Source of the DNA: Rhodovulum sp. P5
Lineage (GTDB): Bacteria > Pseudomonadota > Alphaproteobacteria > Rhodobacterales > Rhodobacteraceae
Direction: 5' to 3'
NCBI RefSeq assembly: GCF_002079305.1
Contig: NZ_CP015040.1
Location: forward strand, 1 to 64,000
Length of the DNA stretch: 64,000 bases
The translations under genes were made by a program, and so were the position numbers. The notes beneath the pieces were generated by a model that made no database searches, was not told the origin of the DNA, and saw nothing but the letters and a program-made list of their open reading frames with translations. Positions 1 to 64,000 of the stretch are shown piece after piece (the first letter of the stretch is position 1; every line of letters begins with the position of its first letter).

Positions 1-162
1 CGGGAACCTTTCTGAATTTTATTTTACGACAAGGGGTTAGGCGGCGATCCTTGATGAGCACGCGGATTGACGCGACGGTCGCCGGTTCTGGTGGGGCGGT
101 CAAGCCGACACCGGCCCCTGCGGCGATGTCGCGCCGCAGCCGTTCGCGTGCCGGACACGGGA

Positions 163-940
163 TCAGGGCAGCGCGAGGATGACGTGGCTCGACTTGATCA
201 GCGCCGTCGCCGCGTCGCCCGGTTGCAGGTTCAGCGTCTCCGCGCTGTCGCGGGTGATCGTGGCGGCGGCTCTCCCCAAGGTCGAGGACGATCTCGCTGT
301 TCACAGGCCCGTCGGTGCGGGCGCTCACAGTGCCCGAAAGCCGGTTCCTGACCGATAGCGGCCCAATCTCGGTGCCACCGGCAAGGATCACGAAGCTCGA
401 CTTGACCAGCGCAAAGACCTCCACCCCCGGCGCCAGCCCCATCTCGGCCGCGCTTCTGCCGGTGATGACCGAGGCAAGGCTTTGCCCGCCGCCGATATCC
501 ATCACCACTTCGGCGCTGACCGTGCTTTCCTTTACCGAGGTCACGGTGGCGCGATACGCATTGCGGGCCGAGGTCTTCATCATCAGGCTCCACAGCAGAT
601 CATTGGGGTCAAGGTCGATCCGGGCATCGAGCGCCGCCACCACCCGCGCCAGACCGTCCTGGATGACGGCGTAGGCTGCGATGACGTTCTCGCCCGCGGG
701 CGTCAGTTGTGCACCGCCCCCCGCCCGCCCGCCGGGCGCGGCGGTCACCAGCGGGGTGGCAAAGACGTTGTTCATCGCCTGCACGCCGTCCCAGGCCGCC
801 TTGTAGGACAGACCCACCTCCCGCGCCGCGGCCGAGATCGATCCGGTACGCCCGACCGCGGCAAGCAGAGCCACACGGTCCGCCCCCATCCGGGCCCCGG
901 TGCGTTCCAGCGTCAGGGCGCTGCGCAGGTTCTCTGTCAT
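163..940 (-). CDS. modE: Molybdate-responsive transcriptional regulator ModE (frameshifted near its end)
   Basis: ModE binds DNA and represses or activates molybdate uptake and molybdoenzyme genes when loaded with molybdate. The N-terminal winged helix (GSISAAAREVGLSYKAAWDG, about residues 34-53) is typical of ModE. Two Mop/TOBE-like molybdate-binding segments follow: one begins SARNAYRATVTSV, the second SVRNRLSGTVSA. The frame opened by the ATG at 940 leaves the family pattern around 272-277, within a run of four C on the plus strand. The next frame resumes the second TOBE unit (AAATITRDSAETL ... IKSSHVILALP) and stops at 163-165, so one extra base or two missing bases separate the halves. 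Product about 258 aa, the usual ModE length. It lies two genes from a molybdenum hydroxylase, its likely target class. Family certain; whether the frameshift is real is not. Confidence 0.85.
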
Positions 941-1467
941 CCTCGCTCGTCCTTCTTGCCGACGCACCCGAACGTCATAGCCCGAAGGGCGCCGCCCTGC
1001 CACTGTTGCGTGCGGCCGCCCCTCACCCGATGCAGGGCGTCGTGCCCGAGGACCACGGCGCATCGCACCAGACGCGCGGGCAGGCGGGAGTGGCGCCGGC
1101 ATGGCCCGGCACAGGGTGACCCGACCGGGCATCGGCCAGAGGACACAGAAACGCGCTTGCCGCAGTCGGCAAAGCGGCGCCTTGGCGGGCGGCATCGTCT
1201 TGCCGGTGCGTGGTCCGCAGGGGCTCGTCATGTGAGGGAGAGCGGGAAGCCGGTCTTTGATGCGGAACCCGTCGCCCGGCACCATCGGAGTGCAGACGTC
1301 GTGCGGATTGCAATGGCGTGGCTTTGCGCGATGTCGTCGGCATGGCAGTCTCCCTTCGTTGACAGGGGAAAATCCCTCTGCCGTGAAGGTATCCTGCCAG
1401 ATCGGTGCTGATGGCCGGCTGACCCCTCGCGTCAGCGCACCATCAGCTTCGCCCCGGACCTGCCGCG
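941..1467. other. Intergenic region without a recognisable gene
   Basis: About 530 bases between modE and the TetR gene. Open frames exist on both strands but are low-complexity, Arg/Pro-rich translations without family features, as expected by chance at this GC content. It probably carries the modE promoter near 941-1000. No repeat or RNA structure was recognised. Confidence 0.5.
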
Positions 1468-2075
1468 TTATGGGTGAACCCCGATATCCGCGCCTGTCTC
1501 GATGATCGCATGAAAGATCCGGACGGCCCGTTCGGACCGGGCCTTGCAGTCCCCCAGATCCGGCGCGGGCAAGGTGCCGATCACGCGGCGAAGCTGTTGA
1601 TCGCCCACCAGCAGGTCGATGAACAGCGCCGCAAGGGCCTCTGGCTGACCGGCATCGGGATAGATGCGGCACAGCAGATCGGTCAGCAGGGGCAAGACGC
1701 TCTCCCGCCCCGCGGCCGCAATCGCGCGGCCGGTCTCGCCCCCCATATCGGCGGCGGCCACACGGTTGAGCGCCACGGCGCGGTCCGACAGGATGTCGTG
1801 CAGCAGCACCGTTCCGAACTCAACAAGCGCGGCTTCCGGCGCCTCCGCCTCCAGCGCCGACAAAGCCGGTCCCGCGCGGCCTCGGCAGTGCTTGCCACCA
1901 TGGCGCGAAACAATCCAAGCTTGTCGCCATACCAGGCGTAAAGTGTCTCGTTGAGCGCTTTTGCGCGCTTGGCGATGGCCAGCATCGAGGCACCGGAAAA
2001 GCCACGCTCAACCAGGACCTCGTAGGCGGCCTTTTCGATCCGCAAGCGGCGGGCGGCTTTCCGGTCGTCGGTCAT
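1468..2075 (-). CDS. TetR/AcrR family regulator (frameshifted in the middle)
   Basis: One-component repressor with an N-terminal helix-turn-helix ([20 protein letters not shown], then [19 protein letters not shown]) and a C-terminal ligand domain. The N-terminal frame runs to about 1865. The C-terminal domain ([20 protein letters not shown] through [12 protein letters not shown]) is in the neighbouring frame, so one base is missing near the AAA at 1862-1864. Joined length is about 202 aa, normal for TetR. I prefer the ATG at 2075, which follows a GGGAG ribosome site, over the upstream GTG at 2081. It is divergent from the iorAB-like oxidoreductase, with two identical-pattern inverted repeats between them, so it most likely controls that pair and itself. 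Ligand unknown. Confidence 0.8.
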
Positions 2076-2099
2076 CGGCACAATCTCCCTTGACCGGAG

Positions 2100-2117
2100 C
2101 CGTACGCATCATTACGG
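2100..2117. promoter_or_regulatory. TetR operator candidate 1
   Basis: Inverted repeat CCGTA-N8-TACGG. Its inner sequence is almost the same as a second copy 28 bases downstream. It lies between the divergent TetR and oxidoreductase genes, where a TetR dimer usually binds. Confidence 0.6.
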
Positions 2118-2127
2118 ATTGCCGCAA

Positions 2128-2145
2128 CCGTACACATCATTACGG
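2128..2145. promoter_or_regulatory. TetR operator candidate 2
   Basis: Second copy of CCGTA-N8-TACGG, with one base different from the first (ACACATCAT versus ACGCATCAT). It ends 21 bases before the ATG of the small oxidoreductase subunit, a position that would block transcription. Confidence 0.6.
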
Positions 2146-2166
2146 TTTTTGATTCCGGATTGTGCC

Positions 2167-2640
2167 ATGCGCTACACCCTGAACCTGAATGGCAAGGACA
2201 CCGCGGTAGAGGCGGACGACCCGGATATGCCGCTGGTCTTCGTCCTGCGCGATCTGCTTGGGCTTCGCGGCACGAAATACACCTGCCTCGAAGGGGCCTG
2301 CGGGGCGTGCACGGTTCACATTTACGGGGTCGCGGTACGCGCCTGCCAGATCCCGGTCAGCGATTGCGAGGGCGCGGCCATTGTCACCATCGAAGGGCTC
2401 TCGACCGCGGGGGATCACCCGGTGCAGCAGGCATGGCTGGAAGAGCGCGTTCCGCAATGCGGCTGGTGCCAGCCGGGGCAGATCATGCAGGCCGCCGCGC
2501 TGATCGCCGAAGACCCCGCGCCCAGCGAAGAGGACATTGCCACCGGGATGAGCGGCAACCTGTGCCGGTGCGGCACCGCGCCCCGCATCCTCAAGGCCGT
2601 GGCCCGCGCCGCGGAAATCACGCGGCGAGACGCGCAATGA
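2167..2640 (+). CDS. iorA: Molybdenum hydroxylase small (2Fe-2S) subunit, isoquinoline 1-oxidoreductase alpha-like
   Basis: Electron-transfer subunit of a xanthine-oxidase-family enzyme; it passes electrons from the molybdenum site through two 2Fe-2S clusters. The N-terminal plant-type ferredoxin domain has the cluster motif [12 protein letters not shown] (about residues 39-50). The C-terminal helical domain carries CGWCQPGQ and CRCG. At 157 aa it matches the stand-alone small subunits that pair with IorB-type large subunits. The ATG at 2167 starts the family sequence [10 protein letters not shown]; an upstream in-frame start adds only unrelated residues across the operators. It overlaps the large subunit by ATGA, so the two are translationally coupled. 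The substrate is probably an N-heterocycle or aldehyde; the gene symbol is by family only. Confidence 0.85.
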
Positions 2641-4745
2641 GCCGTCGGACAAGGCTCAGCCGCCGCCTGTTCCTTGCCTCTGCCGGGGGAATGACCGTGG
2701 CCGTCGGGCTCGGGGCGGGCCGGGCGCTCTGGCCGACACCGGGGCCGCGGGCAGGCCAGGCCGTGAATGCCTGGGCGGCACTTCTGGACGACGGCCGGGT
2801 CGCCTTCGCTTGCCCGGCACAGGATCTCGGGCAGGGCGCGCCGCTGGCGCTCTCCATGATCCTTGCCGCCGAAATCGGCGCCGACCCGGGCCTTGTGGCC
2901 GTTCAGGCCGCACCGCGCGACGCGGGCACCTATGGGAACCCCGATTTCGACGGGCGCATGGTGACCGCCGACAGCAAGACCACGCGCGGCTACTGGCCGC
3001 TTCTGCGCCTTGCCGGGGCCGAGATGCGGGCGGCGCTGATCGCCACGGCCGCCCGGATGCAAGGCTGGGCAGAGGCCGACTGTAGCACGGCCGAACATTC
3101 CGTCGCGCATCGCCCAAGCGGCGCACGGGTGAGCTTTGCCGAGATCGCCGCGAACGGGCGCCTGCGGATGCCGGGCACCCCCGGCCTGCGCCCCGGGGTC
3201 GAGCTGACGCCACTGGGCACCAGCCCCGACGATCCCCGCATGCGCGCCATCGTGACGGGGCAAAAGCGCTTCGGCACCGACCGGCGCGCCACGGATGCAT
3301 CGGTCGCCGTGCTGGCACGCAGTCAGCATCTGGACGGTCTGCCCCTCACCGTGGACGACACCGCCGCCCGCGCCGTTCCGGGGGTTGAGGCGGTCGTGAT
3401 CCTCGACGACGCCGTGGCCGTGGTCGCGCGCCACACCTGGGCGGCGCTCAAAGGGCGGGAGGCACTGGTGGTCCGCTGGTCGGACCCAGGCGGTTTCGAC
3501 TCCGAAACGGAGGCCGAAACGCTCCGCGCCGCGCTCGACGATGACAGCCAAAAGTGCGTGACCCTGCGCGCAACCGGGGTGGCCACAGGGGCCCCGACCC
3601 TGACCGCGCGTTTCCACGCGCCGATGCTCAAACACCTTGTCCCAGAACCGTTGAACGCGCAGGCGCGGGGCAAGGATTACGGTCTGGGCGTGACGGTCGA
3701 AAGCGCGACCCAATCGCTCGACCTCGACATGCGGTTCGCGGCGCAGACATGGAAAACCGCGCCCTTCATGGTCGAGACCATCGCGCACCCCGCGGGCGGC
3801 GCCTATGGCCGGCGGGTTCTCAACGACGTGGTGCGCGACGCCTGCGCCGTGACGAAATCGCTGGGCCGCCCGGTGCAGGTGATCCGCCCGCTGGTCGATG
3901 AACTGCAACGCGGGCAGGTGCGGCCCGCCGCCGCGCAGCGCGTCGCGGCCTGGCTGGCCCCCGATGGCACCCTTTCCGGCTGGTCCCACGATTTCGCCTC
4001 TGACGGGCCGCTGGCCGCCCAGCTCCCCGCCTCGCTCAAGGGCGCCAATGGCGATGAGGACAACACCGCCACCGACGGGGCCTATCACCCCTACCGTGTG
4101 CCCGCCGACCGCATCCGCTGGACCCGCGTCGCAACCCAACCGGTGCCCGGCTTCCTGCGCGGGGTTTCGGCCGGGTACACCGTCTGGGCGGTCGAGACCA
4201 TGATGGAGCGGCTTGCCCGCACCGCGGGGCAGGATCCGCTGGCCTTCCGCCTGGCCCATATCGACGACCCGCGCCTTGCCACCGTCGCCCGGCGCGCCGC
4301 GACGATGGCCGGCTGGGGCGCCCCCGACCGGGCGCTCGGGCTTGGCGTGATGTCCTTCCGCGGCTCGCACGTCGCCTGCGTGGCAGAGGTGCGGGACAAC
4401 CGCGTCGCCGGCCTGTGGCTCGCGGCCGATGTCGGCCGCATCATTCACCGCGACAACGTGGTCGCGCAGATCATGGGCGGCATGGTCTGGGGCCTGTCCA
4501 TGGCGTTGGTGGAGGGGCTGGACTTTGCCAATGGGGCCGCCCGCGCGGAAAGCATCTGGGATTACCCCGTGATCGGGGCTGACGCGCTCCCACCCCTCGA
4601 CATCGCGCTGATCGAACCCGACCCCGAGGCCGCCCCCTGCGGAGTGGGTGAGATCGGCGTGCCCACCGTCATCCCGGCCGTGTGCAACGCCTTCGAATGC
4701 GCCACCGGTCGGGTCTTTGACCGCCTGCCGCTTGAGGTGTCCTGA
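2637..4745 (+). CDS. iorB: Tat-exported molybdopterin oxidoreductase large subunit, isoquinoline 1-oxidoreductase beta-like
   Basis: Catalytic molybdenum-cofactor subunit of 702 aa. It begins with a twin-arginine signal ([13 protein letters not shown]) followed by a hydrophobic stretch, so the assembled enzyme is exported to the periplasm, as known for IorB/aldehyde-dehydrogenase relatives. The C-terminal [17 protein letters not shown] holds the expected active-site Glu, about residue 672. The sequence is somewhat shorter than typical IorB proteins (about 730-780 aa). No cytochrome c electron acceptor follows, unlike many IorAB-type operons, so the acceptor must be encoded elsewhere. The start overlaps the small-subunit stop codon. 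Substrate unknown. Confidence 0.85.
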
Positions 4746-4799
4746 AATCGTCCCGCACGCCGGTTGATGTCCTTGGCCGCAGGCCCACCGGCACGGTTA

Positions 4800-5687
4800 T
4801 CATTGCCGGGACAAAAGCGTGACGCCGCCGGGGTCAACCCGAAATGTCAGGGTGCACGCACCCGCACCGCCCGGACGACCACAGGCGTTGCCATGCACCT
4901 TTACGCTCAGCAGGCCAGGCGTCGGCACGTCGAACCCGTACATCGTACCGGCGTATATTTGGCGATACCCGCCGCCCGGAACGCCCAGATAGATCTCCTG
5001 AGAACAGCCGCCGCTGCCGCAATACATGGACAGCATGCGCGAACACTGCGCCGCGCCGAAATCAATGGCCAGATCGAGGGGGTCGACCCCGTCGATATCG
5101 ACCTGCCGGGCAAGCGCACCCTGGATTGCGACGGTTTCCCCCATAACGGCACAGTCGCGCTGCACCTTTGCAAGCGCCGCGCTGGCTGGGTCGGCCACGG
5201 GGGCGGGCGGCGGCTTTGGACAGACGGACAGCGCATGCGCGATGGCCCGCGACGATCCCCTAAGCGACCCTTCGATGGGCATCGCGTCGGACCCTTCCTG
5301 AAACATCAGGGAAAACCGGTTGCCCCGGCGCATCGGTCCAAGAACGATCTCCATGTTCTCTTGGGCGAAATCCACGAAGAACAGGTTGCCGATGTCGTCC
5401 TGCTGCTGAACTTCGATTTGCGCGATGGTCTGCCCGTCGACCGACAGCATCGCCGTCCGCAACCCGTTCAGCGCCAGCGAGTCGGACAGGACATAAAACC
5501 CCATCGACCGCCCGGGGCTGCATCCGAGGATGAGACAATAGCTTCCGCCCCACGGGTGGTCGCCGCACAAGGTGGCGCCGTTATAGCCCGCCAACGGACC
5601 GGAGCCGGTCATCGGCACCCACATCTGCGCGACGGCCGGGGCGCCATTCAGAACGGCCGCTACAAGCAGGATGAAAAGTCGTTTCAT
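4800..5687 (-). CDS. Secreted cysteine-containing protein of unknown function
   Basis: I do not recognise the family. The 295-aa product starts MKRLFILLVAAVLNGAPAVA, a clear Sec signal peptide with cleavage near AVA-QM. The mature part has two halves. The first contains paired Cys (LCGDHPWGGSYCLILGC). A proline-rich linker (CPKPPPAPVADP) leads to a second half rich in Cys (CSRMLSMYCGSGGC, NACGRPGGAGAC), suggesting a disulfide-stabilised periplasmic or extracellular domain. The chosen ATG at 5687 is the first residue of the signal peptide; the longer frame upstream has no support. It stands downstream of a lipase gene on the same strand. Confidence 0.7.
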   Translation of the reverse strand: MKRLFILLVAAVLNGAPAVAQMWVPMTGSGPLAGYNGATLCGDHPWGGSYCLILGCSPGRSMGFYVLSDSLALNGLRTAMLSVDGQTIAQIEVQQQDDIGNLFFVDFAQENMEIVLGPMRRGNRFSLMFQEGSDAMPIEGSLRGSSRAIAHALSVCPKPPPAPVADPASAALAKVQRDCAVMGETVAIQGALARQVDIDGVDPLDLAIDFGAAQCSRMLSMYCGSGGCSQEIYLGVPGGGYRQIYAGTMYGFDVPTPGLLSVKVHGNACGRPGGAGACTLTFRVDPGGVTLLSRQ

Positions 5688-5774
5688 GATGCCTTGCCCC
5701 CCAAATACATGGAAAGCGTAAGGCCCGGACCGGCCCGGATCAAGCATGCCGACCGGTCTATGGCCCGGGGCGCG

Positions 5775-6935
5775 TCACAGGAAACGGGTCAGCGCCAGAC
5801 TGGCCATGTTCGCCAGCGCCCCAAGGAAACGGTCGATCAGATACCGGATCACGGCCTTTCCGATATCCGCCCCAATGGTCAGCGCGAGTCCGAGAAAGCT
5901 GGCGATGGTGCGCAGCAGGCGCGCGACCGTCTCGCCAAAGCGCTGGCCGAGGTCGAGGCCGTATTGCAGAAGCGCTGCAAGCCGGTCGACCAGGGTCAGC
6001 GGCCCCATGAAGGCAAGCTGGCCAACCCCGACGATGGCGTTGATCAACGCGGATATCGCATTGTTCAACGCCCAGGCGCAAAGCGCCGAGAAGGGCTTTG
6101 TCCGGGCGGTTTCGGCGATGTCGAGCCAGTAGTCGGCCGTGAACATCTCCCAGTTGCTGACGCGGGTCGGCCAGTGGCCGGCTTCTGTCAGGCGGGCCTT
6201 GTAGTTGTCCACCATGCTGTGCGCCCCGCCATTGATGATGGAAAACCCGTCGATCAGCCGGTCGTCGCAATCGTTGAGATGGGCAAAGGGAAAGATCGGG
6301 ATCATCGGCACCGGGTCGCAGCGCGAATACACGCGGCGGATGTTGTCGGCCCCAAGTTTCGTCGTCAGGGCCGCATTCGACAAGGTGGTCACCGTGCGCG
6401 GCGCACCAAACGTGTAAAGACGCACATCGGGCACACCGGCTGCCTTGTAATGCGCGGCGAAAAGCGTGGCCAGCGCGCCGCCAAGCGAATGGCCGAGCAC
6501 ATGAAGGCTCGTGACCCGGCCGACCTTCTTCATCGCCTCTTCGACATCGGGAAGGATGCTCTCATAGACCTTGGTAAAGCCCATATGGCTGACCAGACCG
6601 GCCGGGCCGGGCGACAGGCCCATGGTGGCATTGCTCAGCCAATCCCGGCCGCTGTCGAACCGGGTGCCGCGAAAGACAAGGATATGGTCCTTGACCCCGG
6701 CGCCCTCGCGCTGAAGCATCACGCCGAACGCGCTGGTCTCGCGAAACAGCGCCGGGCCGGATTTCCCCGAGAGCAGGCCCGCGGCCCCGCCATCGGACCG
6801 ACCCACGATGGAGACCCCTGCCCCACCGAGGTTCATCTGCCGTTCCAGTTCGGCAATCGAGATTCCGCCCGGCTGGTTCCGGAGGTAGACAGTGTCTGCC
6901 AGATGCGAGGCGACTGGGGCCGAGAGCAATGGCAT
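5775..6935 (-). CDS. Class 3 lipase (alpha/beta hydrolase) family protein
   Basis: Predicted triacylglycerol lipase or phospholipase of the fungal-lipase-like class 3 family. The nucleophile elbow GHSLGG puts the catalytic Ser at about residue 150. The preceding strand LVFRGT (86-91) is the usual oxyanion segment. A catalytic Asp is likely in SRCDPVP, and a His in the INGGAHSM region. No signal peptide is seen. The last about 110 residues are hydrophobic and helical (ALINAIVGVGQLAFMG, IGADIGKAVIRYLIDRFLG), possibly membrane-associating. The ATG at 6935 follows GGAGG at good spacing. A DUF6795-like protein gene lies just upstream on the same strand. A role as an exported effector is possible but unproven. 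Confidence 0.8.
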   Translation of the reverse strand: MPLLSAPVASHLADTVYLRNQPGGISIAELERQMNLGGAGVSIVGRSDGGAAGLLSGKSGPALFRETSAFGVMLQREGAGVKDHILVFRGTRFDSGRDWLSNATMGLSPGPAGLVSHMGFTKVYESILPDVEEAMKKVGRVTSLHVLGHSLGGALATLFAAHYKAAGVPDVRLYTFGAPRTVTTLSNAALTTKLGADNIRRVYSRCDPVPMIPIFPFAHLNDCDDRLIDGFSIINGGAHSMVDNYKARLTEAGHWPTRVSNWEMFTADYWLDIAETARTKPFSALCAWALNNAISALINAIVGVGQLAFMGPLTLVDRLAALLQYGLDLGQRFGETVARLLRTIASFLGLALTIGADIGKAVIRYLIDRFLGALANMASLALTRFL

Positions 6936-6966
6936 GGGGAAACCTCCGGGCTGTTGGTCGGACCTG

Positions 6967-7431
6967 TCAGTCGAGGATGCGGCAGGTACTGCTGAGGATC
7001 GGGCCGGGGCCGGGCTCCGGATCGGTGTCCGCGCGGCAGACCAGATTGATCGGCCGTCCGTCCAGTTCCGAATTGGGCCCAAAGCTCCGCTTGCTCATAC
7101 GCAGGAACATCTTCGGCGTGCCGGTCATGTCATGGGTGAACTGCTGATCGATCAGCGGCGTCCCCGGGTTCAGCCCGCCGAACAGAGAGCGTTGTTCGAC
7201 TGACCCGAAGGCAAACCGCCCATCGTCATCCGTGGTGGTGCTGTCGCTGCCCGTTTTGGAACTGGTTTGCCAGGTGCGTGTGATCGTGACGCCGGCCGCG
7301 GGGCGTCCCGATCCGTCGACCAGTTGCCCGCTCATCGCGGAGGCGTAGATGAGGGTCTTGCCCATGGCCATTCCTGCGCCTCCGATCAACAGCAGCCCCG
7401 CGATCGCACCAAGAACGCTTCGACGGAGCAT
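6967..7431 (-). CDS. Small exported protein with a DUF6795-like (carboxypeptidase-regulatory) beta domain
   Basis: The 154-aa product begins MLRRSVLGAIAGLLLIGGAG, an uncleaved anchor or signal peptide. The next segment (SGQLVDGSGRPAAGVTITRT ... DDDGRFAFGSV) is the beta-sandwich pattern of carboxypeptidase regulatory-like/DUF6795 proteins. Proteins of this kind are often found beside lipase or other effector genes. Here it immediately precedes the class 3 lipase, with about 30 bases between them. The C-terminus ends in a Cys-containing tail (NLVCRADTD ... STCRILD). The ATG at 7431 is preferred to an upstream in-frame ATG that adds 16 residues before the hydrophobic segment. Family call moderate; function unknown. 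Confidence 0.6.
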   Translation of the reverse strand: MLRRSVLGAIAGLLLIGGAGMAMGKTLIYASAMSGQLVDGSGRPAAGVTITRTWQTSSKTGSDSTTTDDDGRFAFGSVEQRSLFGGLNPGTPLIDQQFTHDMTGTPKMFLRMSKRSFGPNSELDGRPINLVCRADTDPEPGPGPILSSTCRILD

Positions 7432-7542
7432 GACGCCTCCAGCAAGTTGCGAAATCTGTCCTGAGCGGAGCTTAGGCACTCGCCCTTAAGGCGACAAGCC
7501 CTTTCCAAAAAACCGCTTAAGAATGGGCCGTCGCCTTCCGTG

Positions 7543-8568
7543 TCATCCCCCCTTGCAGACCGGCAACTCCTGCGGCGGCCGTTTCGGCAGGGACTGGCGC
7601 CAGTCGTTGATGATCGGCTGAAGCGTTCGCTTGGGCCAGAACTTCGGGGTTCCGATCGTCTCCAGACAGGCCGTGTTCCAGTAAAGCCCGGCCCGGGACG
7701 GAGAGGTTCCCGTCTTGACGGCCCGCGCCACGGCGTCGATGTCGTCGGCCTCGGGGTAGATATAAAGCGTCGTCGGGCGCCCCTCGACCAGCGAAAGGAT
7801 ATCCTCCGACACCGACTGTGACCATGTGGTGCAGCCGTTGCTGCGGCCGCTGGTATAGTTGATAAGCGTTCCAAAGGGCACATAGCCGTCATCGTCGGCA
7901 TGGGGGCTGCCCGGGTTGCTGAAGCGGCACTGCCACTTCACGAACACCGCCGGATGCCCGCCGATGGCCCTCTCCCGCGCATTTCGTGTGTCGCCCTCCC
8001 CATCATAAAGCAGGAAGGTCCGGTAGAACGGACGCCTCGCCCCCGACTGCTGGATATAGCCCTTGAACGAGGTCCGCGTTTCCGCCGTCAGATAGGCCCC
8101 GCCCGCGGTCAGCTTGGACCCTTCCGCATTACTGAAATGCCGGGCGCATTGCCGCCCGTTCGAAAAATCCGCCCGCTGCAGTTTGCGCCCGTTTCCATAG
8201 CCCGACGACACCGCCCGGAACGATTTGGACCCTTCACAGATGATGTAGAACCGCCGCCCCACCGCGCCATCGCGCGCCGCGCTCGGGCGCGTTGCATCCA
8301 TGGCAAGATAACAGGGATTGGTGACCGCGCCGTCGCTTCGTTTCTGCTGATAAAGCGCGCGGGCCCGATGTAGCACGACCGGGGCGATCTGCCCTTCGCC
8401 CGTCCCCACATGGGCCCGCAGCCAGGTCGGAATATCGACGGCTTGCGCACGCCCTGCGGTTGGCAGCGACACGGACAAGGCAGCACCCAGCAGCGCAGCC
8501 GCGACAAGACGTAAGGGAATAAAAGACACTGAGAGCTTCTCCGGCCAGACCATCCACGGCACAACCAT
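7543..8568 (-). CDS. Murein L,D-transpeptidase catalytic-domain family protein (YkuD_2-like), exported
   Basis: 341 aa from the ATG used here. A GTG at 8529 would give a cleaner signal peptide (SFIPLRLVAAALLGAALSVS, cleavage after GRAQA) and may be the true start. The body resembles the YkuD_2 group of L,D-transpeptidase-like proteins. It has a long substrate-binding region (MDATRPSA, GRRFYIICEG), then GYVPFGTLINYTSGRSNGCTTWS, whose S-x-G-C holds the presumed catalytic Cys. Such enzymes form or cleave 3-3 peptidoglycan crosslinks in the periplasm. It follows no clear operon: a 240-base gap separates it from cobO upstream. Confidence 0.7.
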   Translation of the reverse strand: MVVPWMVWPEKLSVSFIPLRLVAAALLGAALSVSLPTAGRAQAVDIPTWLRAHVGTGEGQIAPVVLHRARALYQQKRSDGAVTNPCYLAMDATRPSAARDGAVGRRFYIICEGSKSFRAVSSGYGNGRKLQRADFSNGRQCARHFSNAEGSKLTAGGAYLTAETRTSFKGYIQQSGARRPFYRTFLLYDGEGDTRNARERAIGGHPAVFVKWQCRFSNPGSPHADDDGYVPFGTLINYTSGRSNGCTTWSQSVSEDILSLVEGRPTTLYIYPEADDIDAVARAVKTGTSPSRAGLYWNTACLETIGTPKFWPKRTLQPIINDWRQSLPKRPPQELPVCKGG

Positions 8569-8806
8569 AGCACAGCTTGACGATCTGATCCCGGCGGGTG
8601 TTCCATATGGCGAGATTGACGATCAGGCGGAGACCTAAGGCGGGGTAATCCCCTCGCGGGGCTTTCAACCCGTGACGGCCTTCACGATCAACAGACGGCC
8701 ATCAGGACGTCGGCAAAGTCTTCATTAACCAAAGCCAGGCACCGGCGTCGGGCAAACGCCCTTTTCCCCTCATCGCATGTGGGCAGGAAGACCAGCGTTG
8801 CACCTG

Positions 8807-9430
8807 TCAGAATTCCACGCCCGGCTGACCCTTGATGCCGGCACGGAAGGGGTGCTTGACCAACGTCATTTCGGTCACCAGATCGGCGGCCTCGATCAAC
8901 GGATCAGGCGCATTGCGCCCGGTCAGTACCACATGGGTCAGGGGCGGCTTCTCGGCCGTGAGAAAGGTCAGCACATCCGCCACATCGAGATAGCCATAGC
9001 GAAGCGCGATGTTGATTTCATCCAGCAGGACCATGCGGATCGCCGGGTCGCGGATCAGGTCCCGCGCCTTGCGCCAGCCGTTTTCCGCCGCGGCGATGTC
9101 GCGGGCCTTGTCCTGCGTTTCCCAGGTAAAGCCCTCGCCCATGGCGTGGAACTGGCACAGATCGCCGAAATTTTCCGTCAGCAGACGCCGCTCGCCGGTA
9201 TCCCATTTGCCTTTCACGAACTGGACCACGGCACAGGGCATGCCATGGGCAATTGACCGCAGGATCATCCCGAAACCGGCAGACGATTTACCCTTCCCGG
9301 CCCCGGTATGGACAAGGATCAACCCCTTCTCGGCAATCTTGTCCTCAAGCGCGCGGTCCTTCGCCGCCTTGCGCTTGGCCATCTTGGCGGCGTGGCGGGC
9401 GGTTTCGTCCGTAGTCGGCGTCTCTGGCAT
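8807..9430 (-). CDS. cobO: Cob(I)yrinic acid a,c-diamide adenosyltransferase
   Basis: Adds the 5'-deoxyadenosyl group of ATP to the cobalt of cob(I)yrinic acid a,c-diamide or cobinamide in the cobalamin pathway, in the cytoplasm. The P-loop GAGKGKSSAGFG lies near residue 43, followed by the CobO/BtuR core (ALRYGYLDVADV, HVVLTGRNAPDPLIEAADLV). At 207 aa it has the standard length. The ATG at 9430 begins MPETPTTDE; longer frames upstream are not supported. It is divergent from the riboswitch-controlled cobalt/cobalamin operon and shares its 450-base intergenic region. Confidence 0.95.
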   Translation of the reverse strand: MPETPTTDETARHAAKMAKRKAAKDRALEDKIAEKGLILVHTGAGKGKSSAGFGMILRSIAHGMPCAVVQFVKGKWDTGERRLLTENFGDLCQFHAMGEGFTWETQDKARDIAAAENGWRKARDLIRDPAIRMVLLDEINIALRYGYLDVADVLTFLTAEKPPLTHVVLTGRNAPDPLIEAADLVTEMTLVKHPFRAGIKGQPGVEF

Positions 9431-9567
9431 GATCGCTCCCTTGTTTTTGGCGGCGCTCACCATACGGCGCGCGATTGCCGCGTCAAACGCACGCCATAAG
9501 GGAGCGGCAAGCCCGATGCGCGCTTTTGACGATTGACAGACGCCCGGTCGGTCTGGGATGACGAGCG

Positions 9568-9755
9568 TGTGATCGGTGTTCCAACCCCACTTGGGGGCGG
9601 AACTGAAAAGGGAACGCGGTGCGCCCGATTGGGCAAATCCGCGGCTGCCCCCGCAACTGTAAGCGGCGAGCAAGGCTGATGATGCCACTGGGGCCGACGC
9701 CCCGGGAAGGCCAGCCAAGCCCAGACCCGCGAGCCAGGAGACCTGCCGTTCGCCC
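9568..9755 (+). ncRNA. Cobalamin (B12) riboswitch
   Basis: Conserved elements appear in the expected order: a GTTCC start segment, GGGAACGCGGTGCG, the core GCTGCCCCCGCAACTGTAA, GCCACTGGGGC-GACGCCCCGGGAAGG, and the closing GCCAGGAGACCTGCC. Adenosylcobalamin binding lowers expression of the downstream genes. The element ends about 140 bases before the first ATG. A GTGGCCCACGGGCCGCCAC inverted repeat at about 9859-9877 just upstream of the AAAGGA ribosome site could serve as the expression platform. It controls the DUF4198, cbiMLQO, DUF1636, cobW and cobN genes on the plus strand. Confidence 0.95.
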
Positions 9756-9895
9756 GCGCCCCAGTTGCGCGGCTTCCACCGGACGCCGGGGTGCGCGTCT
9801 GGCCCGGATCGGCCGGTCTGGCCTGTTCGTGCCTCTCCCCGTTCGTCCTTTCCGACCGTGGCCCACGGGCCGCCACTGCTGAAAGGAACCGACAG

Positions 9896-10690
9896 ATGAT
9901 CTTTCACGGCAACATGCTGAGTGCCGCGCTGGCGCTGACGCTCGCGCCCGTCGCGGGCAATGCCCATTTCCAGTTGAGCTATACCGAACAGACGATGATC
10001 GAGCGTCCCGGCGATGTCCCGGTCAAGCTGATCTTCTGGCACCCGTTCGAGAACGGCCATGTCATGGATATGGGCGAACCGCTGGAATTCTACATGGTTC
10101 ACCGGGGTGAAAAGACCGACCTGAAAGACAGCCTGACCCGGACGGTGTTCAAGGGCATGGGGAATGAGGGGGTGGCCTGGGACGCGATGGTGCCGGTAAA
10201 ACGTTCCGGCGACTATGTTCTGGTGACGGTCCCCGCCCCCTATTACGAAGGGTCGGAGGATATCTATATCCAGCAGATCACCAAGGCCTATCTGAACCGA
10301 AACCAGATGCCCACCGACTGGTCCGACCCGCAGGGTCTGAAGACCGAGATCGTGCCCAAGGTGAAGCCCTATAACGTCATGGTCGGTTCCACCTTTACGG
10401 GCCGCGTGCTGTCGGACGGCCAGCCCGTTGCTGGCGCCGAGATCGAGATCGAATACATGGCCGCCGAACCCGACATGGCGACGAACAGCCCGAAGCCGCC
10501 AAAGGCCGGGCCGATGCCCGGCGGCGCGGTGATCGCGATTTCCGATGACAACGGCTATTTCACCTTCGGCGTTCCCAAGGCGGGCTATTGGGGGTTTGCC
10601 GCGCTCGGCGTGGGACCCGACACCGAATACGACGGCAAGGAGCTTTCCCAGGACGCGGTGATCTGGATCCGCGCCTACGACGTCGAATAG
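9896..10690 (+). CDS. DUF4198 periplasmic protein, cobalt/nickel uptake accessory
   Basis: First gene behind the B12 riboswitch; 264 aa. An N-terminal Sec signal (MLSAALALTLAPVAGNAHF) leads to a mature N-terminus with an exposed His (AHFQL), as in the DUF4198/NikK-CbiK group linked to ECF-type cobalt or nickel transporters. Further candidate metal ligands are FWHPFENGHVMDMGE. The C-terminal beta domain (GSTFTGRVLSDGQPVAGAEI ... DDNGYFTFGVPKAGYWGF) is carboxypeptidase-regulatory-like. It probably captures or presents Co2+ in the periplasm to CbiM. The ATG at 9896 follows GAAAGGA. Role inferred from family and operon. Confidence 0.8.
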   Translation: MIFHGNMLSAALALTLAPVAGNAHFQLSYTEQTMIERPGDVPVKLIFWHPFENGHVMDMGEPLEFYMVHRGEKTDLKDSLTRTVFKGMGNEGVAWDAMVPVKRSGDYVLVTVPAPYYEGSEDIYIQQITKAYLNRNQMPTDWSDPQGLKTEIVPKVKPYNVMVGSTFTGRVLSDGQPVAGAEIEIEYMAAEPDMATNSPKPPKAGPMPGGAVIAISDDNGYFTFGVPKAGYWGFAALGVGPDTEYDGKELSQDAVIWIRAYDVE

Positions 10691-10701
10691 GACGCGCGCA
10701 C

Positions 10702-11319
10702 ATGCATATCGTGGATGGGGCGCTCGCCAATGAGGTCGTGATCGGCGGGGCCGTCCTGGCTGCCGGCGGCATCGCGCTTGGGCTGCGGCAGTTGCCGCTG
10801 GAACGGATTCCGGCGGCGGGGATCTTGTCCGCCAGCTTTTTCGTGGCCTCGCTGATCCATGTGCCGATCGGCCCGTCCTCGGTGCATCTGATCCTGAACG
10901 GTCTGGCCGGGATTGTTCTTGGCTGGGCCGCCTTTCCCGCGCTCTTCGTGGGGCTGCTCTTGCAGGCCGTGTTCTTCGGCTTTGGCGGGCTGACGGTTCT
11001 GGGGGTGAACACGTTCAACATCGCGATGCCCGCGGTGATCGTTCATGTCCTGTGTCGCCGGGGCATCCTGCGGTGCGGGCCTGCCACCGCTGCGCTTTGG
11101 GCCGGGATCGGGGGGGCTTTGGCGATTGCGCTGACCACCGGCTGCGTGGCGCTGGCGCTGATGCTCTCGGGCGATGCGTTCATTCCGGCGACCAAGCTCG
11201 TGTTCCTCGCCCATCTCCCCGTGATGGGGATCGAGGGGCTTTTGACCGCGGCGGCGGTGTCGCTTGCCGTGCGGGTCAAACCCGAACTTTTCACCACGCT
11301 GAAAGGGGCCCCCGCATGA
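10702..11319 (+). CDS. cbiM: Cobalt ECF transporter substrate-specific subunit CbiM
   Basis: Integral membrane S-component that selects Co2+. It begins MHIVDGALANEV; the His at position 2 and the short N-terminal loop are the known metal-coordinating elements of CbiM/NikM, which fixes this start. About six or seven hydrophobic helices follow, with conserved VPIGPSSVHLILNGL and GVNTFNIAMPA segments. At 205 aa it is typical. It overlaps the next gene by ATGA. It works with the CbiL-like protein, CbiQ and CbiO encoded downstream. Confidence 0.93.
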   Translation: MHIVDGALANEVVIGGAVLAAGGIALGLRQLPLERIPAAGILSASFFVASLIHVPIGPSSVHLILNGLAGIVLGWAAFPALFVGLLLQAVFFGFGGLTVLGVNTFNIAMPAVIVHVLCRRGILRCGPATAALWAGIGGALAIALTTGCVALALMLSGDAFIPATKLVFLAHLPVMGIEGLLTAAAVSLAVRVKPELFTTLKGAPA

Positions 11320-11945
11320 TCCGCGCCGCTTTTCTGGGGCTCTCGCTCATCCTGGCTCCGCTTCCTGCGCTGGCCCACAAGGTCGTGGCCTCCGTCTTCC
11401 CGTCGGGTCAGGTGATCGAGGGCGAGGTCGGTTTCTCCAATGGCGACATGGCCGTTGACACGGTTGTGGAGGTGATCGGCGAGGATGGCACCAAGCTGGG
11501 CGAGGTCGTCACCGACGGCGACGGGTTCTTCACCTGGCGACCCACCGGGCCGGGGCCGCTGCTGTTCCGGGCCGATCTGGGGGCGGGTCATGTGGCCGAA
11601 GTCGTGATGCCGGCCGAGGAGGTGGCGCAGGTGTTGGGACAGGCCTTGGCAGCGGTCACCAATCCCGGCCCGCCAGCGGGGGCAAGCCTGGTCGACGACA
11701 GCATCGCGCCGACGGCCGAGGCGCCCGGCACGACCGCAGCCCCCCAGTCCGGTCTCAGCGATACCGACAAAGCCGCCATCGCCGCCATCGTTCGGGATGA
11801 GATGCGCCCGCTCCGCCGCGAGATCGCCGCCTATAAGGAGCATCACGATCTGCAGACCATCCTTGGCGGGATCGGGTATATCTTCGGCCTGTTCGGTTTG
11901 GGGTTCTACCTTGCCGCGCAGCGCCGGATCGCGGGCAAAGGCTGA
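11316..11945 (+). CDS. CbiL/NikL-type accessory subunit of the cobalt transporter
   Basis: 209 aa with a signal peptide (LGLSLILAPLPALA), a mature N-terminus AHKVVAS with an exposed His, a periplasmic beta domain (GQVIEGEVGFSNGDMAVDT ... DGDGFFTWRPTGPGPLLF), a low-complexity Ala/Pro linker, and one C-terminal membrane helix (LGGIGYIFGLFGLGFYLAA). This is the CbiL/NikL architecture, which replaces CbiN in many proteobacterial cobalt/nickel systems. It overlaps cbiM and cbiQ by a few bases, so the subunits are co-translated. Confidence 0.8.
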   Translation: MIRAAFLGLSLILAPLPALAHKVVASVFPSGQVIEGEVGFSNGDMAVDTVVEVIGEDGTKLGEVVTDGDGFFTWRPTGPGPLLFRADLGAGHVAEVVMPAEEVAQVLGQALAAVTNPGPPAGASLVDDSIAPTAEAPGTTAAPQSGLSDTDKAAIAAIVRDEMRPLRREIAAYKEHHDLQTILGGIGYIFGLFGLGFYLAAQRRIAGKG

Positions 11946-12739
11946 TGGGCCATATCCTGGCATCCGAGCGCAAAACGCTTCCCGGCGGCAGACGGGGCGA
12001 TCCGGGCGGTGTGCTGTCCGGCATCGACCCGCGGGCGCGGATCCTTGGGGCCTGTGCCTTTGCCGTCATAACCGTCGGCTGCGGCTGGCTGCCCGTTCTG
12101 CTGGCGGCCTGTGCGATGGCCGGCGCACTGATGATGCTGTCACGCCTGCCCGTGCGGCCCACCCTTCGGCGGATGGCGGCAATGGACGGGGTCATCCTGT
12201 TCGTCCTCGTGATGCTTCCCTTCACCGTGCCAGGGGATCCGATCCTGACGCTATGGGGGCTGTCTGCCAGTTGGCAGGGCCTGACCCTGGCGGTCGAGAT
12301 CCTGCTGACCGCCAATGCCGTGGTTCTGGCGCTGATGGCACTGGTCGGCACGATGGAGCCTGTGACGCTGGGCCATGCCCTCCACCGTCTGCGCGCGCCC
12401 AAGGCGCTGGTGCATCTGCTGCTCTTCACCATCCGCTATATCGAGGTGCTGCGCGCGGAATATCTGCGCCTGCGGCAGGCGATGCAGGTGCGTGGGTTTC
12501 GCCCGCGCACAGACCGGCACAGCTATCGCAGCATGGGCTATCTGGTGGGCATGATGCTGGTGCGCGCACTGGAACGCGCTGAACGGGTCTTGGGCGCGAT
12601 GAAATGCCGGGGGTTTTCGGGGCGGATCCCGCTGTTGGACGGCCTTGCCTTTGGCCCCCGCGATGCCGTCTTCGCCGCGGTGCTGGGCGCGGCCTTGATC
12701 GCGCTGACAGTGGCCGAGATCACCCATGCCGCTGTTTGA
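11945..12739 (+). CDS. cbiQ: Cobalt ECF transporter membrane subunit CbiQ
   Basis: Transmembrane coupling (T) subunit of the ECF-type cobalt importer, 264 aa. It carries the family segment DPRARILGACAFAV near the N-terminus. It also has the two ATPase-coupling motifs with Ala-Arg-Gly character (EYLRLRQAMQVRGFRP and ERAERVLGAMKCRGF). Several hydrophobic helices lie between. It starts on the stop codon of the CbiL-like gene and overlaps cbiO by 14 bases. Confidence 0.93.
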   Translation: MGHILASERKTLPGGRRGDPGGVLSGIDPRARILGACAFAVITVGCGWLPVLLAACAMAGALMMLSRLPVRPTLRRMAAMDGVILFVLVMLPFTVPGDPILTLWGLSASWQGLTLAVEILLTANAVVLALMALVGTMEPVTLGHALHRLRAPKALVHLLLFTIRYIEVLRAEYLRLRQAMQVRGFRPRTDRHSYRSMGYLVGMMLVRALERAERVLGAMKCRGFSGRIPLLDGLAFGPRDAVFAAVLGAALIALTVAEITHAAV

Positions 12740-13420
12740 TCTGACCGATATCCATGTTGCCTATCCCGGCCAGCCGCCGGTGCTGCGGGGGGCGAACCTG
12801 ACACTTGCCCCCGGCGAAAAGCTGGCCATCGCCGGCCCCAACGGCGCGGGCAAATCCACGCTGCTGCACCTCATGGTCGGGCTGATCCGGCCTGCGGCCG
12901 GCCAGATCACCGCCTTTGGACGAATCTGCCGGGCGGAGGCCGATTTCCGCCCCGTCCGCCGCCGGGCGGGCCTCGTCTTTCAGGATCCCGATGATCAGCT
13001 TTTCTGCCCCACCGTGGCCGAGGATGTCGCCTTTGGCCCGTTGAACCTTGGCCACAGCCGGGCCGAGGCCGAGGCGATTGTGGATGCGGTGCTTGGCCAA
13101 CTGCACCTGGCCCATCTGCGCAACCGGATCACCCACCGCCTGTCGGGGGCGAAAAACGGCTGGTAACGCTGGCCACGGTTCTGGCGATGAACCCCGAGGT
13201 GCTGCTGCTGGACGAACCGACCAATGCGCTGGACGAGGAAAACGAGGCCCGGCTGATCGCGATCCTGCAAAACCTGCCGCAGGCGATGATCCTGGTCAGC
13301 CATGATTCCAGTGTTCGCAACCGGATTGCCACCCGCACCCTGCGGCTGACAGCCGGCCGGCTGGAACCCGGGGAAGATCCACAAACACAACCAAGACAAA
13401 CGGGAACCGAATACCAATGA
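12726..13420 (+). CDS. cbiO: Cobalt ECF transporter ATPase CbiO (frameshifted)
   Basis: ABC ATPase that powers the importer. Walker A GPNGAGKSTLLH is near residue 38, the Q-loop is VFQDPDDQLFCPTV, and Walker B LLLDEPTNALDEEN and the H-loop LVSHD follow in another frame. The first frame ends at 13166 just after THRLSG, where the ABC signature LSGGEKRLV is expected. One G is missing from the run of G at 13145-13149; adding it restores SGGEKRLVTLATVLAMNPEV and a 231-aa protein. As read, the gene is broken exactly in the signature motif. It overlaps the DUF1636 gene by ATGA. Confidence 0.85.
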
Positions 13421-13800
13421 CATCACCTGCTGACGACGACGTGGAACTTCTGATCTGTGCAAGCTGCCAGGTCGATCCGGACGATGACGACGATGGCCCG
13501 CGCCCCGGCGCCCTTTTGGCCGAGGGGCTGGAGGCGAACCTACCCGAGGGCGTTCGCCTGACCCGGGTCGACTGCCTGTCGAACTGCAAACGCGGCTGCA
13601 CCGTCGAGCTGCGCGGGCCGGGCCGCTGGACCTATGTCTATGGCAATCTCGACCCCGAAACGCATCTGGACACGCTGCGCGAAGGCGTCGCGCGTTATCG
13701 CGGCGCCGCGGACGGGATCATCCCCTGGCGCGACCGCCCCGACCATTTCCGCAAGAACTGTATTGTCCGCATCCCGCCGCAAGAGGGTTCCCATGGCTGA
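13417..13800 (+). CDS. DUF1636 metal-binding protein of the cobW locus
   Basis: 127 aa of the DUF1636 family, regularly found beside cobW and cobN in alphaproteobacteria. Cys motifs ICASCQ (near residue 13) and DCLSNCKRGC (near 50) resemble a thioredoxin-like 2Fe-2S ferredoxin fold. The C-terminal DHFRKNCIVRIPP is conserved in the family. It overlaps cbiO and cobW, so it is part of the same riboswitch operon. The biochemical role is not known; a metal-handling partner of CobW or CobN is the natural inference. Confidence 0.8.
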   Translation: MTSPADDDVELLICASCQVDPDDDDDGPRPGALLAEGLEANLPEGVRLTRVDCLSNCKRGCTVELRGPGRWTYVYGNLDPETHLDTLREGVARYRGAADGIIPWRDRPDHFRKNCIVRIPPQEGSHG

Positions 13801-14845
13801 TCTTGAAAAACTCCCCGTCACCGTCATCACCGGCTTTCTGGGGGCGGGCAAGACGACGCTGATCCGCCACCTGATGCAGAACCCCGGCGGCAAGCGGCTG
13901 GCGGTGCTGGTCAATGAATTCGGCGATGTCGGTGTGGATGGCGAGATCCTGAAATCCTGTGCGATCCCCGATTGCCCGGCCGAAAACATCCTGGAACTGG
14001 CCAATGGCTGTCTGTGCTGCACCGTGGCCGATGAGTTCATCCCGACCATCGAGTCGCTTTTGGCGATGGAACCGCGGCCCGACCATATCCTGATCGAGAC
14101 CAGCGGCCTTGCCCTGCCCAAGCCGCTGCTCAAGGCGTTTGACTGGCCCGACATCCGGTCAAAGATCACGGTGGACGGGGTGATCGCGCTCGCCGATGCG
14201 GAGGCCGTGGCGACGGGCCGCTTTGCCCCCAATGTCGCGGCGGTCGACGCCCAGCGGGCCGCCGATGACAGCCTCGATCATGAAACGCCCCTGTCAGAGG
14301 TGTTCGAGGACCAGATTTCCTGCGCCGACATCGTAGTGTTGACCAAGCCCGACCTTGCCGGACCCGATGGCGTGGCCAAGGCCCGCGCGGTGATCGCGGC
14401 AGAGGCGCCGAGGCCCTTGCCCATCGTCGAGGTGGCCGAGGGCGTGGTTGATCCGCGCATCCTGATCGGGCTGGAGGCCGCCGCCGAAGACGATATGGAC
14501 GCGCGCCCCAGCCATCACGACACGGCCCATGACCACGATCACGACGATTTCGAAAGCGTTGTGGTCGACCTGCCCGAGATCGCCAGCCCCGAGATCCTCG
14601 TGAACCGGATCGAGGCGCTGGCCCGCGACCGCGACATCCTGCGGATCAAGGGCCATGTCGCCGTGGCGGGCAAACCGATGCGCCTGCTGGTGCAGGCGGT
14701 GGGCGCGCGCGTCCGGCATCAATACGACCGCCCGTGGACGGCAGAAGAAGCCCGGCAGGGCCGGCTTGTGGTGATCGCCGAACACGACCGGATCGACGGG
14801 AACGCCATCCGCGCCGCGCTGACCGATCTGGCCGTCCCGGCGTAA
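13793..14845 (+). CDS. cobW: CobW, metal-chaperone GTPase for cobalt insertion
   Basis: 350-aa G3E-family P-loop GTPase of the COG0523/CobW type, thought to deliver Co2+ to the CobNST chelatase. Visible motifs are Walker A GFLGAGKTTLIRHL (residues 13-26), the metal-binding GCLCC (near 77-81), the base-specificity segment TKPDL, and a His/Asp-rich stretch HHDTAHDHDHDD (about residues 240-251). The C-terminal CobW domain ends with RLLVQAVGARVRHQYDRPW. It overlaps DUF1636 and precedes cobN by 15 bases. Confidence 0.95.
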   Translation: MADLEKLPVTVITGFLGAGKTTLIRHLMQNPGGKRLAVLVNEFGDVGVDGEILKSCAIPDCPAENILELANGCLCCTVADEFIPTIESLLAMEPRPDHILIETSGLALPKPLLKAFDWPDIRSKITVDGVIALADAEAVATGRFAPNVAAVDAQRAADDSLDHETPLSEVFEDQISCADIVVLTKPDLAGPDGVAKARAVIAAEAPRPLPIVEVAEGVVDPRILIGLEAAAEDDMDARPSHHDTAHDHDHDDFESVVVDLPEIASPEILVNRIEALARDRDILRIKGHVAVAGKPMRLLVQAVGARVRHQYDRPWTAEEARQGRLVVIAEHDRIDGNAIRAALTDLAVPA

Positions 14846-14860
14846 GGGGGCCGTCCCGCG

Positions 14861-17800
14861 ATGCATGTCGTCTTTCGCGAAAGTCACGGGCTGGAGGAAA
14901 CCGAAACGCCCACCGATCTGGGGCAAAGCCCCGCCGACCTAGTGGTGCTGTCCTTTTCCGACAGCGATCTGGGGGCCTTCGCGGCGGGCTGGCATCGCGG
15001 GGGCGGACCGGCGGGCGAGATGCCAGGCCTCAGGCTCGCCAATCTTGCCACGCTGAAACATCCGCTGTCCGTCGATACCTATGTCGAACAGACGCTGTCG
15101 GGGGCCAAGGGTATCCTGATCCGTCTGATCGGCGGGCGGGCCTATTGGGACTACGGGCTGCAACAGGTGCAGATACTGGCCGAGGCAAAGGGCATCGCGC
15201 TGGCCGTCCTGCCGGCCGATGGCCGCCCGGATCCGCGGCTGGACGCGATCTCGAACCTGCCCGGGGCAACGTTGCGGCGGCTGACGTCGCTCTGCGACGC
15301 CGGGGGCGAGGTCGCAGCGCAGGCGGCGTTGGCACAGATGGCGCTGGCCTCGGGGCTTTATGGCCCGCCCGTGCACGGCGCCAAGGTGGTGCCGCAGGTC
15401 GGCGGCTGGACACCCGAGGACGGTCTATGCTGCCCGCTGGCCCCGCGTCTGGGCAACCGCCCCCTGATTGCCCTGACCTTCTACCGCGCCCATCTGACAG
15501 CCGCCGATCTGGCCCCCATCCGGGCGCTCTTTGACGCCCTGCGGGACCGTGGCTTTGACGTGATCGGACTGTTCGCCCCCTCGCTGAAACTGCCCGACGC
15601 CGCGGGTTGGCTGGCCCGGCAACTGGCCCGGTTGAAACCGGCCGCGGTGGTCAATGCGACCTCCTTTTCCGGCAAGGCGGCGGGGGGTCCCTCCCCGCTT
15701 GATGCCGCGGGGGTGCCGGTCTTTCAACTCGCACTTGCCGCCTCTACCCGCGCGGCATGGGCAGAGGCCGAACGCGGGCTGTCCCCGGCGGATTTGGCCA
15801 TGCATGTGGTTCTGCCCGAGGTTGACGGGCGCATCTTCGCGGGCGTTGCGTCCTTCAAGGAACCGACGGGGCGCGATCCCGAACTGGAATATGCGCGCCT
15901 TGTGCACAGGCCCGACCCCGCGCGCATCGCCGCCATCGCCGACCGGGTCGCGGCCTGGGTGCGGCTGGGACAGCGCCCGCCCGATCAACGCCGCCCGGCG
16001 TTGATCCTGTCGACCTATCCGGGCAAGGACTGGAACATGGCCCATGCGGTGGGGCTGGATGCACTGGCCTCGGCCGAAGCGATCCTGTCCGATCTGGCAG
16101 GGGCTGGCCATGCGATTGCCCCCGGCACCCCCCTGACAGAGGCCTTGGCGATCCCATCGCTCGCTTGGCCGGTTGCCGACTACGAAACCGCGCTGGCCAC
16201 CCTGCCCCCGACCCTGCGCAACGATCTGGGCGCCGTCTGGGGTGCACCTGACACCGATCCCGCGGTTCGGGACGGGTCGTTTCACTTTGCCGCCACGCAC
16301 CGGGGGAATGCGCTGGTCGCGCTGCAACCCGAACGGGGCGATTCCGGGCGGCGCGAGGACGACTATCACGATCTCTCCCGCACGCCGCGGCATGCCTATG
16401 TCGCCTTTTACCTGTGGCTGCGGCACGCGTTGGGGACCGACGCGCTGATCCATATCGGCGCCCACGGCACGCTGGAATGGCTGCCGGGCAAGGCGGTGGC
16501 GCTGTCGAATGCCTGCTGGCCCGAGGCGTTGATCGGCGATCTGCCGGTGATCTATCCGTTCATCGTCAACGATCCCGGCGAGGCAGCACAGGCCAAGCGG
16601 CGGATCGGGGCGGTCACGCTGGGCCATCTGCCACCACCGATGCGGACCAGCGGAACACCCGAACGGCTGACCCGGCTGGAGAGCCTGCTGGACGAGTTTT
16701 CCAATGCCGACGGGCTGGACCCCAAACGCCGGGACCGCCTGAAAACCGATATCCGAACCGAGGCGCAGGCGTTGGGGGTGGAGGATGATCTCGGCCTCGA
16801 CGCTGCAAGCTGCCCGGCAGAGGCGATCACCCGGATCGACCGCTTCGTCTGCGATGTGAAAGACAGCCAGTTTGGCGACGGGCTGCATGTCTGGGGCCGC
16901 GCGACGGGCGACCAGACCGGGATTGACACCGCCGGATGCGCCGCGGCCGAACGCGCCGCCCTGATCGACGCGCTGAACGGGCGGCGGATCGCGCCGGGGC
17001 CGGCGGGCTCGCCCTATCGCGGGCGGCGCGACGTGTTGCCAACAGGCCGGAACCTGTTTGCCGTCGATCCCCGCGCGGTACCGACCCGATCCGCCCATGC
17101 CCAGGGTGTGCGGCTGGCTGGGGAACTGGTGCGGCGGCACCTGCAGGATCACGGCGACTGGCCGCAAGGGCTGGTGGTCGATCTGTGGGGGTCGGCGACG
17201 ATGCGCACGGCGGGCGAAGAATTCGCCATGGCGCTGCATCTGCTGGGCGTCAAACCGGTCTGGGATACCGGGTCCGAACGTGTCTCGGGCATCGAGGTCT
17301 TGCCGATTGCCGATCTGGACCGGCCGCGGATCGATGTGACCTTGCGCGTCTCGGGCCTGTTTCGCGATGTCTTCCCGACCTTGTCTGCCTTGTTTCAACA
17401 AGCGGTCCGCGCGCTGGCGCTCCGGGATGAAGCACCGGACTGGAACCCCTATGCCGGAAAGGCGCCCGGCGCGCGTGTCTTTGGCCCGGCACCGGGCCGC
17501 TATGGGCTGGCCCTGGGCGGCGCGGTCGAGGACTATACCGACGAGGCCCGCCGCGCCGCGGGCGAAGCCTGGCTTGCCGCCAGCGCCTGGGCGCTGGACG
17601 GGGCCGAAATCGCCCGCGATCCGGGGGCCTTGGCCGAACGTGTGGCGGCCGCCGACAGCTTTGTGCATCTGCAGGACCTGACCGAAACCGACCTGCTGAT
17701 GGCGATGGACTATGCCGGGCACGAGGCCGGCTTTGCCGCGGCCCGGGGGCTGACCGGCGGGGCGGCTGCGCTTTACCATCTGGACAACACCGACCCCACC

Positions 17801-18175
17801 CGCCCCCGCGTCCGCGACCTGAAGGAAGAGATCGCCCGCGTGGTGCGCGCCCGCGCCGCCAACCCCGCCTGGGTCGACGGCATGCGCCGGCACGGATTCC
17901 GCGGCGCCGCCGAAATCGCGGCGACGCTCGACCATCTGGCCGCCTTCGCGCATCTGGCCGGGGTCGTCGAGGCGCATCTCTTCGACCTCTATTACGACGC
18001 CACGCTTGGCCGCGACGACGTCACCGACTGGATGCAGGATGCCAACCCCAGGGCTTTGGCCGCGCTGCACGACCGTTTCGCCGCATTGCGCGCGGCCGGG
18101 TTGTGGCGAACGCGGCGCAACACCATCGCGGCCGAGATGGCGTTGCACACCGATCCCGAAGGTCCGCAGAGGTGA
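14861..18175 (+). CDS. cobN: Cobaltochelatase subunit CobN
   Basis: Large magnesium-chelatase-H-like subunit that binds hydrogenobyrinic acid a,c-diamide and receives Co2+. It needs the CobS and CobT ATPase subunits, not encoded here. Family segments include HIGAHGTLEWLPGKAVALS (near 530), PTGRNLFAVDPRAVPT (near 725), LWGSATMRTAGEEFA and VTLRVSGLFRDVFP. The product is 1104 aa, shorter than the roughly 1250-aa Pseudomonas type but like several Rhodobacteraceae proteins. The ATG at 14861 follows AAGGGGG. It is the last recognisable gene of the B12-riboswitch operon. Confidence 0.95.
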   Translation: MHVVFRESHGLEETETPTDLGQSPADLVVLSFSDSDLGAFAAGWHRGGGPAGEMPGLRLANLATLKHPLSVDTYVEQTLSGAKGILIRLIGGRAYWDYGLQQVQILAEAKGIALAVLPADGRPDPRLDAISNLPGATLRRLTSLCDAGGEVAAQAALAQMALASGLYGPPVHGAKVVPQVGGWTPEDGLCCPLAPRLGNRPLIALTFYRAHLTAADLAPIRALFDALRDRGFDVIGLFAPSLKLPDAAGWLARQLARLKPAAVVNATSFSGKAAGGPSPLDAAGVPVFQLALAASTRAAWAEAERGLSPADLAMHVVLPEVDGRIFAGVASFKEPTGRDPELEYARLVHRPDPARIAAIADRVAAWVRLGQRPPDQRRPALILSTYPGKDWNMAHAVGLDALASAEAILSDLAGAGHAIAPGTPLTEALAIPSLAWPVADYETALATLPPTLRNDLGAVWGAPDTDPAVRDGSFHFAATHRGNALVALQPERGDSGRREDDYHDLSRTPRHAYVAFYLWLRHALGTDALIHIGAHGTLEWLPGKAVALSNACWPEALIGDLPVIYPFIVNDPGEAAQAKRRIGAVTLGHLPPPMRTSGTPERLTRLESLLDEFSNADGLDPKRRDRLKTDIRTEAQALGVEDDLGLDAASCPAEAITRIDRFVCDVKDSQFGDGLHVWGRATGDQTGIDTAGCAAAERAALIDALNGRRIAPGPAGSPYRGRRDVLPTGRNLFAVDPRAVPTRSAHAQGVRLAGELVRRHLQDHGDWPQGLVVDLWGSATMRTAGEEFAMALHLLGVKPVWDTGSERVSGIEVLPIADLDRPRIDVTLRVSGLFRDVFPTLSALFQQAVRALALRDEAPDWNPYAGKAPGARVFGPAPGRYGLALGGAVEDYTDEARRAAGEAWLAASAWALDGAEIARDPGALAERVAAADSFVHLQDLTETDLLMAMDYAGHEAGFAAARGLTGGAAALYHLDNTDPTRPRVRDLKEEIARVVRARAANPAWVDGMRRHGFRGAAEIAATLDHLAAFAHLAGVVEAHLFDLYYDATLGRDDVTDWMQDANPRALAALHDRFAALRAAGLWRTRRNTIAAEMALHTDPEGPQR

Positions 18176-18524
18176 CACAAGGAAAATGGACAGCACCGCC
18201 AAGCGCCAGCAGTGCGAGCGCCTTATGCGGACGGCACCGTCTTGGGCCATGACGATCCGCCGCGGCCCGCTTGATGCACGGAGGGCGCAATGTTCCTGCA
18301 TCAGACGATCTCCTGTTGGGGCTTCTCCCCATGGTCGTTCGCTAACCGCGAAAGATTTCCGCTTGCAAAGGCTGAGTATTTTTGTCAGCTTATACGCAAC
18401 AGCCAGACGCAGCCGCGCCCAGCCGATCACCGACAACAGGCTTTCGGAGGGGCCCGCGGGGGCCGGGCTGGCACCGTCAGGCGGACCGCCGCCCCTCCGG
18501 AAACGAGAGAGGACGACGAAGCCC
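18176..18524. other. Gap between cobN and the unknown gene pair
   Basis: About 350 bases with no convincing gene. A plus-strand reading from 18186 is Arg/Ser-rich with no family resemblance. The stretch contains a GGGG-CTTCT-CCCC hairpin at about 18317-18329 and a locally AT-richer segment (18355-18400, around GAGTATTTTTGTCAGC) that could hold the promoter of the next pair. Confidence 0.45.
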
Positions 18525-18743
18525 ATGTTCACCTTGCGCAATCTTGACGCCGCCGATGCACCCGTCCGCCCCTTTGAGTCCTGCCTGAATCCCGAACGCC
18601 GCACGCGGCTGGAAACCTGCGCGAAGGACTGGCCCTGCATCACCGGGCCGGCGCAAGAGGTCGCCACCAAACGGATCGCGGCCGACCCCAGGCATCTCGT
18701 CTTTTCCACCCCCCTGCCCCAGGTGCAGGAGCACCGGGCATGA
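18525..18743 (+). CDS. Small hypothetical protein, coupled to the gene after it
   Basis: 72-aa product starting MFTLRNLDAADAPVRPFESC, with Cys at about 20, 31 and 36. I recognise no family. Its support is positional: its stop codon overlaps the ATG of the following gene (ATGA). The translation is compositionally ordinary, unlike the frame upstream of its ATG. If real, it forms a two-gene unit with the transposon-split gene. Low certainty. Confidence 0.4.
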   Translation: MFTLRNLDAADAPVRPFESCLNPERRTRLETCAKDWPCITGPAQEVATKRIAADPRHLVFSTPLPQVQEHRA

Positions 18744-19189
18744 GCGGGCGCGACTGCGAACGAAGCCTGGAACCGGGCGATGTACCGGTCTCAAACGCGG
18801 GCTTCGACACGTTGGAACATGCCGCGCTGACGGTGGCGCGCTATTACTTTCAAAGCTTTGCCTTTCCGAAAAGCGAAGGGTGGGTCAAAGGCTTTGCACT
18901 GGCCGAACACAATTTTCATCCCCGCGCCGTACCCGCCAAGGCATCAGAGGTCGCCGTGGCAATCCTCGCAGCGGTGCAAGAGATGCGGGCGGCGCGCAAG
19001 TCGGGGTTCCGGTTCTCCAACCCCGACTGTGCAGGATGCGCGCGGGTGCTCTGCGGACCGGAGCGTCATTTCATGGAAGTGCTGACCGCCCTTCGTCGCG
19101 GTTCGCGAAGTCATGCACACACTGCCGCGCTGTTGCTGTGCGAGGGCAACCCGACGCAACCCTTCCTGCGGGCGATGGAAGACCTGGTT
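18740..19189 (+). pseudogene. Unknown protein gene, 5' part, split by the Tn3-family element
   Basis: About 150 codons from ATG 18740 to the insertion point. The protein has an ordered, helical look (GFDTLEHAALTVARYYFQSF ... FALAEHNF) and a Cys cluster (NPDCAGCARVLC), followed by FMEVLTALRRGSRSHAHTAA. I do not recognise it, though the Cys motif suggests a small metal-binding protein. As read, the frame continues 15 codons into the transposon end and stops at 19234. The native C-terminus lies beyond the transposon at 22955-23032: removing the element and one copy of the TGGTT duplication restores a continuous frame of 176 codons. The disruption is therefore recent or at least clean. Confidence 0.7.
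19185..19189. repeat. Target-site duplication, left copy (TGGTT)
   Basis: TGGTT directly abuts the left transposon end and is repeated immediately after the right end at 22950-22954. A 5-bp duplication is the hallmark of Tn3-family transposition. Confidence 0.9.
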
Positions 19190-19229
19190 GGCCCTGTACG
19201 CACGAAGGGGGTCAAAAACGGCAAGATTT
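19190..19229 (+). repeat. Left terminal inverted repeat of the Tn3-family element
   Basis: 40 bases, beginning GGCCCTGTACGCACGAAGGG and ending AAAACGGCAAGATTT. Reverse complement of 22910-22949 over its whole length. Confidence 0.9.
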
Positions 19230-19789
19230 CATGAAAGTGGTGTTGACCGCTTGATGCGGTCGATTGTTGCGACGCCGACGTTGAAATGGCGCGCAATGGC
19301 GCGGATGGACTGTCCCTCCTGAAGCATTGATCTGACTTGATCTTGCTGGTGGGTTGTGAGTTTGAACTTTCGTCCGAATTTCACGCCGCGTTTCTTGGCT
19401 GATACCCGGCCTTCTTCGGTTCGTTCATTGATGAGGTTCCTCTCCAATTCGGAAAGTCCAGCAAAAACAGTGAGTAAGAACTTTCCCATAGAGCTCGTGG
19501 TGTCGGCCCAGGGTTCGCGAAGTGATCTGAACGATGCCTCTGCGGCCTCTATCTTCTTGGTAATGACAAAGAGATCATGGGTGGATCGGGCAAGGCGATC
19601 CAGGCTTGTGACAAGCAGCGTATCGTCTGGCTGCAGTGTGCTGAGCATCTTTTCAAGTTGAGGGCGACGACGGTCAAACCCGGTCAGCTTCTCTTGGAAT
19701 ATCCTGTCACATCCCTCTGCCTGGAGGTGCTCGATCTGGCTTTCCAGGTTCTGTCCGATCGTGGAAACCCGCGCGTAGCCGATCAGCAT
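19229..19789 (-). CDS. tnpR: Serine site-specific recombinase / Tn3-type resolvase TnpR
   Basis: 186 aa. The N-terminal catalytic domain starts MLIGYARVSTIGQNLESQIE, with the nucleophile Ser in YARVS (residue 9). It continues through the family segments LVTSLDRLARSTHDLF and GLSELERNLINERT. The C-terminal Hin-type helix-turn-helix is GQSIRAIARHFNVGVATIDR. It resolves Tn3 cointegrates at the res site, which should lie in the 112-base gap on its 5' side. It is downstream of tnpA on the same strand, and its stop codon touches the left inverted repeat. Confidence 0.93.
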   Translation of the reverse strand: MLIGYARVSTIGQNLESQIEHLQAEGCDRIFQEKLTGFDRRRPQLEKMLSTLQPDDTLLVTSLDRLARSTHDLFVITKKIEAAEASFRSLREPWADTTSSMGKFLLTVFAGLSELERNLINERTEEGRVSAKKRGVKFGRKFKLTTHQQDQVRSMLQEGQSIRAIARHFNVGVATIDRIKRSTPLS

Positions 19790-19901
19790 GGTTTTGCACC
19801 TGTTTTTCGGCCTCCAATACGGAACGGAATTACGGATTCTGTAAGGTTTTGTTTTTGCGACCGGAAAAATTCGTTCCGGAATTTATAAGTTTCGGAACGC
19901 C
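19790..19901. promoter_or_regulatory. Probable res (resolution) site of the Tn3-family element
   Basis: AT-rich spacer between tnpA and tnpR with repeated GGAACGGAATT / ATTCGTTCCGGAATT / TTTCGGAACG blocks in both orientations. Resolvase dimers usually bind such partial inverted repeats next to their own gene. Exact subsites cannot be set by eye. Confidence 0.6.
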
Positions 19902-22832
19902 TCATGCCGCCACCGACATGTCGTTCAGGGGCAGGCGACTGTTCATATCTAGATCAAATACCCCGTATGGGTTGATGTGACTGTGTGGCAGCGGGTTCAG
20001 CGCCGCCATGTCGCGGTCCGTCATTTTCTGGCGCCAGGCTTGATCGGCGAGAATGTCCTGAATCATGAGCGTGTTCACGTAGACCATGGCTCCTTGCAAC
20101 AGATGCAGCGACAACACCGAGATTTCCTGATCGTCGCGACGGTTGGAGACCAGTTCATTGCCGTTGCCATAGAAGATGAAATTGTTCACGCCGTTCCAGC
20201 GCTCGATCACGTTAAGCCCGGAATTGATCTCTCGGCGCAGATCCTTGTCACTGAGATACTTGCACAGGAATAGTGTCTTGGCGGCTTTACCCAGTTCAAG
20301 GAGCGCGGCGAAGACGGGATGGCTTTGGCCCCGAATAAACCGGCGCAGGATTGCTTCAGGCTCGGCTGTTCGCTGTTTCAGGGCGACCGCAAGCTTGATC
20401 ATCTCATCGTAATGCTGGGCGATCAGGTCCCAGTTGATTGGTTTGGGTGCAAACAACGGGTCGAGGTTTTTGTAGGTTTTCTCTACCTTGGGAACTGCGC
20501 GCACCAGCTTTTGCCGCGCTATTGCTTTGAACCGTGGCATGAGATCAAATCCCAGCAAATAACAGAAGGCGAAACCGACGACACTCTGGCCGTGGGTGTC
20601 AACAAACTGGCGATCAATCTCCAGTTCGGTGCCGTGATGCAAGACACCCTCAATCATCGACGCGACCTCTGACGAAGAGACCTGTTTGAGTTGCGAATGA
20701 ATACAGGTCGCCTTTGCATCAACATGCCAGTAGATCATGACGCCGCGCCCGCCATAGCGCTGATGCCACTCGGTCATCAGGTTTTGATCCCAGGATGCAA
20801 GTTGTGTGGAATCCGACGCGCAACTGCTGCTGCTTTCGCCCCAGATATCTGCAAGACGTGCACGGTTCGTGGCATCGGCAATGGCACGGGTTGCGGCGCG
20901 GAGTGCATTTTTGTGAATGAAGCGCTGCCGAATGTAGAGCAGTTCCTTGTACGTCACATTATGCGGTCCGGCCGCGATAGCTTTGAGCCCGATATTGGTG
21001 CCGATTCCATAGAGCGCCAGCAGAAGCCTTCGGGAAACCTCACCCTCCGGCAGGGTTTGTCGCGCGGCCGCAGTTGGAAAGGACTTGGTAAACTCAAGCC
21101 GTAGATCAACCTCCTTCAGGACATCCAACAAACTGGTCATAGGCCAGCGACGCGCCATTTCCTCTTTCAGCGCTTCCAGCATCGTAGGGTCGTCCTGAGC
21201 TTTTAACGGCTTGAGTGAAATCCAGGATTTGCCGCGCCTCAATCTGAGGGTCACGTCCTTATTGGTGGGCAAGCTTCGGTCAAATTGGTCCAGGGCAGCG
21301 CTAAGATCGAATTTGAGACGTTGGACAAAGTGATCGGCCTCGACTGGCTGCCCGAGTTCCTGGAAATACCGCTCTTTTCTATCGTCGAAGTCCTGCGGCA
21401 AGTCCTGATCCGGATCGCAGTACCGACGGGCCCCCTCGATCCAGAGCTCCTTGGTGCGCAGACGTTCCCGCAAACTTTGAAGAACACAGATCTCATAGTT
21501 GAGGCGATTGATGCGGTTCTTCCCACCGGGCCTAGCCTCGATTACGATGTCGCGCCACTTGGGTCTGACGACACCCTCCAATGGCACCTGATCAAGGGAA
21601 AAATACTGTGGTTTCTTGCCCGCATCCTCTATCAAAATGGCAATGGCGTCCAAAAGCGGGTGCCATGCCTGATTGTTTGACCGGAAGGTGAGTGTCTTGA
21701 GGATCACCGGCAGAATGCGCCGATAGTGCTGCGCGTAGGATCGGCGGACCTTGCGGTGTACGCGGTATGAAAACGACGGGTTCTCCGCATGATACTCAGC
21801 GGCCAGGTCGCTGATGGTCTTTTGGCCGACGGCCGGGAATATCACATCCCTGACACGACCATCGGGATCGGCATTGGCCGCAATCGCCATCTTGAACAAC
21901 AGTGCCGTTTTGCCTTCGACCTTGCGATATTCGGCCACAAGCTCCTTGATGACCTTGGTTTCTGCGCGCGCCGATATCTTGTGTGTGATGCTGATCAGAA
22001 GATCGCCAAGTTCATCAGTCAATTCAGCTTCACGGGGAACAAGGAAGCAGAAAAGCAACGCATAACGCGTCTCATCAGGATGCCGCCGCATGTCCCATGC
22101 GTCTTCCGAACCAGCGCGTAGGCGAAACCGCTCAACAATATCGGGATGCACATCCTCCAGGATGCTACGGTCGAGGCCAACTGCACGGACAGCTTCCAGA
22201 CGCTCTACCGTTTTGAGCACATTCTCAACGCTGGCAGCCCCAGAACTGCGCGCAACCTCGGCAAATGGTGAAAAGCCGCCCTCCGTCTCAAGCAACGCGT
22301 CAAGGCGGGCACGCTGATCATCGGCAAGGCGCTCCGAAATACGTGCAAACACAATACGCTCGAACCGGCGTTCCGCCCGGGCCAGCAAATTCGCCTCGGC
22401 TTTAGCCTTGGGACGGATCATTCGATTGGACAGGAACCGCTCTGTAATCACCGCGTCCAACGTTGCTTGGTTGGGTGCGGTTGGCAAAACGATCTCGATC
22501 AGCCAATCCAAGAAAAGCGCGCGGGCTTCCTTGTCAAAAAGTGCGATATCGAGAAACGACATAACCTGACGCCGATAAAAGCGATCGGTCCTCTTCGGAA
22601 CAATGGCAAGCCCATCATCATCGGCGGCGGCGATCTGCGAAGCCAAAAACTTAAGAACCTGCGGAGAGACCAAATCCAACGATTTGGGAAATCGGGCGTG
22701 AAGCTGGAAATATTTGAGATAGTAACAAAGCGTCAGACGGCGCGACTCAGAAGTGCCTTTCAACAACCCCAGCTCAGAAGCGCTCAAAACCCAATGCGCC
22801 CGTAACTCTTCATCAGACCAAATCTGTTGCAT
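19902..22832 (-). CDS. tnpA: Tn3-family DDE transposase TnpA
   Basis: About 976 aa from the ATG at 22832 (MQQIWSDEELRAHWVLS), the usual Tn3 transposase size and beginning. In the C-terminal catalytic half, VDAKATCIHSQLKQ and FVDTHGQSVVGFAFCYLLGF contain the DDE-type Asp residues. GLNVIERWNGVNNFIFYGNG contains the Glu region, and HLLQGAMVYVNTLMIQ is the conserved Tn3 tail. A longer frame to 22877 adds residues without family resemblance. It catalyses replicative transposition from the 40-bp ends. Confidence 0.95.
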   Translation of the reverse strand: MQQIWSDEELRAHWVLSASELGLLKGTSESRRLTLCYYLKYFQLHARFPKSLDLVSPQVLKFLASQIAAADDDGLAIVPKRTDRFYRRQVMSFLDIALFDKEARALFLDWLIEIVLPTAPNQATLDAVITERFLSNRMIRPKAKAEANLLARAERRFERIVFARISERLADDQRARLDALLETEGGFSPFAEVARSSGAASVENVLKTVERLEAVRAVGLDRSILEDVHPDIVERFRLRAGSEDAWDMRRHPDETRYALLFCFLVPREAELTDELGDLLISITHKISARAETKVIKELVAEYRKVEGKTALLFKMAIAANADPDGRVRDVIFPAVGQKTISDLAAEYHAENPSFSYRVHRKVRRSYAQHYRRILPVILKTLTFRSNNQAWHPLLDAIAILIEDAGKKPQYFSLDQVPLEGVVRPKWRDIVIEARPGGKNRINRLNYEICVLQSLRERLRTKELWIEGARRYCDPDQDLPQDFDDRKERYFQELGQPVEADHFVQRLKFDLSAALDQFDRSLPTNKDVTLRLRRGKSWISLKPLKAQDDPTMLEALKEEMARRWPMTSLLDVLKEVDLRLEFTKSFPTAAARQTLPEGEVSRRLLLALYGIGTNIGLKAIAAGPHNVTYKELLYIRQRFIHKNALRAATRAIADATNRARLADIWGESSSSCASDSTQLASWDQNLMTEWHQRYGGRGVMIYWHVDAKATCIHSQLKQVSSSEVASMIEGVLHHGTELEIDRQFVDTHGQSVVGFAFCYLLGFDLMPRFKAIARQKLVRAVPKVEKTYKNLDPLFAPKPINWDLIAQHYDEMIKLAVALKQRTAEPEAILRRFIRGQSHPVFAALLELGKAAKTLFLCKYLSDKDLRREINSGLNVIERWNGVNNFIFYGNGNELVSNRRDDQEISVLSLHLLQGAMVYVNTLMIQDILADQAWRQKMTDRDMAALNPLPHSHINPYGVFDLDMNSRLPLNDMSVAA

Positions 22833-22909
22833 ACATATTCCAATTCTTCTAATTATCGGAATATACTTACGGAACACTCCTACTTGTCAACAGACAAAAC
22901 CAACCCCTA

Positions 22910-22949
22910 AAATCTTGCCGTTTTTGACCCCCTTCGTGCGTACAGGGCC
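22910..22949 (-). repeat. Right terminal inverted repeat of the Tn3-family element
   Basis: Exact reverse complement of the left 40-bp end; it is followed directly by the second TGGTT copy. Confidence 0.9.
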
Positions 22950-23032
22950 TGGTTCAGAAAATGGGCGCAAGAACGCCCCTCCCCATGCGCCCGATCAGCG
23001 AAGTCGCATTCTCGGGGCCGGCGCGGCCCTGA
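22950..23032 (+). pseudogene. 3' remnant of the transposon-split unknown gene
   Basis: Begins with the second TGGTT duplication (22950-22954). The frame from 22955 reads QKMGARTPLPMRPISEVAFS and stops at 23030-23032. It joins in frame to ...AMEDLV at the left insertion point, giving the original C-terminus of the gene that starts at 18740. Confidence 0.7.
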
Positions 23033-23111
23033 CGCAATCCCCCCACCGGACGCAAACGGGTGGGCTCGCCATCGCCTGCCGTGCGACCGGGGGCGTCGGT
23101 GGGGGTGATCA

Positions 23112-23139
23112 GGCGCCCCCGGCGCAAGTCGGGGGCGCC
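23112..23139. terminator. Strong GC hairpin between convergent genes
   Basis: GGCGCCCCCG and CGGGGGCGCC form a 10-bp perfect stem with an 8-base loop. It lies between the split unknown gene (plus) and the LysR gene (minus), so it probably ends transcription from one or both sides. There is no clear T-run. Confidence 0.5.
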
Positions 23140-23202
23140 CATGTCGTTCTCCGTCCACTCGGTTCGGTGCTCTCCCGAAACCGGAGCCCCGCGGCGCCGC
23201 GT

Positions 23203-24087
23203 TCACCGCATCAGGTTCCGCGCCAGGAAATCGGTGAAGGCCCTGACACGCCGGGAGTCGTACTGGCGCGGTGGTGAGACGGCATAAAGATTGGTGGGTT
23301 CCGTCGTGAAATCCTCCAGCGCGGTCGCAAGGCGGCCCTGCCGGATATCCTCGGCAATGTCGAAGCTGGACTTCTGAACCACCCCCGCGCCCGCGATGGC
23401 CCACTGCCTCAGCGCCTCGCCATCGTTCACCTGCCGGTCCCCGCTGACCCTGACGCGCAGCCGCTCGTCCCCCTTGCGGAAAACCCAGGAGGCATGGCGC
23501 TCTCCGGGTTCCCCAAGCAACAGACAGTTGTGGCGGGCCAGATCCCCGGGATGCTCTGGCTTGCCGTGCCTGTCCCAATAGCCGGGCGCCGCGCAGACAT
23601 TCTTGTGCCCCCGCAGCAAAAGCCTTGCCTTCAGGTCGGAATCGCCAAGCGGCCCTGTCCGTATGGCAAGGTCGAAGCCCCCCGCGACAAGATCGACAAT
23701 CCTGTCGCCAAGGAACAGCTCGACCGTCAGCCGGGGATGGTCCCGCATGAACGCGTCAACCAGCGGCGCAATCCGCTGGCGGCCCAGATCGTTCGTGCTG
23801 GTGATGCGGATATTGCCCGACAAGGCCCCCTGATCGGCCAGCCCGGTCATCACCTCGTCCACATCCGACAGGATTCGGCGGCATTCCTGCAGGAACTTCT
23901 GCCCTTCCTCGGTCAGCGACAGCTTTCGCGTCGTTCGCACGACAAGCTGGGCGCCCAGCTCCTCCTCCAGTTGCTGCAAGCCATAGGTGACCGTCGACGG
24001 CGCAACCCCCCAGTCACGCGCAACCGAAGACAGCGTGCCGCCATCCGCAATGGCCACGAACAGCCGCATCGTCTTAAATGCATCCAT
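23203..24087 (-). CDS. LysR-family transcriptional regulator
   Basis: 294 aa. The N-terminal winged helix MDAFKTMRLFVAIADGGTLS ... WGVAPSTVTYGLQQLEEELG (to about residue 65) is followed by an effector domain of the PBP2/CrgA type (NIRITSTNDLGRQRIAPLVD ... TGPLGDSDLKARLLL). It is divergent from an aldo/keto reductase gene with 209 bases between them, the usual arrangement for LysR control of the neighbour. Inducer unknown. Confidence 0.9.
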   Translation of the reverse strand: MDAFKTMRLFVAIADGGTLSSVARDWGVAPSTVTYGLQQLEEELGAQLVVRTTRKLSLTEEGQKFLQECRRILSDVDEVMTGLADQGALSGNIRITSTNDLGRQRIAPLVDAFMRDHPRLTVELFLGDRIVDLVAGGFDLAIRTGPLGDSDLKARLLLRGHKNVCAAPGYWDRHGKPEHPGDLARHNCLLLGEPGERHASWVFRKGDERLRVRVSGDRQVNDGEALRQWAIAGAGVVQKSSFDIAEDIRQGRLATALEDFTTEPTNLYAVSPPRQYDSRRVRAFTDFLARNLMR

Positions 24088-24296
24088 TCTTCGAACCAGT
24101 CGAACAGTTTTTGCGATTTCATATCAATTATCTTCCCTGGGGTGAAGCTTATCTGAGCCACAAGACACGAACGGCCGGCCCTTCGGCCCCAAGCGGGCGC
24201 TGCCTGCCCCACCGATGGCTGCCCGAAACAGGCGACATCCGGCACCCGCGCGACAGGTGCCCGTCCCGCAAACCGACACAGCAGAAGGAACACCCA

Positions 24297-25250
24297 ATGC
24301 AACGCAAGACCCTCGGCACCACAGGCTTCGAAATCGCCCCAATCGTCTTTGGCGGCAACGTCCTTGGGTGGACCACGGACGAAGCGCAGAGTTTCCGGGT
24401 TCTCGATGCCTTCATCGATCATGGCTTCGACACCATCGACACGGCCGATGTCTATTCTGCCTGGGCCGACGGCCATTCCGGCGGCGAGTCCGAGACCGTT
24501 CTGGGCAAGTGGTTTGCCGCCCGTCCGGGGATGCGCGACAAGGTGAAACTCTTCACCAAGGTCGGCTCTGACATGGGCGGCCCGGGGGAAAAGGGCCTTT
24601 CGAAAGGCTGGATTTCCCAAGCTGTCGAGAAATCCCGTGAGCGCCTTCAAGTCGAGACGATCGACCTCTACTTCTCGCACTGGCCCGATCCGGATGTGGA
24701 CCATGCCGAGACGCTGGTCGCCTATGACACGCAGCTGAAAGCCGGCAAGATCCGCGCCATCGGGGCGTCGAACTACGATGCCGGTCTGCTTGCCGCGGCA
24801 TTGGAGACGGCGGAAAACGAAGGTCTGCCTGCCTATCAGGTCGTACAGCCGGAATACAATCTTTACGACCGCGCCGCCTTCGAAGGGCCGCTACAGGACC
24901 TGTGCCTGAAAAACGACATCGGCGTGGTGACCTATTTCTCGCTGGCCGCGGGGTTCCTGTCGGGCAAGTACCGCAGCGGCGCGGATCTCTCCGGCCGCAA
25001 GCGCGCCGGGATGGTCGAGAAATACATGACCGAGCGCGGCATGCGGCTGCTCGATGCGCTGGAAGACATCGCCTCCGCCCATGCTGCGAAACCGGCCGAG
25101 GTGTCGCTTGCGTGGCTCATGGCACAGAAGGGCGTGACCGCCCCGATTGCCTCCGCCACGAGCGTCGCGCAGGTGGAAAGCTTCGCCAGGGCCGCAGACC
25201 TCAACCTGTCCGCCGAAGACCTCGCGCGTCTCACGGCGGCGGGGGCCTGA
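24297..25250 (+). CDS. Aldo/keto reductase
   Basis: 317-aa NADPH-dependent oxidoreductase of the AKR superfamily. Catalytic residues are seen in DTADVYSAW (Asp and Tyr), TKVGSD (Lys) and LYFSHWPDPD (His). Barrel and cofactor segments RAIGASNYDAG and PIASATSVAQVESFARA complete the family pattern. The ATG at 24297 begins MQRKTLGTTGFEIAPI. The divergent LysR gene is its likely regulator. Substrate cannot be inferred. Confidence 0.9.
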   Translation: MQRKTLGTTGFEIAPIVFGGNVLGWTTDEAQSFRVLDAFIDHGFDTIDTADVYSAWADGHSGGESETVLGKWFAARPGMRDKVKLFTKVGSDMGGPGEKGLSKGWISQAVEKSRERLQVETIDLYFSHWPDPDVDHAETLVAYDTQLKAGKIRAIGASNYDAGLLAAALETAENEGLPAYQVVQPEYNLYDRAAFEGPLQDLCLKNDIGVVTYFSLAAGFLSGKYRSGADLSGRKRAGMVEKYMTERGMRLLDALEDIASAHAAKPAEVSLAWLMAQKGVTAPIASATSVAQVESFARAADLNLSAEDLARLTAAGA

Positions 25251-25376
25251 TCGCTCCGGAGTGGGCGCCCCCGGCGGGCCGGATGGCGCCGCATCTTGCG
25301 CCCGCCCCACCCCGCGACGGAAGTGCCGGCGGCCAGCGTATATACCCCCGTACCCTGTTTTTCCCGGTGAAACCCC

Positions 25377-26555
25377 ATGACATTCAAATCGCTGGCGCGC
25401 CTTTCGATCCTCTTTGCCCTCATTGCCCTGGGCCTTTGGGGCTGGAACCTGCAACATCGCGACGGAACCGCCGAGCCGGTGACCGCTCCAGTCGTCCGCG
25501 GGCGTGTGGCAGAGACGGTTCTGGCCTCGGGCGTGATCGAGGCCAAGCAACTTGTCAGCGTCGGCGCGCGGGTCTCTGGCCAGATCGAAACGCTGGCGGT
25601 GTCGCTGGGCGATGACGTCGCCCAGGGCGACCTGATCGCACAGATCGACTCTCAGGATCAGCAGAACGACGTTTTGCAGGCCGAGGCCGACCTGGCCAAT
25701 ATCGCGGCGCAGATTGCCGCCAAGCAGGCGAGCCTGCGCAAGGCCGAACTGATCGCGGAGAGACAGAAGAAACTGCACGAACAGACCTATGTCTCAGAGG
25801 AAGAGGTCGAGGCCGCGATTGCCGATGTGCTGGTCTACAAGGCGGATCTGGACGCCCTTGAAGCACAGAAATCCCGCGCCGAGGTGACGGTTTCGACCGC
25901 GAAGATCGCCCTTGCCCGCACCCGGATCACCGCGCCGGTTTCCGGCACAGTGGTCGCCATCGTGGTCGATGAGGGGCAGACGGTGAATGCCACGCAGACC
26001 GCGCCGACACTGGTAAAGCTCGCCAATCTCGACAGCATGGTGGTCAAGGCGGAAATATCCGAGGCCGATGTCGTCCATGTTCACCCCGGACAGGAGGTGC
26101 GTTTCACCATCCTTGGCGAACCGGAGTCCCCGTTTCGGGCCGTCGTGCGTTATGTCGAACCGGCGCCCTCGGAGATTGAGACGAGCGACACGATCTCGAC
26201 CGACGAGGCGATCTATTACAACGGGCTGATCGATGTCGAAAACCCCGGCCACAAGCTGCGGATCGGCATGACCGCAGAGGTTTCGGTCGTGCTCGACCGG
26301 GCCGAGAACGTGCTGACCGTTCCCGCCTCGGCGCTGCAACGGCAGGCGGACGGCAGCGTCGCGGTGAAGCTTTTCGATCCGGCCACCGGGGCGCAGTCCG
26401 TGCGCCGCGTCGAGGTGGGGCTTAACGACAAGGTCACGGCCGAGATCCGCGCCGGGCTTGCCGAAGGCGACCGGGTCGTCACCGGCGCCCGCACGGCCGC
26501 GCCAGACCCGTCGACTTCGCGCCAGATGCCGCCACCGCCGCCGATGGGGTTCTGA
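25377..26555 (+). CDS. macA: MacA-type periplasmic adaptor subunit of a tripartite efflux pump
   Basis: 392 aa. One N-terminal membrane anchor (LSILFALIALGLWGWNL) is followed by a barrel-sandwich (lipoyl-like) half-motif LVSVGARVSGQIETLAVSLG, a coiled-coil hairpin (about residues 85-175, LQAEADLANIAAQIAAKQAS), the returning lipoyl half ARTRITAPVSGTVVAIVVDE, and beta-barrel/MP domains. It links an inner-membrane ABC exporter to a TolC-like channel, which is not encoded here. macB follows after 2 bases, so they are co-transcribed. Substrates of MacAB pumps include macrolides, peptides and porphyrins; this one is not determined. Confidence 0.9.
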   Translation: MTFKSLARLSILFALIALGLWGWNLQHRDGTAEPVTAPVVRGRVAETVLASGVIEAKQLVSVGARVSGQIETLAVSLGDDVAQGDLIAQIDSQDQQNDVLQAEADLANIAAQIAAKQASLRKAELIAERQKKLHEQTYVSEEEVEAAIADVLVYKADLDALEAQKSRAEVTVSTAKIALARTRITAPVSGTVVAIVVDEGQTVNATQTAPTLVKLANLDSMVVKAEISEADVVHVHPGQEVRFTILGEPESPFRAVVRYVEPAPSEIETSDTISTDEAIYYNGLIDVENPGHKLRIGMTAEVSVVLDRAENVLTVPASALQRQADGSVAVKLFDPATGAQSVRRVEVGLNDKVTAEIRAGLAEGDRVVTGARTAAPDPSTSRQMPPPPPMGF

Positions 26556-26557
26556 GG

Positions 26558-28504
26558 ATGGACGCCCCCCTGATATCCGCACAGAACATCACCCGCAGCT
26601 TTCAGGCCGGCGACGAGACCATCACCGTTCTGAAGGATGTCTCCATCGAGATCGCACGGGGCGAGATGGTGGCGATCATCGGCACCTCCGGCTCTGGCAA
26701 GACGACGCTGATGAACATCCTCGGCTGTCTCGACCGGCCCACAAGCGGCCGCTACCGCTTTGCCGGGCAGGACACGGGCGCATTGGACCCGGACGCTCTG
26801 GCCCGTCTCCGGCGCGATCATTTCGGTTTCATCTTTCAGCGCTACCAGCTTTTGCCCGATCTCGACGCGGTGGAAAATGTCGAGGTGCCGGCGATCTATG
26901 CCGGCGAACCGCGCGACCCCCGGCGCCTGCGGGCAACCGATCTGCTGACCCGGCTGGGGCTGGGCACGCGGCTCGACCATCGCCCCGGCGCGTTGTCGGG
27001 CGGGCAGCAGCAGCGTGTTTCGGTCGCCCGTGCCCTGATGAACGGGGGCGAGGTGATCCTGGCCGATGAGCCCACCGGCGCGCTCGACAGCAAGAGCGGC
27101 GCCGAACTGATGGACCTGCTGCTTGAGTTGAACCGACAAGGCCATACGGTCGTGATGGTCACCCACGACCCCGCCGTCGCCCGCCATGCCCGGCGCATCA
27201 TCGAAATCTCCGACGGGCAGATCGTGTCCGACACCCGCACCGGGGACAGCGCCGCCGCGGCGGAGCGCGTGGCGGGCCCCACCCCCGGCCGCCCGAAATT
27301 CGGCGCCACCGCCCGGCGTCTGGGGGAGGCGTTCGACATGTCGGTCAAGGCGCTTCTTGCCCATCGCCTGCGCAGCCTTCTGACCATGCTGGGCATCATC
27401 ATCGGCATTGCCTCCGTCGTGTTGGTGGTGGCGCTTGGCACCGGCAGTCAGGAAAAGGTGCTGGAAAATATCAGCTCTCTCGGCACCAGCACCATCACCG
27501 TGCGGTCGGGCAGCGGCTTTGGCGCCCGGGATGCCCAGCGGATCGAGACGCTGGTGCCCGCCGATGCCGATGCGCTGGCGCTCTCGGACTTCGCGGCGAG
27601 CGTTTCGCCGGCCGTGTCGAACACCCGGCAGGTCGTCTATCGCAACGTGGAGGCAGAGGCCGCGATCAAGGGCGTCAGCGGCGACTACTTTCGCGTTCAC
27701 GCCTATGTCACCGTCACGGGCAGCGCCTTTGACGAGGCCGACGTCGCGGGCCTCAACCAGGTCGCGGTGATCGACGAGGACACGCGCGACACCTTTTTCG
27801 AGGACGGGACCGACCCGATTGGCCAGGTGCTTCTTCTGGGGCATGTGCCGGTCAGGGTCATCGGCATCGTCAGGTCCACCGGCGCCACCTTCGGCCCGTC
27901 ATCGCTGAATGTCTGGGTGCCCTATACCACCGCCATGGCGCGGGTCTCCGGGCAGGATCATCTGGACAGCATCGCGGTGCGCGTCCCCGAAGGTTATGAC
28001 ATGGACAGGGCGCAGCAGGAGATTCAGGCGTTGATGCTGGACCGGCACGGCACCGCGGATTTCTTCCTCGCCAACAGCGACACGATCCGCGAGACGATCA
28101 CCACCACGACCCGAACGCTCACCGCGCTGGTGGCGATGATCGCCGTGATCTCGCTGATCGTGGGCGGGATCGGGGTGATGAACATCATGCTGGTGTCCGT
28201 CACCGAACGAACGCGCGAGATCGGGGTGCGCGTGGCAATCGGGGCACGGCGGGCCGATATCGTCAGCCAGTTCCTGATCGAGGCGGTGCTGGTCTGTATC
28301 GTCGGCGGCACATTGGGCATCGTCGGCGCGGTCGCGGGGGGGCAGGTCGTCGGGCTGATCTACGATGAAGTCCGGCTCAGCTTTTCGGGCACGGCCATCA
28401 TCGTGGCCTTTCTGTCCTCGACGATCATCGGCATCACCTTCGGCTTTCTGCCGGCCCGGGCCGCCGCGCGGCTCGACCCGGTGGTCGCGCTCAGCCGGGA
28501 ATAG
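26558..28504 (+). CDS. macB: MacB-type ABC exporter (ATPase-permease fusion)
   Basis: 648 aa. The N-terminal ATPase has Walker A GTSGSGKTTLMNI, Q-loop FIFQRYQLLPDL, signature LSGGQQQRVSVARAL and Walker B VILADEPTGALDS. Then come one membrane helix (LLTMLGIIIGIASVVLVVAL), a large periplasmic domain, and three C-terminal helices ending with the FtsX-type segment GVMNIMLVSVTERTREIGVR. This is the four-helix MacB architecture at full length. It ends just before a strong hairpin separating it from the convergent acetone carboxylase operon. Confidence 0.92.
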   Translation: MDAPLISAQNITRSFQAGDETITVLKDVSIEIARGEMVAIIGTSGSGKTTLMNILGCLDRPTSGRYRFAGQDTGALDPDALARLRRDHFGFIFQRYQLLPDLDAVENVEVPAIYAGEPRDPRRLRATDLLTRLGLGTRLDHRPGALSGGQQQRVSVARALMNGGEVILADEPTGALDSKSGAELMDLLLELNRQGHTVVMVTHDPAVARHARRIIEISDGQIVSDTRTGDSAAAAERVAGPTPGRPKFGATARRLGEAFDMSVKALLAHRLRSLLTMLGIIIGIASVVLVVALGTGSQEKVLENISSLGTSTITVRSGSGFGARDAQRIETLVPADADALALSDFAASVSPAVSNTRQVVYRNVEAEAAIKGVSGDYFRVHAYVTVTGSAFDEADVAGLNQVAVIDEDTRDTFFEDGTDPIGQVLLLGHVPVRVIGIVRSTGATFGPSSLNVWVPYTTAMARVSGQDHLDSIAVRVPEGYDMDRAQQEIQALMLDRHGTADFFLANSDTIRETITTTTRTLTALVAMIAVISLIVGGIGVMNIMLVSVTERTREIGVRVAIGARRADIVSQFLIEAVLVCIVGGTLGIVGAVAGGQVVGLIYDEVRLSFSGTAIIVAFLSSTIIGITFGFLPARAAARLDPVVALSRE

Positions 28505-28515
28505 CGGGGTAAGAC

Positions 28516-28541
28516 GCTGCGGCCGATCCCTCGGCCGCAGC
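28516..28541. terminator. Bidirectional terminator hairpin between macB and acxC
   Basis: GCTGCGGCCGA and TCGGCCGCAGC form an 11-bp perfect stem with a TCCC loop in the 45-base gap between two convergent genes. No T-run is present, so termination may be partial. Confidence 0.65.
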
Positions 28542-28549
28542 ACTTGCGA

Positions 28550-29053
28550 TCAGGCCGCCCGCGCCGGGATTTCCAGCCCCAGCCATTCGGTATAGAAGGC
28601 GTCGATATCCGGCTCGAAATCATGGATCACCGGATACCAGGGCGTCGGCGCCTCGACATCCAGCAGGTCGCCCGAGAGCGGGCAGTAATATTCGCGGATC
28701 ACCTGCCACTCGGTCGAGGGCGCCATAAGGCGGGGATAGATCTCCTCCATCTCCTCGGGCGTCTCGCGCACCCGCATCACGGCGTGCAGCTTCCAGTTCT
28801 CGCGCCAGTCGCAGAATTCATGGCCCGCATGGGATTTCACGACCCATTTGTGGTCGTCCTTGCGCTGCACGATGTAAAGCTTCGGCCCCAGCGGCAGGAT
28901 GATCTTGTCCTCCCACGGCACCTGTTCCTGCAACACCTCCAGATACATCACGAAGCGTTCGGCGTCCTTGGGGGTTGCCAGCATCGTGTGCAGCGTGTCG
29001 CGGTCGATCTTGCCATCGACCAGGTCCTTGATCTTTGCCTTTGTGTAAGCCAT
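28550..29053 (-). CDS. acxC: Acetone carboxylase gamma subunit
   Basis: 167-aa small subunit of the heterohexameric acetone carboxylase, which makes acetoacetate from acetone, bicarbonate and ATP. The sequence MAYTKAKIKDLVDGKIDRDT ... EDKIILPLGPKLYIVQRKDD ... YYCPLSGDLLDVEAPTPWYP is characteristic of the gamma subunit. Length matches the known about 168-aa subunits. Last gene of the acxABC operon, 59 bases after acxB. Confidence 0.92.
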   Translation of the reverse strand: MAYTKAKIKDLVDGKIDRDTLHTMLATPKDAERFVMYLEVLQEQVPWEDKIILPLGPKLYIVQRKDDHKWVVKSHAGHEFCDWRENWKLHAVMRVRETPEEMEEIYPRLMAPSTEWQVIREYYCPLSGDLLDVEAPTPWYPVIHDFEPDIDAFYTEWLGLEIPARAA

Positions 29054-29112
29054 CGGTTTTTCCTCCGGAAAAATTGGGCGGGCGCCGCGCCGGGCACGGC
29101 ACCCGCGGGGCA

Positions 29113-31422
29113 TCATTCCTCGACGAACTGGACGGTCTTGACGTCCGGCAGTTCGGACAGGTCCATGGAATAGTCGCGCCCGTAGGACGGGATCGGCAGG
29201 TCGGCCTCCATCAACTGCCAGTCGATGGGCAGGTCCCAGAACTTGCGGAAGCCTTCCTCCCATTTCGGACCGAGTTTGAAGGAGGCCGCGTACATCTGCT
29301 GCACCTGCACGCCGGCCTCTTTCTTGAGGATCCGCTCGCGTTCGCCGGCCATCCAGTCCTTGGTGGGCACGGCCTTGGCCAGGCGGTCCTTCCGAATCTC
29401 GGCGCGGCGTGCCGTCGTCGCGTCCGCATCGGCGGTGAACAGACCATCCGCGCCCTTCGCCAGCACCACGCCATAGACGCTGTCCGCAAACCGTTCGACG
29501 AGGTAGCCGCCGTTGACATCCGCGGCCACGGCCTCTGGGTCGCGGTCCAGCGGGTCGCCGAAACCGGGGCCGCCGCGCATGTAGTTGAGGTAGAGGTCAT
29601 AGTCCTCGAACATCGCCTCGGTGGTGATCGCCTGCTTGTCGCGCTTGATCCGGGCGCCGTCCAGCATGCCGTCCCAGGTGGGATTGCCGGGATCGGTATC
29701 GCCGCCATGGGGGATGTCCCCACCCTTGGCGATGATCTCCTTCAGGCCGGTCTCATGCGCCTCGAACCGATAGCCGGAGGCCGCCGGATAGCCACCCATC
29801 AGCCCCCAGTCGGAACTGATATGGCCATTGCCCATGAAGAACATGGTCCAGTCCTTGGCGTTCCAGACCATGCGCAGGCTTTCGAACCCGCAGCCACCGC
29901 GATACTTGCCCGCGCCGCCCGACGATGCCTTGATCTGGCGCCCCAGATAGACCAGCGGCTCGGCCAGTTCCCAGATTTCCATGTCGCCCATGTCGCCTTC
30001 GGGGTTCCAGATGGCGGCCGCGTGGCTGATGCCGTCGCCGATGGCACTGGCGCCGACCCCGTTGGCCGCACATTCGAACGAGTTGACGGCGTGGATCTCG
30101 TCATACTGGTTGAAGCCGCCACCCTGCAGCCAGTTGGAGGTATTGGCATTGCCCGCGTTCACCTCTTCCAGATACCCCCGCCCGAAATAGCTGCGCGACA
30201 GGCCGCGCCACAGCGCCGTCCAGGACGACACCAGGAAGTGCCAGCTATAGGCAAAGGCCACGCGCCGGTCGTCGGGGTTCATCCATGTGCCCTTGGGCAG
30301 GCGGAACTCGGTGCCATAGGCCGCACCGTCATTGATCATCTCGGTCGGGATCAGGGTCTGGGTCATCATCACCCAGATGCCAGAAGTGAAGCTGACCGAA
30401 TGGGCGTTGTAGGTGTGCCAGCCCCACCGGCTCGACCCCTCGAAATCGAGCCGCCATGTCCCGTCCTTGCGGATCGTCATTTCCGACGGCGTGTGCATGA
30501 TCGTGTCGACCTTGGCAAAGTCCGACGGCACCCGCACGTCCTCGTGGCTATAGGGCACGTCGACGAAGCCCACCTGACGGTACTTGCCGGGAATGGTCAT
30601 CGCCTTGATCCGGTTTTGCAGCCCGATCCGGCCATGTTCCACCGCCTCGTAGGAGAATTTCCAATAGGCCTCGATCCCCTCTTCGGCGATCACCTCCTCG
30701 ACCAGCTTGCGGATCATGTGGCAGCCCGCGATCCGGGTGCGTTCGTCCAGCATCCAGTAGCGGGTGGTCCGCACCGAGCGCTGGCTTTCATGCAGCCAGT
30801 CGCGGAACAGCGTGTCGTTCTCACCCACCTTGCGGCAGGTCACCGAATAACCGTCGCCAAACCGCTGCACCTGCCCCGTGGTCATCGAGCCCGGGCCAAC
30901 CGCCCCGGTGTCGATCACGTGGGTCACGCCGCCGACCCAGCCGATCAACTCGCCCTCGTGAAAGATCGGCACGATGGTGTGGATGTCGCAGGGATGGACG
31001 TTGCCGATCAGGCTGTCATTGTTGCAGAAGATATCCTTGTCCTTGATGCCGGGGTTACTCTCCCAGTCGTTCTCGATCATGTATTTGATCGCGGCCCCCA
31101 TGGTGCCGACATGGATGATGATCCCGGTCGAGGTCAGGATGCTGTCGCCCGCCGCGTTATAAAGGGTAAAGCACAGCTCCCCTTCCTGCTCCACGATGGG
31201 TGAGGCCGCGATCTTCTTGGCGGTTTCGCGGGCATCGACGACGCCGGCGCGCAGCCGCGAGAACAGCTTGTTATACATGATGGGGTCGCTGTCGCGCAGC
31301 TCCATCTTCTTCAACCCGGCATAGTGGCCGGTCTGTTTGGTGGCCTCCATGATGCCGTCGCGGTGCTGTTTCAGCGTATCGCCGCCACGGACGATGCCCT
31401 TGAAATTCGTTGGCGCGTTCAT
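29113..31422 (-). CDS. acxB: Acetone carboxylase alpha subunit (hydantoinase B-like)
   Basis: 769 aa, hydantoinase B/oxoprolinase superfamily. In the characterised Xanthobacter enzyme this 85-kDa subunit binds Mn and carries out the carboxylation chemistry. Typical segments are FCNNDSLIGNVHPCDIHTIV, GGVTHVIDTGAVGPGS, GGAGKYRGGCGFESLRMVW and YMRGGPGFGDPLDRDP. The ATG at 31422 follows GAGGGAGGAAAC; the frame upstream adds only six residues. It follows acxA by 14 bases. Confidence 0.93.
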   Translation of the reverse strand: MNAPTNFKGIVRGGDTLKQHRDGIMEATKQTGHYAGLKKMELRDSDPIMYNKLFSRLRAGVVDARETAKKIAASPIVEQEGELCFTLYNAAGDSILTSTGIIIHVGTMGAAIKYMIENDWESNPGIKDKDIFCNNDSLIGNVHPCDIHTIVPIFHEGELIGWVGGVTHVIDTGAVGPGSMTTGQVQRFGDGYSVTCRKVGENDTLFRDWLHESQRSVRTTRYWMLDERTRIAGCHMIRKLVEEVIAEEGIEAYWKFSYEAVEHGRIGLQNRIKAMTIPGKYRQVGFVDVPYSHEDVRVPSDFAKVDTIMHTPSEMTIRKDGTWRLDFEGSSRWGWHTYNAHSVSFTSGIWVMMTQTLIPTEMINDGAAYGTEFRLPKGTWMNPDDRRVAFAYSWHFLVSSWTALWRGLSRSYFGRGYLEEVNAGNANTSNWLQGGGFNQYDEIHAVNSFECAANGVGASAIGDGISHAAAIWNPEGDMGDMEIWELAEPLVYLGRQIKASSGGAGKYRGGCGFESLRMVWNAKDWTMFFMGNGHISSDWGLMGGYPAASGYRFEAHETGLKEIIAKGGDIPHGGDTDPGNPTWDGMLDGARIKRDKQAITTEAMFEDYDLYLNYMRGGPGFGDPLDRDPEAVAADVNGGYLVERFADSVYGVVLAKGADGLFTADADATTARRAEIRKDRLAKAVPTKDWMAGERERILKKEAGVQVQQMYAASFKLGPKWEEGFRKFWDLPIDWQLMEADLPIPSYGRDYSMDLSELPDVKTVQFVEE

Positions 31423-31436
31423 GTGCGTTTCCTCCC

Positions 31437-33590
31437 TCACACTTCTTTCAGGTGGAACAGGCGGTGCCCGTCCAGCCAGGTTTCGAACCCGTCAGGCACG
31501 ACAAAGGTCGTCGCGTCGGATTCGATGATCGCGGGGCCCGTGATGCGGTTGCCGGGCAACAGCTTTTCCATCTGGTAAAGCTGGGCATCGACCCACCGCT
31601 TCTTGCGATAGAACTGCCGCGTGCCAAGGCGCGCATCGGCGGGCGGGGCCGCGTCGCCTTCGGCTTCCTTGGGGATGTTGGGTTTCGGGATCGGGACGGT
31701 TCCGCGCATGATCGCGCCAGTCACCGAATAGCCAAGCTCGGGCGAGCGAGCAGAGGCCGCATAGACCCGGCCATAGGTGTCGTTGAACGCCTCGACCAGC
31801 TTGTCCCAGTCGGCCGCCGTCCTGGCCGCCTGAATCGGGCTTTCGATCTCCAGATCGTTCAACTGGCCCCGGTACTGCATCCGGAAACCGGGCTGAAGCT
31901 GCACCTGATCGCGGGAATAGCCGTTCAGCTCGAATTCTTCGAGAACCCGTTCGGTCAGTTCGTGCCACGCGTCGTTCAGCGTCTTCGCCTCATGGGCCTT
32001 CAGGTCGTCCGATCCATCCTCGGCGATGTTCAGGTCCAGCGACTTGTCATAGCGGTATTCGAAATCCGCCGCCGCGCAGCCGAAGGCAGAGAAGCCCGCG
32101 GCCCAGGCCGGCACGATCACGTCCTCAAAGCCCAGCCCCTCGGTATAGCCATAGGTGTGCACGGGCCCCGCCCCGCCATAGCTGAAGCAGGTGAAGGAGG
32201 ACGGCGAATACCCCTTGCCCGAAATCATCGAGCGCAGGTAGTCGCGCAGGTCGCTGTCGAGCAGTTCGATCACCCCGGCGGCCGCGTCCTCGACCGTCAG
32301 CCCTAGCGGGTCGGCGATCTGTTCCTTCATCGCGTCCCAGGCGCGCTGGCGGTCCAGCTTGACCTGCCCGCCAAGGAAATTGTCGGGGTTGAGGTAACCG
32401 AGGATGACGTGGCAGTCGGAAATCGTCACCGTCTCGATCCCGCTGTCGGCCCAGCAGACGCCCACGCGGTAACCGGCACTGTCCGGTCCCAGCTTGATCG
32501 CCTTGGTATAGGGGTCGAGCCGGATGAAGCTGCCGGCGCCTGCCCCGACCGAGTCCATCGCGACCAGCGGCAGCGACAGCACCAGCCGCGCCATGTCGGG
32601 GTCGTTGCGGATCGTCAGCTCGTTCTGGGTGATGAGCGCCACGTCAAAGGAGGTGCCGCCGATATCGGAACAGGCGATGTTCTTGTAGCCCAGCACCTCG
32701 CCCAGATACTTGGCGCCGATCACACCGCCAATGGGGCCCGACACGATCGTCCGCGCCAGTTCCTTGGCCTTCCACGAGATCGTGCCACCATGGGTCGCCA
32801 TCACCCGGAAATCGAATTTCGATCCGTTGTCCTTGAACGCGCCCGAGATCTTTTTCAGCGTCTGGCGCGAGGGTTCGGCGGCATAGGCCTCAAGGATCGT
32901 GGTGTTGGTGCGGTGGGTTTCCTTGCGCACCGGGTAATAGTCGGTCGAGGCGAAAACCGGGATCTCCTTACCCGCCTTTTCCAGTTCCTCGGCCACGATG
33001 TCACGCACCCGGCGTTCGTGACCGGGGTTCTTGTAGCTGTGCAGAAGCGAGATCACGATCCCTTCGACATCTTCGGCGATCAGGTCTTGTGCCGCCTGCC
33101 GCGCCGTGTCCTCGCGCAGGGGGATGACCACGTCGCCGAACATGTCGACCCGCTCCATCACACCGCGGGTCAGGTGGCGCGAAACCAGCGGTTCGTCGTA
33201 GTAATGGGTGTTCAGGTGAATGCGGTCCTCATAGGCGAAGCCCAGATAGGCCTGGATCGCGCGGCCCATGCGGTGGAAATCCTCCATCCCCGCATTGACG
33301 ATCAGCCCGCATTTCAGCCCCTTGCGCTGGACCACGCGGTTCAGCATCGCGGTGCCGGAATAGACGCCCGTCTGGATCGAGGACAGCGCCTCCTCAAGGC
33401 TCAGCCCCCAGTGCTGCAACCCCTCGCGGCTGGATTCAATCAGGCCAAGCGCCTCGTTCTGCGGCGTCGATTGCGCCTTGCCGACCACGAAATCCCCGTC
33501 GGCATCGACGAAGAACGTGTCCGTCATGGTTCCGCCCGCGTCGATGCCAAGCACCTGCACGGATCGGGTGTTTTCCCTGTCCAGTGGCAT
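31437..33590 (-). CDS. acxA: Acetone carboxylase beta subunit (hydantoinase A-like)
   Basis: 717 aa, the same length as the Xanthobacter AcxA. The HyuA-type actin-fold ATPase carries the phosphate loop VLGIDAGGTMTDTFF (near residue 13), DIGGTSFDVALI and SYGGAGPVHTYGYTEGLG. In the characterised enzyme this subunit uses ATP to phosphorylate acetone and bicarbonate. First gene of the operon; a cluster of TGTCCG/CGGACA motifs lies about 70-110 bases upstream, and the gene for a sigma-54-type activator lies beyond it on the same strand. Confidence 0.93.
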   Translation of the reverse strand: MPLDRENTRSVQVLGIDAGGTMTDTFFVDADGDFVVGKAQSTPQNEALGLIESSREGLQHWGLSLEEALSSIQTGVYSGTAMLNRVVQRKGLKCGLIVNAGMEDFHRMGRAIQAYLGFAYEDRIHLNTHYYDEPLVSRHLTRGVMERVDMFGDVVIPLREDTARQAAQDLIAEDVEGIVISLLHSYKNPGHERRVRDIVAEELEKAGKEIPVFASTDYYPVRKETHRTNTTILEAYAAEPSRQTLKKISGAFKDNGSKFDFRVMATHGGTISWKAKELARTIVSGPIGGVIGAKYLGEVLGYKNIACSDIGGTSFDVALITQNELTIRNDPDMARLVLSLPLVAMDSVGAGAGSFIRLDPYTKAIKLGPDSAGYRVGVCWADSGIETVTISDCHVILGYLNPDNFLGGQVKLDRQRAWDAMKEQIADPLGLTVEDAAAGVIELLDSDLRDYLRSMISGKGYSPSSFTCFSYGGAGPVHTYGYTEGLGFEDVIVPAWAAGFSAFGCAAADFEYRYDKSLDLNIAEDGSDDLKAHEAKTLNDAWHELTERVLEEFELNGYSRDQVQLQPGFRMQYRGQLNDLEIESPIQAARTAADWDKLVEAFNDTYGRVYAASARSPELGYSVTGAIMRGTVPIPKPNIPKEAEGDAAPPADARLGTRQFYRKKRWVDAQLYQMEKLLPGNRITGPAIIESDATTFVVPDGFETWLDGHRLFHLKEV

Positions 33591-33660
33591 GGATGTTCCT
33601 CCCTCTCTGTCAGCCGCCCCGGAACGGGCGCGGCATGAGGGAAGGCTAGACGGGGCGTTC

Positions 33661-33699
33661 TGTCCGGGGCTGTCCGATTATCGTCCGGCCCGACGGACA
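33661..33699. promoter_or_regulatory. Cluster of TGTCCG / CGGACA motifs upstream of acxA
   Basis: Within 39 bases: TGTCCG at 33661, TGTCCG at 33671, CGTCCGG at 33682 and the opposite CGGACA at 33694. GTCCG-N6-CGGAC at 33683-33698 forms an inverted repeat. The same element (GTCCGA-N3-TCGGAC) occurs upstream of the activator gene. A candidate upstream activating site for the AcoR-type regulator. I could not find a convincing GG-N10-GC sigma-54 promoter in the gap. Confidence 0.5.
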
Positions 33700-33715
33700 T
33701 GCCGCGGACGCGCGA

Positions 33716-35508
33716 TCAGGGCTTTCGCACCCGCGGCACACCATAGCTGTCAAGCTTGAGGTAAAGGGTAGACCGGGCGATGCCCAGCCGCCGCGCCGCC
33801 TTGGTCAGATTGCCGTTCTCGGCCTCGATCGCGCCAAGGATTTCAAGCCGTTCCTTGTCGCGCAGGGTCTCTTCTCCGCCGCCACGCGGGCTCTGGCGGA
33901 ATTCGGGCGGCAGGGTCCGTTCGTCGATCAGCCCCGTGGGCGACAGCGCGTCCAGCGCGGCAATCAGGTTGGTCATCTCCAGCAGGTTGCCCGGCCAGGC
34001 ATAGGACGTCATCGCCGCCATCGCGCCAGAGGTGAATTTCAACTCCCGCCCCTGCCCCTCGGCCGCATGGCGCAGCACAAGTTCCCTCAGCAGCGGCGCG
34101 ATCTCGTCGGGCCGGTCCCGCAGGGGCTGGATTTCCAGCTTGGCCCCGGCCAGCCGGTAATACAGGTCGCCGCGAAACGCGCCCTTCTGCATCTCCTTGT
34201 AAAGCGGCCGCGTGGCCAGCGCCATGATCCGCATGCCCGCGCGAGAGACATCTTCGACGAGGTTCAGCAACAGCTTCTGCACCTCGGGCGTCGCCTCGCA
34301 CGGGCCGTTCAGGCACAGCACGCCATCAGTCGCCCCGATCCCGCCCGTGGCCACATCCTCGCGCAGCCGGTCGGGCGTCAGGCGGGAACAGTCGATCAGT
34401 TCGAACGGCCCGTCGGCATGGGCGCTTGCCCGGTGAATGGCCCGCGCCAGATAGGTCTTGCCGGTGCCGGTCTCGCCCTCGATCAACAGCGGGATGGCGG
34501 TCTGGGCCAGCCGCTGGGCCTGCGAACTCAGATGCGAACTGGCCACCCCCGCCGCACCGATCTTGACCAGATCGGGACAGGACTCGCCCCCATGCAGGCG
34601 CGTGCGGCGCAAGGAAATCAAAACGCCGATGGCGTTCTGTTCCGACTCGATGACCTCCATGTCGGTGCCGGGCAGGCAATCGGCCAGCGCCTCGGCAATG
34701 GTGTCGGGGGTCTGGTCGATCAGGTTCGGGATGCGGTCTCTCAGGGCGCTCATGGCGCGGTCATCTTCGCAGAACCGCAGAAAGTTCTCGGTCGCGAAGA
34801 CATCGGCGCCGCTGCGGTCCATGATCAGCATCGGCTCGTTCCCGCGGCGCAGGCGGCGCAGATGCAACTGCTCCATCAACAGTTCCCGCTCCCGGGCCAG
34901 AAGCCGCGTCAATTCGGACTCGACCTGCAGTGCCAGCGCCGCCGACAGCGCCATCGCATTAGCCTGCGGCAGCGCACTGGGCCAAGAGATATCCATCACC
35001 CCAAGCAACAGGCCCGTGCCCGGATCGGTGATCGGCGTGGCGGCACAGTTCCAACGCTGGATTTCCTCGCAGAAATGCTCGGCCCCGCGCACCTCGACCG
35101 GGCGTTCCAGCGCGATGGCCGTGCCGATCGCATTGGTCCCGATGGCATCCTCCGTCCAGTGGCCGCCAAGATGCAGGTGGTTTTCGCGCCCGCGGGCAAG
35201 CGTCGCCTCATCCCCGACGGCATCCAGCACCACGCCAGAGCGGTCACACAGCAGCAAGATGTTGTCGGTGTTGCCCAAAAGGCTCCCGGCCTGATCCAAT
35301 GCGGCCCGCGCCCCACTACACAGGCGCCGCGCCAGCGCCCGTTGGTCAACAACTCTTCTTCCGTCAGCAGCGGCGCGTGCTTGAGCTTTTCGATCCGCCG
35401 CCCTGCCGAGCGTTGCCAGCTTTGCAGGACCTCATGACGAATATTCGGGGGAACACGGCCGACGGCCATGAACTCCTCCCAATCGCATTTCCTGATGCGG
35501 TGTGCCAT
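33716..35508 (-). CDS. acxR: Sigma-54-dependent activator of the AcoR/AcxR type (frameshifted near its start)
   Basis: About 597 aa when joined. The N-terminal part begins MAHRIRKCDWEEFMAVGRVP, and a GAF domain (NTDNILLLCDRSGVVLDAVG) follows in another frame. The switch is near 35350, where one base added at GAGTTGTTGACC restores EEELVDQRALARRLCSG. The central AAA+ domain has Walker A GETGTGKTYLARAIH and the FRGDLYYRLAGAKL region. The GAFTGA loop is replaced (GGIGATDG region), so direct sigma-54 contact is doubtful, as in some AcoR relatives. The C-terminus is a Fis-type helix-turn-helix (LTKAARRLGIARSTLYLKL). It sits just upstream of acxABC on the same strand. GGGGAGGAGCAG precedes the ATG at 35508. 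Confidence 0.85.
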
Positions 35509-35653
35509 CTGCTCCTCCCCGAACGAATGGCCGATCTCTGTCGGAAAGCCGTTTTCCCCAGGCTGGCGGAACTCCCTTCCACAAGAAAGCCTGCGCGGGC
35601 TGTAAACAGCGCGCGCAATCCAAGTATCATAGCGAACTGCCGAACGGCAAAGT

Positions 35654-35668
35654 GTCCGATTTTCGGAC
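35654..35668. promoter_or_regulatory. Palindrome upstream of the activator gene
   Basis: GTCCGA-TTT-TCGGAC, a perfect 6-bp inverted repeat with a 3-base spacer, about 145 bases upstream of the activator ATG. It shares the GTCCG/CGGAC half-site with the cluster before acxA, suggesting autoregulation by the same protein. Confidence 0.5.
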
Positions 35669-35750
35669 GCCGGCGGGCTTTCGCGGCCACGGGGGTGACA
35701 TGCCCTGTCGGAAAGGCCCGTTGACCCGCACTTGCCCGCGGACGCCGCCC

Positions 35751-36140
35751 TTAGCGAAAACCAAGCCGCTCCCGGTACCCGCCCTGCCCGGCACCGTCCA
35801 CGGGTCGGACATGGACGTCCCCTGCCCCATCGGCAAGCTCCACCTCGTCGAACCCGGTGCGCCAGGCGTGGCGAACCTGGTCGGGCAGAACATGGCCCGA
35901 GGCCCGCAACCGCCCGGCAAACCCCAACTGCCGCAGGCGCCGGGCCAGCGTGAACCCGCGCCCATCCGCGAAATGGGGAAAGACGATCCGCACGACGCCC
36001 GCATCCTGTACCCTGTCCAGCACAGCGGCGGCATCGGCGCTGTGTGGCACGTCCACCCCGCCCTGCCCGTCCCAGCTGTCAAGCGGGGCGAAGCCCGTGT
36101 CATCGGTCGAAAGACCCTCCGCAGTCAGTATCGCTGTCAT
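35751..36140 (-). CDS. DUF934 protein of the assimilatory sulfate-reduction operon
   Basis: 129-aa DUF934 family member, consistently encoded beside cysH/cysI in alphaproteobacteria. Core segments are VDVPHSADAAAVLDRVQDAG, RIVFPHFADGRGFTLARRLR and GFAGRLRASGHVLPDQV. It is probably an accessory for sulfite reductase or siroheme, but the biochemical function is not established. Its ATG overlaps the cysH stop codon region (4 bases), so it is the last gene of the operon. Confidence 0.85.
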   Translation of the reverse strand: MTAILTAEGLSTDDTGFAPLDSWDGQGGVDVPHSADAAAVLDRVQDAGVVRIVFPHFADGRGFTLARRLRQLGFAGRLRASGHVLPDQVRHAWRTGFDEVELADGAGDVHVRPVDGAGQGGYRERLGFR

Positions 36141-36860
36141 GCCGCATTCTCCCTGCCGGGGTCGCGCACGACCCGCCCGTCGATAAAGTGGATTCCGCAT
36201 TCGACCTTGTCGACCCCCCGCCAGCGTCCGGCACGTGGGTCCTCCCCCTCTCCCACCGGCGTGGTGCAGGGCGCGCAGCCAAGCGAGTGGAACCCGCGCG
36301 CCACAAGCGGATGGCGCGGCAGCGCGTGATCGTCCATGTAGCTCAGCGTGCGGTCCCGCGACCAGTCGGCCAGCGGATTGACCTTCAGCCGCCCCTCTCC
36401 GTCCTGCTCGAACAGATCCAGACCCGCACGAGTGTCTGATTGGTAGCGCTTGCGCCCCGAAACCAGCACATCCCACCCGGTCAGCGCCCGGGCCAGCGGC
36501 CGGACCTTGCGCAGACCGCAACAGGCGTCATGGTCCGCCCGGTGCAGCGCGCCGTCCGGGTCTTCGGCGGCCAGGTCTGCCGGGTCGGGCGTGATGCGCA
36601 CGATGTTGGACAGGCCCAGCCGGGCGGCGATCTCCTGCTGATAGGCCAGCGTTTCGGCAAACAGCATCTCGGTATCGACGAACAGCACCGGCGCCTCGGG
36701 GTCGGCCACCGCCCACATGTGCAACAAGACAACGGACTCCGCCCCGAAGCTGGACACAAGGGCAGAGCGTCCGCCAAACAGCCCCGTGGCCGCATGGGCG
36801 ACGATTTCCGTGGCCTCCCGCCCGGCGTAAAAGGCGTTGAGCGCGCGCAGGCGCCGGCGA

Positions 36861-36871
<11 letters not shown>
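36137..36871 (-). CDS. cysH: Phosphoadenylyl-sulfate / adenylyl-sulfate reductase
   Basis: 244-aa thioredoxin- or glutathione-dependent reductase that makes sulfite from (P)APS. The PP-loop region is SSFGAESVVLLHMWA and the active site lies in the C-terminal part. The Cys pair CCGLRKVRP plus the later CAPC (SLGCAPCTTPV) form the CC...CxxC set that binds a 4Fe-4S cluster in adenylyl-sulfate reductases. That suggests APS rather than PAPS as substrate. The ATG at 36871 overlaps the end of cysI by 11 bases. Confidence 0.9.
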
Positions 36872-38510
<1,639 letters not shown>

Positions 38511-38532
38511 GATGCAATATCCTTTTCGCGGG

Positions 38533-38847
38533 TCAGGCGCGTGCTGCGCCGTCTTCCTGTTTGCCGTGGGGATAGTTGGACGGGCCGCGGCTGCGGAACG
38601 CCTCGCGGAAATGAACGGGCACGGGGCGGCCGTCTGCATCCAGCTCCGCCCCGGCCAGATAGGGGCCGACGACCTTTGCCGCCTGCGCCTCTGCCTGTCG
38701 CAGCATCTGCCGCGCCTCGGCCGCGTCCCGGGCGACATGGGCATCGCCATGCCACCGCGACCACCCGCCATTCTCGGTCAGGTAGACCGCGTCGCCCATC
38801 AACAGGTCATTCGCCGTCACGATCTCGGGCCGGGTCGGTTTCGCCAT
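38533..38847 (-). CDS. DUF2849 protein, sulfite-reductase operon
   Basis: 104-aa DUF2849 family protein found between cysG and cysI in many alphaproteobacteria. It contains VTANDLLMGDAVYLTENGGW and a C-terminal PVHFREAFRSRGPSNYP. The ATG at 38847 overlaps the cysG stop (TGATG), so the two are translationally coupled. Function unknown; association with sulfite reduction is by conserved context. Confidence 0.85.
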   Translation of the reverse strand: MAKPTRPEIVTANDLLMGDAVYLTENGGWSRWHGDAHVARDAAEARQMLRQAEAQAAKVVGPYLAGAELDADGRPVPVHFREAFRSRGPSNYPHGKQEDGAARA

Positions 38848-40238
38848 CACAGGACCTCCTTCATCTTCTGAACCGGGGCCGCTAGCGCGGCGGCATCCCG
38901 CGGGGCAAGCCCCAGCATCAAGACCGCCGGCCCCTCGACCCCCGCCAGCGCGTCGGGCAACTCGATCAGCCGCGTTGCAATCAACCGCTGGTCGGGGCGA
39001 GAGGCGTTTTCGATCACCGTCACCGGGGTGTCCTCCGCCGCGCCATGCATCATCAGGCGCCCGCGCAGAAAGGCCGCCGCGCGCTTGCCCATATAGATGC
39101 CGGCCACCGCACCGGGCCGGGCCAGGCTGCGCCAGTCCTGTTCGGCAAAGCCGGCCATGTCATGGCCGGTCAGCAGGCGCACATCCTTGTTGCGCCCCCG
39201 CCGCGTCAACGACCGGCCAAGCGCGGCCGACGCGGCCGAGGCCGCGGTGATGCCGGGCACCACCTCCCACCCGATGCCCGCCGCCGCGCAGGCGTCGATT
39301 TCTTCTTCCACCCGTCCGAAGACCGCCGGATCGCCCCCTTTCAGCCGGGCGACCTTCAGCCCCTGCCCGGCCCTCTCGACGATCAGGGCGTTGATGTCGT
39401 CCTGCCGCCAGGACGGGCCGAAACCGGTCTTTCCGACGTCGATGAACTCCGCCTCCCGCCGCGCAAGCTCCAGGATTCCGGGGCCCACAAGCCGGTCATG
39501 GATCACCACATCGGCCTCGTGCAGCAGGCGCCGCGCCTTCAGCGTCAACAGCTCTGGGTCGCCCGGCCCCGCACCGATCAGGGCGACATGGCCTTGCGGG
39601 GTCTCGCCCCCCGCCTGCGCGAGCAGATCCTGCAACAGGCGCTGCGCCCCGGTCTCTCCGCCTTCGGCCAGCGCGCGGGGACCGGCCCCGAAGAAGAACC
39701 GTCCCCAGAACCGGCGGCGCACCGCACCGGCAGGCAGGTGATCCACCGCCGGGCGGAACCCCTGCGCGACCCGGGCCAGACGCCCAAGGGACGCCGGCAA
39801 CATTTCCTCGATCCGCCGCTTGATGTCCCGGGCCAGAACCGGGGCGGCCCCCTCGGTCCCGATGGCGATGGTCACGGGGTCACGATCGACAATGGCGGGG
39901 GTGATGAACTGGCTGTCGGCAAGGTTGTCGACGATATTGGTCAGAACACCGGCGCGATGGCCCATTTCGGCGGCACGGGCATCCTCTGCCGCCTCGGCAT
40001 TCGCCGCATAAAGCAGAGCGGCGCCCGGCAGGTCGCGCTCCTCGACCCTCCTCGGCAACAGGCGCAGGCGCCCCGCCGCTGCCCAACCCACGACAGTCGG
40101 GTCCGGGGCCGTTCCGCAGACAAGGATATCGGCCTGCGTCTTCAACAGCAGGCGCAGCTTCGCGACCGCGCATTCCCCCGCGCCAGAGACGACAACCGTC
40201 CGGCCGGCGAGATCCAGATAGATCGGAAAGTGGCGCAT
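38847..40238 (-). CDS. cysG: Siroheme synthase CysG (dehydrogenase/ferrochelatase-methyltransferase)
   Basis: 463 aa, trifunctional. The N-terminal precorrin-2 dehydrogenase/sirohydrochlorin ferrochelatase half starts FPIYLDLAGRTVVVSGAGEC (NAD site), with FITPAIVDRDPVTIAIGTEG. The C-terminal uroporphyrinogen-III C-methyltransferase half has VALIGAGPGDPELLTLKA, RLKGGDPAVFGR and VVPGITAASAASA. It makes siroheme for the sulfite reductase encoded two genes downstream. First gene of the operon. Confidence 0.93.
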   Translation of the reverse strand: MRHFPIYLDLAGRTVVVSGAGECAVAKLRLLLKTQADILVCGTAPDPTVVGWAAAGRLRLLPRRVEERDLPGAALLYAANAEAAEDARAAEMGHRAGVLTNIVDNLADSQFITPAIVDRDPVTIAIGTEGAAPVLARDIKRRIEEMLPASLGRLARVAQGFRPAVDHLPAGAVRRRFWGRFFFGAGPRALAEGGETGAQRLLQDLLAQAGGETPQGHVALIGAGPGDPELLTLKARRLLHEADVVIHDRLVGPGILELARREAEFIDVGKTGFGPSWRQDDINALIVERAGQGLKVARLKGGDPAVFGRVEEEIDACAAAGIGWEVVPGITAASAASAALGRSLTRRGRNKDVRLLTGHDMAGFAEQDWRSLARPGAVAGIYMGKRAAAFLRGRLMMHGAAEDTPVTVIENASRPDQRLIATRLIELPDALAGVEGPAVLMLGLAPRDAAALAAPVQKMKEVL

Positions 40239-40582
40239 ATCCTTGACCCCTGCATGGTGGTGATGCCTGGGGTCAGTATAGAATATTGTTCCTATATGAT
40301 GCTATATGACGAACCACAAAGGAATGACGTACCGACCAATGGCGGCCATAAAGGCATTTTTGTTCTGCTTTGCCGGTATCACGGAATGACAGGCGCACGG
40401 GCCGCCGCATCGCGGCACAGGGTCATCCGCGCCCGAACCCCGCCTGCCCCGGAAACCCGGCCATCCACGCCGCACGGCACAGGCACCGGGGCTGGTCCGC
40501 CCCCATTTGCGAATTCGGAATCTTCAGGAAACGCAGCGGCCACGCCCCTGTTTCGCGCCGTTTGGTATGCTCTTCACCCGGT
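40239..40582. promoter_or_regulatory. cys operon upstream region with a phased direct repeat
   Basis: No gene is seen here. The locally AT-rich part holds CTATATGA at 40292-40299 and again at 40302-40309, exactly 10 bases apart (one helical turn), about 55-70 bases upstream of cysG. GTTC and GAAC flank the pair symmetrically. This is a candidate activator or repressor site for the sulfate-reduction operon. The rest of the gap, toward the vapC stop codon, shows nothing recognisable. Confidence 0.4.
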
Positions 40583-40972
40583 TCAGCCCCAAACCCGCGC
40601 CAACCCCAGCACGTCGAACGCGGCGTCGGCAGAGACGAGCGCCAACCCCTCCTGCCGCGCCACAACGGCGATCATCCGGTCGAACGGGTCGCGGTGATCC
40701 CAGTCCAGCAGCGCAGCCTCCAGCGCCGCGGCGGGCGACAGCGGGATCAGGTCGAACCCGTCGGCAAGCGCACGATCCACAAGCCCCAATGCATGGGGCG
40801 CCATTTCGGGCCATTTGCCCAGCCGCACCTTCTGGCCGATTTCGTAGAAAGACATGACGCTGACCGCCGCCCGCATGCTTGCCCCGATGCGGTCGCGGGC
40901 CGTCCCCGGCAGGCGGGGATCGTCGGTCAGGACCATGGCAAAGGCGTTGGTGTCAAGCAGCAGCGCCGTCAA
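40583..40972 (-). CDS. vapC: PIN-domain toxin, VapC family
   Basis: 129-aa PIN-domain ribonuclease of a type II toxin-antitoxin pair. It begins MTALLLDTNAFAMVL with the first acidic metal ligand (LLDTNA). A Glu lies in MSFYEIGQK, and the later acidic set is HRDPFDRMIAVVA and VSADAAF. The start overlaps the antitoxin stop by ATGA, the typical co-translation layout. It probably cleaves a specific tRNA or rRNA site when unbound. Confidence 0.88.
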   Translation of the reverse strand: MTALLLDTNAFAMVLTDDPRLPGTARDRIGASMRAAVSVMSFYEIGQKVRLGKWPEMAPHALGLVDRALADGFDLIPLSPAAALEAALLDWDHRDPFDRMIAVVARQEGLALVSADAAFDVLGLARVWG

Positions 40973-41199
40973 AGCGCGCCCCAGTCGCGCAACTCATCCT
41001 CTGACAGCGGCGCGAGGAAGGCCTCGGGCGGCGGGGCGACCTCTCCCTTCAGGCTGCCGATCCGCACGGCTGACGCGCGCACGGGCACAAGCTCTGCCGC
41101 CGGGCGCCCATGCCGGGTGATCACCACCCGCTCGCCCCGCGCCACCGCTTCAAGCAGCTTCGACAGGTTGGTCTTGGCTTCGTGCACGGAGGCCTGCAT
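40969..41199 (-). CDS. Antitoxin, Phd/YefM (VapB-like) family
   Basis: 76 aa with the Phd/YefM N-terminal DNA-binding fold MQASVHEAKTNLSKLLEAVA and HGRPAAELVPV, and a disordered C-terminal toxin-neutralising tail (APLSEDELRDWGAL). It precedes and overlaps the PIN toxin. The ATG at 41199 gives the family-standard start. Confidence 0.85.
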   Translation of the reverse strand: MQASVHEAKTNLSKLLEAVARGERVVITRHGRPAAELVPVRASAVRIGSLKGEVAPPPEAFLAPLSEDELRDWGAL

Positions 41200-41331
41200 G
41201 GGGCGACCCTTTTCTGACTTGGCTATAGTCTGGTCATATTTCAGGCGCGTTTCAAGCATCCCCGCCCCGGGACACCGGAAAAAAACGTGCGGCGCGAGAC
41301 CGCGCCCCACCGCCGGCCGCAAAAGGCGCCC

Positions 41332-42240
41332 TCAGGCCTGCTTGATGAACGTGCCGTTGTTAAGCTCCTCGAACGCCTTCTTCAGTTCGGCGCGCGTGTT
41401 CATCACGATGGGGCCATGCCAGGCCACGGGTTCCTTGATCGGCCGGCCGGTCATCAGCAGAAACCGGATCCCCTCATCCCCGGCCTGAACCGTGATTTCA
41501 TCGCCCGCGCCAAACCGGACCAGCGTGCGGTTCCCGGTCAGGTCGCGGAGTTTCAGTTCGGCCCCGCGATACTCCTTCTCGACCATGATGCCCACCGGAT
41601 CGCTTGCATCGCGGAAGGTGCCCGACCCCGCGAAGACATAGGCCAGCGCATTGGCCCGCGTGTCCACCGGCAGAACCTTGCGCCGCCCGGCGGGCACCGA
41701 AATATCAAGCAGCATCGGATTGGCGGCGATCCCGTCCACCGGGCCGGTCTTGCCCCAGAACGACCCGATGATCACCTTGACCACCGTGCCGTCATCGTCG
41801 CCCTCGACCGGAATGTCGTTGGCGGTGATGTCCTGATAGCGCGGGTTCGTCATCTTGAGCGCGGCGGGCAGGTTCGCCCAAAGCTGGAACCCGTGCATCT
41901 GCCCCTTGGCATTCCCGGACGGCATTTCCTGATGCACGATCCCCGACCCGGCGGTCATCCACTGAACCCCGCCGGGGCCCAGCACACCGCGATTACCCAG
42001 CGAATCCGCGTGTTCCACAGTTCCGTCGAGCACATAGGTGATGGTCTCGATCCCGCGATGGGGATGCCAGGGGAAGCCCTTGGAATAAAGGCTGGGATCG
42101 TCGTTCCGGAAATCGTCCATCATCAGGAACGGGTCGGTCAGCGACGGATCGTCGAACCCGAACACCCGTTGCAGATGAACACCCGCACCTTCCAGCGTGG
42201 GCCGGGCCGTGCTGGTGGCGGCGACCGGTCTGAACGTCAT
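41332..42240 (-). CDS. Pirin family protein
   Basis: 302-aa bicupin of the pirin family. The metal-binding segment in the N-terminal cupin is GFPWHPHRGIETITYVLDG with WMTAGSGIVHQEMP (His and Glu ligands), followed by the C-terminal pirin domain (PVDTRANALAYVFAGSGTF). Some bacterial pirins act as quercetinases or metabolic modulators; the role here is unknown. It lies 235 bases after the aldehyde dehydrogenase on the same strand and could be a separate transcription unit. Confidence 0.9.
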   Translation of the reverse strand: MTFRPVAATSTARPTLEGAGVHLQRVFGFDDPSLTDPFLMMDDFRNDDPSLYSKGFPWHPHRGIETITYVLDGTVEHADSLGNRGVLGPGGVQWMTAGSGIVHQEMPSGNAKGQMHGFQLWANLPAALKMTNPRYQDITANDIPVEGDDDGTVVKVIIGSFWGKTGPVDGIAANPMLLDISVPAGRRKVLPVDTRANALAYVFAGSGTFRDASDPVGIMVEKEYRGAELKLRDLTGNRTLVRFGAGDEITVQAGDEGIRFLLMTGRPIKEPVAWHGPIVMNTRAELKKAFEELNNGTFIKQA

Positions 42241-42475
42241 TGAACCCTCCTGTGTCTGTCTCGACCTCAAGATGGGGCCGTTGCGGAGAGATTCATATCG
42301 GCGAAGATTCGGCAGCAGATGTGCGATGGCGCGCACTGCCCAGGGTGGCGACCCTCTCCATCTGCTCGGCGGACATCGGCATGGCCCATGCCAAGGGACA
42401 TCTGGGCAAGGATCGCCAAGCGGCTTGGTCACGGACCGCCTGCGAATATCCGATGCGCTAAGGGAATTGGGCCTG

Positions 42476-43908
42476 TCAGCTTCCGCCGAAATGCAGGCTC
42501 TTGATCTCCTGATAGTCCTCGATCCCCGGCAACCCGCCTTCGCGACCGTTGCCGGACGCCTTGTAGCCGCCGAAGGGCGTGCCCCATCCCAGGCCGCCCC
42601 CATTCACATGCACCGCGCCCGCGCGCAGGCGTCGGGCCACGCGCTCTGCCCGGTCGGGGTCGCCGGTCTGGATATAGGCGGCAAGACCGTAGTCGGTCGC
42701 GTTGGCAATGCGGATCGCGTCGGCCTCATCCTCGGCGGGCAGGATCGAAAGGACCGGGCCGAAAATTTCCTGCCGGGCGATGGTCATGTCGTTGGTGACA
42801 TCGGCAAAGACCGTGGGCCGGGCATACCAGCCGCGCGCGCAGTCGGGCGGACGGCCCGGCCCGCCAGCCACCAGGCGCGCGCCCTCGGCCATGCCGGCCT
42901 CGATCAGCGCCTGCACGCGGTCCCACTGGATCCGGTCGTAAAGCGGGCCCAGATGGTCGCCCTCCTGTTTGGGGTCGCCGACCGTCGTCGCCTCGGCGGC
43001 GCTTTGCGCGATCTCGACCACCTCGTCATAGCAGGCGCGCTCGACGATCAGCCGGGTCGGTGCATCGCAGGACTGGCCGGTGTTGAGGAAACATTCGGCC
43101 ACGGCATAGCGCACCCTGTCCTCCAGGTCGGCGCCACAATCGGCAAAGACAAGGTTGGGCGACTTGCCGCCCAGTTCCAGCGTCACGCGCTTGACCGTGT
43201 CGGCGGCCGACTTCGTGACCGATATCCCGGCGCGGGTCGATCCGGTGAACGAAACCATGGCGAGTGCCGGGTGCCGCGCCAGCGCATCGCCCACCTCCGG
43301 CCCCGTGCCGAAGATCAGGGCGAAGGCGCCGGGGGGCACGCCCGCCTCGTGCAGGATTTCGGCATATATCAGGGCTGACAGCGGCGTGTATTCCGACGGT
43401 TTCAAGACGGCCGGGCAGCCCGTGGCAAGGGCCGGCAGCACCTTCAGCGCGATCTGGTTGACCGGCCAGTTCCACGGCGTGATCAGACCCGCCGGACCGA
43501 TCGGTTCGCGTGTCAGCGTGTCGCCATTGGGCAACTGCCAACGCTCTTCCTGCGCTTCCAGTGCCTCGATAAAGCCGTCCGCATGGCCGATGCCCGCCTC
43601 GGCCTGCATGTCGCGCGACATGGTGATCGGCGCGCCCATTTCGCGCGTCATCGCCTGGGCCAAGTCTTCCTTGCGCGCCGCGGTCAACTCGCGGATGCGG
43701 CGCAGCAGGGCAAGCCGGTCGGCCTTGCTCCAGAACCCGAACGCCTCGAAGGCGCGCGTGGCGGCCTCTACCGCGCGATCGACATCCCCGCGGTTCCAAG
43801 GGTGACGGTGCCGATTTCGCTGTCCTCGGCCGGGTCCGTGATCGGCATGGTGTCACGGCCCATCGGTTCGACCCACGCACCGTCAATGTAAAAGCGGTCG
43901 GCGTTCAT
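42476..43908 (-). CDS. Aldehyde dehydrogenase, probable DMSP-aldehyde dehydrogenase (frameshifted near its start)
   Basis: NAD(P)-dependent aldehyde dehydrogenase, 477 aa when joined. The N-terminus MNADRFYIDGAWVEPMGRDT is in one frame. After GTVTLGTAG the frame must shift (one G missing from the run at 43786-43789) to reach DVDRAVEAATRAFEAFGFWS and the rest. The NAD segment TPWNWPVNQIALKV, the catalytic Glu in LELGGKSPN and the nucleophile Cys in NTGQSCDAPTRL are present. It ends the same-strand run aminotransferase, TusA-like, decarboxylase, methyltransferase. In the bacterial methionine-methylation route to DMSP, the final step oxidises DMSP-aldehyde to DMSP, so that activity is inferred. 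Confidence 0.8.
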
Positions 43909-43997
43909 CGCCCCTCCCTCGTGTCTTGCGCCCCGCTCGGCACGCTGTGCCGAGGGTCGATCTGTTTTTGAAATCTCGTTTGCAGACAGGCCCCTGT

Positions 43998-44914
43998 CTA
44001 GATCGGGCATCCACGGATCGTGCAGACTTCGTGGAAGATCGCGGCCTCGCTGTCTGCATCGATCATCGCTTGCGCTTCGGTCGCCGAGATATGGCAGGTG
44101 CCGCCCGCATCGGAATAGAAGGCACAGGTGAAATCCTTGTCGAACCCGGTCCCGCCAAGGGACCGCTCCAGCGCCACGAAGAAGGAAATGTCGGTTCCGG
44201 CATGTTGCCGGACGATCTGCGCTTGCAGTTTCTCGGGCTTGTATCCGTTGGCCTCGAACAGGTCGAACAGCACCGGCACACCGACCCGGGCGCCGAAATT
44301 CAGGATCACCTCGGCCCCGGGCGCGCAGGAGCGCAGGCGCCGCAACAGCGCCTCGTTCAGCCCAAGGCCCACGGCGTTGAACGGGAAGTCGTCGAAATCG
44401 GTCCACGGATAATAATGCGCGATGTGGTCGTCGTCGCGCTCCTCCGCGCCGTCGCCCAGTTTCGTGCGGCTGGAGCGTCGGAAGGCATCGAACCTTTCAT
44501 CGCCCGGGCAGGCCACCTGCGGCAGGCACCCGATCACCGCATCGGCCTGCTCGACCTCGGCCAGCGCGTCCGGCGTATCGATCAGGCTGACGGCCCGTTG
44601 ATCGGGTGGAACCGGTGCGCCTGCGCGGGGGCAAGACTGCGCACATTGCGCTCGGCCAGATCGGCCATACGCGGGTCAAGATCGCTGCCCGAGACGCGCG
44701 CAGCCCCACACATCTGCAACAGAAAGGCCGCGTTCACCCCGGTGCCGATCCCGACCTCGTAGACACGCTTGCCCGACAACTCTGCCTTTTCAAGCGCCAT
44801 CTGGAAGGTCTGTGTCCACGGATCGCTCGGGTCGAAGGCGAAATCTGGCGAGTGCGGGGTCACGCCGGTTTCCGTCTCGCGGGAAAGGGTGTCGGTCGCA
44901 TCTGGATTGGTCAT
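43998..44914 (-). CDS. mmtN: Methionine S-methyltransferase MmtN (DMSP synthesis, first step; frameshifted)
   Basis: SAM-dependent methyltransferase, about 305 aa when joined. SAM motif I is VYEVGIGTGV (residues 51-60), with the acidic loop GSDLDPRMADLAERN (near 76-90). The second half closely follows the N-terminal methyltransferase domain of plant methionine S-methyltransferases, as remembered: VIGCLPQ versus VGCIPQ, NFGARVGVPVLFDLFEANGY versus NMGGRPGQGVCKRLFERRGF, and TDISFFVALE versus TDISALVEIE. Bacterial MmtN converts methionine to S-methylmethionine. The reading frame breaks after HPING: one G added in the run at 44594-44596 restores AVSLIDTPDALAEVEQADAV. The neighbours supply the decarboxylase, aminotransferase and aldehyde dehydrogenase of the pathway. 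It starts 52 bases after the decarboxylase. Confidence 0.8.
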
Positions 44915-44966
44915 GGGTCTTCCGTGGCAGGGGGGCAAGACAGCGCCGGGAGCGGCGCCGCCATCG

Positions 44967-46228
44967 TCAGTCAAGCAGCAGGACGGTTCGCGCCGCGCGC
45001 GCAAACAGTGATCGGACCGCATCGAGGCCGCATAGCCGCCGGCATTGATCAGGGCGATCACGTCGCCGTCGTCCGGGGCGGGCATCGGGTGGTCTTCGGC
45101 CCATTTGTCCAGCGCCTCGTTCACGTTGCCGACGATGGTAAAGCGCGCTGGCGGCGCATCGCGCGGCACCGCCGGCACCGGCTCGCAGGGCAGGTCGTAA
45201 AAGGCCGGCTCCATCGCCAGGTTGAACCCCGCGTCGAGCCCGAGAAACTCGACCTCTTTCCGGCGTTCGCGGTAGGTGACGCTGGCCAGCAGCACGCCAG
45301 CATCCTTGACCAGGAAATCGCCCGGCTCGACGGCAACGGTCAGCTTTCGCCCACCAAAGGCCGCGGCGATGACAGAGGCCCAGCGGGTCAGGTCAAGCGG
45401 GCGGTCCCCGGCGCGGTGCGGCACGCCCAGCCCGCCGCCGATATTCACCTCGGTCAGGTGCGGCAGCCGGTCGGTGAAGGCGCGGCTGGCCGTCAGAACG
45501 GCGGCGAACTGCTCCATCTCCCGGTCGAGATAGCCGCAGCCGGCATGGAAATGGATGCGTGCGATCTCCAGCCCGTGCTTTTCGGCGATCTCGATAGCCT
45601 CGGACAACCGGTCAAGATAGATGCCGAATTTCGTGGCATTGGCCCCGCTATATTGCAGCATCTCGCTGTCGCCATAGCCGATGCCCCGGTCGGGGTTGAT
45701 CCGTATTCCGACCTTGCGGCCGGGGCAAAGGCGCCCGTACCGCTCCAGCGCGGCGAGCGAGTCGAAGTTGATGGCGATCCCGTCGAAACGTGCCAAAGCC
45801 TCGATATCGGCGGGGCTAAGCGACGTGCCGGTGAACGAAATGTCCTCTTCCCGGAATCCGCAGGCCAGCGCGTGCAGCAATTCCTCGGGCGAACAGACAT
45901 CTGCCCCGCACAGTCCCCGGCCGGCAAGGTATGACAGCAATTGCGGCGTCCGGTTCGCCTTGATCGCGTAATGGATGCGGTGATCCAGCCCGGCCCCGTC
46001 AAGCGCCCTGTGCAACTGGCGCAGCTTTTCTGCCACCCGCGGGGCGCGAACCACATAGGCGGGCGTGCCGACCTTTCTGGCCAGCGCATCCAGATCGGCG
46101 GTGCCAAGGTGAAGGCGGCCGCGCCGAAAGGTCAGGTCGTCCCGCTGCCACCAGGGGGCCGTCTTCCCGGGATCTGTCGTATCCGGTTTCCTGCCGAGCG
46201 TCGGCGCCGCAACACCGGCCTCAGACAT
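44967..46228 (-). CDS. Fold-III PLP decarboxylase, probable S-methylmethionine decarboxylase (frameshifted at its end)
   Basis: About 420 aa, ornithine/diaminopimelate decarboxylase family. The PLP Lys is K90 in HYAIKAN, the phosphate-binding GGGLG is at 264-268, and EPGDFLVKDAG is at 301. The usual active-site Cys motif (C-E/D-S/G-x-D) of this family is replaced by VGNVNEALD (366-374), pointing to a different substrate. Near 44998 one base must be added to end the protein properly as ARTVLLLD; without it the frame reads through into the methyltransferase and looks like a fusion. In the bacterial mmtN pathway this enzyme makes DMSP-amine from S-methylmethionine. It overlaps the TusA-like gene by 8 bases. 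Confidence 0.75.
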
Positions 46229-46487
46229 GCCGGATTTCGGCGGCTGCCCCGGCCTGCGCTTTCGGCACCGCCACGCCGGACGTGTCTGCCGAATAGAGCA
46301 GCCTGACATCCGTGCTCTCGCCCGTCAGGCTGGCCGAGATGCGATCGGGCTCGCAGCAGGCGCCGTCGACGAGCACGTCAAGCGGCAGGCCGCAATCGCG
46401 CCGGCCCACAACCGCCTGTTTGATCCGCAGCACAGTCAGGGGTGCAGACAGCCCGCGGCAATCGATGAAGCTTGTCGGTTGGCTCAT
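46221..46487 (-). CDS. TusA/SirA-like small protein lacking the catalytic cysteine
   Basis: 88 aa. The start SFIDCRGLSAPLTVLRIKQA aligns with the TusA signature (D-x-R-G-L-x-C-P-x-P), but the sulfur-carrying Cys is Ala (residue 15) and the second Pro is Thr. The only Cys nearby is residue 10, and a Cys pair follows in VDGACCEPDRI. It therefore cannot work as a normal sulfur-transfer protein through CPxP. It lies inside the DMSP-type operon, between aminotransferase and decarboxylase, and overlaps the decarboxylase start. A binding, regulatory or chaperone role in the pathway is possible. I know of no described function. Confidence 0.65.
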   Translation of the reverse strand: MSQPTSFIDCRGLSAPLTVLRIKQAVVGRRDCGLPLDVLVDGACCEPDRISASLTGESTDVRLLYSADTSGVAVPKAQAGAAAEIRHV

Positions 46488-46556
46488 ATCGCGTCTCCTT
46501 TGCGTGTGGTGCGGCCCGTGCCGCCGTTCGGTCGTCTTCGGGGGTCCGCGCGCGGG

Positions 46557-47978
46557 CTAGACCTTTCCGGCCTTCAGGTCGGCTTCGGCCCGGCTCAGCG
46601 CATCGCCGAGAATGCTGACGATGCGATCGATATCCGCCCGGTCGATGATCAGCGGCGGCGACAGGATGCACAGGTTTTCATAGGGCCGGACCAAGAGCCC
46701 CGCCTCCTGGCAATAGGCATCGACGCGCGCGGCCAGCGCCATGTTGGCGGCATTCGGCCCCGGCTCTGCGCCCGTCCAGCATTCGACACAGGCCATCAGG
46801 TGATCGCCGCGCACGGTGTAGACGATGTCGGAGCCGCGCAAGGCGCGCAGACGGTCGATGAAATAGGGGCCGACATCGCGCACATGGCCACAGATGTCCT
46901 CCTGTTCCATGATCTCGATATTGGCCAGTGCCACGGCACAGGCGACGGGATGGCCCGAATAGGTGAACCCGTTGGAAAAGACCGGTTTGTCGGCGGGCGC
47001 AGACTCGGCCATCGACGCCGCGATCCGGTCGGAAATCAGCACCGCGCCAAGCGGCTGATAGCCCGAGGTCAGCCCCTTGGCGGTGATCAGCATGTCGGGT
47101 TGAATCCCGAAGCGCACGTCCGACGCGAAGAAATGGCCAAGCCGGCCAAAGCCCGTCACGACCTCGTCGGAAATATACAGAATGCCATGCTTGCGGCAGA
47201 GATCGAAGGTCGCCTTCTGATAACCTTCGGGCGGGGTCAGCACGCCCCCCGAGGCAAGGATCGGTTCGGCGATGAAACAGGCGATGTTCTCGGCCCCGAT
47301 CCGGGCGATCTCGGCCTCCATCTCGTCGAGCAACGCACCCAGCTTTTCGGGCGCGGACAGGGGCGACCGGTCCGGGTCGTAGCCCGGGCTCGACAGGTGG
47401 TGAACGAAATCGCTTTCATACTGAAACAGCGTCCGGTCGGCCGATTTGCCGGACAGCGACTGCGTCAGATAGGTGCCGCCGTGATAGGCATTGATGCGGG
47501 ACAGCACATGCCGTTTTTCAGGCTGCCCGAGGGCCGCGAAATGATAATGGGCAATCCGGATGGCCGACTCCACCGCCGTGGACCCGCAGGTGGTGAAATG
47601 CACCCGGTTCAGATCGCCCGGCGCAAGCGTGGCAAGACGTTCGGCCAGCCGTGCCGCCGGTTCGCTGGAGACATCCCCGAAGGGCGTGTAATAGGCCATC
47701 TGCCGGGCCTGGTCGGCCATCGCCTCGGCCAGTTCCTCGCGCCCGTAGCCCAGTGTCATGCACCACATGCCGCCAATGGCATCAAGGTAAGTTTTGCCGT
47801 CGCTGTCTTTGACCCGCACACCCTTGGCCGAACTGATCACCAGTGCGTGCTGGTCCCCCAGACTGCTGAGATCGGCCCATGGATGCAGGACATGGCGCGC
47901 ATCCGCCTGCGGGGCCGGGCGCGCCGCCGCACCCTTCAGGTTGACGGGTTCAGGGGCTGTTTCAACCACTAACGCCAT
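46557..47978 (-). CDS. Class III aminotransferase, probable DMSP-amine aminotransferase
   Basis: 473-aa fold-I PLP enzyme of the omega-aminotransferase group. Characteristic parts are GGMWCMTLGYGREELAEAM, FTTCGSTAVESAIRIAHYH (phosphate contacts), SDEVVTGFGRLG (cofactor Asp, near 271) and LITAKGLTSGY, with the PLP Lys at about 301. First gene of the five-gene same-strand run. Omega-aminotransferases act on terminal amines with pyruvate or similar acceptors, fitting deamination of DMSP-amine to the aldehyde. Specificity is inferred from cluster content only. Confidence 0.85.
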   Translation of the reverse strand: MALVVETAPEPVNLKGAAARPAPQADARHVLHPWADLSSLGDQHALVISSAKGVRVKDSDGKTYLDAIGGMWCMTLGYGREELAEAMADQARQMAYYTPFGDVSSEPAARLAERLATLAPGDLNRVHFTTCGSTAVESAIRIAHYHFAALGQPEKRHVLSRINAYHGGTYLTQSLSGKSADRTLFQYESDFVHHLSSPGYDPDRSPLSAPEKLGALLDEMEAEIARIGAENIACFIAEPILASGGVLTPPEGYQKATFDLCRKHGILYISDEVVTGFGRLGHFFASDVRFGIQPDMLITAKGLTSGYQPLGAVLISDRIAASMAESAPADKPVFSNGFTYSGHPVACAVALANIEIMEQEDICGHVRDVGPYFIDRLRALRGSDIVYTVRGDHLMACVECWTGAEPGPNAANMALAARVDAYCQEAGLLVRPYENLCILSPPLIIDRADIDRIVSILGDALSRAEADLKAGKV

Positions 47979-48558
47979 TTAGCTCATGCCTTCCGGTTTC
48001 GCGCCGCGCGCGATTTCCTGATTTTCCGGCCTCCCCGAGGCCTGCCATGATCAATGCGACCGCAAAGGCGCCTGACGCGCCGAGTGTGATACGACCGGCG
48101 GGCCCGGGGGCTCTCCACCTGAAATCACGAGGCCGCTGTCGAGGAGTCCGCCGCGCGTGCCTTTCGGCAACTTCGCCTGGGCGATCTCCTCGAAGTTCTC
48201 GTCCTCACCATACAGGCTCGCCCGCCTGACTGAAGCTGCGGCCCCAAAGATTTCTCATCTGCGGCAGCACAAACCACAAAATCGGCACATTTGCCCAATT
48301 TGCGAGCGGGATGCGAGGATTTCAGGCCGGTCCGGGGTTCGTCTTCGGCAGCCGCGCAGCGCAAAGCGCTCTACAACGATCAGCAGCGGTCGGACAACGG
48401 CCCGGAAAGCCCCGGCAGTCCGGGAAATTGTTCTTCGCGTTCCAACAGGGCCGCTGGCATGCCACGGATTGGCGTCGGGCCTGCTTACGCCTTCATGATC
48501 ACGACCCCGATGGCGATGAGCGCCGCCGAGGTCCACCGCCACCGGCCGTGAACCCGGC
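47979..48558. other. Degenerate intergenic region upstream of the DMSP-type operon
   Basis: No intact gene. It should hold the promoter of the aminotransferase-led operon close to 47979-48060. The remaining sequence gives only short interrupted frames and leads into a LysR remnant, so it looks like decayed coding DNA. Confidence 0.45.
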
Positions 48559-48738
48559 CCTCTTCCGAAGCAAATCCAGATCGCACCCGACATCCTGGTC
48601 CGCGATGACCTGACCGCGGGGCGGCTTGTAGCCCCATTCGGTTTCGTGCCGTCGGGCATGTCCTATGTCGCGCTACGGCCGGCGGGGCGAAACGCGGATG
48701 CGGAAACGTTTGTCGACTGGCTCTGCAAGGCCGACTGA
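48559..48738 (+). pseudogene. C-terminal remnant of a LysR (GcvA-like) regulator
   Basis: The plus-strand frame ending at the TGA 48736-48738 reads IQIAPDILVRDDLTAGRLVA, PFGFVPSGMSYVALRPAGRN and FVDWLCKAD. That is the end of a LysR-family effector-binding domain (GRLV-P-F ... DWL). No N-terminal DNA-binding part is found upstream, only broken frames, so the gene is a fragment. It may be the lost regulator of the divergent DMSP-type operon. Confidence 0.6.
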
Positions 48739-48789
48739 CAGAAGCGGCCGCCTTGGCGCCTCCGTTCGGGTGAAGGCCCCCTTCCCCGC

Positions 48790-49641
48790 TCAGCCGTCGA
48801 TGTCGAGGCCGAGATCCAGCACCGGGGCCGAATGGGTCAGCGCGCCGGCCGAGATATAATCCACCCCCGTCGCGGCGACTTCGGCGATCCGCGCCAGCCG
48901 CATGTTGCCGGAAGCTTCGGTGACCATCCGCCCGTTCACGCGCTTCACCGCCTCGGCCAACTGTTCCGTCGACATGTTGTCCAGCAACACCACATCGGCC
49001 CCGCCCAGCCGCAAGACGGTGTCCAGTTGGTCGAGCGTATCGACCTCCACCTCGATCTTCATCATGTGGGACGCCGCGGCGCGGGCGGCGGGCAGCACGC
49101 GCTCCAGACCGCCGCCCGCGGCGATGTGGTTGTCCTTGATCAGGATCGCGTCGGACAGATCGAACCGGTGGTTCGCGCCCCCGCCATGCAGCACCGCCTG
49201 CTTTTCGACCGTTCGCAGGCCCGGCGTGGTCTTGCGCGAACAGGTGATACGCGTTTGCGTGCCCTTGGTCTCGGCCACGAAACCCGCCGTCATCGTGGCA
49301 ATGCCCGAAAGCCGCCCGGCAAAGTTCAGCGCCACCCGCTCTGCCGCTAGGATCGCCGCGGTATCGCCGGAAATGGTCATCAATGTCTCGCCCGCGGCGC
49401 AATCCGCCCCGTCGGCCCCCGTTATCCCGATCTTCAGGCCGGGATCGATCAGGCGAAAGGCCAGCGCCGCGATGCGCAAGCCCGACACGCGGCCGGGCGT
49501 GCGGGCACGCAGATGCACCGCACAGGTGGCCGCGGCGGGAATGACGGCGCGGCTGGTCACATCGCCCTGCCGGCCGAGATCTTCCAGCAGCGCGGCGCGC
49601 ACAAGGGGTTCCAGAACCAGATCGGGCAGGGGCGGGATCAT
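48790..49641 (-). CDS. nadC: Nicotinate-nucleotide diphosphorylase (carboxylating)
   Basis: 283-aa quinolinate phosphoribosyltransferase, third step of de novo NAD synthesis. Family segments are LLEDLGRQGDVTSRAVIPAA near the start, ALNFAGRLSGIATMT, TCSRKTTPGLRTVEKQAVLH and IKDNHIAAGGG. The C-terminal VVLLDNMSTEQLAEAV and TEASGNMRL are also typical. The ATG at 49641 overlaps the nadB stop codon. Last gene of nadABC. Confidence 0.93.
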   Translation of the reverse strand: MIPPLPDLVLEPLVRAALLEDLGRQGDVTSRAVIPAAATCAVHLRARTPGRVSGLRIAALAFRLIDPGLKIGITGADGADCAAGETLMTISGDTAAILAAERVALNFAGRLSGIATMTAGFVAETKGTQTRITCSRKTTPGLRTVEKQAVLHGGGANHRFDLSDAILIKDNHIAAGGGLERVLPAARAAASHMMKIEVEVDTLDQLDTVLRLGGADVVLLDNMSTEQLAEAVKRVNGRMVTEASGNMRLARIAEVAATGVDYISAGALTHSAPVLDLGLDIDG

Positions 49642-51217
49642 GCGACACTCCTCGGGCATGGCGAGGGCCAGGCGCGGGCCTCGGCAAGGGTCAGCTGTCT
49701 GCGCAGGGCCTGTTTCGGATCCGTTTCGGGGAAATCGCGGCGGAAATGCCCGCCGCGGGACTCTTCGCGCCGAAGCGCCGCCACGGTGATCAGGGTTGCG
49801 GCCGCCGCCATGTTCTGCATCCGGTCGCAATCGGGATGCTGCGCCGCAAGGCGGGCAATCTGCGCCAGCGCATGGCAAAGCCCCCGGCCTCGCGAAGAAC
49901 GCCGACATGGTCGGTCATCACCCGGCGCAGGGCCTGCACGGTTTCGGGGTCCGGCGCCGGCGGGCCGCCGGCCTGCCAATGCAGGGCAATCTGCGGCGCG
50001 TCGGCGGCCATGCACGCCCCAAGCTCTGCCGCCAGATCGGCCGCGGCGGCGCGGCCCATCGCCAGCGCCTCCAGCAACCCGTTCGACGCCAGACGGTTCG
50101 CCCCGTGCAACCCCGTGGCCGCGGCCTCGCCACAGACCCACAGGCCGGGAAGCGAGCAGCGCCCGCGCAAATCCGTGGCCACCCCGCCCATATGGTAATG
50201 CGCCGCCGGGGCAACCGGGATCGGCTGGGTCACCGGGTCGACCCCTGCCCTGTGACAGCCCGCATAAACGGCGGGAAAGTCATCGCGGATGCGGGCGCCC
50301 AGAGCGCTGCGCGTGTCCAGCAGCGGGCGGTTGCCCGCCTGGACCTGGGCAAAGACCGCACGGGCCACCACGTCGCGCGGGGCAAGCTCGGCATCGGGAT
50401 GCGCGTCACGCATGAACCGGCGGCCGGCCCGGTCGATCAGGGTTGCCCCGGCGCCGCGCAGGGCCTCGGTCGCCAACGGCGCATATTCTCCGCCGATATC
50501 GAGTGCGGTCGGATGGAACTGCACGAATTCCGCATCGGCGACCACGGCACCGGCACGGGCAGCCATGCCCAATGCCTCGCCCCGGATCGCGGGCGGGTTG
50601 GTCGTGACCGCGAAAAGACCCGCCGCCCCGCCGCCGGCCAGCAGAACCGCAGGACAGGCGATCAGAACGGGCTGCACCGGGGCGTCTTCGGCACGGTTGA
50701 CCCAGACACCGGCCACACGGCCGCCGACCTTGTGCAGGCGGAGGACGCGAACGCCTTCCACCACCTGTACCGAGGGCGCGGCGCGCACGGCCGCAACCAG
50801 CCCTGCCATGACTTCACGCCCGGACTGATCGCCCTTGACCTTGACGATCCGCGCCGTGCTGTGGGCCGCTTCCAGCCCCAGCAGATACGCCCCGCTCCCA
50901 TCCCGGTCGAAGGGGATGCCCAGCCGGCCCAGATCCTCGATCCGCGCGCGGGCGCTGGCGGTGATCCGGTGCGCCACCTCGGGATCGACCGTGCCGGCCC
51001 CGGCCCGAACCGTATCCGCGGCATGGGCTTCGGGGCTGTCATCGGCGGCCATCGCAGCGGCGATCCCGCCCTGTGCCCAGGCCGAACTGCAGCCTTCCCC
51101 CAGCGGTGCCGGGGACAGCACCAGAACCGGGCGCGGCGCAAGCGCCAGTGCGGCCGAAAGCGCGGCAATCCCCGCCCCCACGATCACCACGCGGGGCGTT
51201 TCGACCGCCGCGGTCAT
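49638..51217 (-). CDS. nadB: L-aspartate oxidase (frameshifted)
   Basis: FAD enzyme that oxidises aspartate to iminoaspartate for NadA; about 526 aa when joined. The FAD site VVIVGAGIAALSAALAL is at the N-terminus, with SSAWAQGGIAAAM and QFHPTALDIGGEYAPLATEA following and YHMGGVATDLRGRCSLPGLW near 350. After DHVGVLREAGG the frame is lost. Adding one G to the run at 49881-49885 restores LCHALAQIARLAAQH and the NadB C-terminus ESRGGHFRRDFPETD, which overlaps nadC. It starts in the nadA stop codon (ATGA). Confidence 0.88.
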
Positions 51218-52257
51218 TTCGCCTTGCCGATGTCGATCATTCGTTCGACGGCGCGGCGGGCCGGCGCGACCAGTTCGGGCGCAACCGTCACTTCGCCGCG
51301 CAGGTCATGCAGGCAGGCGAGGATCTTTTCCAGCGTGATCTTCTGCATGTGGGGGCACAGGTTGCAGGGCTTGGTCAGGGCCACCTCGGGCAGCTCTGCC
51401 GCCACATTTGCCGCCATCGAGCATTCGGTGATCAAAAGCGCGCTGTCGGGCCGGCGGCTGCGCAACCAGTCGATCATCGCGGCGGTCGAGCCCGCGAAAT
51501 CGGCCTCGTCCACCACTTCGGGCGGGCATTCGGGATGGGCAATCAGCGTCGCGCCGGGGTTGGCGGCACGCCATGCGCGCAACTCTTCTGGGGTAAAGCG
51601 TTCATGCACCTCGCACGACCCACCGGCCGGGATGACCCGCTTGGAGCTCTGCCGGGCGATATTGGCGGCAAGATAGCGGTCGGGCGTCATGATGACGGTG
51701 TCGCCCGGCATCGCCTCGACCACCTGCAGCGCGTTGGCCGAGGTACAGCACACATCCGACGCCGCCTTGATCGCCGCGGGGGTGTTGACATAGCACACCA
51801 CCGCCGCGCCGGGATGCGCCGCGCGCAGCGCCGCAATCTCGTCAAGGCTGGCCGCCTCGGCCAGAGAGCAGCCGGCCGTCGCATCGGGGATCAGCACCGT
51901 CTTGTCGGGGTTCAGAACCTTGGAGGTTTCGGCCATGAAATGCACCCCGGCCTGCACGATCACCTCAGCCTCGGTGCACGTTGCCGCCAGCGCCAGTTGC
52001 AGACTGTCGCCAACAATATCGGAAACGCCATGATAGATTTCGGGCGGCATATAGCTGTGGCCCAGGATCACCGCGTTCCTTTCGACCTTCAGCCGGTCAA
52101 TCGCCACGATATAGGGGGCATGACGCGCCCAGTCTTCCGGCGGGATGACATGGGCCACACGGGCATAACGGTCGCGCGTGGCCTCGAACGCTTCGGCAGA
52201 GGGCCGAAGGTCATAGGCATCGGTCAGCATCCCCGAAGTGAGGCTGGTGTCGAACAT
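51214..52257 (-). CDS. nadA: Quinolinate synthase A
   Basis: 347-aa 4Fe-4S enzyme that condenses iminoaspartate and dihydroxyacetone phosphate to quinolinate. Typical segments are VILGHSYMPPEIYHGVSDIV, VIVQAGVHFMAETSKVLNPD, KTVLIPDATAGCSLAEA (cluster Cys), IAHPECPPEVVDEADFAGST (second Cys) and KPCNLCPHMQKITLEKI (third Cys region). First gene of nadABC; each gene overlaps the next by ATGA, so the three are translationally coupled. Confidence 0.94.
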   Translation of the reverse strand: MFDTSLTSGMLTDAYDLRPSAEAFEATRDRYARVAHVIPPEDWARHAPYIVAIDRLKVERNAVILGHSYMPPEIYHGVSDIVGDSLQLALAATCTEAEVIVQAGVHFMAETSKVLNPDKTVLIPDATAGCSLAEAASLDEIAALRAAHPGAAVVCYVNTPAAIKAASDVCCTSANALQVVEAMPGDTVIMTPDRYLAANIARQSSKRVIPAGGSCEVHERFTPEELRAWRAANPGATLIAHPECPPEVVDEADFAGSTAAMIDWLRSRRPDSALLITECSMAANVAAELPEVALTKPCNLCPHMQKITLEKILACLHDLRGEVTVAPELVAPARRAVERMIDIGKAK

Positions 52258-52475
52258 TGCTGAATCCTCCCGATTTGAACCGGCATCGCTAATGCGCCTT
52301 AAGCGTGCAGTCCACAGCCACGGGGTGCGACGCTGCGGCGCAGGGCGGCATAGTGCCCGCAGGCGCGGCCTTCAGAATCCAATCCCCATGGATCGCTGCA
52401 TCGACGAAAACTGGGCCTGAGGGTCAGAACGCATTGAGTTCGGCTGCGTCCCTGAGAATGGCGGGCAACCGCAGT

Positions 52476-52862
52476 TCACAGAGCCAGAACCGGCCCGCCA
52501 TAGGCGGCAAGCCGCGTGTCGGCTGTCAGCAGACGCATCCCCTCGGCCGCGGCCTGCGCAACCAGCATCCGGTCGAACGGGTCGCGATGCAGGGCCGGCA
52601 ACGTGGCAAGGCCCAGAACATGCCGTCCCTCCACCGGCAGTTCACGATACCCGCTGGCGATCAGTCCCGCGCGCAGCGTTCCGGGATCGGTCCGAAAATC
52701 GGGCCGGTCGAGGGCACGCTTGATCGCCACCTCCCACAGGCTCGCCACGCTGAACCACAGCGAATTGGCCGGGTCCTTGATCAGCGCGTCGGCCGCGGGG
52801 TTCGGCACGGAATCGCGCCCCGCCACCCACAGCAGGTAATGCGTATCAAGCAGCAGGTTCAC
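52476..52862 (-). CDS. vapC: PIN-domain toxin, VapC family (second copy)
   Basis: 128 aa. MNLLLDTHYLLWVAGRDSVP, SLWEVAIKRALDR and LHRDPFDRMLVAQAAAEGMR with TADTRLAAY give the PIN acidic residues in order. It belongs to the COG3744-type VapC group and differs clearly from the toxin at 40583. It overlaps its antitoxin by ATGA. As a plasmid-borne pair next to the partition genes, it would contribute to replicon retention. Confidence 0.88.
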   Translation of the reverse strand: MNLLLDTHYLLWVAGRDSVPNPAADALIKDPANSLWFSVASLWEVAIKRALDRPDFRTDPGTLRAGLIASGYRELPVEGRHVLGLATLPALHRDPFDRMLVAQAAAEGMRLLTADTRLAAYGGPVLAL

Positions 52863-53104
52863 CGGGCTCCGTCCGATCCCTCGAACAGCGCGGCGATCTC
52901 ATCCTCGCCCAGGCGGTCGAAATCCTCGGGGCAGTCGACCTGCCCTTTTAGAAAGCCGGTACGCTGCGGCGGCACCTCTTCGATCATCGTGACCTTGACC
53001 AGCGGCTTGCCCGCGCGCGCGATCACGAAGGGTTCGCCCTGCAGCGCGCCTTCGATGAGACGCGACAGATGCGTCTTGGCCTCGTGCATGTTGACGGTCT
53101 TCAT
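52859..53104 (-). CDS. Antitoxin, Phd/YefM family (second pair)
   Basis: 81 aa, MKTVNMHEAKTHLSRLIEGA then RAGKPLVKVTMIEEVPP, the usual Phd/YefM N-terminal fold. The acidic tail PEDFDRLGEDEIAALFEG would wrap the toxin. ATG at 53104; it overlaps the toxin gene start. Confidence 0.85.
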   Translation of the reverse strand: MKTVNMHEAKTHLSRLIEGALQGEPFVIARAGKPLVKVTMIEEVPPQRTGFLKGQVDCPEDFDRLGEDEIAALFEGSDGAR

Positions 53105-53250
53105 CGCGCCCTCCGGACTTGGTCCACTCAACTTAGTTTGCCGGGGCCGCTGGCGCAATCCTCGCCCGCGCCTGCGCGCCTTGGCGACGCGGGCGAAGAA
53201 CGGATCGCGCCAGCGCCCCGGTCGGTCGCCAAATGCAACGATGTCTGAGT

Positions 53251-53340
53251 GCTGAAAAAAGGAATGGCGCTGGCTAGGGAGGAGAGCAGCCAGCGCCATT
53301 TGACCACGGGTCTATCAGGGAGGAGATAAAACCCTTGGGT
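53251..53340 (-). ncRNA. Cuckoo/CcsR-type small RNA with two anti-Shine-Dalgarno hairpin loops
   Basis: On the minus strand, two consecutive hairpins each expose CTCCTCCCT in the loop. The first is GGGTTTTATC-TCCTCCC-TGATAGACCC (about 53309-53335). The second has a perfect 13-bp stem (AATGGCGCTGGCT at 53288-53300 with AGCCAGCGCCATT at 53263-53275), directly followed by CCTTTTTT, an intrinsic terminator. This is the signature of the CCUCCUCCC-motif RNAs (CcsR/cuckoo family) of Rhodobacteraceae, stress-related RNAs with anti-SD-like loops. The 5' end is not defined. It lies downstream of parB on the same strand and could also be released from that transcript. Confidence 0.7.
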
Positions 53341-53490
53341 GGTTCATGCCGGGTTCTGCGCGTGCACACAACGCCCGAACGCCCATGCCCGCCATGCGTC
53401 TGGCGCAACCCTTGGGCGAAGACGCGCTATTGGTGCATGACAGCGGGATAATATTCGGCAACCCATTGGGATTGTTTCACTTTCCGCACT
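53341..53490. other. Spacer between the small RNA and the parB-side palindrome
   Basis: 150 bases without a gene. It probably contains the promoter of the small RNA on the minus strand; TATTAT at about 53449-53454 is a possible -10 element, but no firm promoter can be named. Confidence 0.35.
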
Positions 53491-53506
53491 ATTGCCAATT
53501 GGCAAT
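53491..53506. promoter_or_regulatory. parS-like palindrome, parB side
   Basis: ATTGCCAATTGGCAAT, a perfect 16-bp palindrome touching the parB stop codon. The bases before it (CTTTCCGCACT) match those before the copy at 57407 (CTTTCCGCGCT), so a conserved segment of almost 30 bases is shared. Likely the centromere bound by ParB. Confidence 0.7.
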
Positions 53507-54504
53507 CAGCCTTTCGCCCGGCTTTCCAGAAACTGTTCAAACGCGGCCCGCAGCGCCCGGTCGGACAGGTTGCGGTCGAATTCAAGCTGGATTCGGTTGC
53601 CCTTGCGCCGCATCTGCACACCGCTTTCCCCCGGCGCGCGGCGAAAGACCCGCTCCGCCGCCTTGCGCTCTTTCGGGGGCTGCGCCGCCGCCTTCAGCCG
53701 TGCAACGACCTTCGGCGCGGGGATCGCGGCCCCCTGCCCTGCCCGCGCCGCCGCCTGTTCCTGCGCCAGACGGTCGGCTTCGGCGATGATCGCCGCCCGG
53801 CCCTCTTCCGTGGCCATCAGCGGTTTAAGCTGCCGGGCATGCAGTTCCTTCACCTCCCGGATCGAGGCAAAGGCTGCCACGAGCTCGGGTTCCAGCCGCG
53901 CAAGGCCCAGATAGCGCGACAGCCATGCGGGCGATACCTGCAGCCGTTCCGCCATCAGCTTTTGCTGGCCGCCATAGAACCGCTCCAGCGCGCCGGCATA
54001 ATCCCGCGCGCGTTCGAGATCCGAGATATCTTCGCGGTCCCGGTTCTCGATATCGGCGAGGCGGAACGCCTCTTCATCGGTCAGCTCCCGTTCCTCGATC
54101 AGGTAGCGGAACTGGGGATAGTGGTTGGCGCGAAGCCAGGTGATCGCGAAATGCCGCCGGGCCCCGCAGATCACCTCGAACTCAGGGCCTTCCCCTTCAT
54201 GGGCCGGGCGCAGCCGCCGGACGACGGCGGGAAATTCCTGCTGGCCCTGGGCGATGATCCCGTCGATCAGGTCGCGGCAGTTGGCCTCGGTCAGCAGGTC
54301 ATAGGCGCGGTTGTGCCCCTCCCACATCACGCAGGTCGCCGGGTCGACCAGTCGCAGCACCTTTTCCTGCCGCCCGCCCCCGGCCTGTTCGGCCAGCGCG
54401 GACGAACGTTTGAGAAACCGCGCCGGCCCCTTGTCCCGGGCGGGGGCGTCCGCCTCGATCCCTTTCAGCACATCGTCGAAAATGGCGTCATGGCGTTTGC
54501 TCAC
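53506..54504 (-). CDS. parB: ParB/RepB-family plasmid partition protein
   Basis: 332-aa centromere-binding protein. The ParB N-terminal domain contains the CTP-binding GARRHFAITWLR and LADIENRDREDISDLERARD. The central helix-turn-helix is KLMAERLQVSPAWLSRYLGL, and a basic C-terminal region ends LEFDRNLSDRALRAAFEQFL. The start is GTG at 54504, overlapping the parA stop as GTGA; the longer upstream frame lies inside parA. It works with ParA and the two flanking palindromes to segregate the replicon. Confidence 0.9.
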   Translation of the reverse strand: MSKRHDAIFDDVLKGIEADAPARDKGPARFLKRSSALAEQAGGGRQEKVLRLVDPATCVMWEGHNRAYDLLTEANCRDLIDGIIAQGQQEFPAVVRRLRPAHEGEGPEFEVICGARRHFAITWLRANHYPQFRYLIEERELTDEEAFRLADIENRDREDISDLERARDYAGALERFYGGQQKLMAERLQVSPAWLSRYLGLARLEPELVAAFASIREVKELHARQLKPLMATEEGRAAIIAEADRLAQEQAAARAGQGAAIPAPKVVARLKAAAQPPKERKAAERVFRRAPGESGVQMRRKGNRIQLEFDRNLSDRALRAAFEQFLESRAKG

Positions 54505-55703
54505 AGGATGCCCTCCTTTCTCAGTGCCGCGTGATGGCTGGGCCATGTCTTGCGGATCAGCGTCTCGATCTCGCGGCCCACCGCATCCAGATAGGCGCGG
54601 CAGCGCTTGTGCGTGTCGGTGCGGGTGGCCGGCCCGGTCAGTTCGTAAACGCTCATCAAATTGGCCGACGCGTTGTCGATTTCCGCGGAATCCTTCAGCA
54701 CCGCCTGAAGGATGTCTTGCGGGAACACCGCCTCCATCACCCGCTTGATGGCCTGATGCGCGCCCTTCTGGTCGTTCATCTTGGTCGCAAGGATCTTGAC
54801 GAAGTGATACCCCCGCGCGCCCCCATGTTCGGCCAGTTCGTTCAACGTCGCGCCCATCATCTTGAGGAAATGCGCGGTCGATCCGAAATCGATGTTGTTC
54901 GGCGGCGCCGGGATGATCAGCGCATTGGCCGCCCGCAGCACCGACAGGGAAATCATCCCCAGCGCCGGCGGCGGGTCCAGCAGGATCACGTCGAACTGGT
55001 CGGCGATGGTGGCGATGCCGTCGCGCAGCCGGTCCAGCACGAAGGTCTGTTCGCGCATCATCCGCGCGGCGAATTCGTATTCCGCATCGTACAGCCCAAG
55101 GTTGGACGGGATCAGCGCGATCCCCGGCCAATAGGTGGCGCGCAACGCGTAATGCAGGGTCTGCGGCCCACCGTGGCGGAAGAAGGGGTAAAGCGTGTCC
55201 TCGTCTTCATCCACATCCACGTCGGGGTTCAGACCGAAGACCGAGGTGGTCGACCCCTGGCTGTCGCAATCGATGACGCAGACGCGATAGCCCTTCAGCG
55301 CCAGGTATTGCGCCAGGTGGATCACCACCGTCGACTTGCCCACGCCGCCCTTGAAGTTCTGCACCGCCAGCACCGTGGCCGGGTCCCCGTCCCCGCGGCG
55401 CGGCAAGGTTCCGAAAACCTCGCGCATGCGGTTGACCTCGGCCAGGCTATAGCCAAGCCGCCGCCCGGTATCGGGGTCCTTTTCCGGTTGCGGCAGACGG
55501 CCGTCGTTTTCCGCATCGCGGATCGCCTTTTCCGTGCGCCCCACCATCTCGGCGGCGGAGCGGACGTTGAACCGCAAATCCAGCCGCTTTTCGCGGCCCG
55601 GCGCAAAGACCCGTTCGCGAAGCCGGGTGATCACCGTATCCGCGCGCGATGCCAGCGCATCGATCTCGTCAAGGGTGACGGGAAAATCCGTGTGCTCCGT
55701 CAT
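54501..55703 (-). CDS. parA: ParA-family plasmid partition ATPase
   Basis: About 400 aa. An N-terminal helix-turn-helix-type extension (RSAAEMVGRTEKAIRDAEND) shows it is a large, autoregulating ParA (type Ia). The deviant Walker A is NFKGGVGKSTVVIHLAQYLA, with DCDSQGSTTSVFGL and ILLDPPPALGM (Walker B) following. The ATG at 55703 follows GAGGCAGG; in-frame ATGs at 55733 and 55757 are alternatives. The same strand carries parB. A divergent rep gene and iterons lie on its 5' side, the arrangement of RepA/RepB-type replicons in Rhodobacterales. Confidence 0.9.
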   Translation of the reverse strand: MTEHTDFPVTLDEIDALASRADTVITRLRERVFAPGREKRLDLRFNVRSAAEMVGRTEKAIRDAENDGRLPQPEKDPDTGRRLGYSLAEVNRMREVFGTLPRRGDGDPATVLAVQNFKGGVGKSTVVIHLAQYLALKGYRVCVIDCDSQGSTTSVFGLNPDVDVDEDEDTLYPFFRHGGPQTLHYALRATYWPGIALIPSNLGLYDAEYEFAARMMREQTFVLDRLRDGIATIADQFDVILLDPPPALGMISLSVLRAANALIIPAPPNNIDFGSTAHFLKMMGATLNELAEHGGARGYHFVKILATKMNDQKGAHQAIKRVMEAVFPQDILQAVLKDSAEIDNASANLMSVYELTGPATRTDTHKRCRAYLDAVGREIETLIRKTWPSHHAALRKEGIL

Positions 55704-56039
55704 GCCTGCCTCGTGTTGTTTTGGATCAAGCATGCGCCGAAGTGGCTTTGCACTCAAGTGCGGAATTTTCGCGACTTCGGCCGGAAAACCGAACCTTTGG
55801 GTGCCGGGTGTCAGATTTCGAACGTCTTGGGGTGGGGGTCCGGGGTTCGGAAATGAGCTTTGAATGCCTTGTGTGATTCACCCCAACCGTAAGCGTTGGG
55901 GCTGGGCAAGGGATTTCCGGCGCCATCTTGCCCCGAACCAAACCCCCGAAAATGACAAACCCAAAGGATTCTTGATTCAGGGATTCAAGTGTTCGGCCCT
56001 GAAAAGGTGCCGGAGTCCAAGGGCTTGCCCCATCTGGCC
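55704..56039. other. parA upstream region
   Basis: No gene. It contains the parA promoter and probably its operator. CCGAACC, TTCGAACG and GGTTCGG elements between 55785 and 55855 form imperfect inverted repeats that could be ParA-binding sites. The later part (55940-56000, GGATTCTTGATTCAGGGATTC) has short direct repeats next to the iteron array. Confidence 0.4.
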
Positions 56040-56140
56040 CTACATATCGGGTGCCTGCGCCTACATTCGGGGATTGCTGGCCCTACATCCCGGGATCGCT
56101 GGGCTTACAGGACGGGTGCGGGAACTCTTACGTTTCGGGA
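56040..56140. repeat. Iteron array, plasmid replication origin (oriV)
   Basis: Five direct repeats of the pattern C-(T)TACA-N3-CGGG. They start at 56040 (CTACATATCGGGT), 56061 (CTACATTCGGGGAT), 56083 (CTACATCCCGGGAT), 56104 (CTTACAGGACGGGT) and 56127 (CTTACGTTTCGGGA). Spacing is 21-23 bases, about two helical turns, so all sites face the same side of the DNA. Further copies lie nearer the rep gene. Iterons of this kind bind Rep_3-type initiators and define the origin. Confidence 0.75.
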
Positions 56141-56230
56141 CAGGCCCCCTGCCGATTCGCAACCCTCCGAAATTCCCCTTGAAAACCAGAGTCCTATGAT
56201 TCGCCGCCCTCCCTCCTGCCCGGCCCATGA

Positions 56231-56333
56231 CTTACAAATCGGGTGGGCGGTGGTCCCCCCTGCCCCGACACCGGGCTTGTCCGCTTACGTCGCATGGGTT
56301 ACAAATGTAAGAAAAAGACGTAACGGAATCGAG
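56231..56333. promoter_or_regulatory. Extra iterons and operator before rep
   Basis: A sixth iteron CTTACAAATCGGGT at 56231-56244, a degenerate CTTACGTCGCATGGG at 56284-56298, and the inverted repeat TTACA-AA-TGTAA just after it (56299-56310). An inverted pair of iteron cores in front of rep is the usual autorepression site for Rep dimers. Confidence 0.6.
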
Positions 56334-56340
56334 CAGTCCG

Positions 56341-57372
56341 ATGGCGAAACCCGCCAGAGAATACCGTACGGTCGACGCGCGGCCAAGCCGCGAGAGCCTT
56401 GTGAAACCGGGCGAGCTGGTGGACCTGATCGAGGTCACGCCACTGACGCTGAACGACCGGCGGATCTATAACCAGCTTCTGGAAAATGCGTGGGACGCCA
56501 TCGACAAGCCCGTTGTCCATGTCATCTCGAAATCGGCGCTGCGGGGGTCGCACAATTCCAACGACCGAGTCGGTGAATCGATCGAGCGTCTGATGGCCGC
56601 CATCGTCAAGGTCGAGGCCGTGTGGGATGGCAAGCCCGCCGTCGAACGGGTGCAGCTTCTGGGGGGCAACCTTGAAATGACGCGGGGCGACGGGCTGCTG
56701 GAATATGAAATCCCGCCGCGGCTGCGCAAGATTATCTCCAACTCCACCGTCTTTGCCCGGCTGCAACGGGAGGTGATGTTCGCGCTCAGTTCGAAATACG
56801 CCCTGACGCTGTACGAGATGGTGCAAAAGCGCGGGAACCTGCGCTGGCGCTCGTCCGAGAAATTCACGGTAGAGGCGATCCGCGGCGTGCTGGGCGTGCC
56901 CAAGGGCAAGCTCAGTTCATGGTCGAACCTGCGGATGCGGGCGCTGGAACCCGCGGCGGCCGAGGTGTCGGCGCTGTCGGACTACATGGTCGAGATCGTG
57001 CCGATCAAGACCGGGCGCAGCGTGACCCATGTGGAACTGCGCTGGTGGCGCAAGGATGGGGAGGCGACGGGCAAGGCGGAACGTGCGCTGCAATTCGCCT
57101 CGACCGGGCGGCGGGCGCGGGCGGACGGCACGGCCGAGGAAATCGTGGGGCAGGGCGCCGCCCCGCGCCCCCGGCCCGCATGGCTTGACCGGCAGGGGGC
57201 GGCGCTGCGCAGCGAAACCTATGAAACCGCGCGGCTGCGTTTTCCGGGATACGACATCTATTTCGTCGAAGGCGAATGGCGCGCATGGGCCGCCGGAAAG
57301 GAACCGCCCGCCGATCCAGACCGGGCCTTCCTTGCCTTCTTCCGGAAATATGCCGAGGCCAACCCGACCTAG
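56341..57372 (+). CDS. rep: Plasmid replication initiator (Rep_3/RepB type)
   Basis: 343 aa with the two winged-helix units of Rep_3-superfamily initiators. The first is LTLNDRRIYNQLLENAWDAI ... IISNSTVFARLQREVMFALS. The second is KYALTLYEMVQKRGNLRWRS ... GVLGVPKGKLSSWSNLRMRA, followed by VEIVPIKTGRSVTHVELRWW. The C-terminal 100 residues are an extra, less conserved domain. It binds the iterons upstream to start replication. Divergent from parAB, the layout of Rhodobacterales RepB-type replicons. Confidence 0.85.
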   Translation: MAKPAREYRTVDARPSRESLVKPGELVDLIEVTPLTLNDRRIYNQLLENAWDAIDKPVVHVISKSALRGSHNSNDRVGESIERLMAAIVKVEAVWDGKPAVERVQLLGGNLEMTRGDGLLEYEIPPRLRKIISNSTVFARLQREVMFALSSKYALTLYEMVQKRGNLRWRSSEKFTVEAIRGVLGVPKGKLSSWSNLRMRALEPAAAEVSALSDYMVEIVPIKTGRSVTHVELRWWRKDGEATGKAERALQFASTGRRARADGTAEEIVGQGAAPRPRPAWLDRQGAALRSETYETARLRFPGYDIYFVEGEWRAWAAGKEPPADPDRAFLAFFRKYAEANPT

Positions 57373-57406
57373 GTAAGTCCCTGTCCGGCAACCACTTTCC
57401 GCGCTG

Positions 57407-57420
57407 TTGCCAATTGGCAA
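57407..57420. promoter_or_regulatory. parS-like palindrome, rep side
   Basis: TTGCCAATTGGCAA, a perfect 14-bp palindrome just after rep, preceded by CACTTTCC-GCGCTG and followed by TC. Apart from two or three bases it repeats the sequence at 53480-53508 in the same orientation. Together the two sites bracket the whole par-rep module. Confidence 0.7.
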
Positions 57421-57426
57421 TCGGGG

Positions 57427-58212
57427 CTAGCCGCTTTCCCAGCCGTTCGGGCCCCGGTGAAACTGCCATTCGCCGCCCGCCCGAAACGCGCCGTTCCGCG
57501 CGACCATCCGGGTCAGGGTGATGCACGCGCCGTCCAGGTCGAGAATGGCAAAGTCGTTTTCCTGACCCCTAAGGCGCGTCGACAGCCCGGTGCCCACATG
57601 CACCTGCACCATCTGCCAGCCATTCGCCGCGGTCAGCGGCGCGGCCCGCCAGCGATGCAGATGGCCCGACAGAACCACATCGACCCCGCAGCCGGCCAGA
57701 AGCGCGACCGACCGCGGCGCGTGCTTCATCAACGCCTTGTGGCTGTCGCGGCCCTGTTCGAACGGGTGGTGGGCCATGACCACGCGATGCCCCTGTGCCG
57801 GTGCAAAGCGGGCGCAGGCGGCATCCAGATCGCGCGCGCGGACCCGGCCCCGCTGCCAGCGGAACGGATCGACCGTGTTGAAGCCCTGCACCGTCAGCCC
57901 CGGCGCCGCGAAATCCGGCGTAAGGTTGGGACATATCTGCGCCCGATACCGGGCGAAGGGCCAGAGCATCCGAAGGGCGAGGTTATCCAGCGGGATGTCG
58001 TGATTGCCCGGCACCGCCCGCCACGGCGCCGCGATCCCGTCAAGAAACTGCCGCGCCGCGCGGAATTGCGAAACGCGGGCACGTTGCGTCAGATCGCCGG
58101 TCACCGCCACCAGGTCGGGCCGCGCGTCGTTCACCGCGGCCAGCAGCGGTTGCAGCAGATCGGCATCGGTGCGGCCGAAATGCAGGTCAGAGATATGAAC
58201 GATCCGGGTCAA
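57427..58212 (-). CDS. Metallophosphoesterase (CpdA-like)
   Basis: 261-aa calcineurin-like phosphoesterase. All five metal motifs are present: ISDLHFGR (7-14), GDLTQR, GNHD, AHHP and SGHLHRW. The closest known types are 3',5'-cyclic nucleotide phosphodiesterases (CpdA), but substrate cannot be assigned from sequence. It overlaps the diacylglycerol-kinase-like gene by ATGA, so the two are co-translated. Confidence 0.88.
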   Translation of the reverse strand: MTRIVHISDLHFGRTDADLLQPLLAAVNDARPDLVAVTGDLTQRARVSQFRAARQFLDGIAAPWRAVPGNHDIPLDNLALRMLWPFARYRAQICPNLTPDFAAPGLTVQGFNTVDPFRWQRGRVRARDLDAACARFAPAQGHRVVMAHHPFEQGRDSHKALMKHAPRSVALLAGCGVDVVLSGHLHRWRAAPLTAANGWQMVQVHVGTGLSTRLRGQENDFAILDLDGACITLTRMVARNGAFRAGGEWQFHRGPNGWESG

Positions 58213-59120
58213 GATACCTCCGCCGGGGCGACCACCCGCAACGGCCGGTCGCGGAAGGCAAAGCGGAGCGGGTCGCGCATGATCTCTTTCTCGCCATCCC
58301 GGGCCACCAGAACCCGCGACCGCCCGGTGGACAGCACGATATCGCGGCCGTGGCGCAGCAGGAATTCCTCGTCCTTGCGGGCCATGCCGGCGGCCAGCCC
58401 AACTGCCGCGCGGATCAGGTCGACCTGCGCACCATTGGGGGAGAGGAACAGCGCGAAGTCCCCGCTGCGGATATGGTCCGCCCCGTGAAGGTTGAACTGA
58501 TCGAGTTGGTAGGCGCTGTTGGCGACGAAGGCCAGCGGGGTGACCAGCCGTTCCTGCCGCCCGTCGATATCAAGCCGAAGCGGCAGCGCGCGCTTCAGCC
58601 ACAGCAGCGTGGCGATCACCGACCAATAGGCCGCGGCGCGGCTGCGGCCCCAGCGGCGATAGATCGTCTCGCGCCGTTCAAGGATCGCGGGGTAAAGCCC
58701 GATGCTGGCATTGTTCAGGAACACCCGGCCGTTCACCTCGCCCAGGCGGATGTCGCGCAAGGTGCCGGTGGCCAGCGTCGCGATGGCGCCGTCCACCTCT
58801 TGCGAGATGCCAAGGCCCCGGGCGAAGTAGTTGAAGGTGCCCTGCGGGATGACCCCCATCGGCACATCCGCGCCGTGACAGACCCCCGCGACGGCGCAGA
58901 TCGTCCCGTCGCCGCCCGCCGCGACCAGCATGTCGGCCCCGTCATCAAGGGCCGCGCGCGCGACGTCCGACAGCGTCTGGCCGGCCCGTGGGCCGTGGAT
59001 GTCGACCGACAGGCCGACGCTGGCGAACCGCTCGCGCAACATGTCTCGGCGCGGCTGTTCGGCATTCGTGCGCCCGGCCTTTTCGTTCACGATCACGCTG
59101 ATCCTTCCGTGGTCCGTCAT
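58209..59120 (-). CDS. Diacylglycerol/lipid kinase family protein
   Basis: 303 aa. The DAGK catalytic domain starts ISVIVNEKAGRTNAEQP and includes the nucleotide motif VAAGGDGTICAVAGVCHGAD and MGVIPQGTFNYFARGLG. The C-terminal beta domain is FLNNASIGLYPAILERR onward. Relatives phosphorylate diacylglycerol, sphingoid bases or other lipids at the membrane; substrate open. First gene of a two-gene unit with the phosphoesterase. Confidence 0.88.
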   Translation of the reverse strand: MTDHGRISVIVNEKAGRTNAEQPRRDMLRERFASVGLSVDIHGPRAGQTLSDVARAALDDGADMLVAAGGDGTICAVAGVCHGADVPMGVIPQGTFNYFARGLGISQEVDGAIATLATGTLRDIRLGEVNGRVFLNNASIGLYPAILERRETIYRRWGRSRAAAYWSVIATLLWLKRALPLRLDIDGRQERLVTPLAFVANSAYQLDQFNLHGADHIRSGDFALFLSPNGAQVDLIRAAVGLAAGMARKDEEFLLRHGRDIVLSTGRSRVLVARDGEKEIMRDPLRFAFRDRPLRVVAPAEVS

Positions 59121-59428
59121 TCAATCCATCCCGCCTGTGACTGGGCACTCAACGCCGGTGGGGCAGGGCGGTTCCGACAAGCCGTGGGTCGCAGGCGGAC
59201 ATGTGCCGGGGGCGGGTCGTGACGGCGGGCGGTGGAGGCAGATGTTTTGCGATGTCTTTTATCTATTTGATATTAAATATGAATATGTGTGAAGCGCCCG
59301 CGCAGACCAAGGCCGCCGCCCGCCGTGCCATCGCCAAAACGCCCCAAAGGGTCCGCCGATGACACGGCTTGCGGTGTTGACCTTACAGGTGCCCTTCCCG
59401 GCGGTAAGGATTGATCTGAAACGTTTTT
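59121..59428. other. Intergenic region with an AT-rich block
   Basis: About 310 bases without a gene. The conspicuous part is the AT-rich stretch 59250-59290 (TTTATCTATTTGATATTAAA, then ATGAATATGTG), unusual in this GC-rich setting and probably promoter-active for the lipid kinase unit on the minus strand. No repeat or hairpin with a T-run was found. Confidence 0.4.
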
Positions 59429-61084
59429 TCAGGCCACCGAGGCGGGGCGCCGCGCGTCTGCCCTGTGCACTACCCCGGCGGCCCAGCGGTCGGCAGAGGC
59501 GCCGAAACAGTCATGGATCGAATCCACCGCCGCGGTGCTGCCAAGCGCGGGCCGCCCCAGCAGGCACAGCCCGGCGCGGGCGGCGCCATCGGTGCCGATC
59601 ACCTGCGCGTCGGGGTCGGTCCGCGCGCCCAGCCCATCGGCCACGGGCGACAGCACGCCCCCGTCGCGCAAGGCGGCAAGGGCAGGGGCGGCCAGCCCCT
59701 CCAGCGCCGGGGCGGGCAGGACGGCATCGACCATCGCCGACACGCAGGTCGTCGCCGTGCCGTCCTGCAACTGCCACCCCTCTGGCACAAGGCAGATATC
59801 GGGATCGTCCACGACGCAAAGCTGCACCCGGTCCGCCGCGATCAGGGTGCGCAGTTCCTCGGCCGAGCTGACGGGCGGGCCGTAGGAATAGCGTTTCAAC
59901 CCCTCATCGAAACCGATCAGGGCGGCGGCGGTGTCGGGCGCGCATCCGCCGGTGTTGAAACCGCGCCGGAACGCATCCTGCCATTTCCGCCAGACCTGCC
60001 CGATAACATAGCCCGCTGACGGAACCTGCTGGCCGCGGGCCATGGCGATCCCGGCGGCCAGCGCGTCGGCGGGGGCGCGGGTTTCCTGCGTGCCGGGGCG
60101 GGTACATTCGGTCTCCAGCCACGGGCGGGCGGCCGCCACATCGCCGCCGACCCTTTGCAGGATACGTTCGGCGGGTCTGCGCAGCGCCTCGGCAATCGGG
60201 GGCAGGGCGGTCTTTGCGGGGCTGTCGATCGCGCGGGCAAGGGCGGTCTCGAACGCGTCGGTCTCGGCTGGCAGCGGATCATAGCGGGCGTCCTGCGCGG
60301 CATCGGCCGGTTTCGGCATCGGCGGCTGACCGTCAAGCGAGAAGGGGAAGATGCGCGCGGGCTCCCGCCCCGATGCGATATAGCGGCCGTCCTCGATCCG
60401 CCCGCCAAGGCCGAGGGTCAGAAAGCGCAACACATCCAGCGTGGACAGGCCCAGCCCGCGCACCGCGACCTTGCGCCCGGCCCAGCCTTCGGCCGCGGCC
60501 CGCAGCGCGGCATCGGGATAGGCGGGCAGCAGGTCCAGCCCGTGGCGGTCGGCATGGTCGCGCCAGCGGGCGATCTGCGGGTCGGGGGCGGTGTCGGGCT
60601 GGCCGGGGGCGATCAGAACCTCGTCGAACGGGCCGAACACGGTACCGCCGGCCGCGATCCGCCAACCCGGGGTGGCGGGGTCGATGCGATCGACCCGGAT
60701 GTCGCGCAAGCGCAGGCGCATCCCCGCGGGCGCGGTGGCCCTCAGATGAGTCAGGCGCGCGTTCAGATAGGCGCCGAGATCCGCGCGGGGCGGGAAAGTC
60801 TCGTCATCCGCGCCGTTCCGCCACTGGGCAAAGTCCGGGAAAGGCTGGGCGAGGCCCTCCCGCTGGCGCAGCGACACCGACCGGACGGGCAGGTTCAGCA
60901 GGGCAAGCGGGCTTTGCGTCGGGTCGAAATTCGGGCCGGCGCCGGGATGTGGGTCGGGGTCGAAGATCTCGACCTCGACCGTGGTGCCCGTTTGGGGCAG
61001 GCGGGCGGCCAGCGCCTCCAGCGCGCCCAGCCCCCGCGGCCCGGCCCCGATCACGGCGATCCGGATGGTTCCTGGAGTGTGCAT
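59429..61084 (-). CDS. FAD/NAD(P)-binding protein (COG4529-like)
   Basis: 551 aa. The N-terminal Rossmann motif IRIAVIGAGPRGLGALEALA binds FAD, with PNFDPTQSPLALLNLPVRSV as a family segment. A second nucleotide motif is VAVRGLGLSTLDVLRFLTLG (about residue 215). The C-terminal half is helical, with a Cys at its end region (CLLGRPALGS). It belongs to the uncharacterised COG4529 flavoproteins, distantly like lysine/ornithine N-monooxygenases. Stands alone; no partner visible. Confidence 0.8.
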   Translation of the reverse strand: MHTPGTIRIAVIGAGPRGLGALEALAARLPQTGTTVEVEIFDPDPHPGAGPNFDPTQSPLALLNLPVRSVSLRQREGLAQPFPDFAQWRNGADDETFPPRADLGAYLNARLTHLRATAPAGMRLRLRDIRVDRIDPATPGWRIAAGGTVFGPFDEVLIAPGQPDTAPDPQIARWRDHADRHGLDLLPAYPDAALRAAAEGWAGRKVAVRGLGLSTLDVLRFLTLGLGGRIEDGRYIASGREPARIFPFSLDGQPPMPKPADAAQDARYDPLPAETDAFETALARAIDSPAKTALPPIAEALRRPAERILQRVGGDVAAARPWLETECTRPGTQETRAPADALAAGIAMARGQQVPSAGYVIGQVWRKWQDAFRRGFNTGGCAPDTAAALIGFDEGLKRYSYGPPVSSAEELRTLIAADRVQLCVVDDPDICLVPEGWQLQDGTATTCVSAMVDAVLPAPALEGLAAPALAALRDGGVLSPVADGLGARTDPDAQVIGTDGAARAGLCLLGRPALGSTAAVDSIHDCFGASADRWAAGVVHRADARRPASVA

Positions 61085-61348
61085 ATGGGTCCTCCTTGCC
61101 TGTCATCGGTGTTTAACGCGGCAAGGGCGGTTTTGGTTTGCCCGGGGCGCAGAATAGCTGCCATGCGGGGGGCCTTTGGCGATGTCCTTCGCATCCCGTA
61201 TGTCGTTCGGGCTTTCCAGATAAACTGATCGGCACAAGCGTTTCGCTGCGCTCCCCCAGGGCCGGGCGCGGCTCGGGGTGCCTTGATCAATCTTTGCTTT
61301 CAAGGAGCGGTTTTCTCTGCGGCGGGATTTCTGGCGTTTCAGCAGCCC

Positions 61349-62680
61349 TCAGGACGCCCGGCCCTTCAGGATCGCCTGTACCGCGGCGTAGGACGCCTTG
61401 GGCTTGCGGGCCAGCGTTTCGAAATCGACATGCACCAGCCCGAAGCGCTTGGAATAGCCGAACGCCCATTCGAAATTGTCCAGAAGCGACCAGATGACAA
61501 AACCCTTCAGCGGAACGCCCTTGGCAATCGCGGCGCGGGCCGCGCGCAGATGGGCGGCGATATAGGCGATGCGGTCTTCGTCCTGAACATGGGCGTTGGC
61601 GATGCCGTCGGGGGCGGCCATGCCGTTCTCGGTCACGTAAAGCGGCAGGGTGCCGGATGTTTTGTCGTGAAGGCGGCACAACAGGTCGGTCAGTGCCCCG
61701 GGCGCGATGTCCCATCCCATGTCGGTCTTGGGGCCGGGGCCGGGCACGGTGCGCCAGTTGGGCCAGGGGCCGGGTGCCTCGGTCAGGTGTTTCACGGTGT
61801 AATAATTGACGCCCAGCCAATCGAGGGGGGCGGCGATCCCCGGCAGATCGTCCTGCCAGCGGTCGGGCAGATGCGGGCCCAACCCCTCCAGCACCAGATC
61901 GGGATAGGTGCCGCGCGTGACGGCGCCCAGGAAAAAGCGGTTGAACACCGCGTCATAGCGGTTGGCCGCGGCCCGGGCGGTCAGGGTGTCTTCGGCGGGA
62001 AAGGCGGGTTCGAAATTCAGCACGATCCCGGCATTGTCCGCCCCCCCGGCGCGCAAGCCCGCCAGCCCCAGCCCGTGGGCCAGCCCGATATGATGCATGG
62101 CGCGGGCGGTGGCGCGGATGTCGCGCAGGCCGGGGGCATGGTGCCCCTCGAAATGCGACAGCCACGCGGCGCACCAGGGTTCGTTGATCGTGGCCCATGA
62201 CCAGACCCGGTCGCCCAGCCGGCGGGCCATCAGCGCGGCGAAATCGGCGAAATGATGGGCCGTGTCGCGATTGGCCCAACCGCCCAGATCGGCCAGCGCC
62301 GCGGGCAGTTCCCAGTGATAGAGCGTCAGCGCCGGTTTCAGCCCGCGGGCCAGCATGCCATCGACCAGCCGGTCGTAGAAATCGAGACCGGCGGGGTTCG
62401 GCGTACCCGTGCCGTCGGGCAGGACGCGCGCCCATGAGGTCGAGAACCGGTAAAGGTCGAAGCCCGCGTCGGCGACAAGGTCCAGATCCTCCTGATACCG
62501 GTTCAGGTGGTCGCAGGCCCGCGCCCCGTTTTCGGCCCGCGACACGTTGCCGGGCGTCGCGGCAAAGCTGTCCCAATGGGTCTGGCCCGCGCCGCCAAGG
62601 CCATGCCCTTCGACCTGGTAGGCCGAGGTGGCGGTACCGAAAAGAAAGCCGGGCGGAAAATCATTGCGGGACAATGGCAT
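61349..62680 (-). CDS. Beta-glucosidase, glycoside hydrolase family 1
   Basis: 443-aa retaining beta-glycosidase. The N-terminal signature is FLFGTATSAYQVEG. The acid/base Glu is E167 in TINEP and the nucleophile is E351 in VTENG; WSLLDNFEWAFGYSKRFGLV closes the active site. No signal peptide, so it is cytoplasmic and hydrolyses imported glycosides. The ATG at 62680 starts the family sequence. It is divergent from a sugar ABC transporter gene, its likely supplier. Confidence 0.93.
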   Translation of the reverse strand: MPLSRNDFPPGFLFGTATSAYQVEGHGLGGAGQTHWDSFAATPGNVSRAENGARACDHLNRYQEDLDLVADAGFDLYRFSTSWARVLPDGTGTPNPAGLDFYDRLVDGMLARGLKPALTLYHWELPAALADLGGWANRDTAHHFADFAALMARRLGDRVWSWATINEPWCAAWLSHFEGHHAPGLRDIRATARAMHHIGLAHGLGLAGLRAGGADNAGIVLNFEPAFPAEDTLTARAAANRYDAVFNRFFLGAVTRGTYPDLVLEGLGPHLPDRWQDDLPGIAAPLDWLGVNYYTVKHLTEAPGPWPNWRTVPGPGPKTDMGWDIAPGALTDLLCRLHDKTSGTLPLYVTENGMAAPDGIANAHVQDEDRIAYIAAHLRAARAAIAKGVPLKGFVIWSLLDNFEWAFGYSKRFGLVHVDFETLARKPKASYAAVQAILKGRAS

Positions 62681-62871
62681 TCTGAAAGGGTCGCGCCAAG
62701 CGATGCGCCCGTCAATGGGGAAAACATTCTGCCAGGGAACAATCGCGCCGCTATCGCGTTGGTTGACAGCCGGCGGGGCTTTCGCCACCGTTGGGGCATG
62801 TCGTCCTCTGCGCTGAAATTGCGGGGGAAAACAGCAAAAGGTGCCGAAAGCGCACCGCAGGGGAGGTATAT
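62681..62871. promoter_or_regulatory. Divergent promoter region between beta-glucosidase and sugar transporter
   Basis: 190 bases that must hold promoters for both genes. GGTGCCGAAAGCGCACC at about 62841-62857 is a small hairpin close to the transporter start, and GGGGAGG is its ribosome site. No clear LacI-type operator could be picked out. Confidence 0.4.
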
Positions 62872-64000
62872 ATGCGTTTCACATGGATGGCAGGCGCTGC
62901 TGCGCTGGCCCTTGTGTTCGATTCCGCCGCCGCGCAGGACCTGATCTTTCCGCCCGGCGAAGACGACCGGTTCAACTGGCAAAGCTATGAGGCGTTCGCC
63001 GCAGAGGATTTGAGCGGACAGGCGCTGACCATCACGGGGCCGTGGACCGGGGCGGACAAGGCGCTGGTCGACTCGATGATCGCCTATTTCGAGGCGGCGA
63101 CCGGCGCCGAGGTGGACTATTCCGGCTCTGACAGTTTCGAACAGGACATCGTGATCGCGGCACAGGCCGGATCGGCCCCCAACATGGCGGTGTTCCCGCA
63201 ACCGGGGCTGGCCGCCGACATGGCCCGGCGCGGTTTTCTGGCGCCTTTGGGCGCGGACACGGCGGACTGGGTGAGAGAGAACTACGCCGCGGGCGAGTCC
63301 TGGGTCGATCTGGGGACCTATGCGGATGCGAATGGAGAGGACCACCTGTTCGGCTTCTTCTTCAAGGTCGATCTGAAATCGCTGGTCTGGTACGTGCCCG
63401 ACGCCTTTGACGAGGCGGGATACGACATTCCCGAAACGATGGAGGATTTGAAGGCGCTGACCCGGCGGATCGCCGATGAGGGCGGCACGCCGTGGTGTAT
63501 CGGGCTCGGCTCTGGCGCGGCGACGGGTTGGCCCGCGACCGACTGGGTGGAAGAGATGATGCTGCGCACCCAGCCGCCAGCGGTCTATGACGACTGGGTC
63601 AGCCACGCGATCCCGTTCGACGACCCGCGTGTGGTCGGCGCGATCGAGGAATATGGCTGGTTCGCCCGCAACGACGCCTTTGTCAGCGGCGGCGCGGCCT
63701 CTGTCGCCACGACCGATTTTCGGGACAGTCCCGCGGGGCTGTTCACCTTCCCGCCCGAATGCTACATGCACCGGCAGGCGAGCTTTATCCCGACCTTCTT
63801 CCCGGAAGGCACCGAAATGGGATACGACGTCGATTTCTTTTACTTCCCCGCCTGGGCGGACAAGGACCTGGGCAAGCCGGTGCTTGGGGCCGGCACGCTC
63901 TGGGCCATCACGTCGGACAGCCCGGCGGCCCGCGCCTTTATCGAGTTCCTGAAAACGCCCATCGCCAGCGAGGTCTGGATGGCGCAATCGGGCTTCCTGA
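62872..64000 (+). CDS. ABC transporter substrate-binding protein, AglE/ThuE-like (runs off the window)
   Basis: First 376 codons of an alpha-glucoside-type family 1 solute-binding protein. The signal peptide MAGAAALALVFDSAAAQDL is followed by LTITGPWTGADKALVDSMIA and SGSDSFEQDIVIAAQAGSAP. Ligand-lobe segments such as KSLVWYVPDAFDEAGYDIPE and PWCIGLGSGAATGWPATDW continue to the window end at SEVWMAQSGF. It delivers a disaccharide or glucoside to a membrane permease expected downstream. The divergent GH1 enzyme suggests a beta-glucoside or mixed-glucoside substrate, although AglE itself is named for alpha-glucosides. Confidence 0.88.
   Translation, partial: MRFTWMAGAAALALVFDSAAAQDLIFPPGEDDRFNWQSYEAFAAEDLSGQALTITGPWTGADKALVDSMIAYFEAATGAEVDYSGSDSFEQDIVIAAQAGSAPNMAVFPQPGLAADMARRGFLAPLGADTADWVRENYAAGESWVDLGTYADANGEDHLFGFFFKVDLKSLVWYVPDAFDEAGYDIPETMEDLKALTRRIADEGGTPWCIGLGSGAATGWPATDWVEEMMLRTQPPAVYDDWVSHAIPFDDPRVVGAIEEYGWFARNDAFVSGGAASVATTDFRDSPAGLFTFPPECYMHRQASFIPTFFPEGTEMGYDVDFFYFPAWADKDLGKPVLGAGTLWAITSDSPAARAFIEFLKTPIASEVWMAQSGFL

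What the first reader, a model, noticed from the sequence alone, without database searches (positions are those of the whole stretch)
42476..47978. Complete methionine-methylation DMSP biosynthesis cluster
Five same-strand genes encode a class III aminotransferase, a TusA-like protein, a fold-III PLP decarboxylase, a methyltransferase and an aldehyde dehydrogenase. The methyltransferase matches the N-terminal domain of plant methionine S-methyltransferase block by block (CLPQ, NFGARVG, TDISFFVALE), as does bacterial MmtN. The other three enzymes are exactly those needed for S-methylmethionine to DMSP-amine, DMSP-aldehyde and DMSP. The set appears to lie on a mobile-type replicon, which would allow transfer of DMSP production.
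Basis: partly seen in the sequence, partly recalled or inferred. Interest (0 to 1): 0.92.

Follow-up and report, generated by a model that had tools for sequence, protein, structure and literature searches.

The report
DMSP gene cluster with overlooked partner
A plasmid of a purple-bacterium relative carries the known gene set for making the marine sulfur compound DMSP from methionine, partly broken in the sequence as deposited, and with it a tiny, undescribed protein that travels with this pathway's first enzyme in almost every genome where we looked.

Summary
The five same-strand genes are real. The methyltransferase is a Group I MmtN (197 of 292 aligned residues identical to the solved Roseovarius indicus enzyme; tree placement beside Rhodobacter). 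Decarboxylase, class III aminotransferase and aldehyde dehydrogenase fit the published methionine-methylation route, so the cluster is a new member of a known kind. "Complete" is too strong: as deposited, three of five genes (decarboxylase C-terminus, mmtN, aldehyde dehydrogenase) have broken frames, probably sequence error on this plasmid, though decay is not excluded. The replicon is a 151-kb Rep_3 plasmid without a conjugation coupling protein. New is the small TusA-like gene: its family has lost the TusA catalytic cysteine (0 of 96), was found in 44 of 45 MmtN loci of both known cluster types, and overlaps the decarboxylase gene by 8 bases in 13, and is fused to it in 5, of the 18 loci that have that enzyme. 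It was not found in two clusters with an unrelated SET-domain methyltransferase. Of 390 genomes of the order, only the two with MmtN (one is the window's own) have it. It looks like a dedicated MmtN-pathway partner; no paper found here mentions it. Its biochemical role is inferred.

The parts
46557..47978 (-). class III aminotransferase (predicted DMSP-amine aminotransferase), intact
   Evidence: Pfam PF00202 272.8 bits; 85-86% identical to the Rhodobacter mmtN-cluster enzyme; 63% to the aminotransferase of the SET-type cluster of Eleftheria
46221..46487 (-). TusA-like small protein (88 aa) without the TusA catalytic cysteine; intact
   Evidence: family found in 44 of 45 MmtN loci; 0 of 96 family members have Cys at the TusA catalytic column
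46221..46228 (-). 8-base stop/start overlap (ATGnnTGA) between the TusA-like gene and the decarboxylase gene
   Evidence: sequence; same overlap in all 13 unfused loci of this cluster type, the window included (12; L102); annotated so in R. lusitanum
44960..46228 (-). fold-III PLP decarboxylase (predicted S-methylmethionine decarboxylase); last ~10 residues out of frame in this sequence (low end approximate)
   Evidence: PF02784 + PF00278; 80% to L013 over residues 23-408 of 418
43998..44914 (-). mmtN (methionine S-methyltransferase), read in two frames that switch near 44.6 kb
   Evidence: pieces P0001 and P0002 hit 7vvv; genome search gives two pieces, 44591-44914 and 44001-44636
42476..43908 (-). 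aldehyde dehydrogenase (predicted DMSP-aldehyde dehydrogenase); N-terminal part in another frame (upper end read by eye)
   Evidence: PF00171 positions 27-460 at 42497-43795; 88% to Rhodobacter sp. TJ_12 over its residues 60-494
56341..57372 (+). Rep_3 plasmid replication initiator of the carrying replicon (context)
   Evidence: PF21205, PF01051; the stretch 53.8-57.4 kb matches a plasmid rep/par region at 80.6%

Best explanation
This is a plasmid-borne methionine-methylation DMSP cluster of the kind that PMC9135737 calls S. mobaraensis-like, with no NRPS recognised among the ORFs around it. MmtN S-methylates methionine with SAM; the fold-III PLP decarboxylase makes DMSP-amine; the class III aminotransferase makes DMSP-aldehyde; the aldehyde dehydrogenase makes DMSP. 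Enzyme identities rest on homology; activity is inferred. The fifth gene encodes a TusA-like protein that has lost the sulfur-carrier cysteine and is kept with MmtN in both published cluster types. The most likely role (inferred) is a small accessory subunit of the MmtN step that docks onto MmtN and the next enzyme, where it raises MmtN's substrate affinity or hands over S-methylmethionine. As deposited, the window's own copy would not make intact MmtN or aldehyde dehydrogenase. I think sequence error on this plasmid is the likelier reason.
For: MmtN: 197 of 292 aligned residues identical to R. indicus MmtN. GxGxG is present. Asp69, Ser101, Leu102, Cys121, Arg132 and Tyr160 are kept (roles from PMC9135737). 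Tree. Pathway: enzyme classes as in S. mobaraensis and B. thailandensis (passages). dN/dS is 0.085-0.170 for all six aligned gene pieces against Rhodobacter TJ_12. TusA-like partner: 44 of 45 MmtN loci; 2 of 390 order genomes have it and the same 2 have MmtN. Among the 18 loci with the decarboxylase, 5 are gene fusions and 13 have the 8-base overlap. The cluster type changes at least twice on the MmtN tree while the TusA-like gene stays. None is found in 3 loci of 2 SET-type clusters, whose homologous decarboxylase is unfused. A search of 5.8 billion proteins gave 98 family members, the window's own included; those with a name are called hypothetical or uncharacterized. Purified MmtN assayed alone has KM 6.2 mM (SAM) and 15.3 mM (Met) (PMC9135737 section 6), which leaves room for a missing partner.
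Against: MmtN alone is active in vitro, so the partner is not essential for the reaction. BurB also has millimolar KM values (1.8 mM SAM, 16.6 mM Met), so a high KM need not mean a missing subunit. 33 of the 44 positive loci (32 fetched loci and the window) supplied the profile's own rows; 11 of the 12 others hit, but several of those are near-copies, and 10 of the 45 loci are Thalassospira. In the 27 loci of the other type no such decarboxylase is found in the fetched flanks, so the fusion partner is not constant. Only 2 SET-type records were examined. The window aldehyde dehydrogenase is only 40% identical to that of the Eleftheria cluster, passes no NCBIfam cut-off among the 25 of 41 families shown, and a close relative stands in place in only 2 of the 17 other loci of its type, so its role is the least certain. 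Met-facing residues differ: Glu127 is Cys, Glu250 is Asp. dN/dS against the other two relatives reaches 0.262 (TusA-like, L011), with dS saturated for one piece. The frame breaks may mean that the cluster is dead in this strain.
Confidence: 0.8

Rival explanations
1. The cluster is a decaying pseudogene set: the strain acquired it on the plasmid and is losing it, so little or no DMSP is made.
For: Three of five genes are frame-broken within 5.5 kb, whereas all 12 class III aminotransferase matches of the genome span nearly the whole family and so do 7 of 11 other Aldedh matches. 0 of 15 same-genus genomes have MmtN.
Against: Other C2 genes are broken in the same way, including nadB, whose only other match in the genome is a 33% paralogue. 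A frame model gave 12 candidate breaks in 151 kb of C2 and 11 in 260 kb of C1; by my reading only one or two of the C1 ones are real, one in a conserved Tex-like gene, as sequence error would also give. dN/dS of 0.085-0.170 against TJ_12 shows selection over most of the time since divergence, but cannot date a recent loss.
Confidence: 0.3
2. The TusA-like protein is a subunit or regulatory domain of the S-methylmethionine decarboxylase only, and has nothing to do with MmtN.
For: Fused to it in 5 and overlapping it in 13 of 18 loci. Recalled, no call: TusA itself docks onto a PLP enzyme, the desulfurase IscS.
Against: It is also kept in 26 of 27 loci where that decarboxylase was not found, upstream of mmtN on the same strand, and was not found beside the homologous decarboxylase of two SET-type clusters.
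Confidence: 0.25
3. The TusA-like protein is a real sulfur carrier that uses its conserved Cys10 instead of the lost cysteine, for example to recycle sulfur or guard a thiol.
For: Cys10 is present in 95 of 96 family members (one gap) and Cys44 in 86 of 96.
Against: The route as published needs no sulfur transfer; the CPxP motif is absent in 96 of 96.
Confidence: 0.12
4. The methyltransferase makes S-methylmethionine for a methionine cycle or another sulfonium product, not DMSP.
For: Some MmtN/MMT groups lack downstream genes, and some clusters are thought to use DMSP as an intermediate (PMC9135737).
Against: Decarboxylase, aminotransferase and dehydrogenase stand in the same order as in two Rhodobacter.
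Confidence: 0.07

Closest known systems
Group I MmtN clusters of the S. mobaraensis-like type (PMC9135737)
   Same: all four enzyme classes; MmtN over 50% identical to a Group I enzyme (67% to R. indicus)
   Different: no NRPS recognised around it; plasmid-borne; frame-broken as deposited; aldehyde dehydrogenase close in sequence only to two Rhodobacter clusters. The S. mobaraensis genes themselves were not compared
Group I MmtN clusters of the Novosphingobium BW1 type
   Same: MmtN and the TusA-like gene
   Different: 27 loci here have Aminotran_1_2, mostly with 2-hydroxyacid dehydrogenase and class II aldolase, and no such decarboxylase in the fetched flanks
BurB/BurI/BurD/BurE-type clusters (SET-domain methyltransferase; examined here in Eleftheria terrae and Sphingomonas paeninsulae)
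   Same: homologous decarboxylase (TJ_12 enzyme 49% to Eleftheria) and, in Eleftheria, aminotransferase (window 63%)
   Different: unrelated methyltransferase; no TusA-like gene or domain found; aldehyde dehydrogenase only 40%
TusA/SirA sulfurtransferase family (PF01206)
   Same: b-a-b-a-b order in the model; the motif around D-x-x-G-L and LR..KA aligns
   Different: catalytic Cys and CPxP lost; below the Pfam cut-off. Not filed as a member

Membership tests
MmtN Group I | more than 50% identity to characterised Group I enzymes (PMC9135737) | tested here: met
   67 of 91 and 130 of 201 residues identical to R. indicus MmtN
MmtN Group I | GxGxG and SAM-binding Asp69, Ser101, Leu102, Cys121; Met-binding Arg132 (said to be in all) | tested here: met
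MmtN Group I (usual, not defining) | Glu or Asp at 127 and 250 (Met contacts; single Ala variants at 127 and 250 keep over 50% activity) | tested here: not met
   250 is Asp, but 127 is Cys. 6 of 42 parsed locus sequences also lack an acid at 127: C 3, S 2, T 1
MmtN Group I | methionine S-methylation activity | not testable with these tools
   needs an assay
working mmtN gene as deposited | one intact open reading frame | tested here: not met
   two frames
S. mobaraensis-like DMSP cluster | MmtN + fold-III decarboxylase + class III aminotransferase + aldehyde dehydrogenase together | tested here: met
   as gene content, broken frames allowed
S. mobaraensis-like DMSP cluster | linked NRPS gene (sub-group) | tested here: inconclusive
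   none recognised by eye among the ORFs (38-52 kb); no family search for it
TusA (PF01206) | Pfam score over the curated cut-off | tested here: not met
   window 20.7 against 28.6 bits; 8 of 33 family members match at E<=0.1
TusA (PF01206) | catalytic Cys in CPxP | tested here: not met
   0 of 96 rows
TusA (PF01206) | TusA fold | tested here: inconclusive
mobile (self-transmissible) replicon | plasmid replication and partition genes | tested here: met
   Rep_3 at 56341-57372; ParB-type HTH in the ORF 53506-55131
mobile (self-transmissible) replicon | conjugation coupling protein on the same contig | tested here: not met
   PF02534: 3 matches, all on C1. Relaxase not tested

The most novel reading that the evidence does not exclude
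A TusA-derived protein that has lost its sulfur-carrier cysteine is an undescribed, dedicated subunit of the MmtN step in bacterial DMSP synthesis. It binds MmtN and the next enzyme (to which it is fused in actinobacteria and Nitrospirillum), and the millimolar substrate KM values reported for MmtN reflect assays made without it.
Probability: 0.35. Interest if true: 0.68.

Novelty: new member of a known kind. Interest (0 to 1): 0.48.

Why it matters
MmtN is called a robust reporter of DMSP synthesis (PMC9135737), and its purified form has substrate constants (6.2 mM SAM, 15.3 mM Met) that look too poor for a cell (my judgement). A small gene that was found with MmtN in 44 of 45 loci, in both published cluster types, but not with the unrelated SET-domain enzyme in the two clusters examined, offers an explanation that one co-expression experiment can test. 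It could also serve as a second marker for Group I MmtN clusters, since every named family member seen is annotated hypothetical or uncharacterized. The plasmid location and the absence of MmtN from 15 congeners add a case of patchy spread.

Tried and rejected
Other methyltransferase families: rejected, because both pieces hit only MmtN in the PDB at E<=0.001. Chance TusA-like ORF: rejected by conservation and co-occurrence. C2 as a chromosome fragment: suspected after no repC and no ParB_N match on C2; dropped when a Rep_3 initiator and partition genes appeared. First decarboxylase query: my script used a wrong reading frame for the SDC query, so its SDC column is void; redone with an intact orthologue. 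The mechanical frame-break scan has false positives from natural gene overlaps, and of the three breaks in the cluster it caught only the mmtN one, so it also misses; one search was read by eye to sort it. One search printed 9 of the 12 C2 candidates (left out: the mmtN one and the two of nadB/nadC) and all 11 of C1. TusA alignment: a motif filter kept 13 of 30 loci (the genome's own TusA was not among them), so it is small. The order-wide searches scored only part of their first-look candidates per genome (up to 14 for A2, 5 for A1), so a weak extra copy could be missed. Contig-length matching between the two protein lists: 29 of 97 TusA-like rows share a longest-contig length with the 119 MmtN rows typed in; weak, not relied on. 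tblastn of the window's TusA-like protein in plasmids found nothing at E<=0.01, although R. lusitanum carries a distant one. Rows dropped: P0219 and P0220 (weak tail) were left out of A3. L046, the one negative MmtN locus, is a MAG contig in which mmtN is matched only from residue 69 and overlaps a partial aminotransferase match; it is counted as a miss. Sources disagree on S. mobaraensis: PMC9135737 lists it with MmtN, while passages of PMC7496086 and PMC12542666 treat its methyltransferase as a BurB homologue, 35%; I could not check its genome. Literature: searches for at least two of mmtN, decarboxylase, TusA (75 papers, 20 listed, no listed mmtN paper holds TusA), TusA + dimethylsulfoniopropionate (4 papers, titles and abstract starts seen, none about MmtN clusters), MmtN + sulfurtransferase (0), S-methylmethionine + TusA (1, selenium in Methanococcus), TusA family + decarboxylase + fusion (0). 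PMC9135737 has no 'TusA' or 'sulfurtransferase' in its main text; its supplements and figures were not seen.


Full report
What is there. The window is the first 64 kb of contig C2 (151,483 bp) of a 4.47-Mb, five-contig genome. The best-named NadA relative is Rhodovulum strictum (84%), so the host is probably a Rhodovulum or close kin (inference). On the minus strand lie a class III aminotransferase (46557-47978), a TusA-like gene (46221-46487), a fold-III PLP decarboxylase (from 46228), mmtN (44914 to 43998) and an aldehyde dehydrogenase (about 43908 to 42476). The coordinates of the finding are right.

The methyltransferase is MmtN. Its two pieces hit one PDB sequence, R. indicus MmtN (7vvv/7vvw/7vvx), at E 7.7e-42 and 1.4e-86, with 197 of 292 aligned residues identical. 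The GxGxG motif, Asp69, Ser101, Leu102, Cys121 and Arg132 are kept; Glu250 is Asp and Glu127 is Cys. The paper that gives these roles (PMC9135737; abstract, introduction, parts 2 and 3 of the Results, section 6 and passages read) reports Asp as the alternative at both sites. Position 127 is more variable in my set: D 26, E 10, C 3, S 2, T 1 of 42 parsed of 43 loci. In a tree of 44 C-terminal parts, all MmtN, the window groups with R. aestuarii and Rhodobacter sp. TJ_12 (97/90).

The pathway. PMC12542666 (passages) states that MSMT, SMMDC, DMSPAAT and DMSPADH of S. mobaraensis, and BurB/I/D/E of Burkholderia thailandensis, run methionine to S-methylmethionine, DMSP-amine, DMSP-aldehyde and DMSP. 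The window's classes correspond. In PMC7496086 (passages) loss of the transaminase or the dehydrogenase only reduced the end product, so housekeeping enzymes may stand in for them; loss of methyltransferase or decarboxylase abolished the main products. The original reconstitution and the original mmtN paper are not held; I rely on their citation. Sources disagree on whether the S. mobaraensis methyltransferase is MmtN or a BurB homologue. The decarboxylase class resembles diaminopimelate decarboxylases (on the orthologue L013) but scores below the lysA cut-off (217.4 against 297.9 bits), as a sister function would. The aldehyde dehydrogenase is the least certain member: 40% to the Eleftheria enzyme, below the cut-off of each NCBIfam family shown (25 of 41), with close relatives in place in only two other loci of the type.

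Intactness. Three of five genes are frame-broken as deposited (observation check). A frame model found 12 candidates in 151 kb of C2 and 11 in 260 kb of C1; in the cluster it caught only the mmtN break. Reading translations, I judge as single proteins split in two, on C2, a gamma-glutamyltransferase, a long repeat protein, a selenium-binding-protein-like gene and a xanthine-dehydrogenase-like gene; nadB joins them. On C1 only a Tex-like gene is clear. The nadB search found, besides the C2 gene itself, only a 33% paralogue. Enrichment on C2 fits a less accurate plasmid sequence; decay is not excluded. dN/dS is 0.085-0.170 for all six aligned pieces against TJ_12, with no clear difference between intact and broken genes; against two other relatives it ranges up to 0.262, with dS saturated for one piece. 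This shows long-standing selection but cannot date a recent loss.

Distribution. MmtN is in 1 of 61 genomes, the window's own (0 of 15 same-genus), and 2 of 390 of the order. In 72,556 plasmid records one holds it at E<=1e-10, Rhizobium lusitanum p_4 (records of the window's own genome may be left out). C2 has a Rep_3 initiator and partition genes but no T4SS coupling protein and no repC; a Tn3-family transposase lies at 19902-22877. 'Plasmid-borne and patchy' is right; 'mobile' is only partly shown.

The TusA-like protein. I fetched 42 MmtN loci, and with R. lusitanum, the window and G397 have 45 (10 are Thalassospira). Three-seed tblastn (E<=0.05) found the small gene in 43 of the first 44; a profile found it in 44 of 45 (33 of these supplied the profile, and 11 of the 12 outside it hit, several of them near-copies). 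The miss, L046, is a MAG contig with a truncated mmtN match. The 45 loci split into two types: 18 with the fold-III decarboxylase and class III aminotransferase, and 27 with Aminotran_1_2, nearly always with 2-hydroxyacid dehydrogenase (26) and mostly class II aldolase (24) (families). PMC9135737 likewise separates S. mobaraensis-like and BW1-like clusters. The TusA-like gene is in both, and the type changes at least twice on the MmtN tree. In the 18, it overlaps the decarboxylase by the same 8 bases (ATGnnTGA) in 13 and is fused to its N-terminus in 5: Nitrospirillum, Saccharothrix, two Actinacidiphila, Nocardiopsis. In 26 of the 27 it lies upstream of mmtN on the same strand.

A discriminating comparison. 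If the protein served only the decarboxylase, it should also accompany that enzyme where another methyltransferase makes S-methylmethionine. Among plasmid records the decarboxylase occurs in three at E<=1e-40: R. lusitanum (with MmtN and the TusA-like gene), Eleftheria terrae and Sphingomonas paeninsulae. The last two have a SET-domain methyltransferase; neither shows a TusA-like gene or domain in the three loci fetched, and their decarboxylases are 403 and 406 aa by annotation. The order-wide co-occurrence (same 2 of 390) agrees. A 5.8-billion-protein search gave 98 family members, the named ones hypothetical or uncharacterized; that search cannot see fused forms, for length. So the protein follows MmtN, not the decarboxylase, on two counter-examples.

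What it is. Pfam TusA matches 8 of 33 members weakly and the window's below cut-off. A profile comparison with 13 TusA sequences gives 84.9% probability over 38 columns; the profile against PDB sequences gives a UPF0033/TusA-type protein first, but only at E 0.11. AlphaFold gives b-a-b-a-b at pLDDT 76.8 (73.4 with fewer sequences). The catalytic Cys column has 0 Cys in 96, and CPxP is absent; Cys10 is kept in 95 of 96, Cys44 in 86. I read it as a TusA-derived protein that cannot relay sulfur in the usual way. The proposed role, accessory subunit or hand-over factor of the MmtN step, is inference. It is encouraged by the millimolar KM values of MmtN assayed alone and weakened by similar values for BurB, for which no such partner was seen in two related clusters.

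Verdict. The cluster is a new member of a known kind, probably functional in nature but not as deposited. The conserved partner gives the finding most of its interest.

Noticed in passing
L015-L034, L036-L038, L044, L046, L050, L051 (27 loci of the BW1 type): No relative of the fold-III decarboxylase (E<=1e-25) in the fetched flanks of mmtN (up to 9 kb, less in L020, L031, L036); instead Aminotran_1_2 in 27, 2-hydroxyacid dehydrogenase in 26 and class II aldolase in 24. S-methylmethionine may be transaminated and reduced rather than decarboxylated there.
   Followed up: partly
window about 44.5 kb (MmtN residue 127 of R. indicus numbering): The Met/SAM contact Glu127 is Cys in the window, R. 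aestuarii, TJ_12 and Agrobacterium vitis, Ser in two and Thr in one locus.
   Followed up: partly
window 48485-52257 (minus strand): nadC, nadB, nadA on a Rep_3 plasmid; the nadA search and the nadB search found no other true copy in the genome, and nadB is frame-broken near 49.9 kb. Same genes on a plasmid of Cereibacter azotoformans; a similar stretch on one of Paracoccus versutus.
   Followed up: partly
G000:C2 83.7-85.5, 85.9-99.3, 104.8-106.2, 147.5-149.5 kb: Other frame-broken genes on the same plasmid, one resembling a selenium-binding/methanethiol-oxidase protein (identified by eye).
   Followed up: partly
window 40583-41322 (minus strand): PIN toxin and Phd/YefM antitoxin pair beside the cluster.
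   Followed up: no
window 19229-22877 (minus strand): Resolvase and Tn3-family transposase.
   Followed up: no
L142 7471-9209 (Sphingomonas paeninsulae plasmid): SET-domain methyltransferase gene overlapping the decarboxylase gene by 4 bases among signal-transduction genes: a possible stand-alone BurB/BurI-like pair outside the published Burkholderia setting.
   Followed up: no
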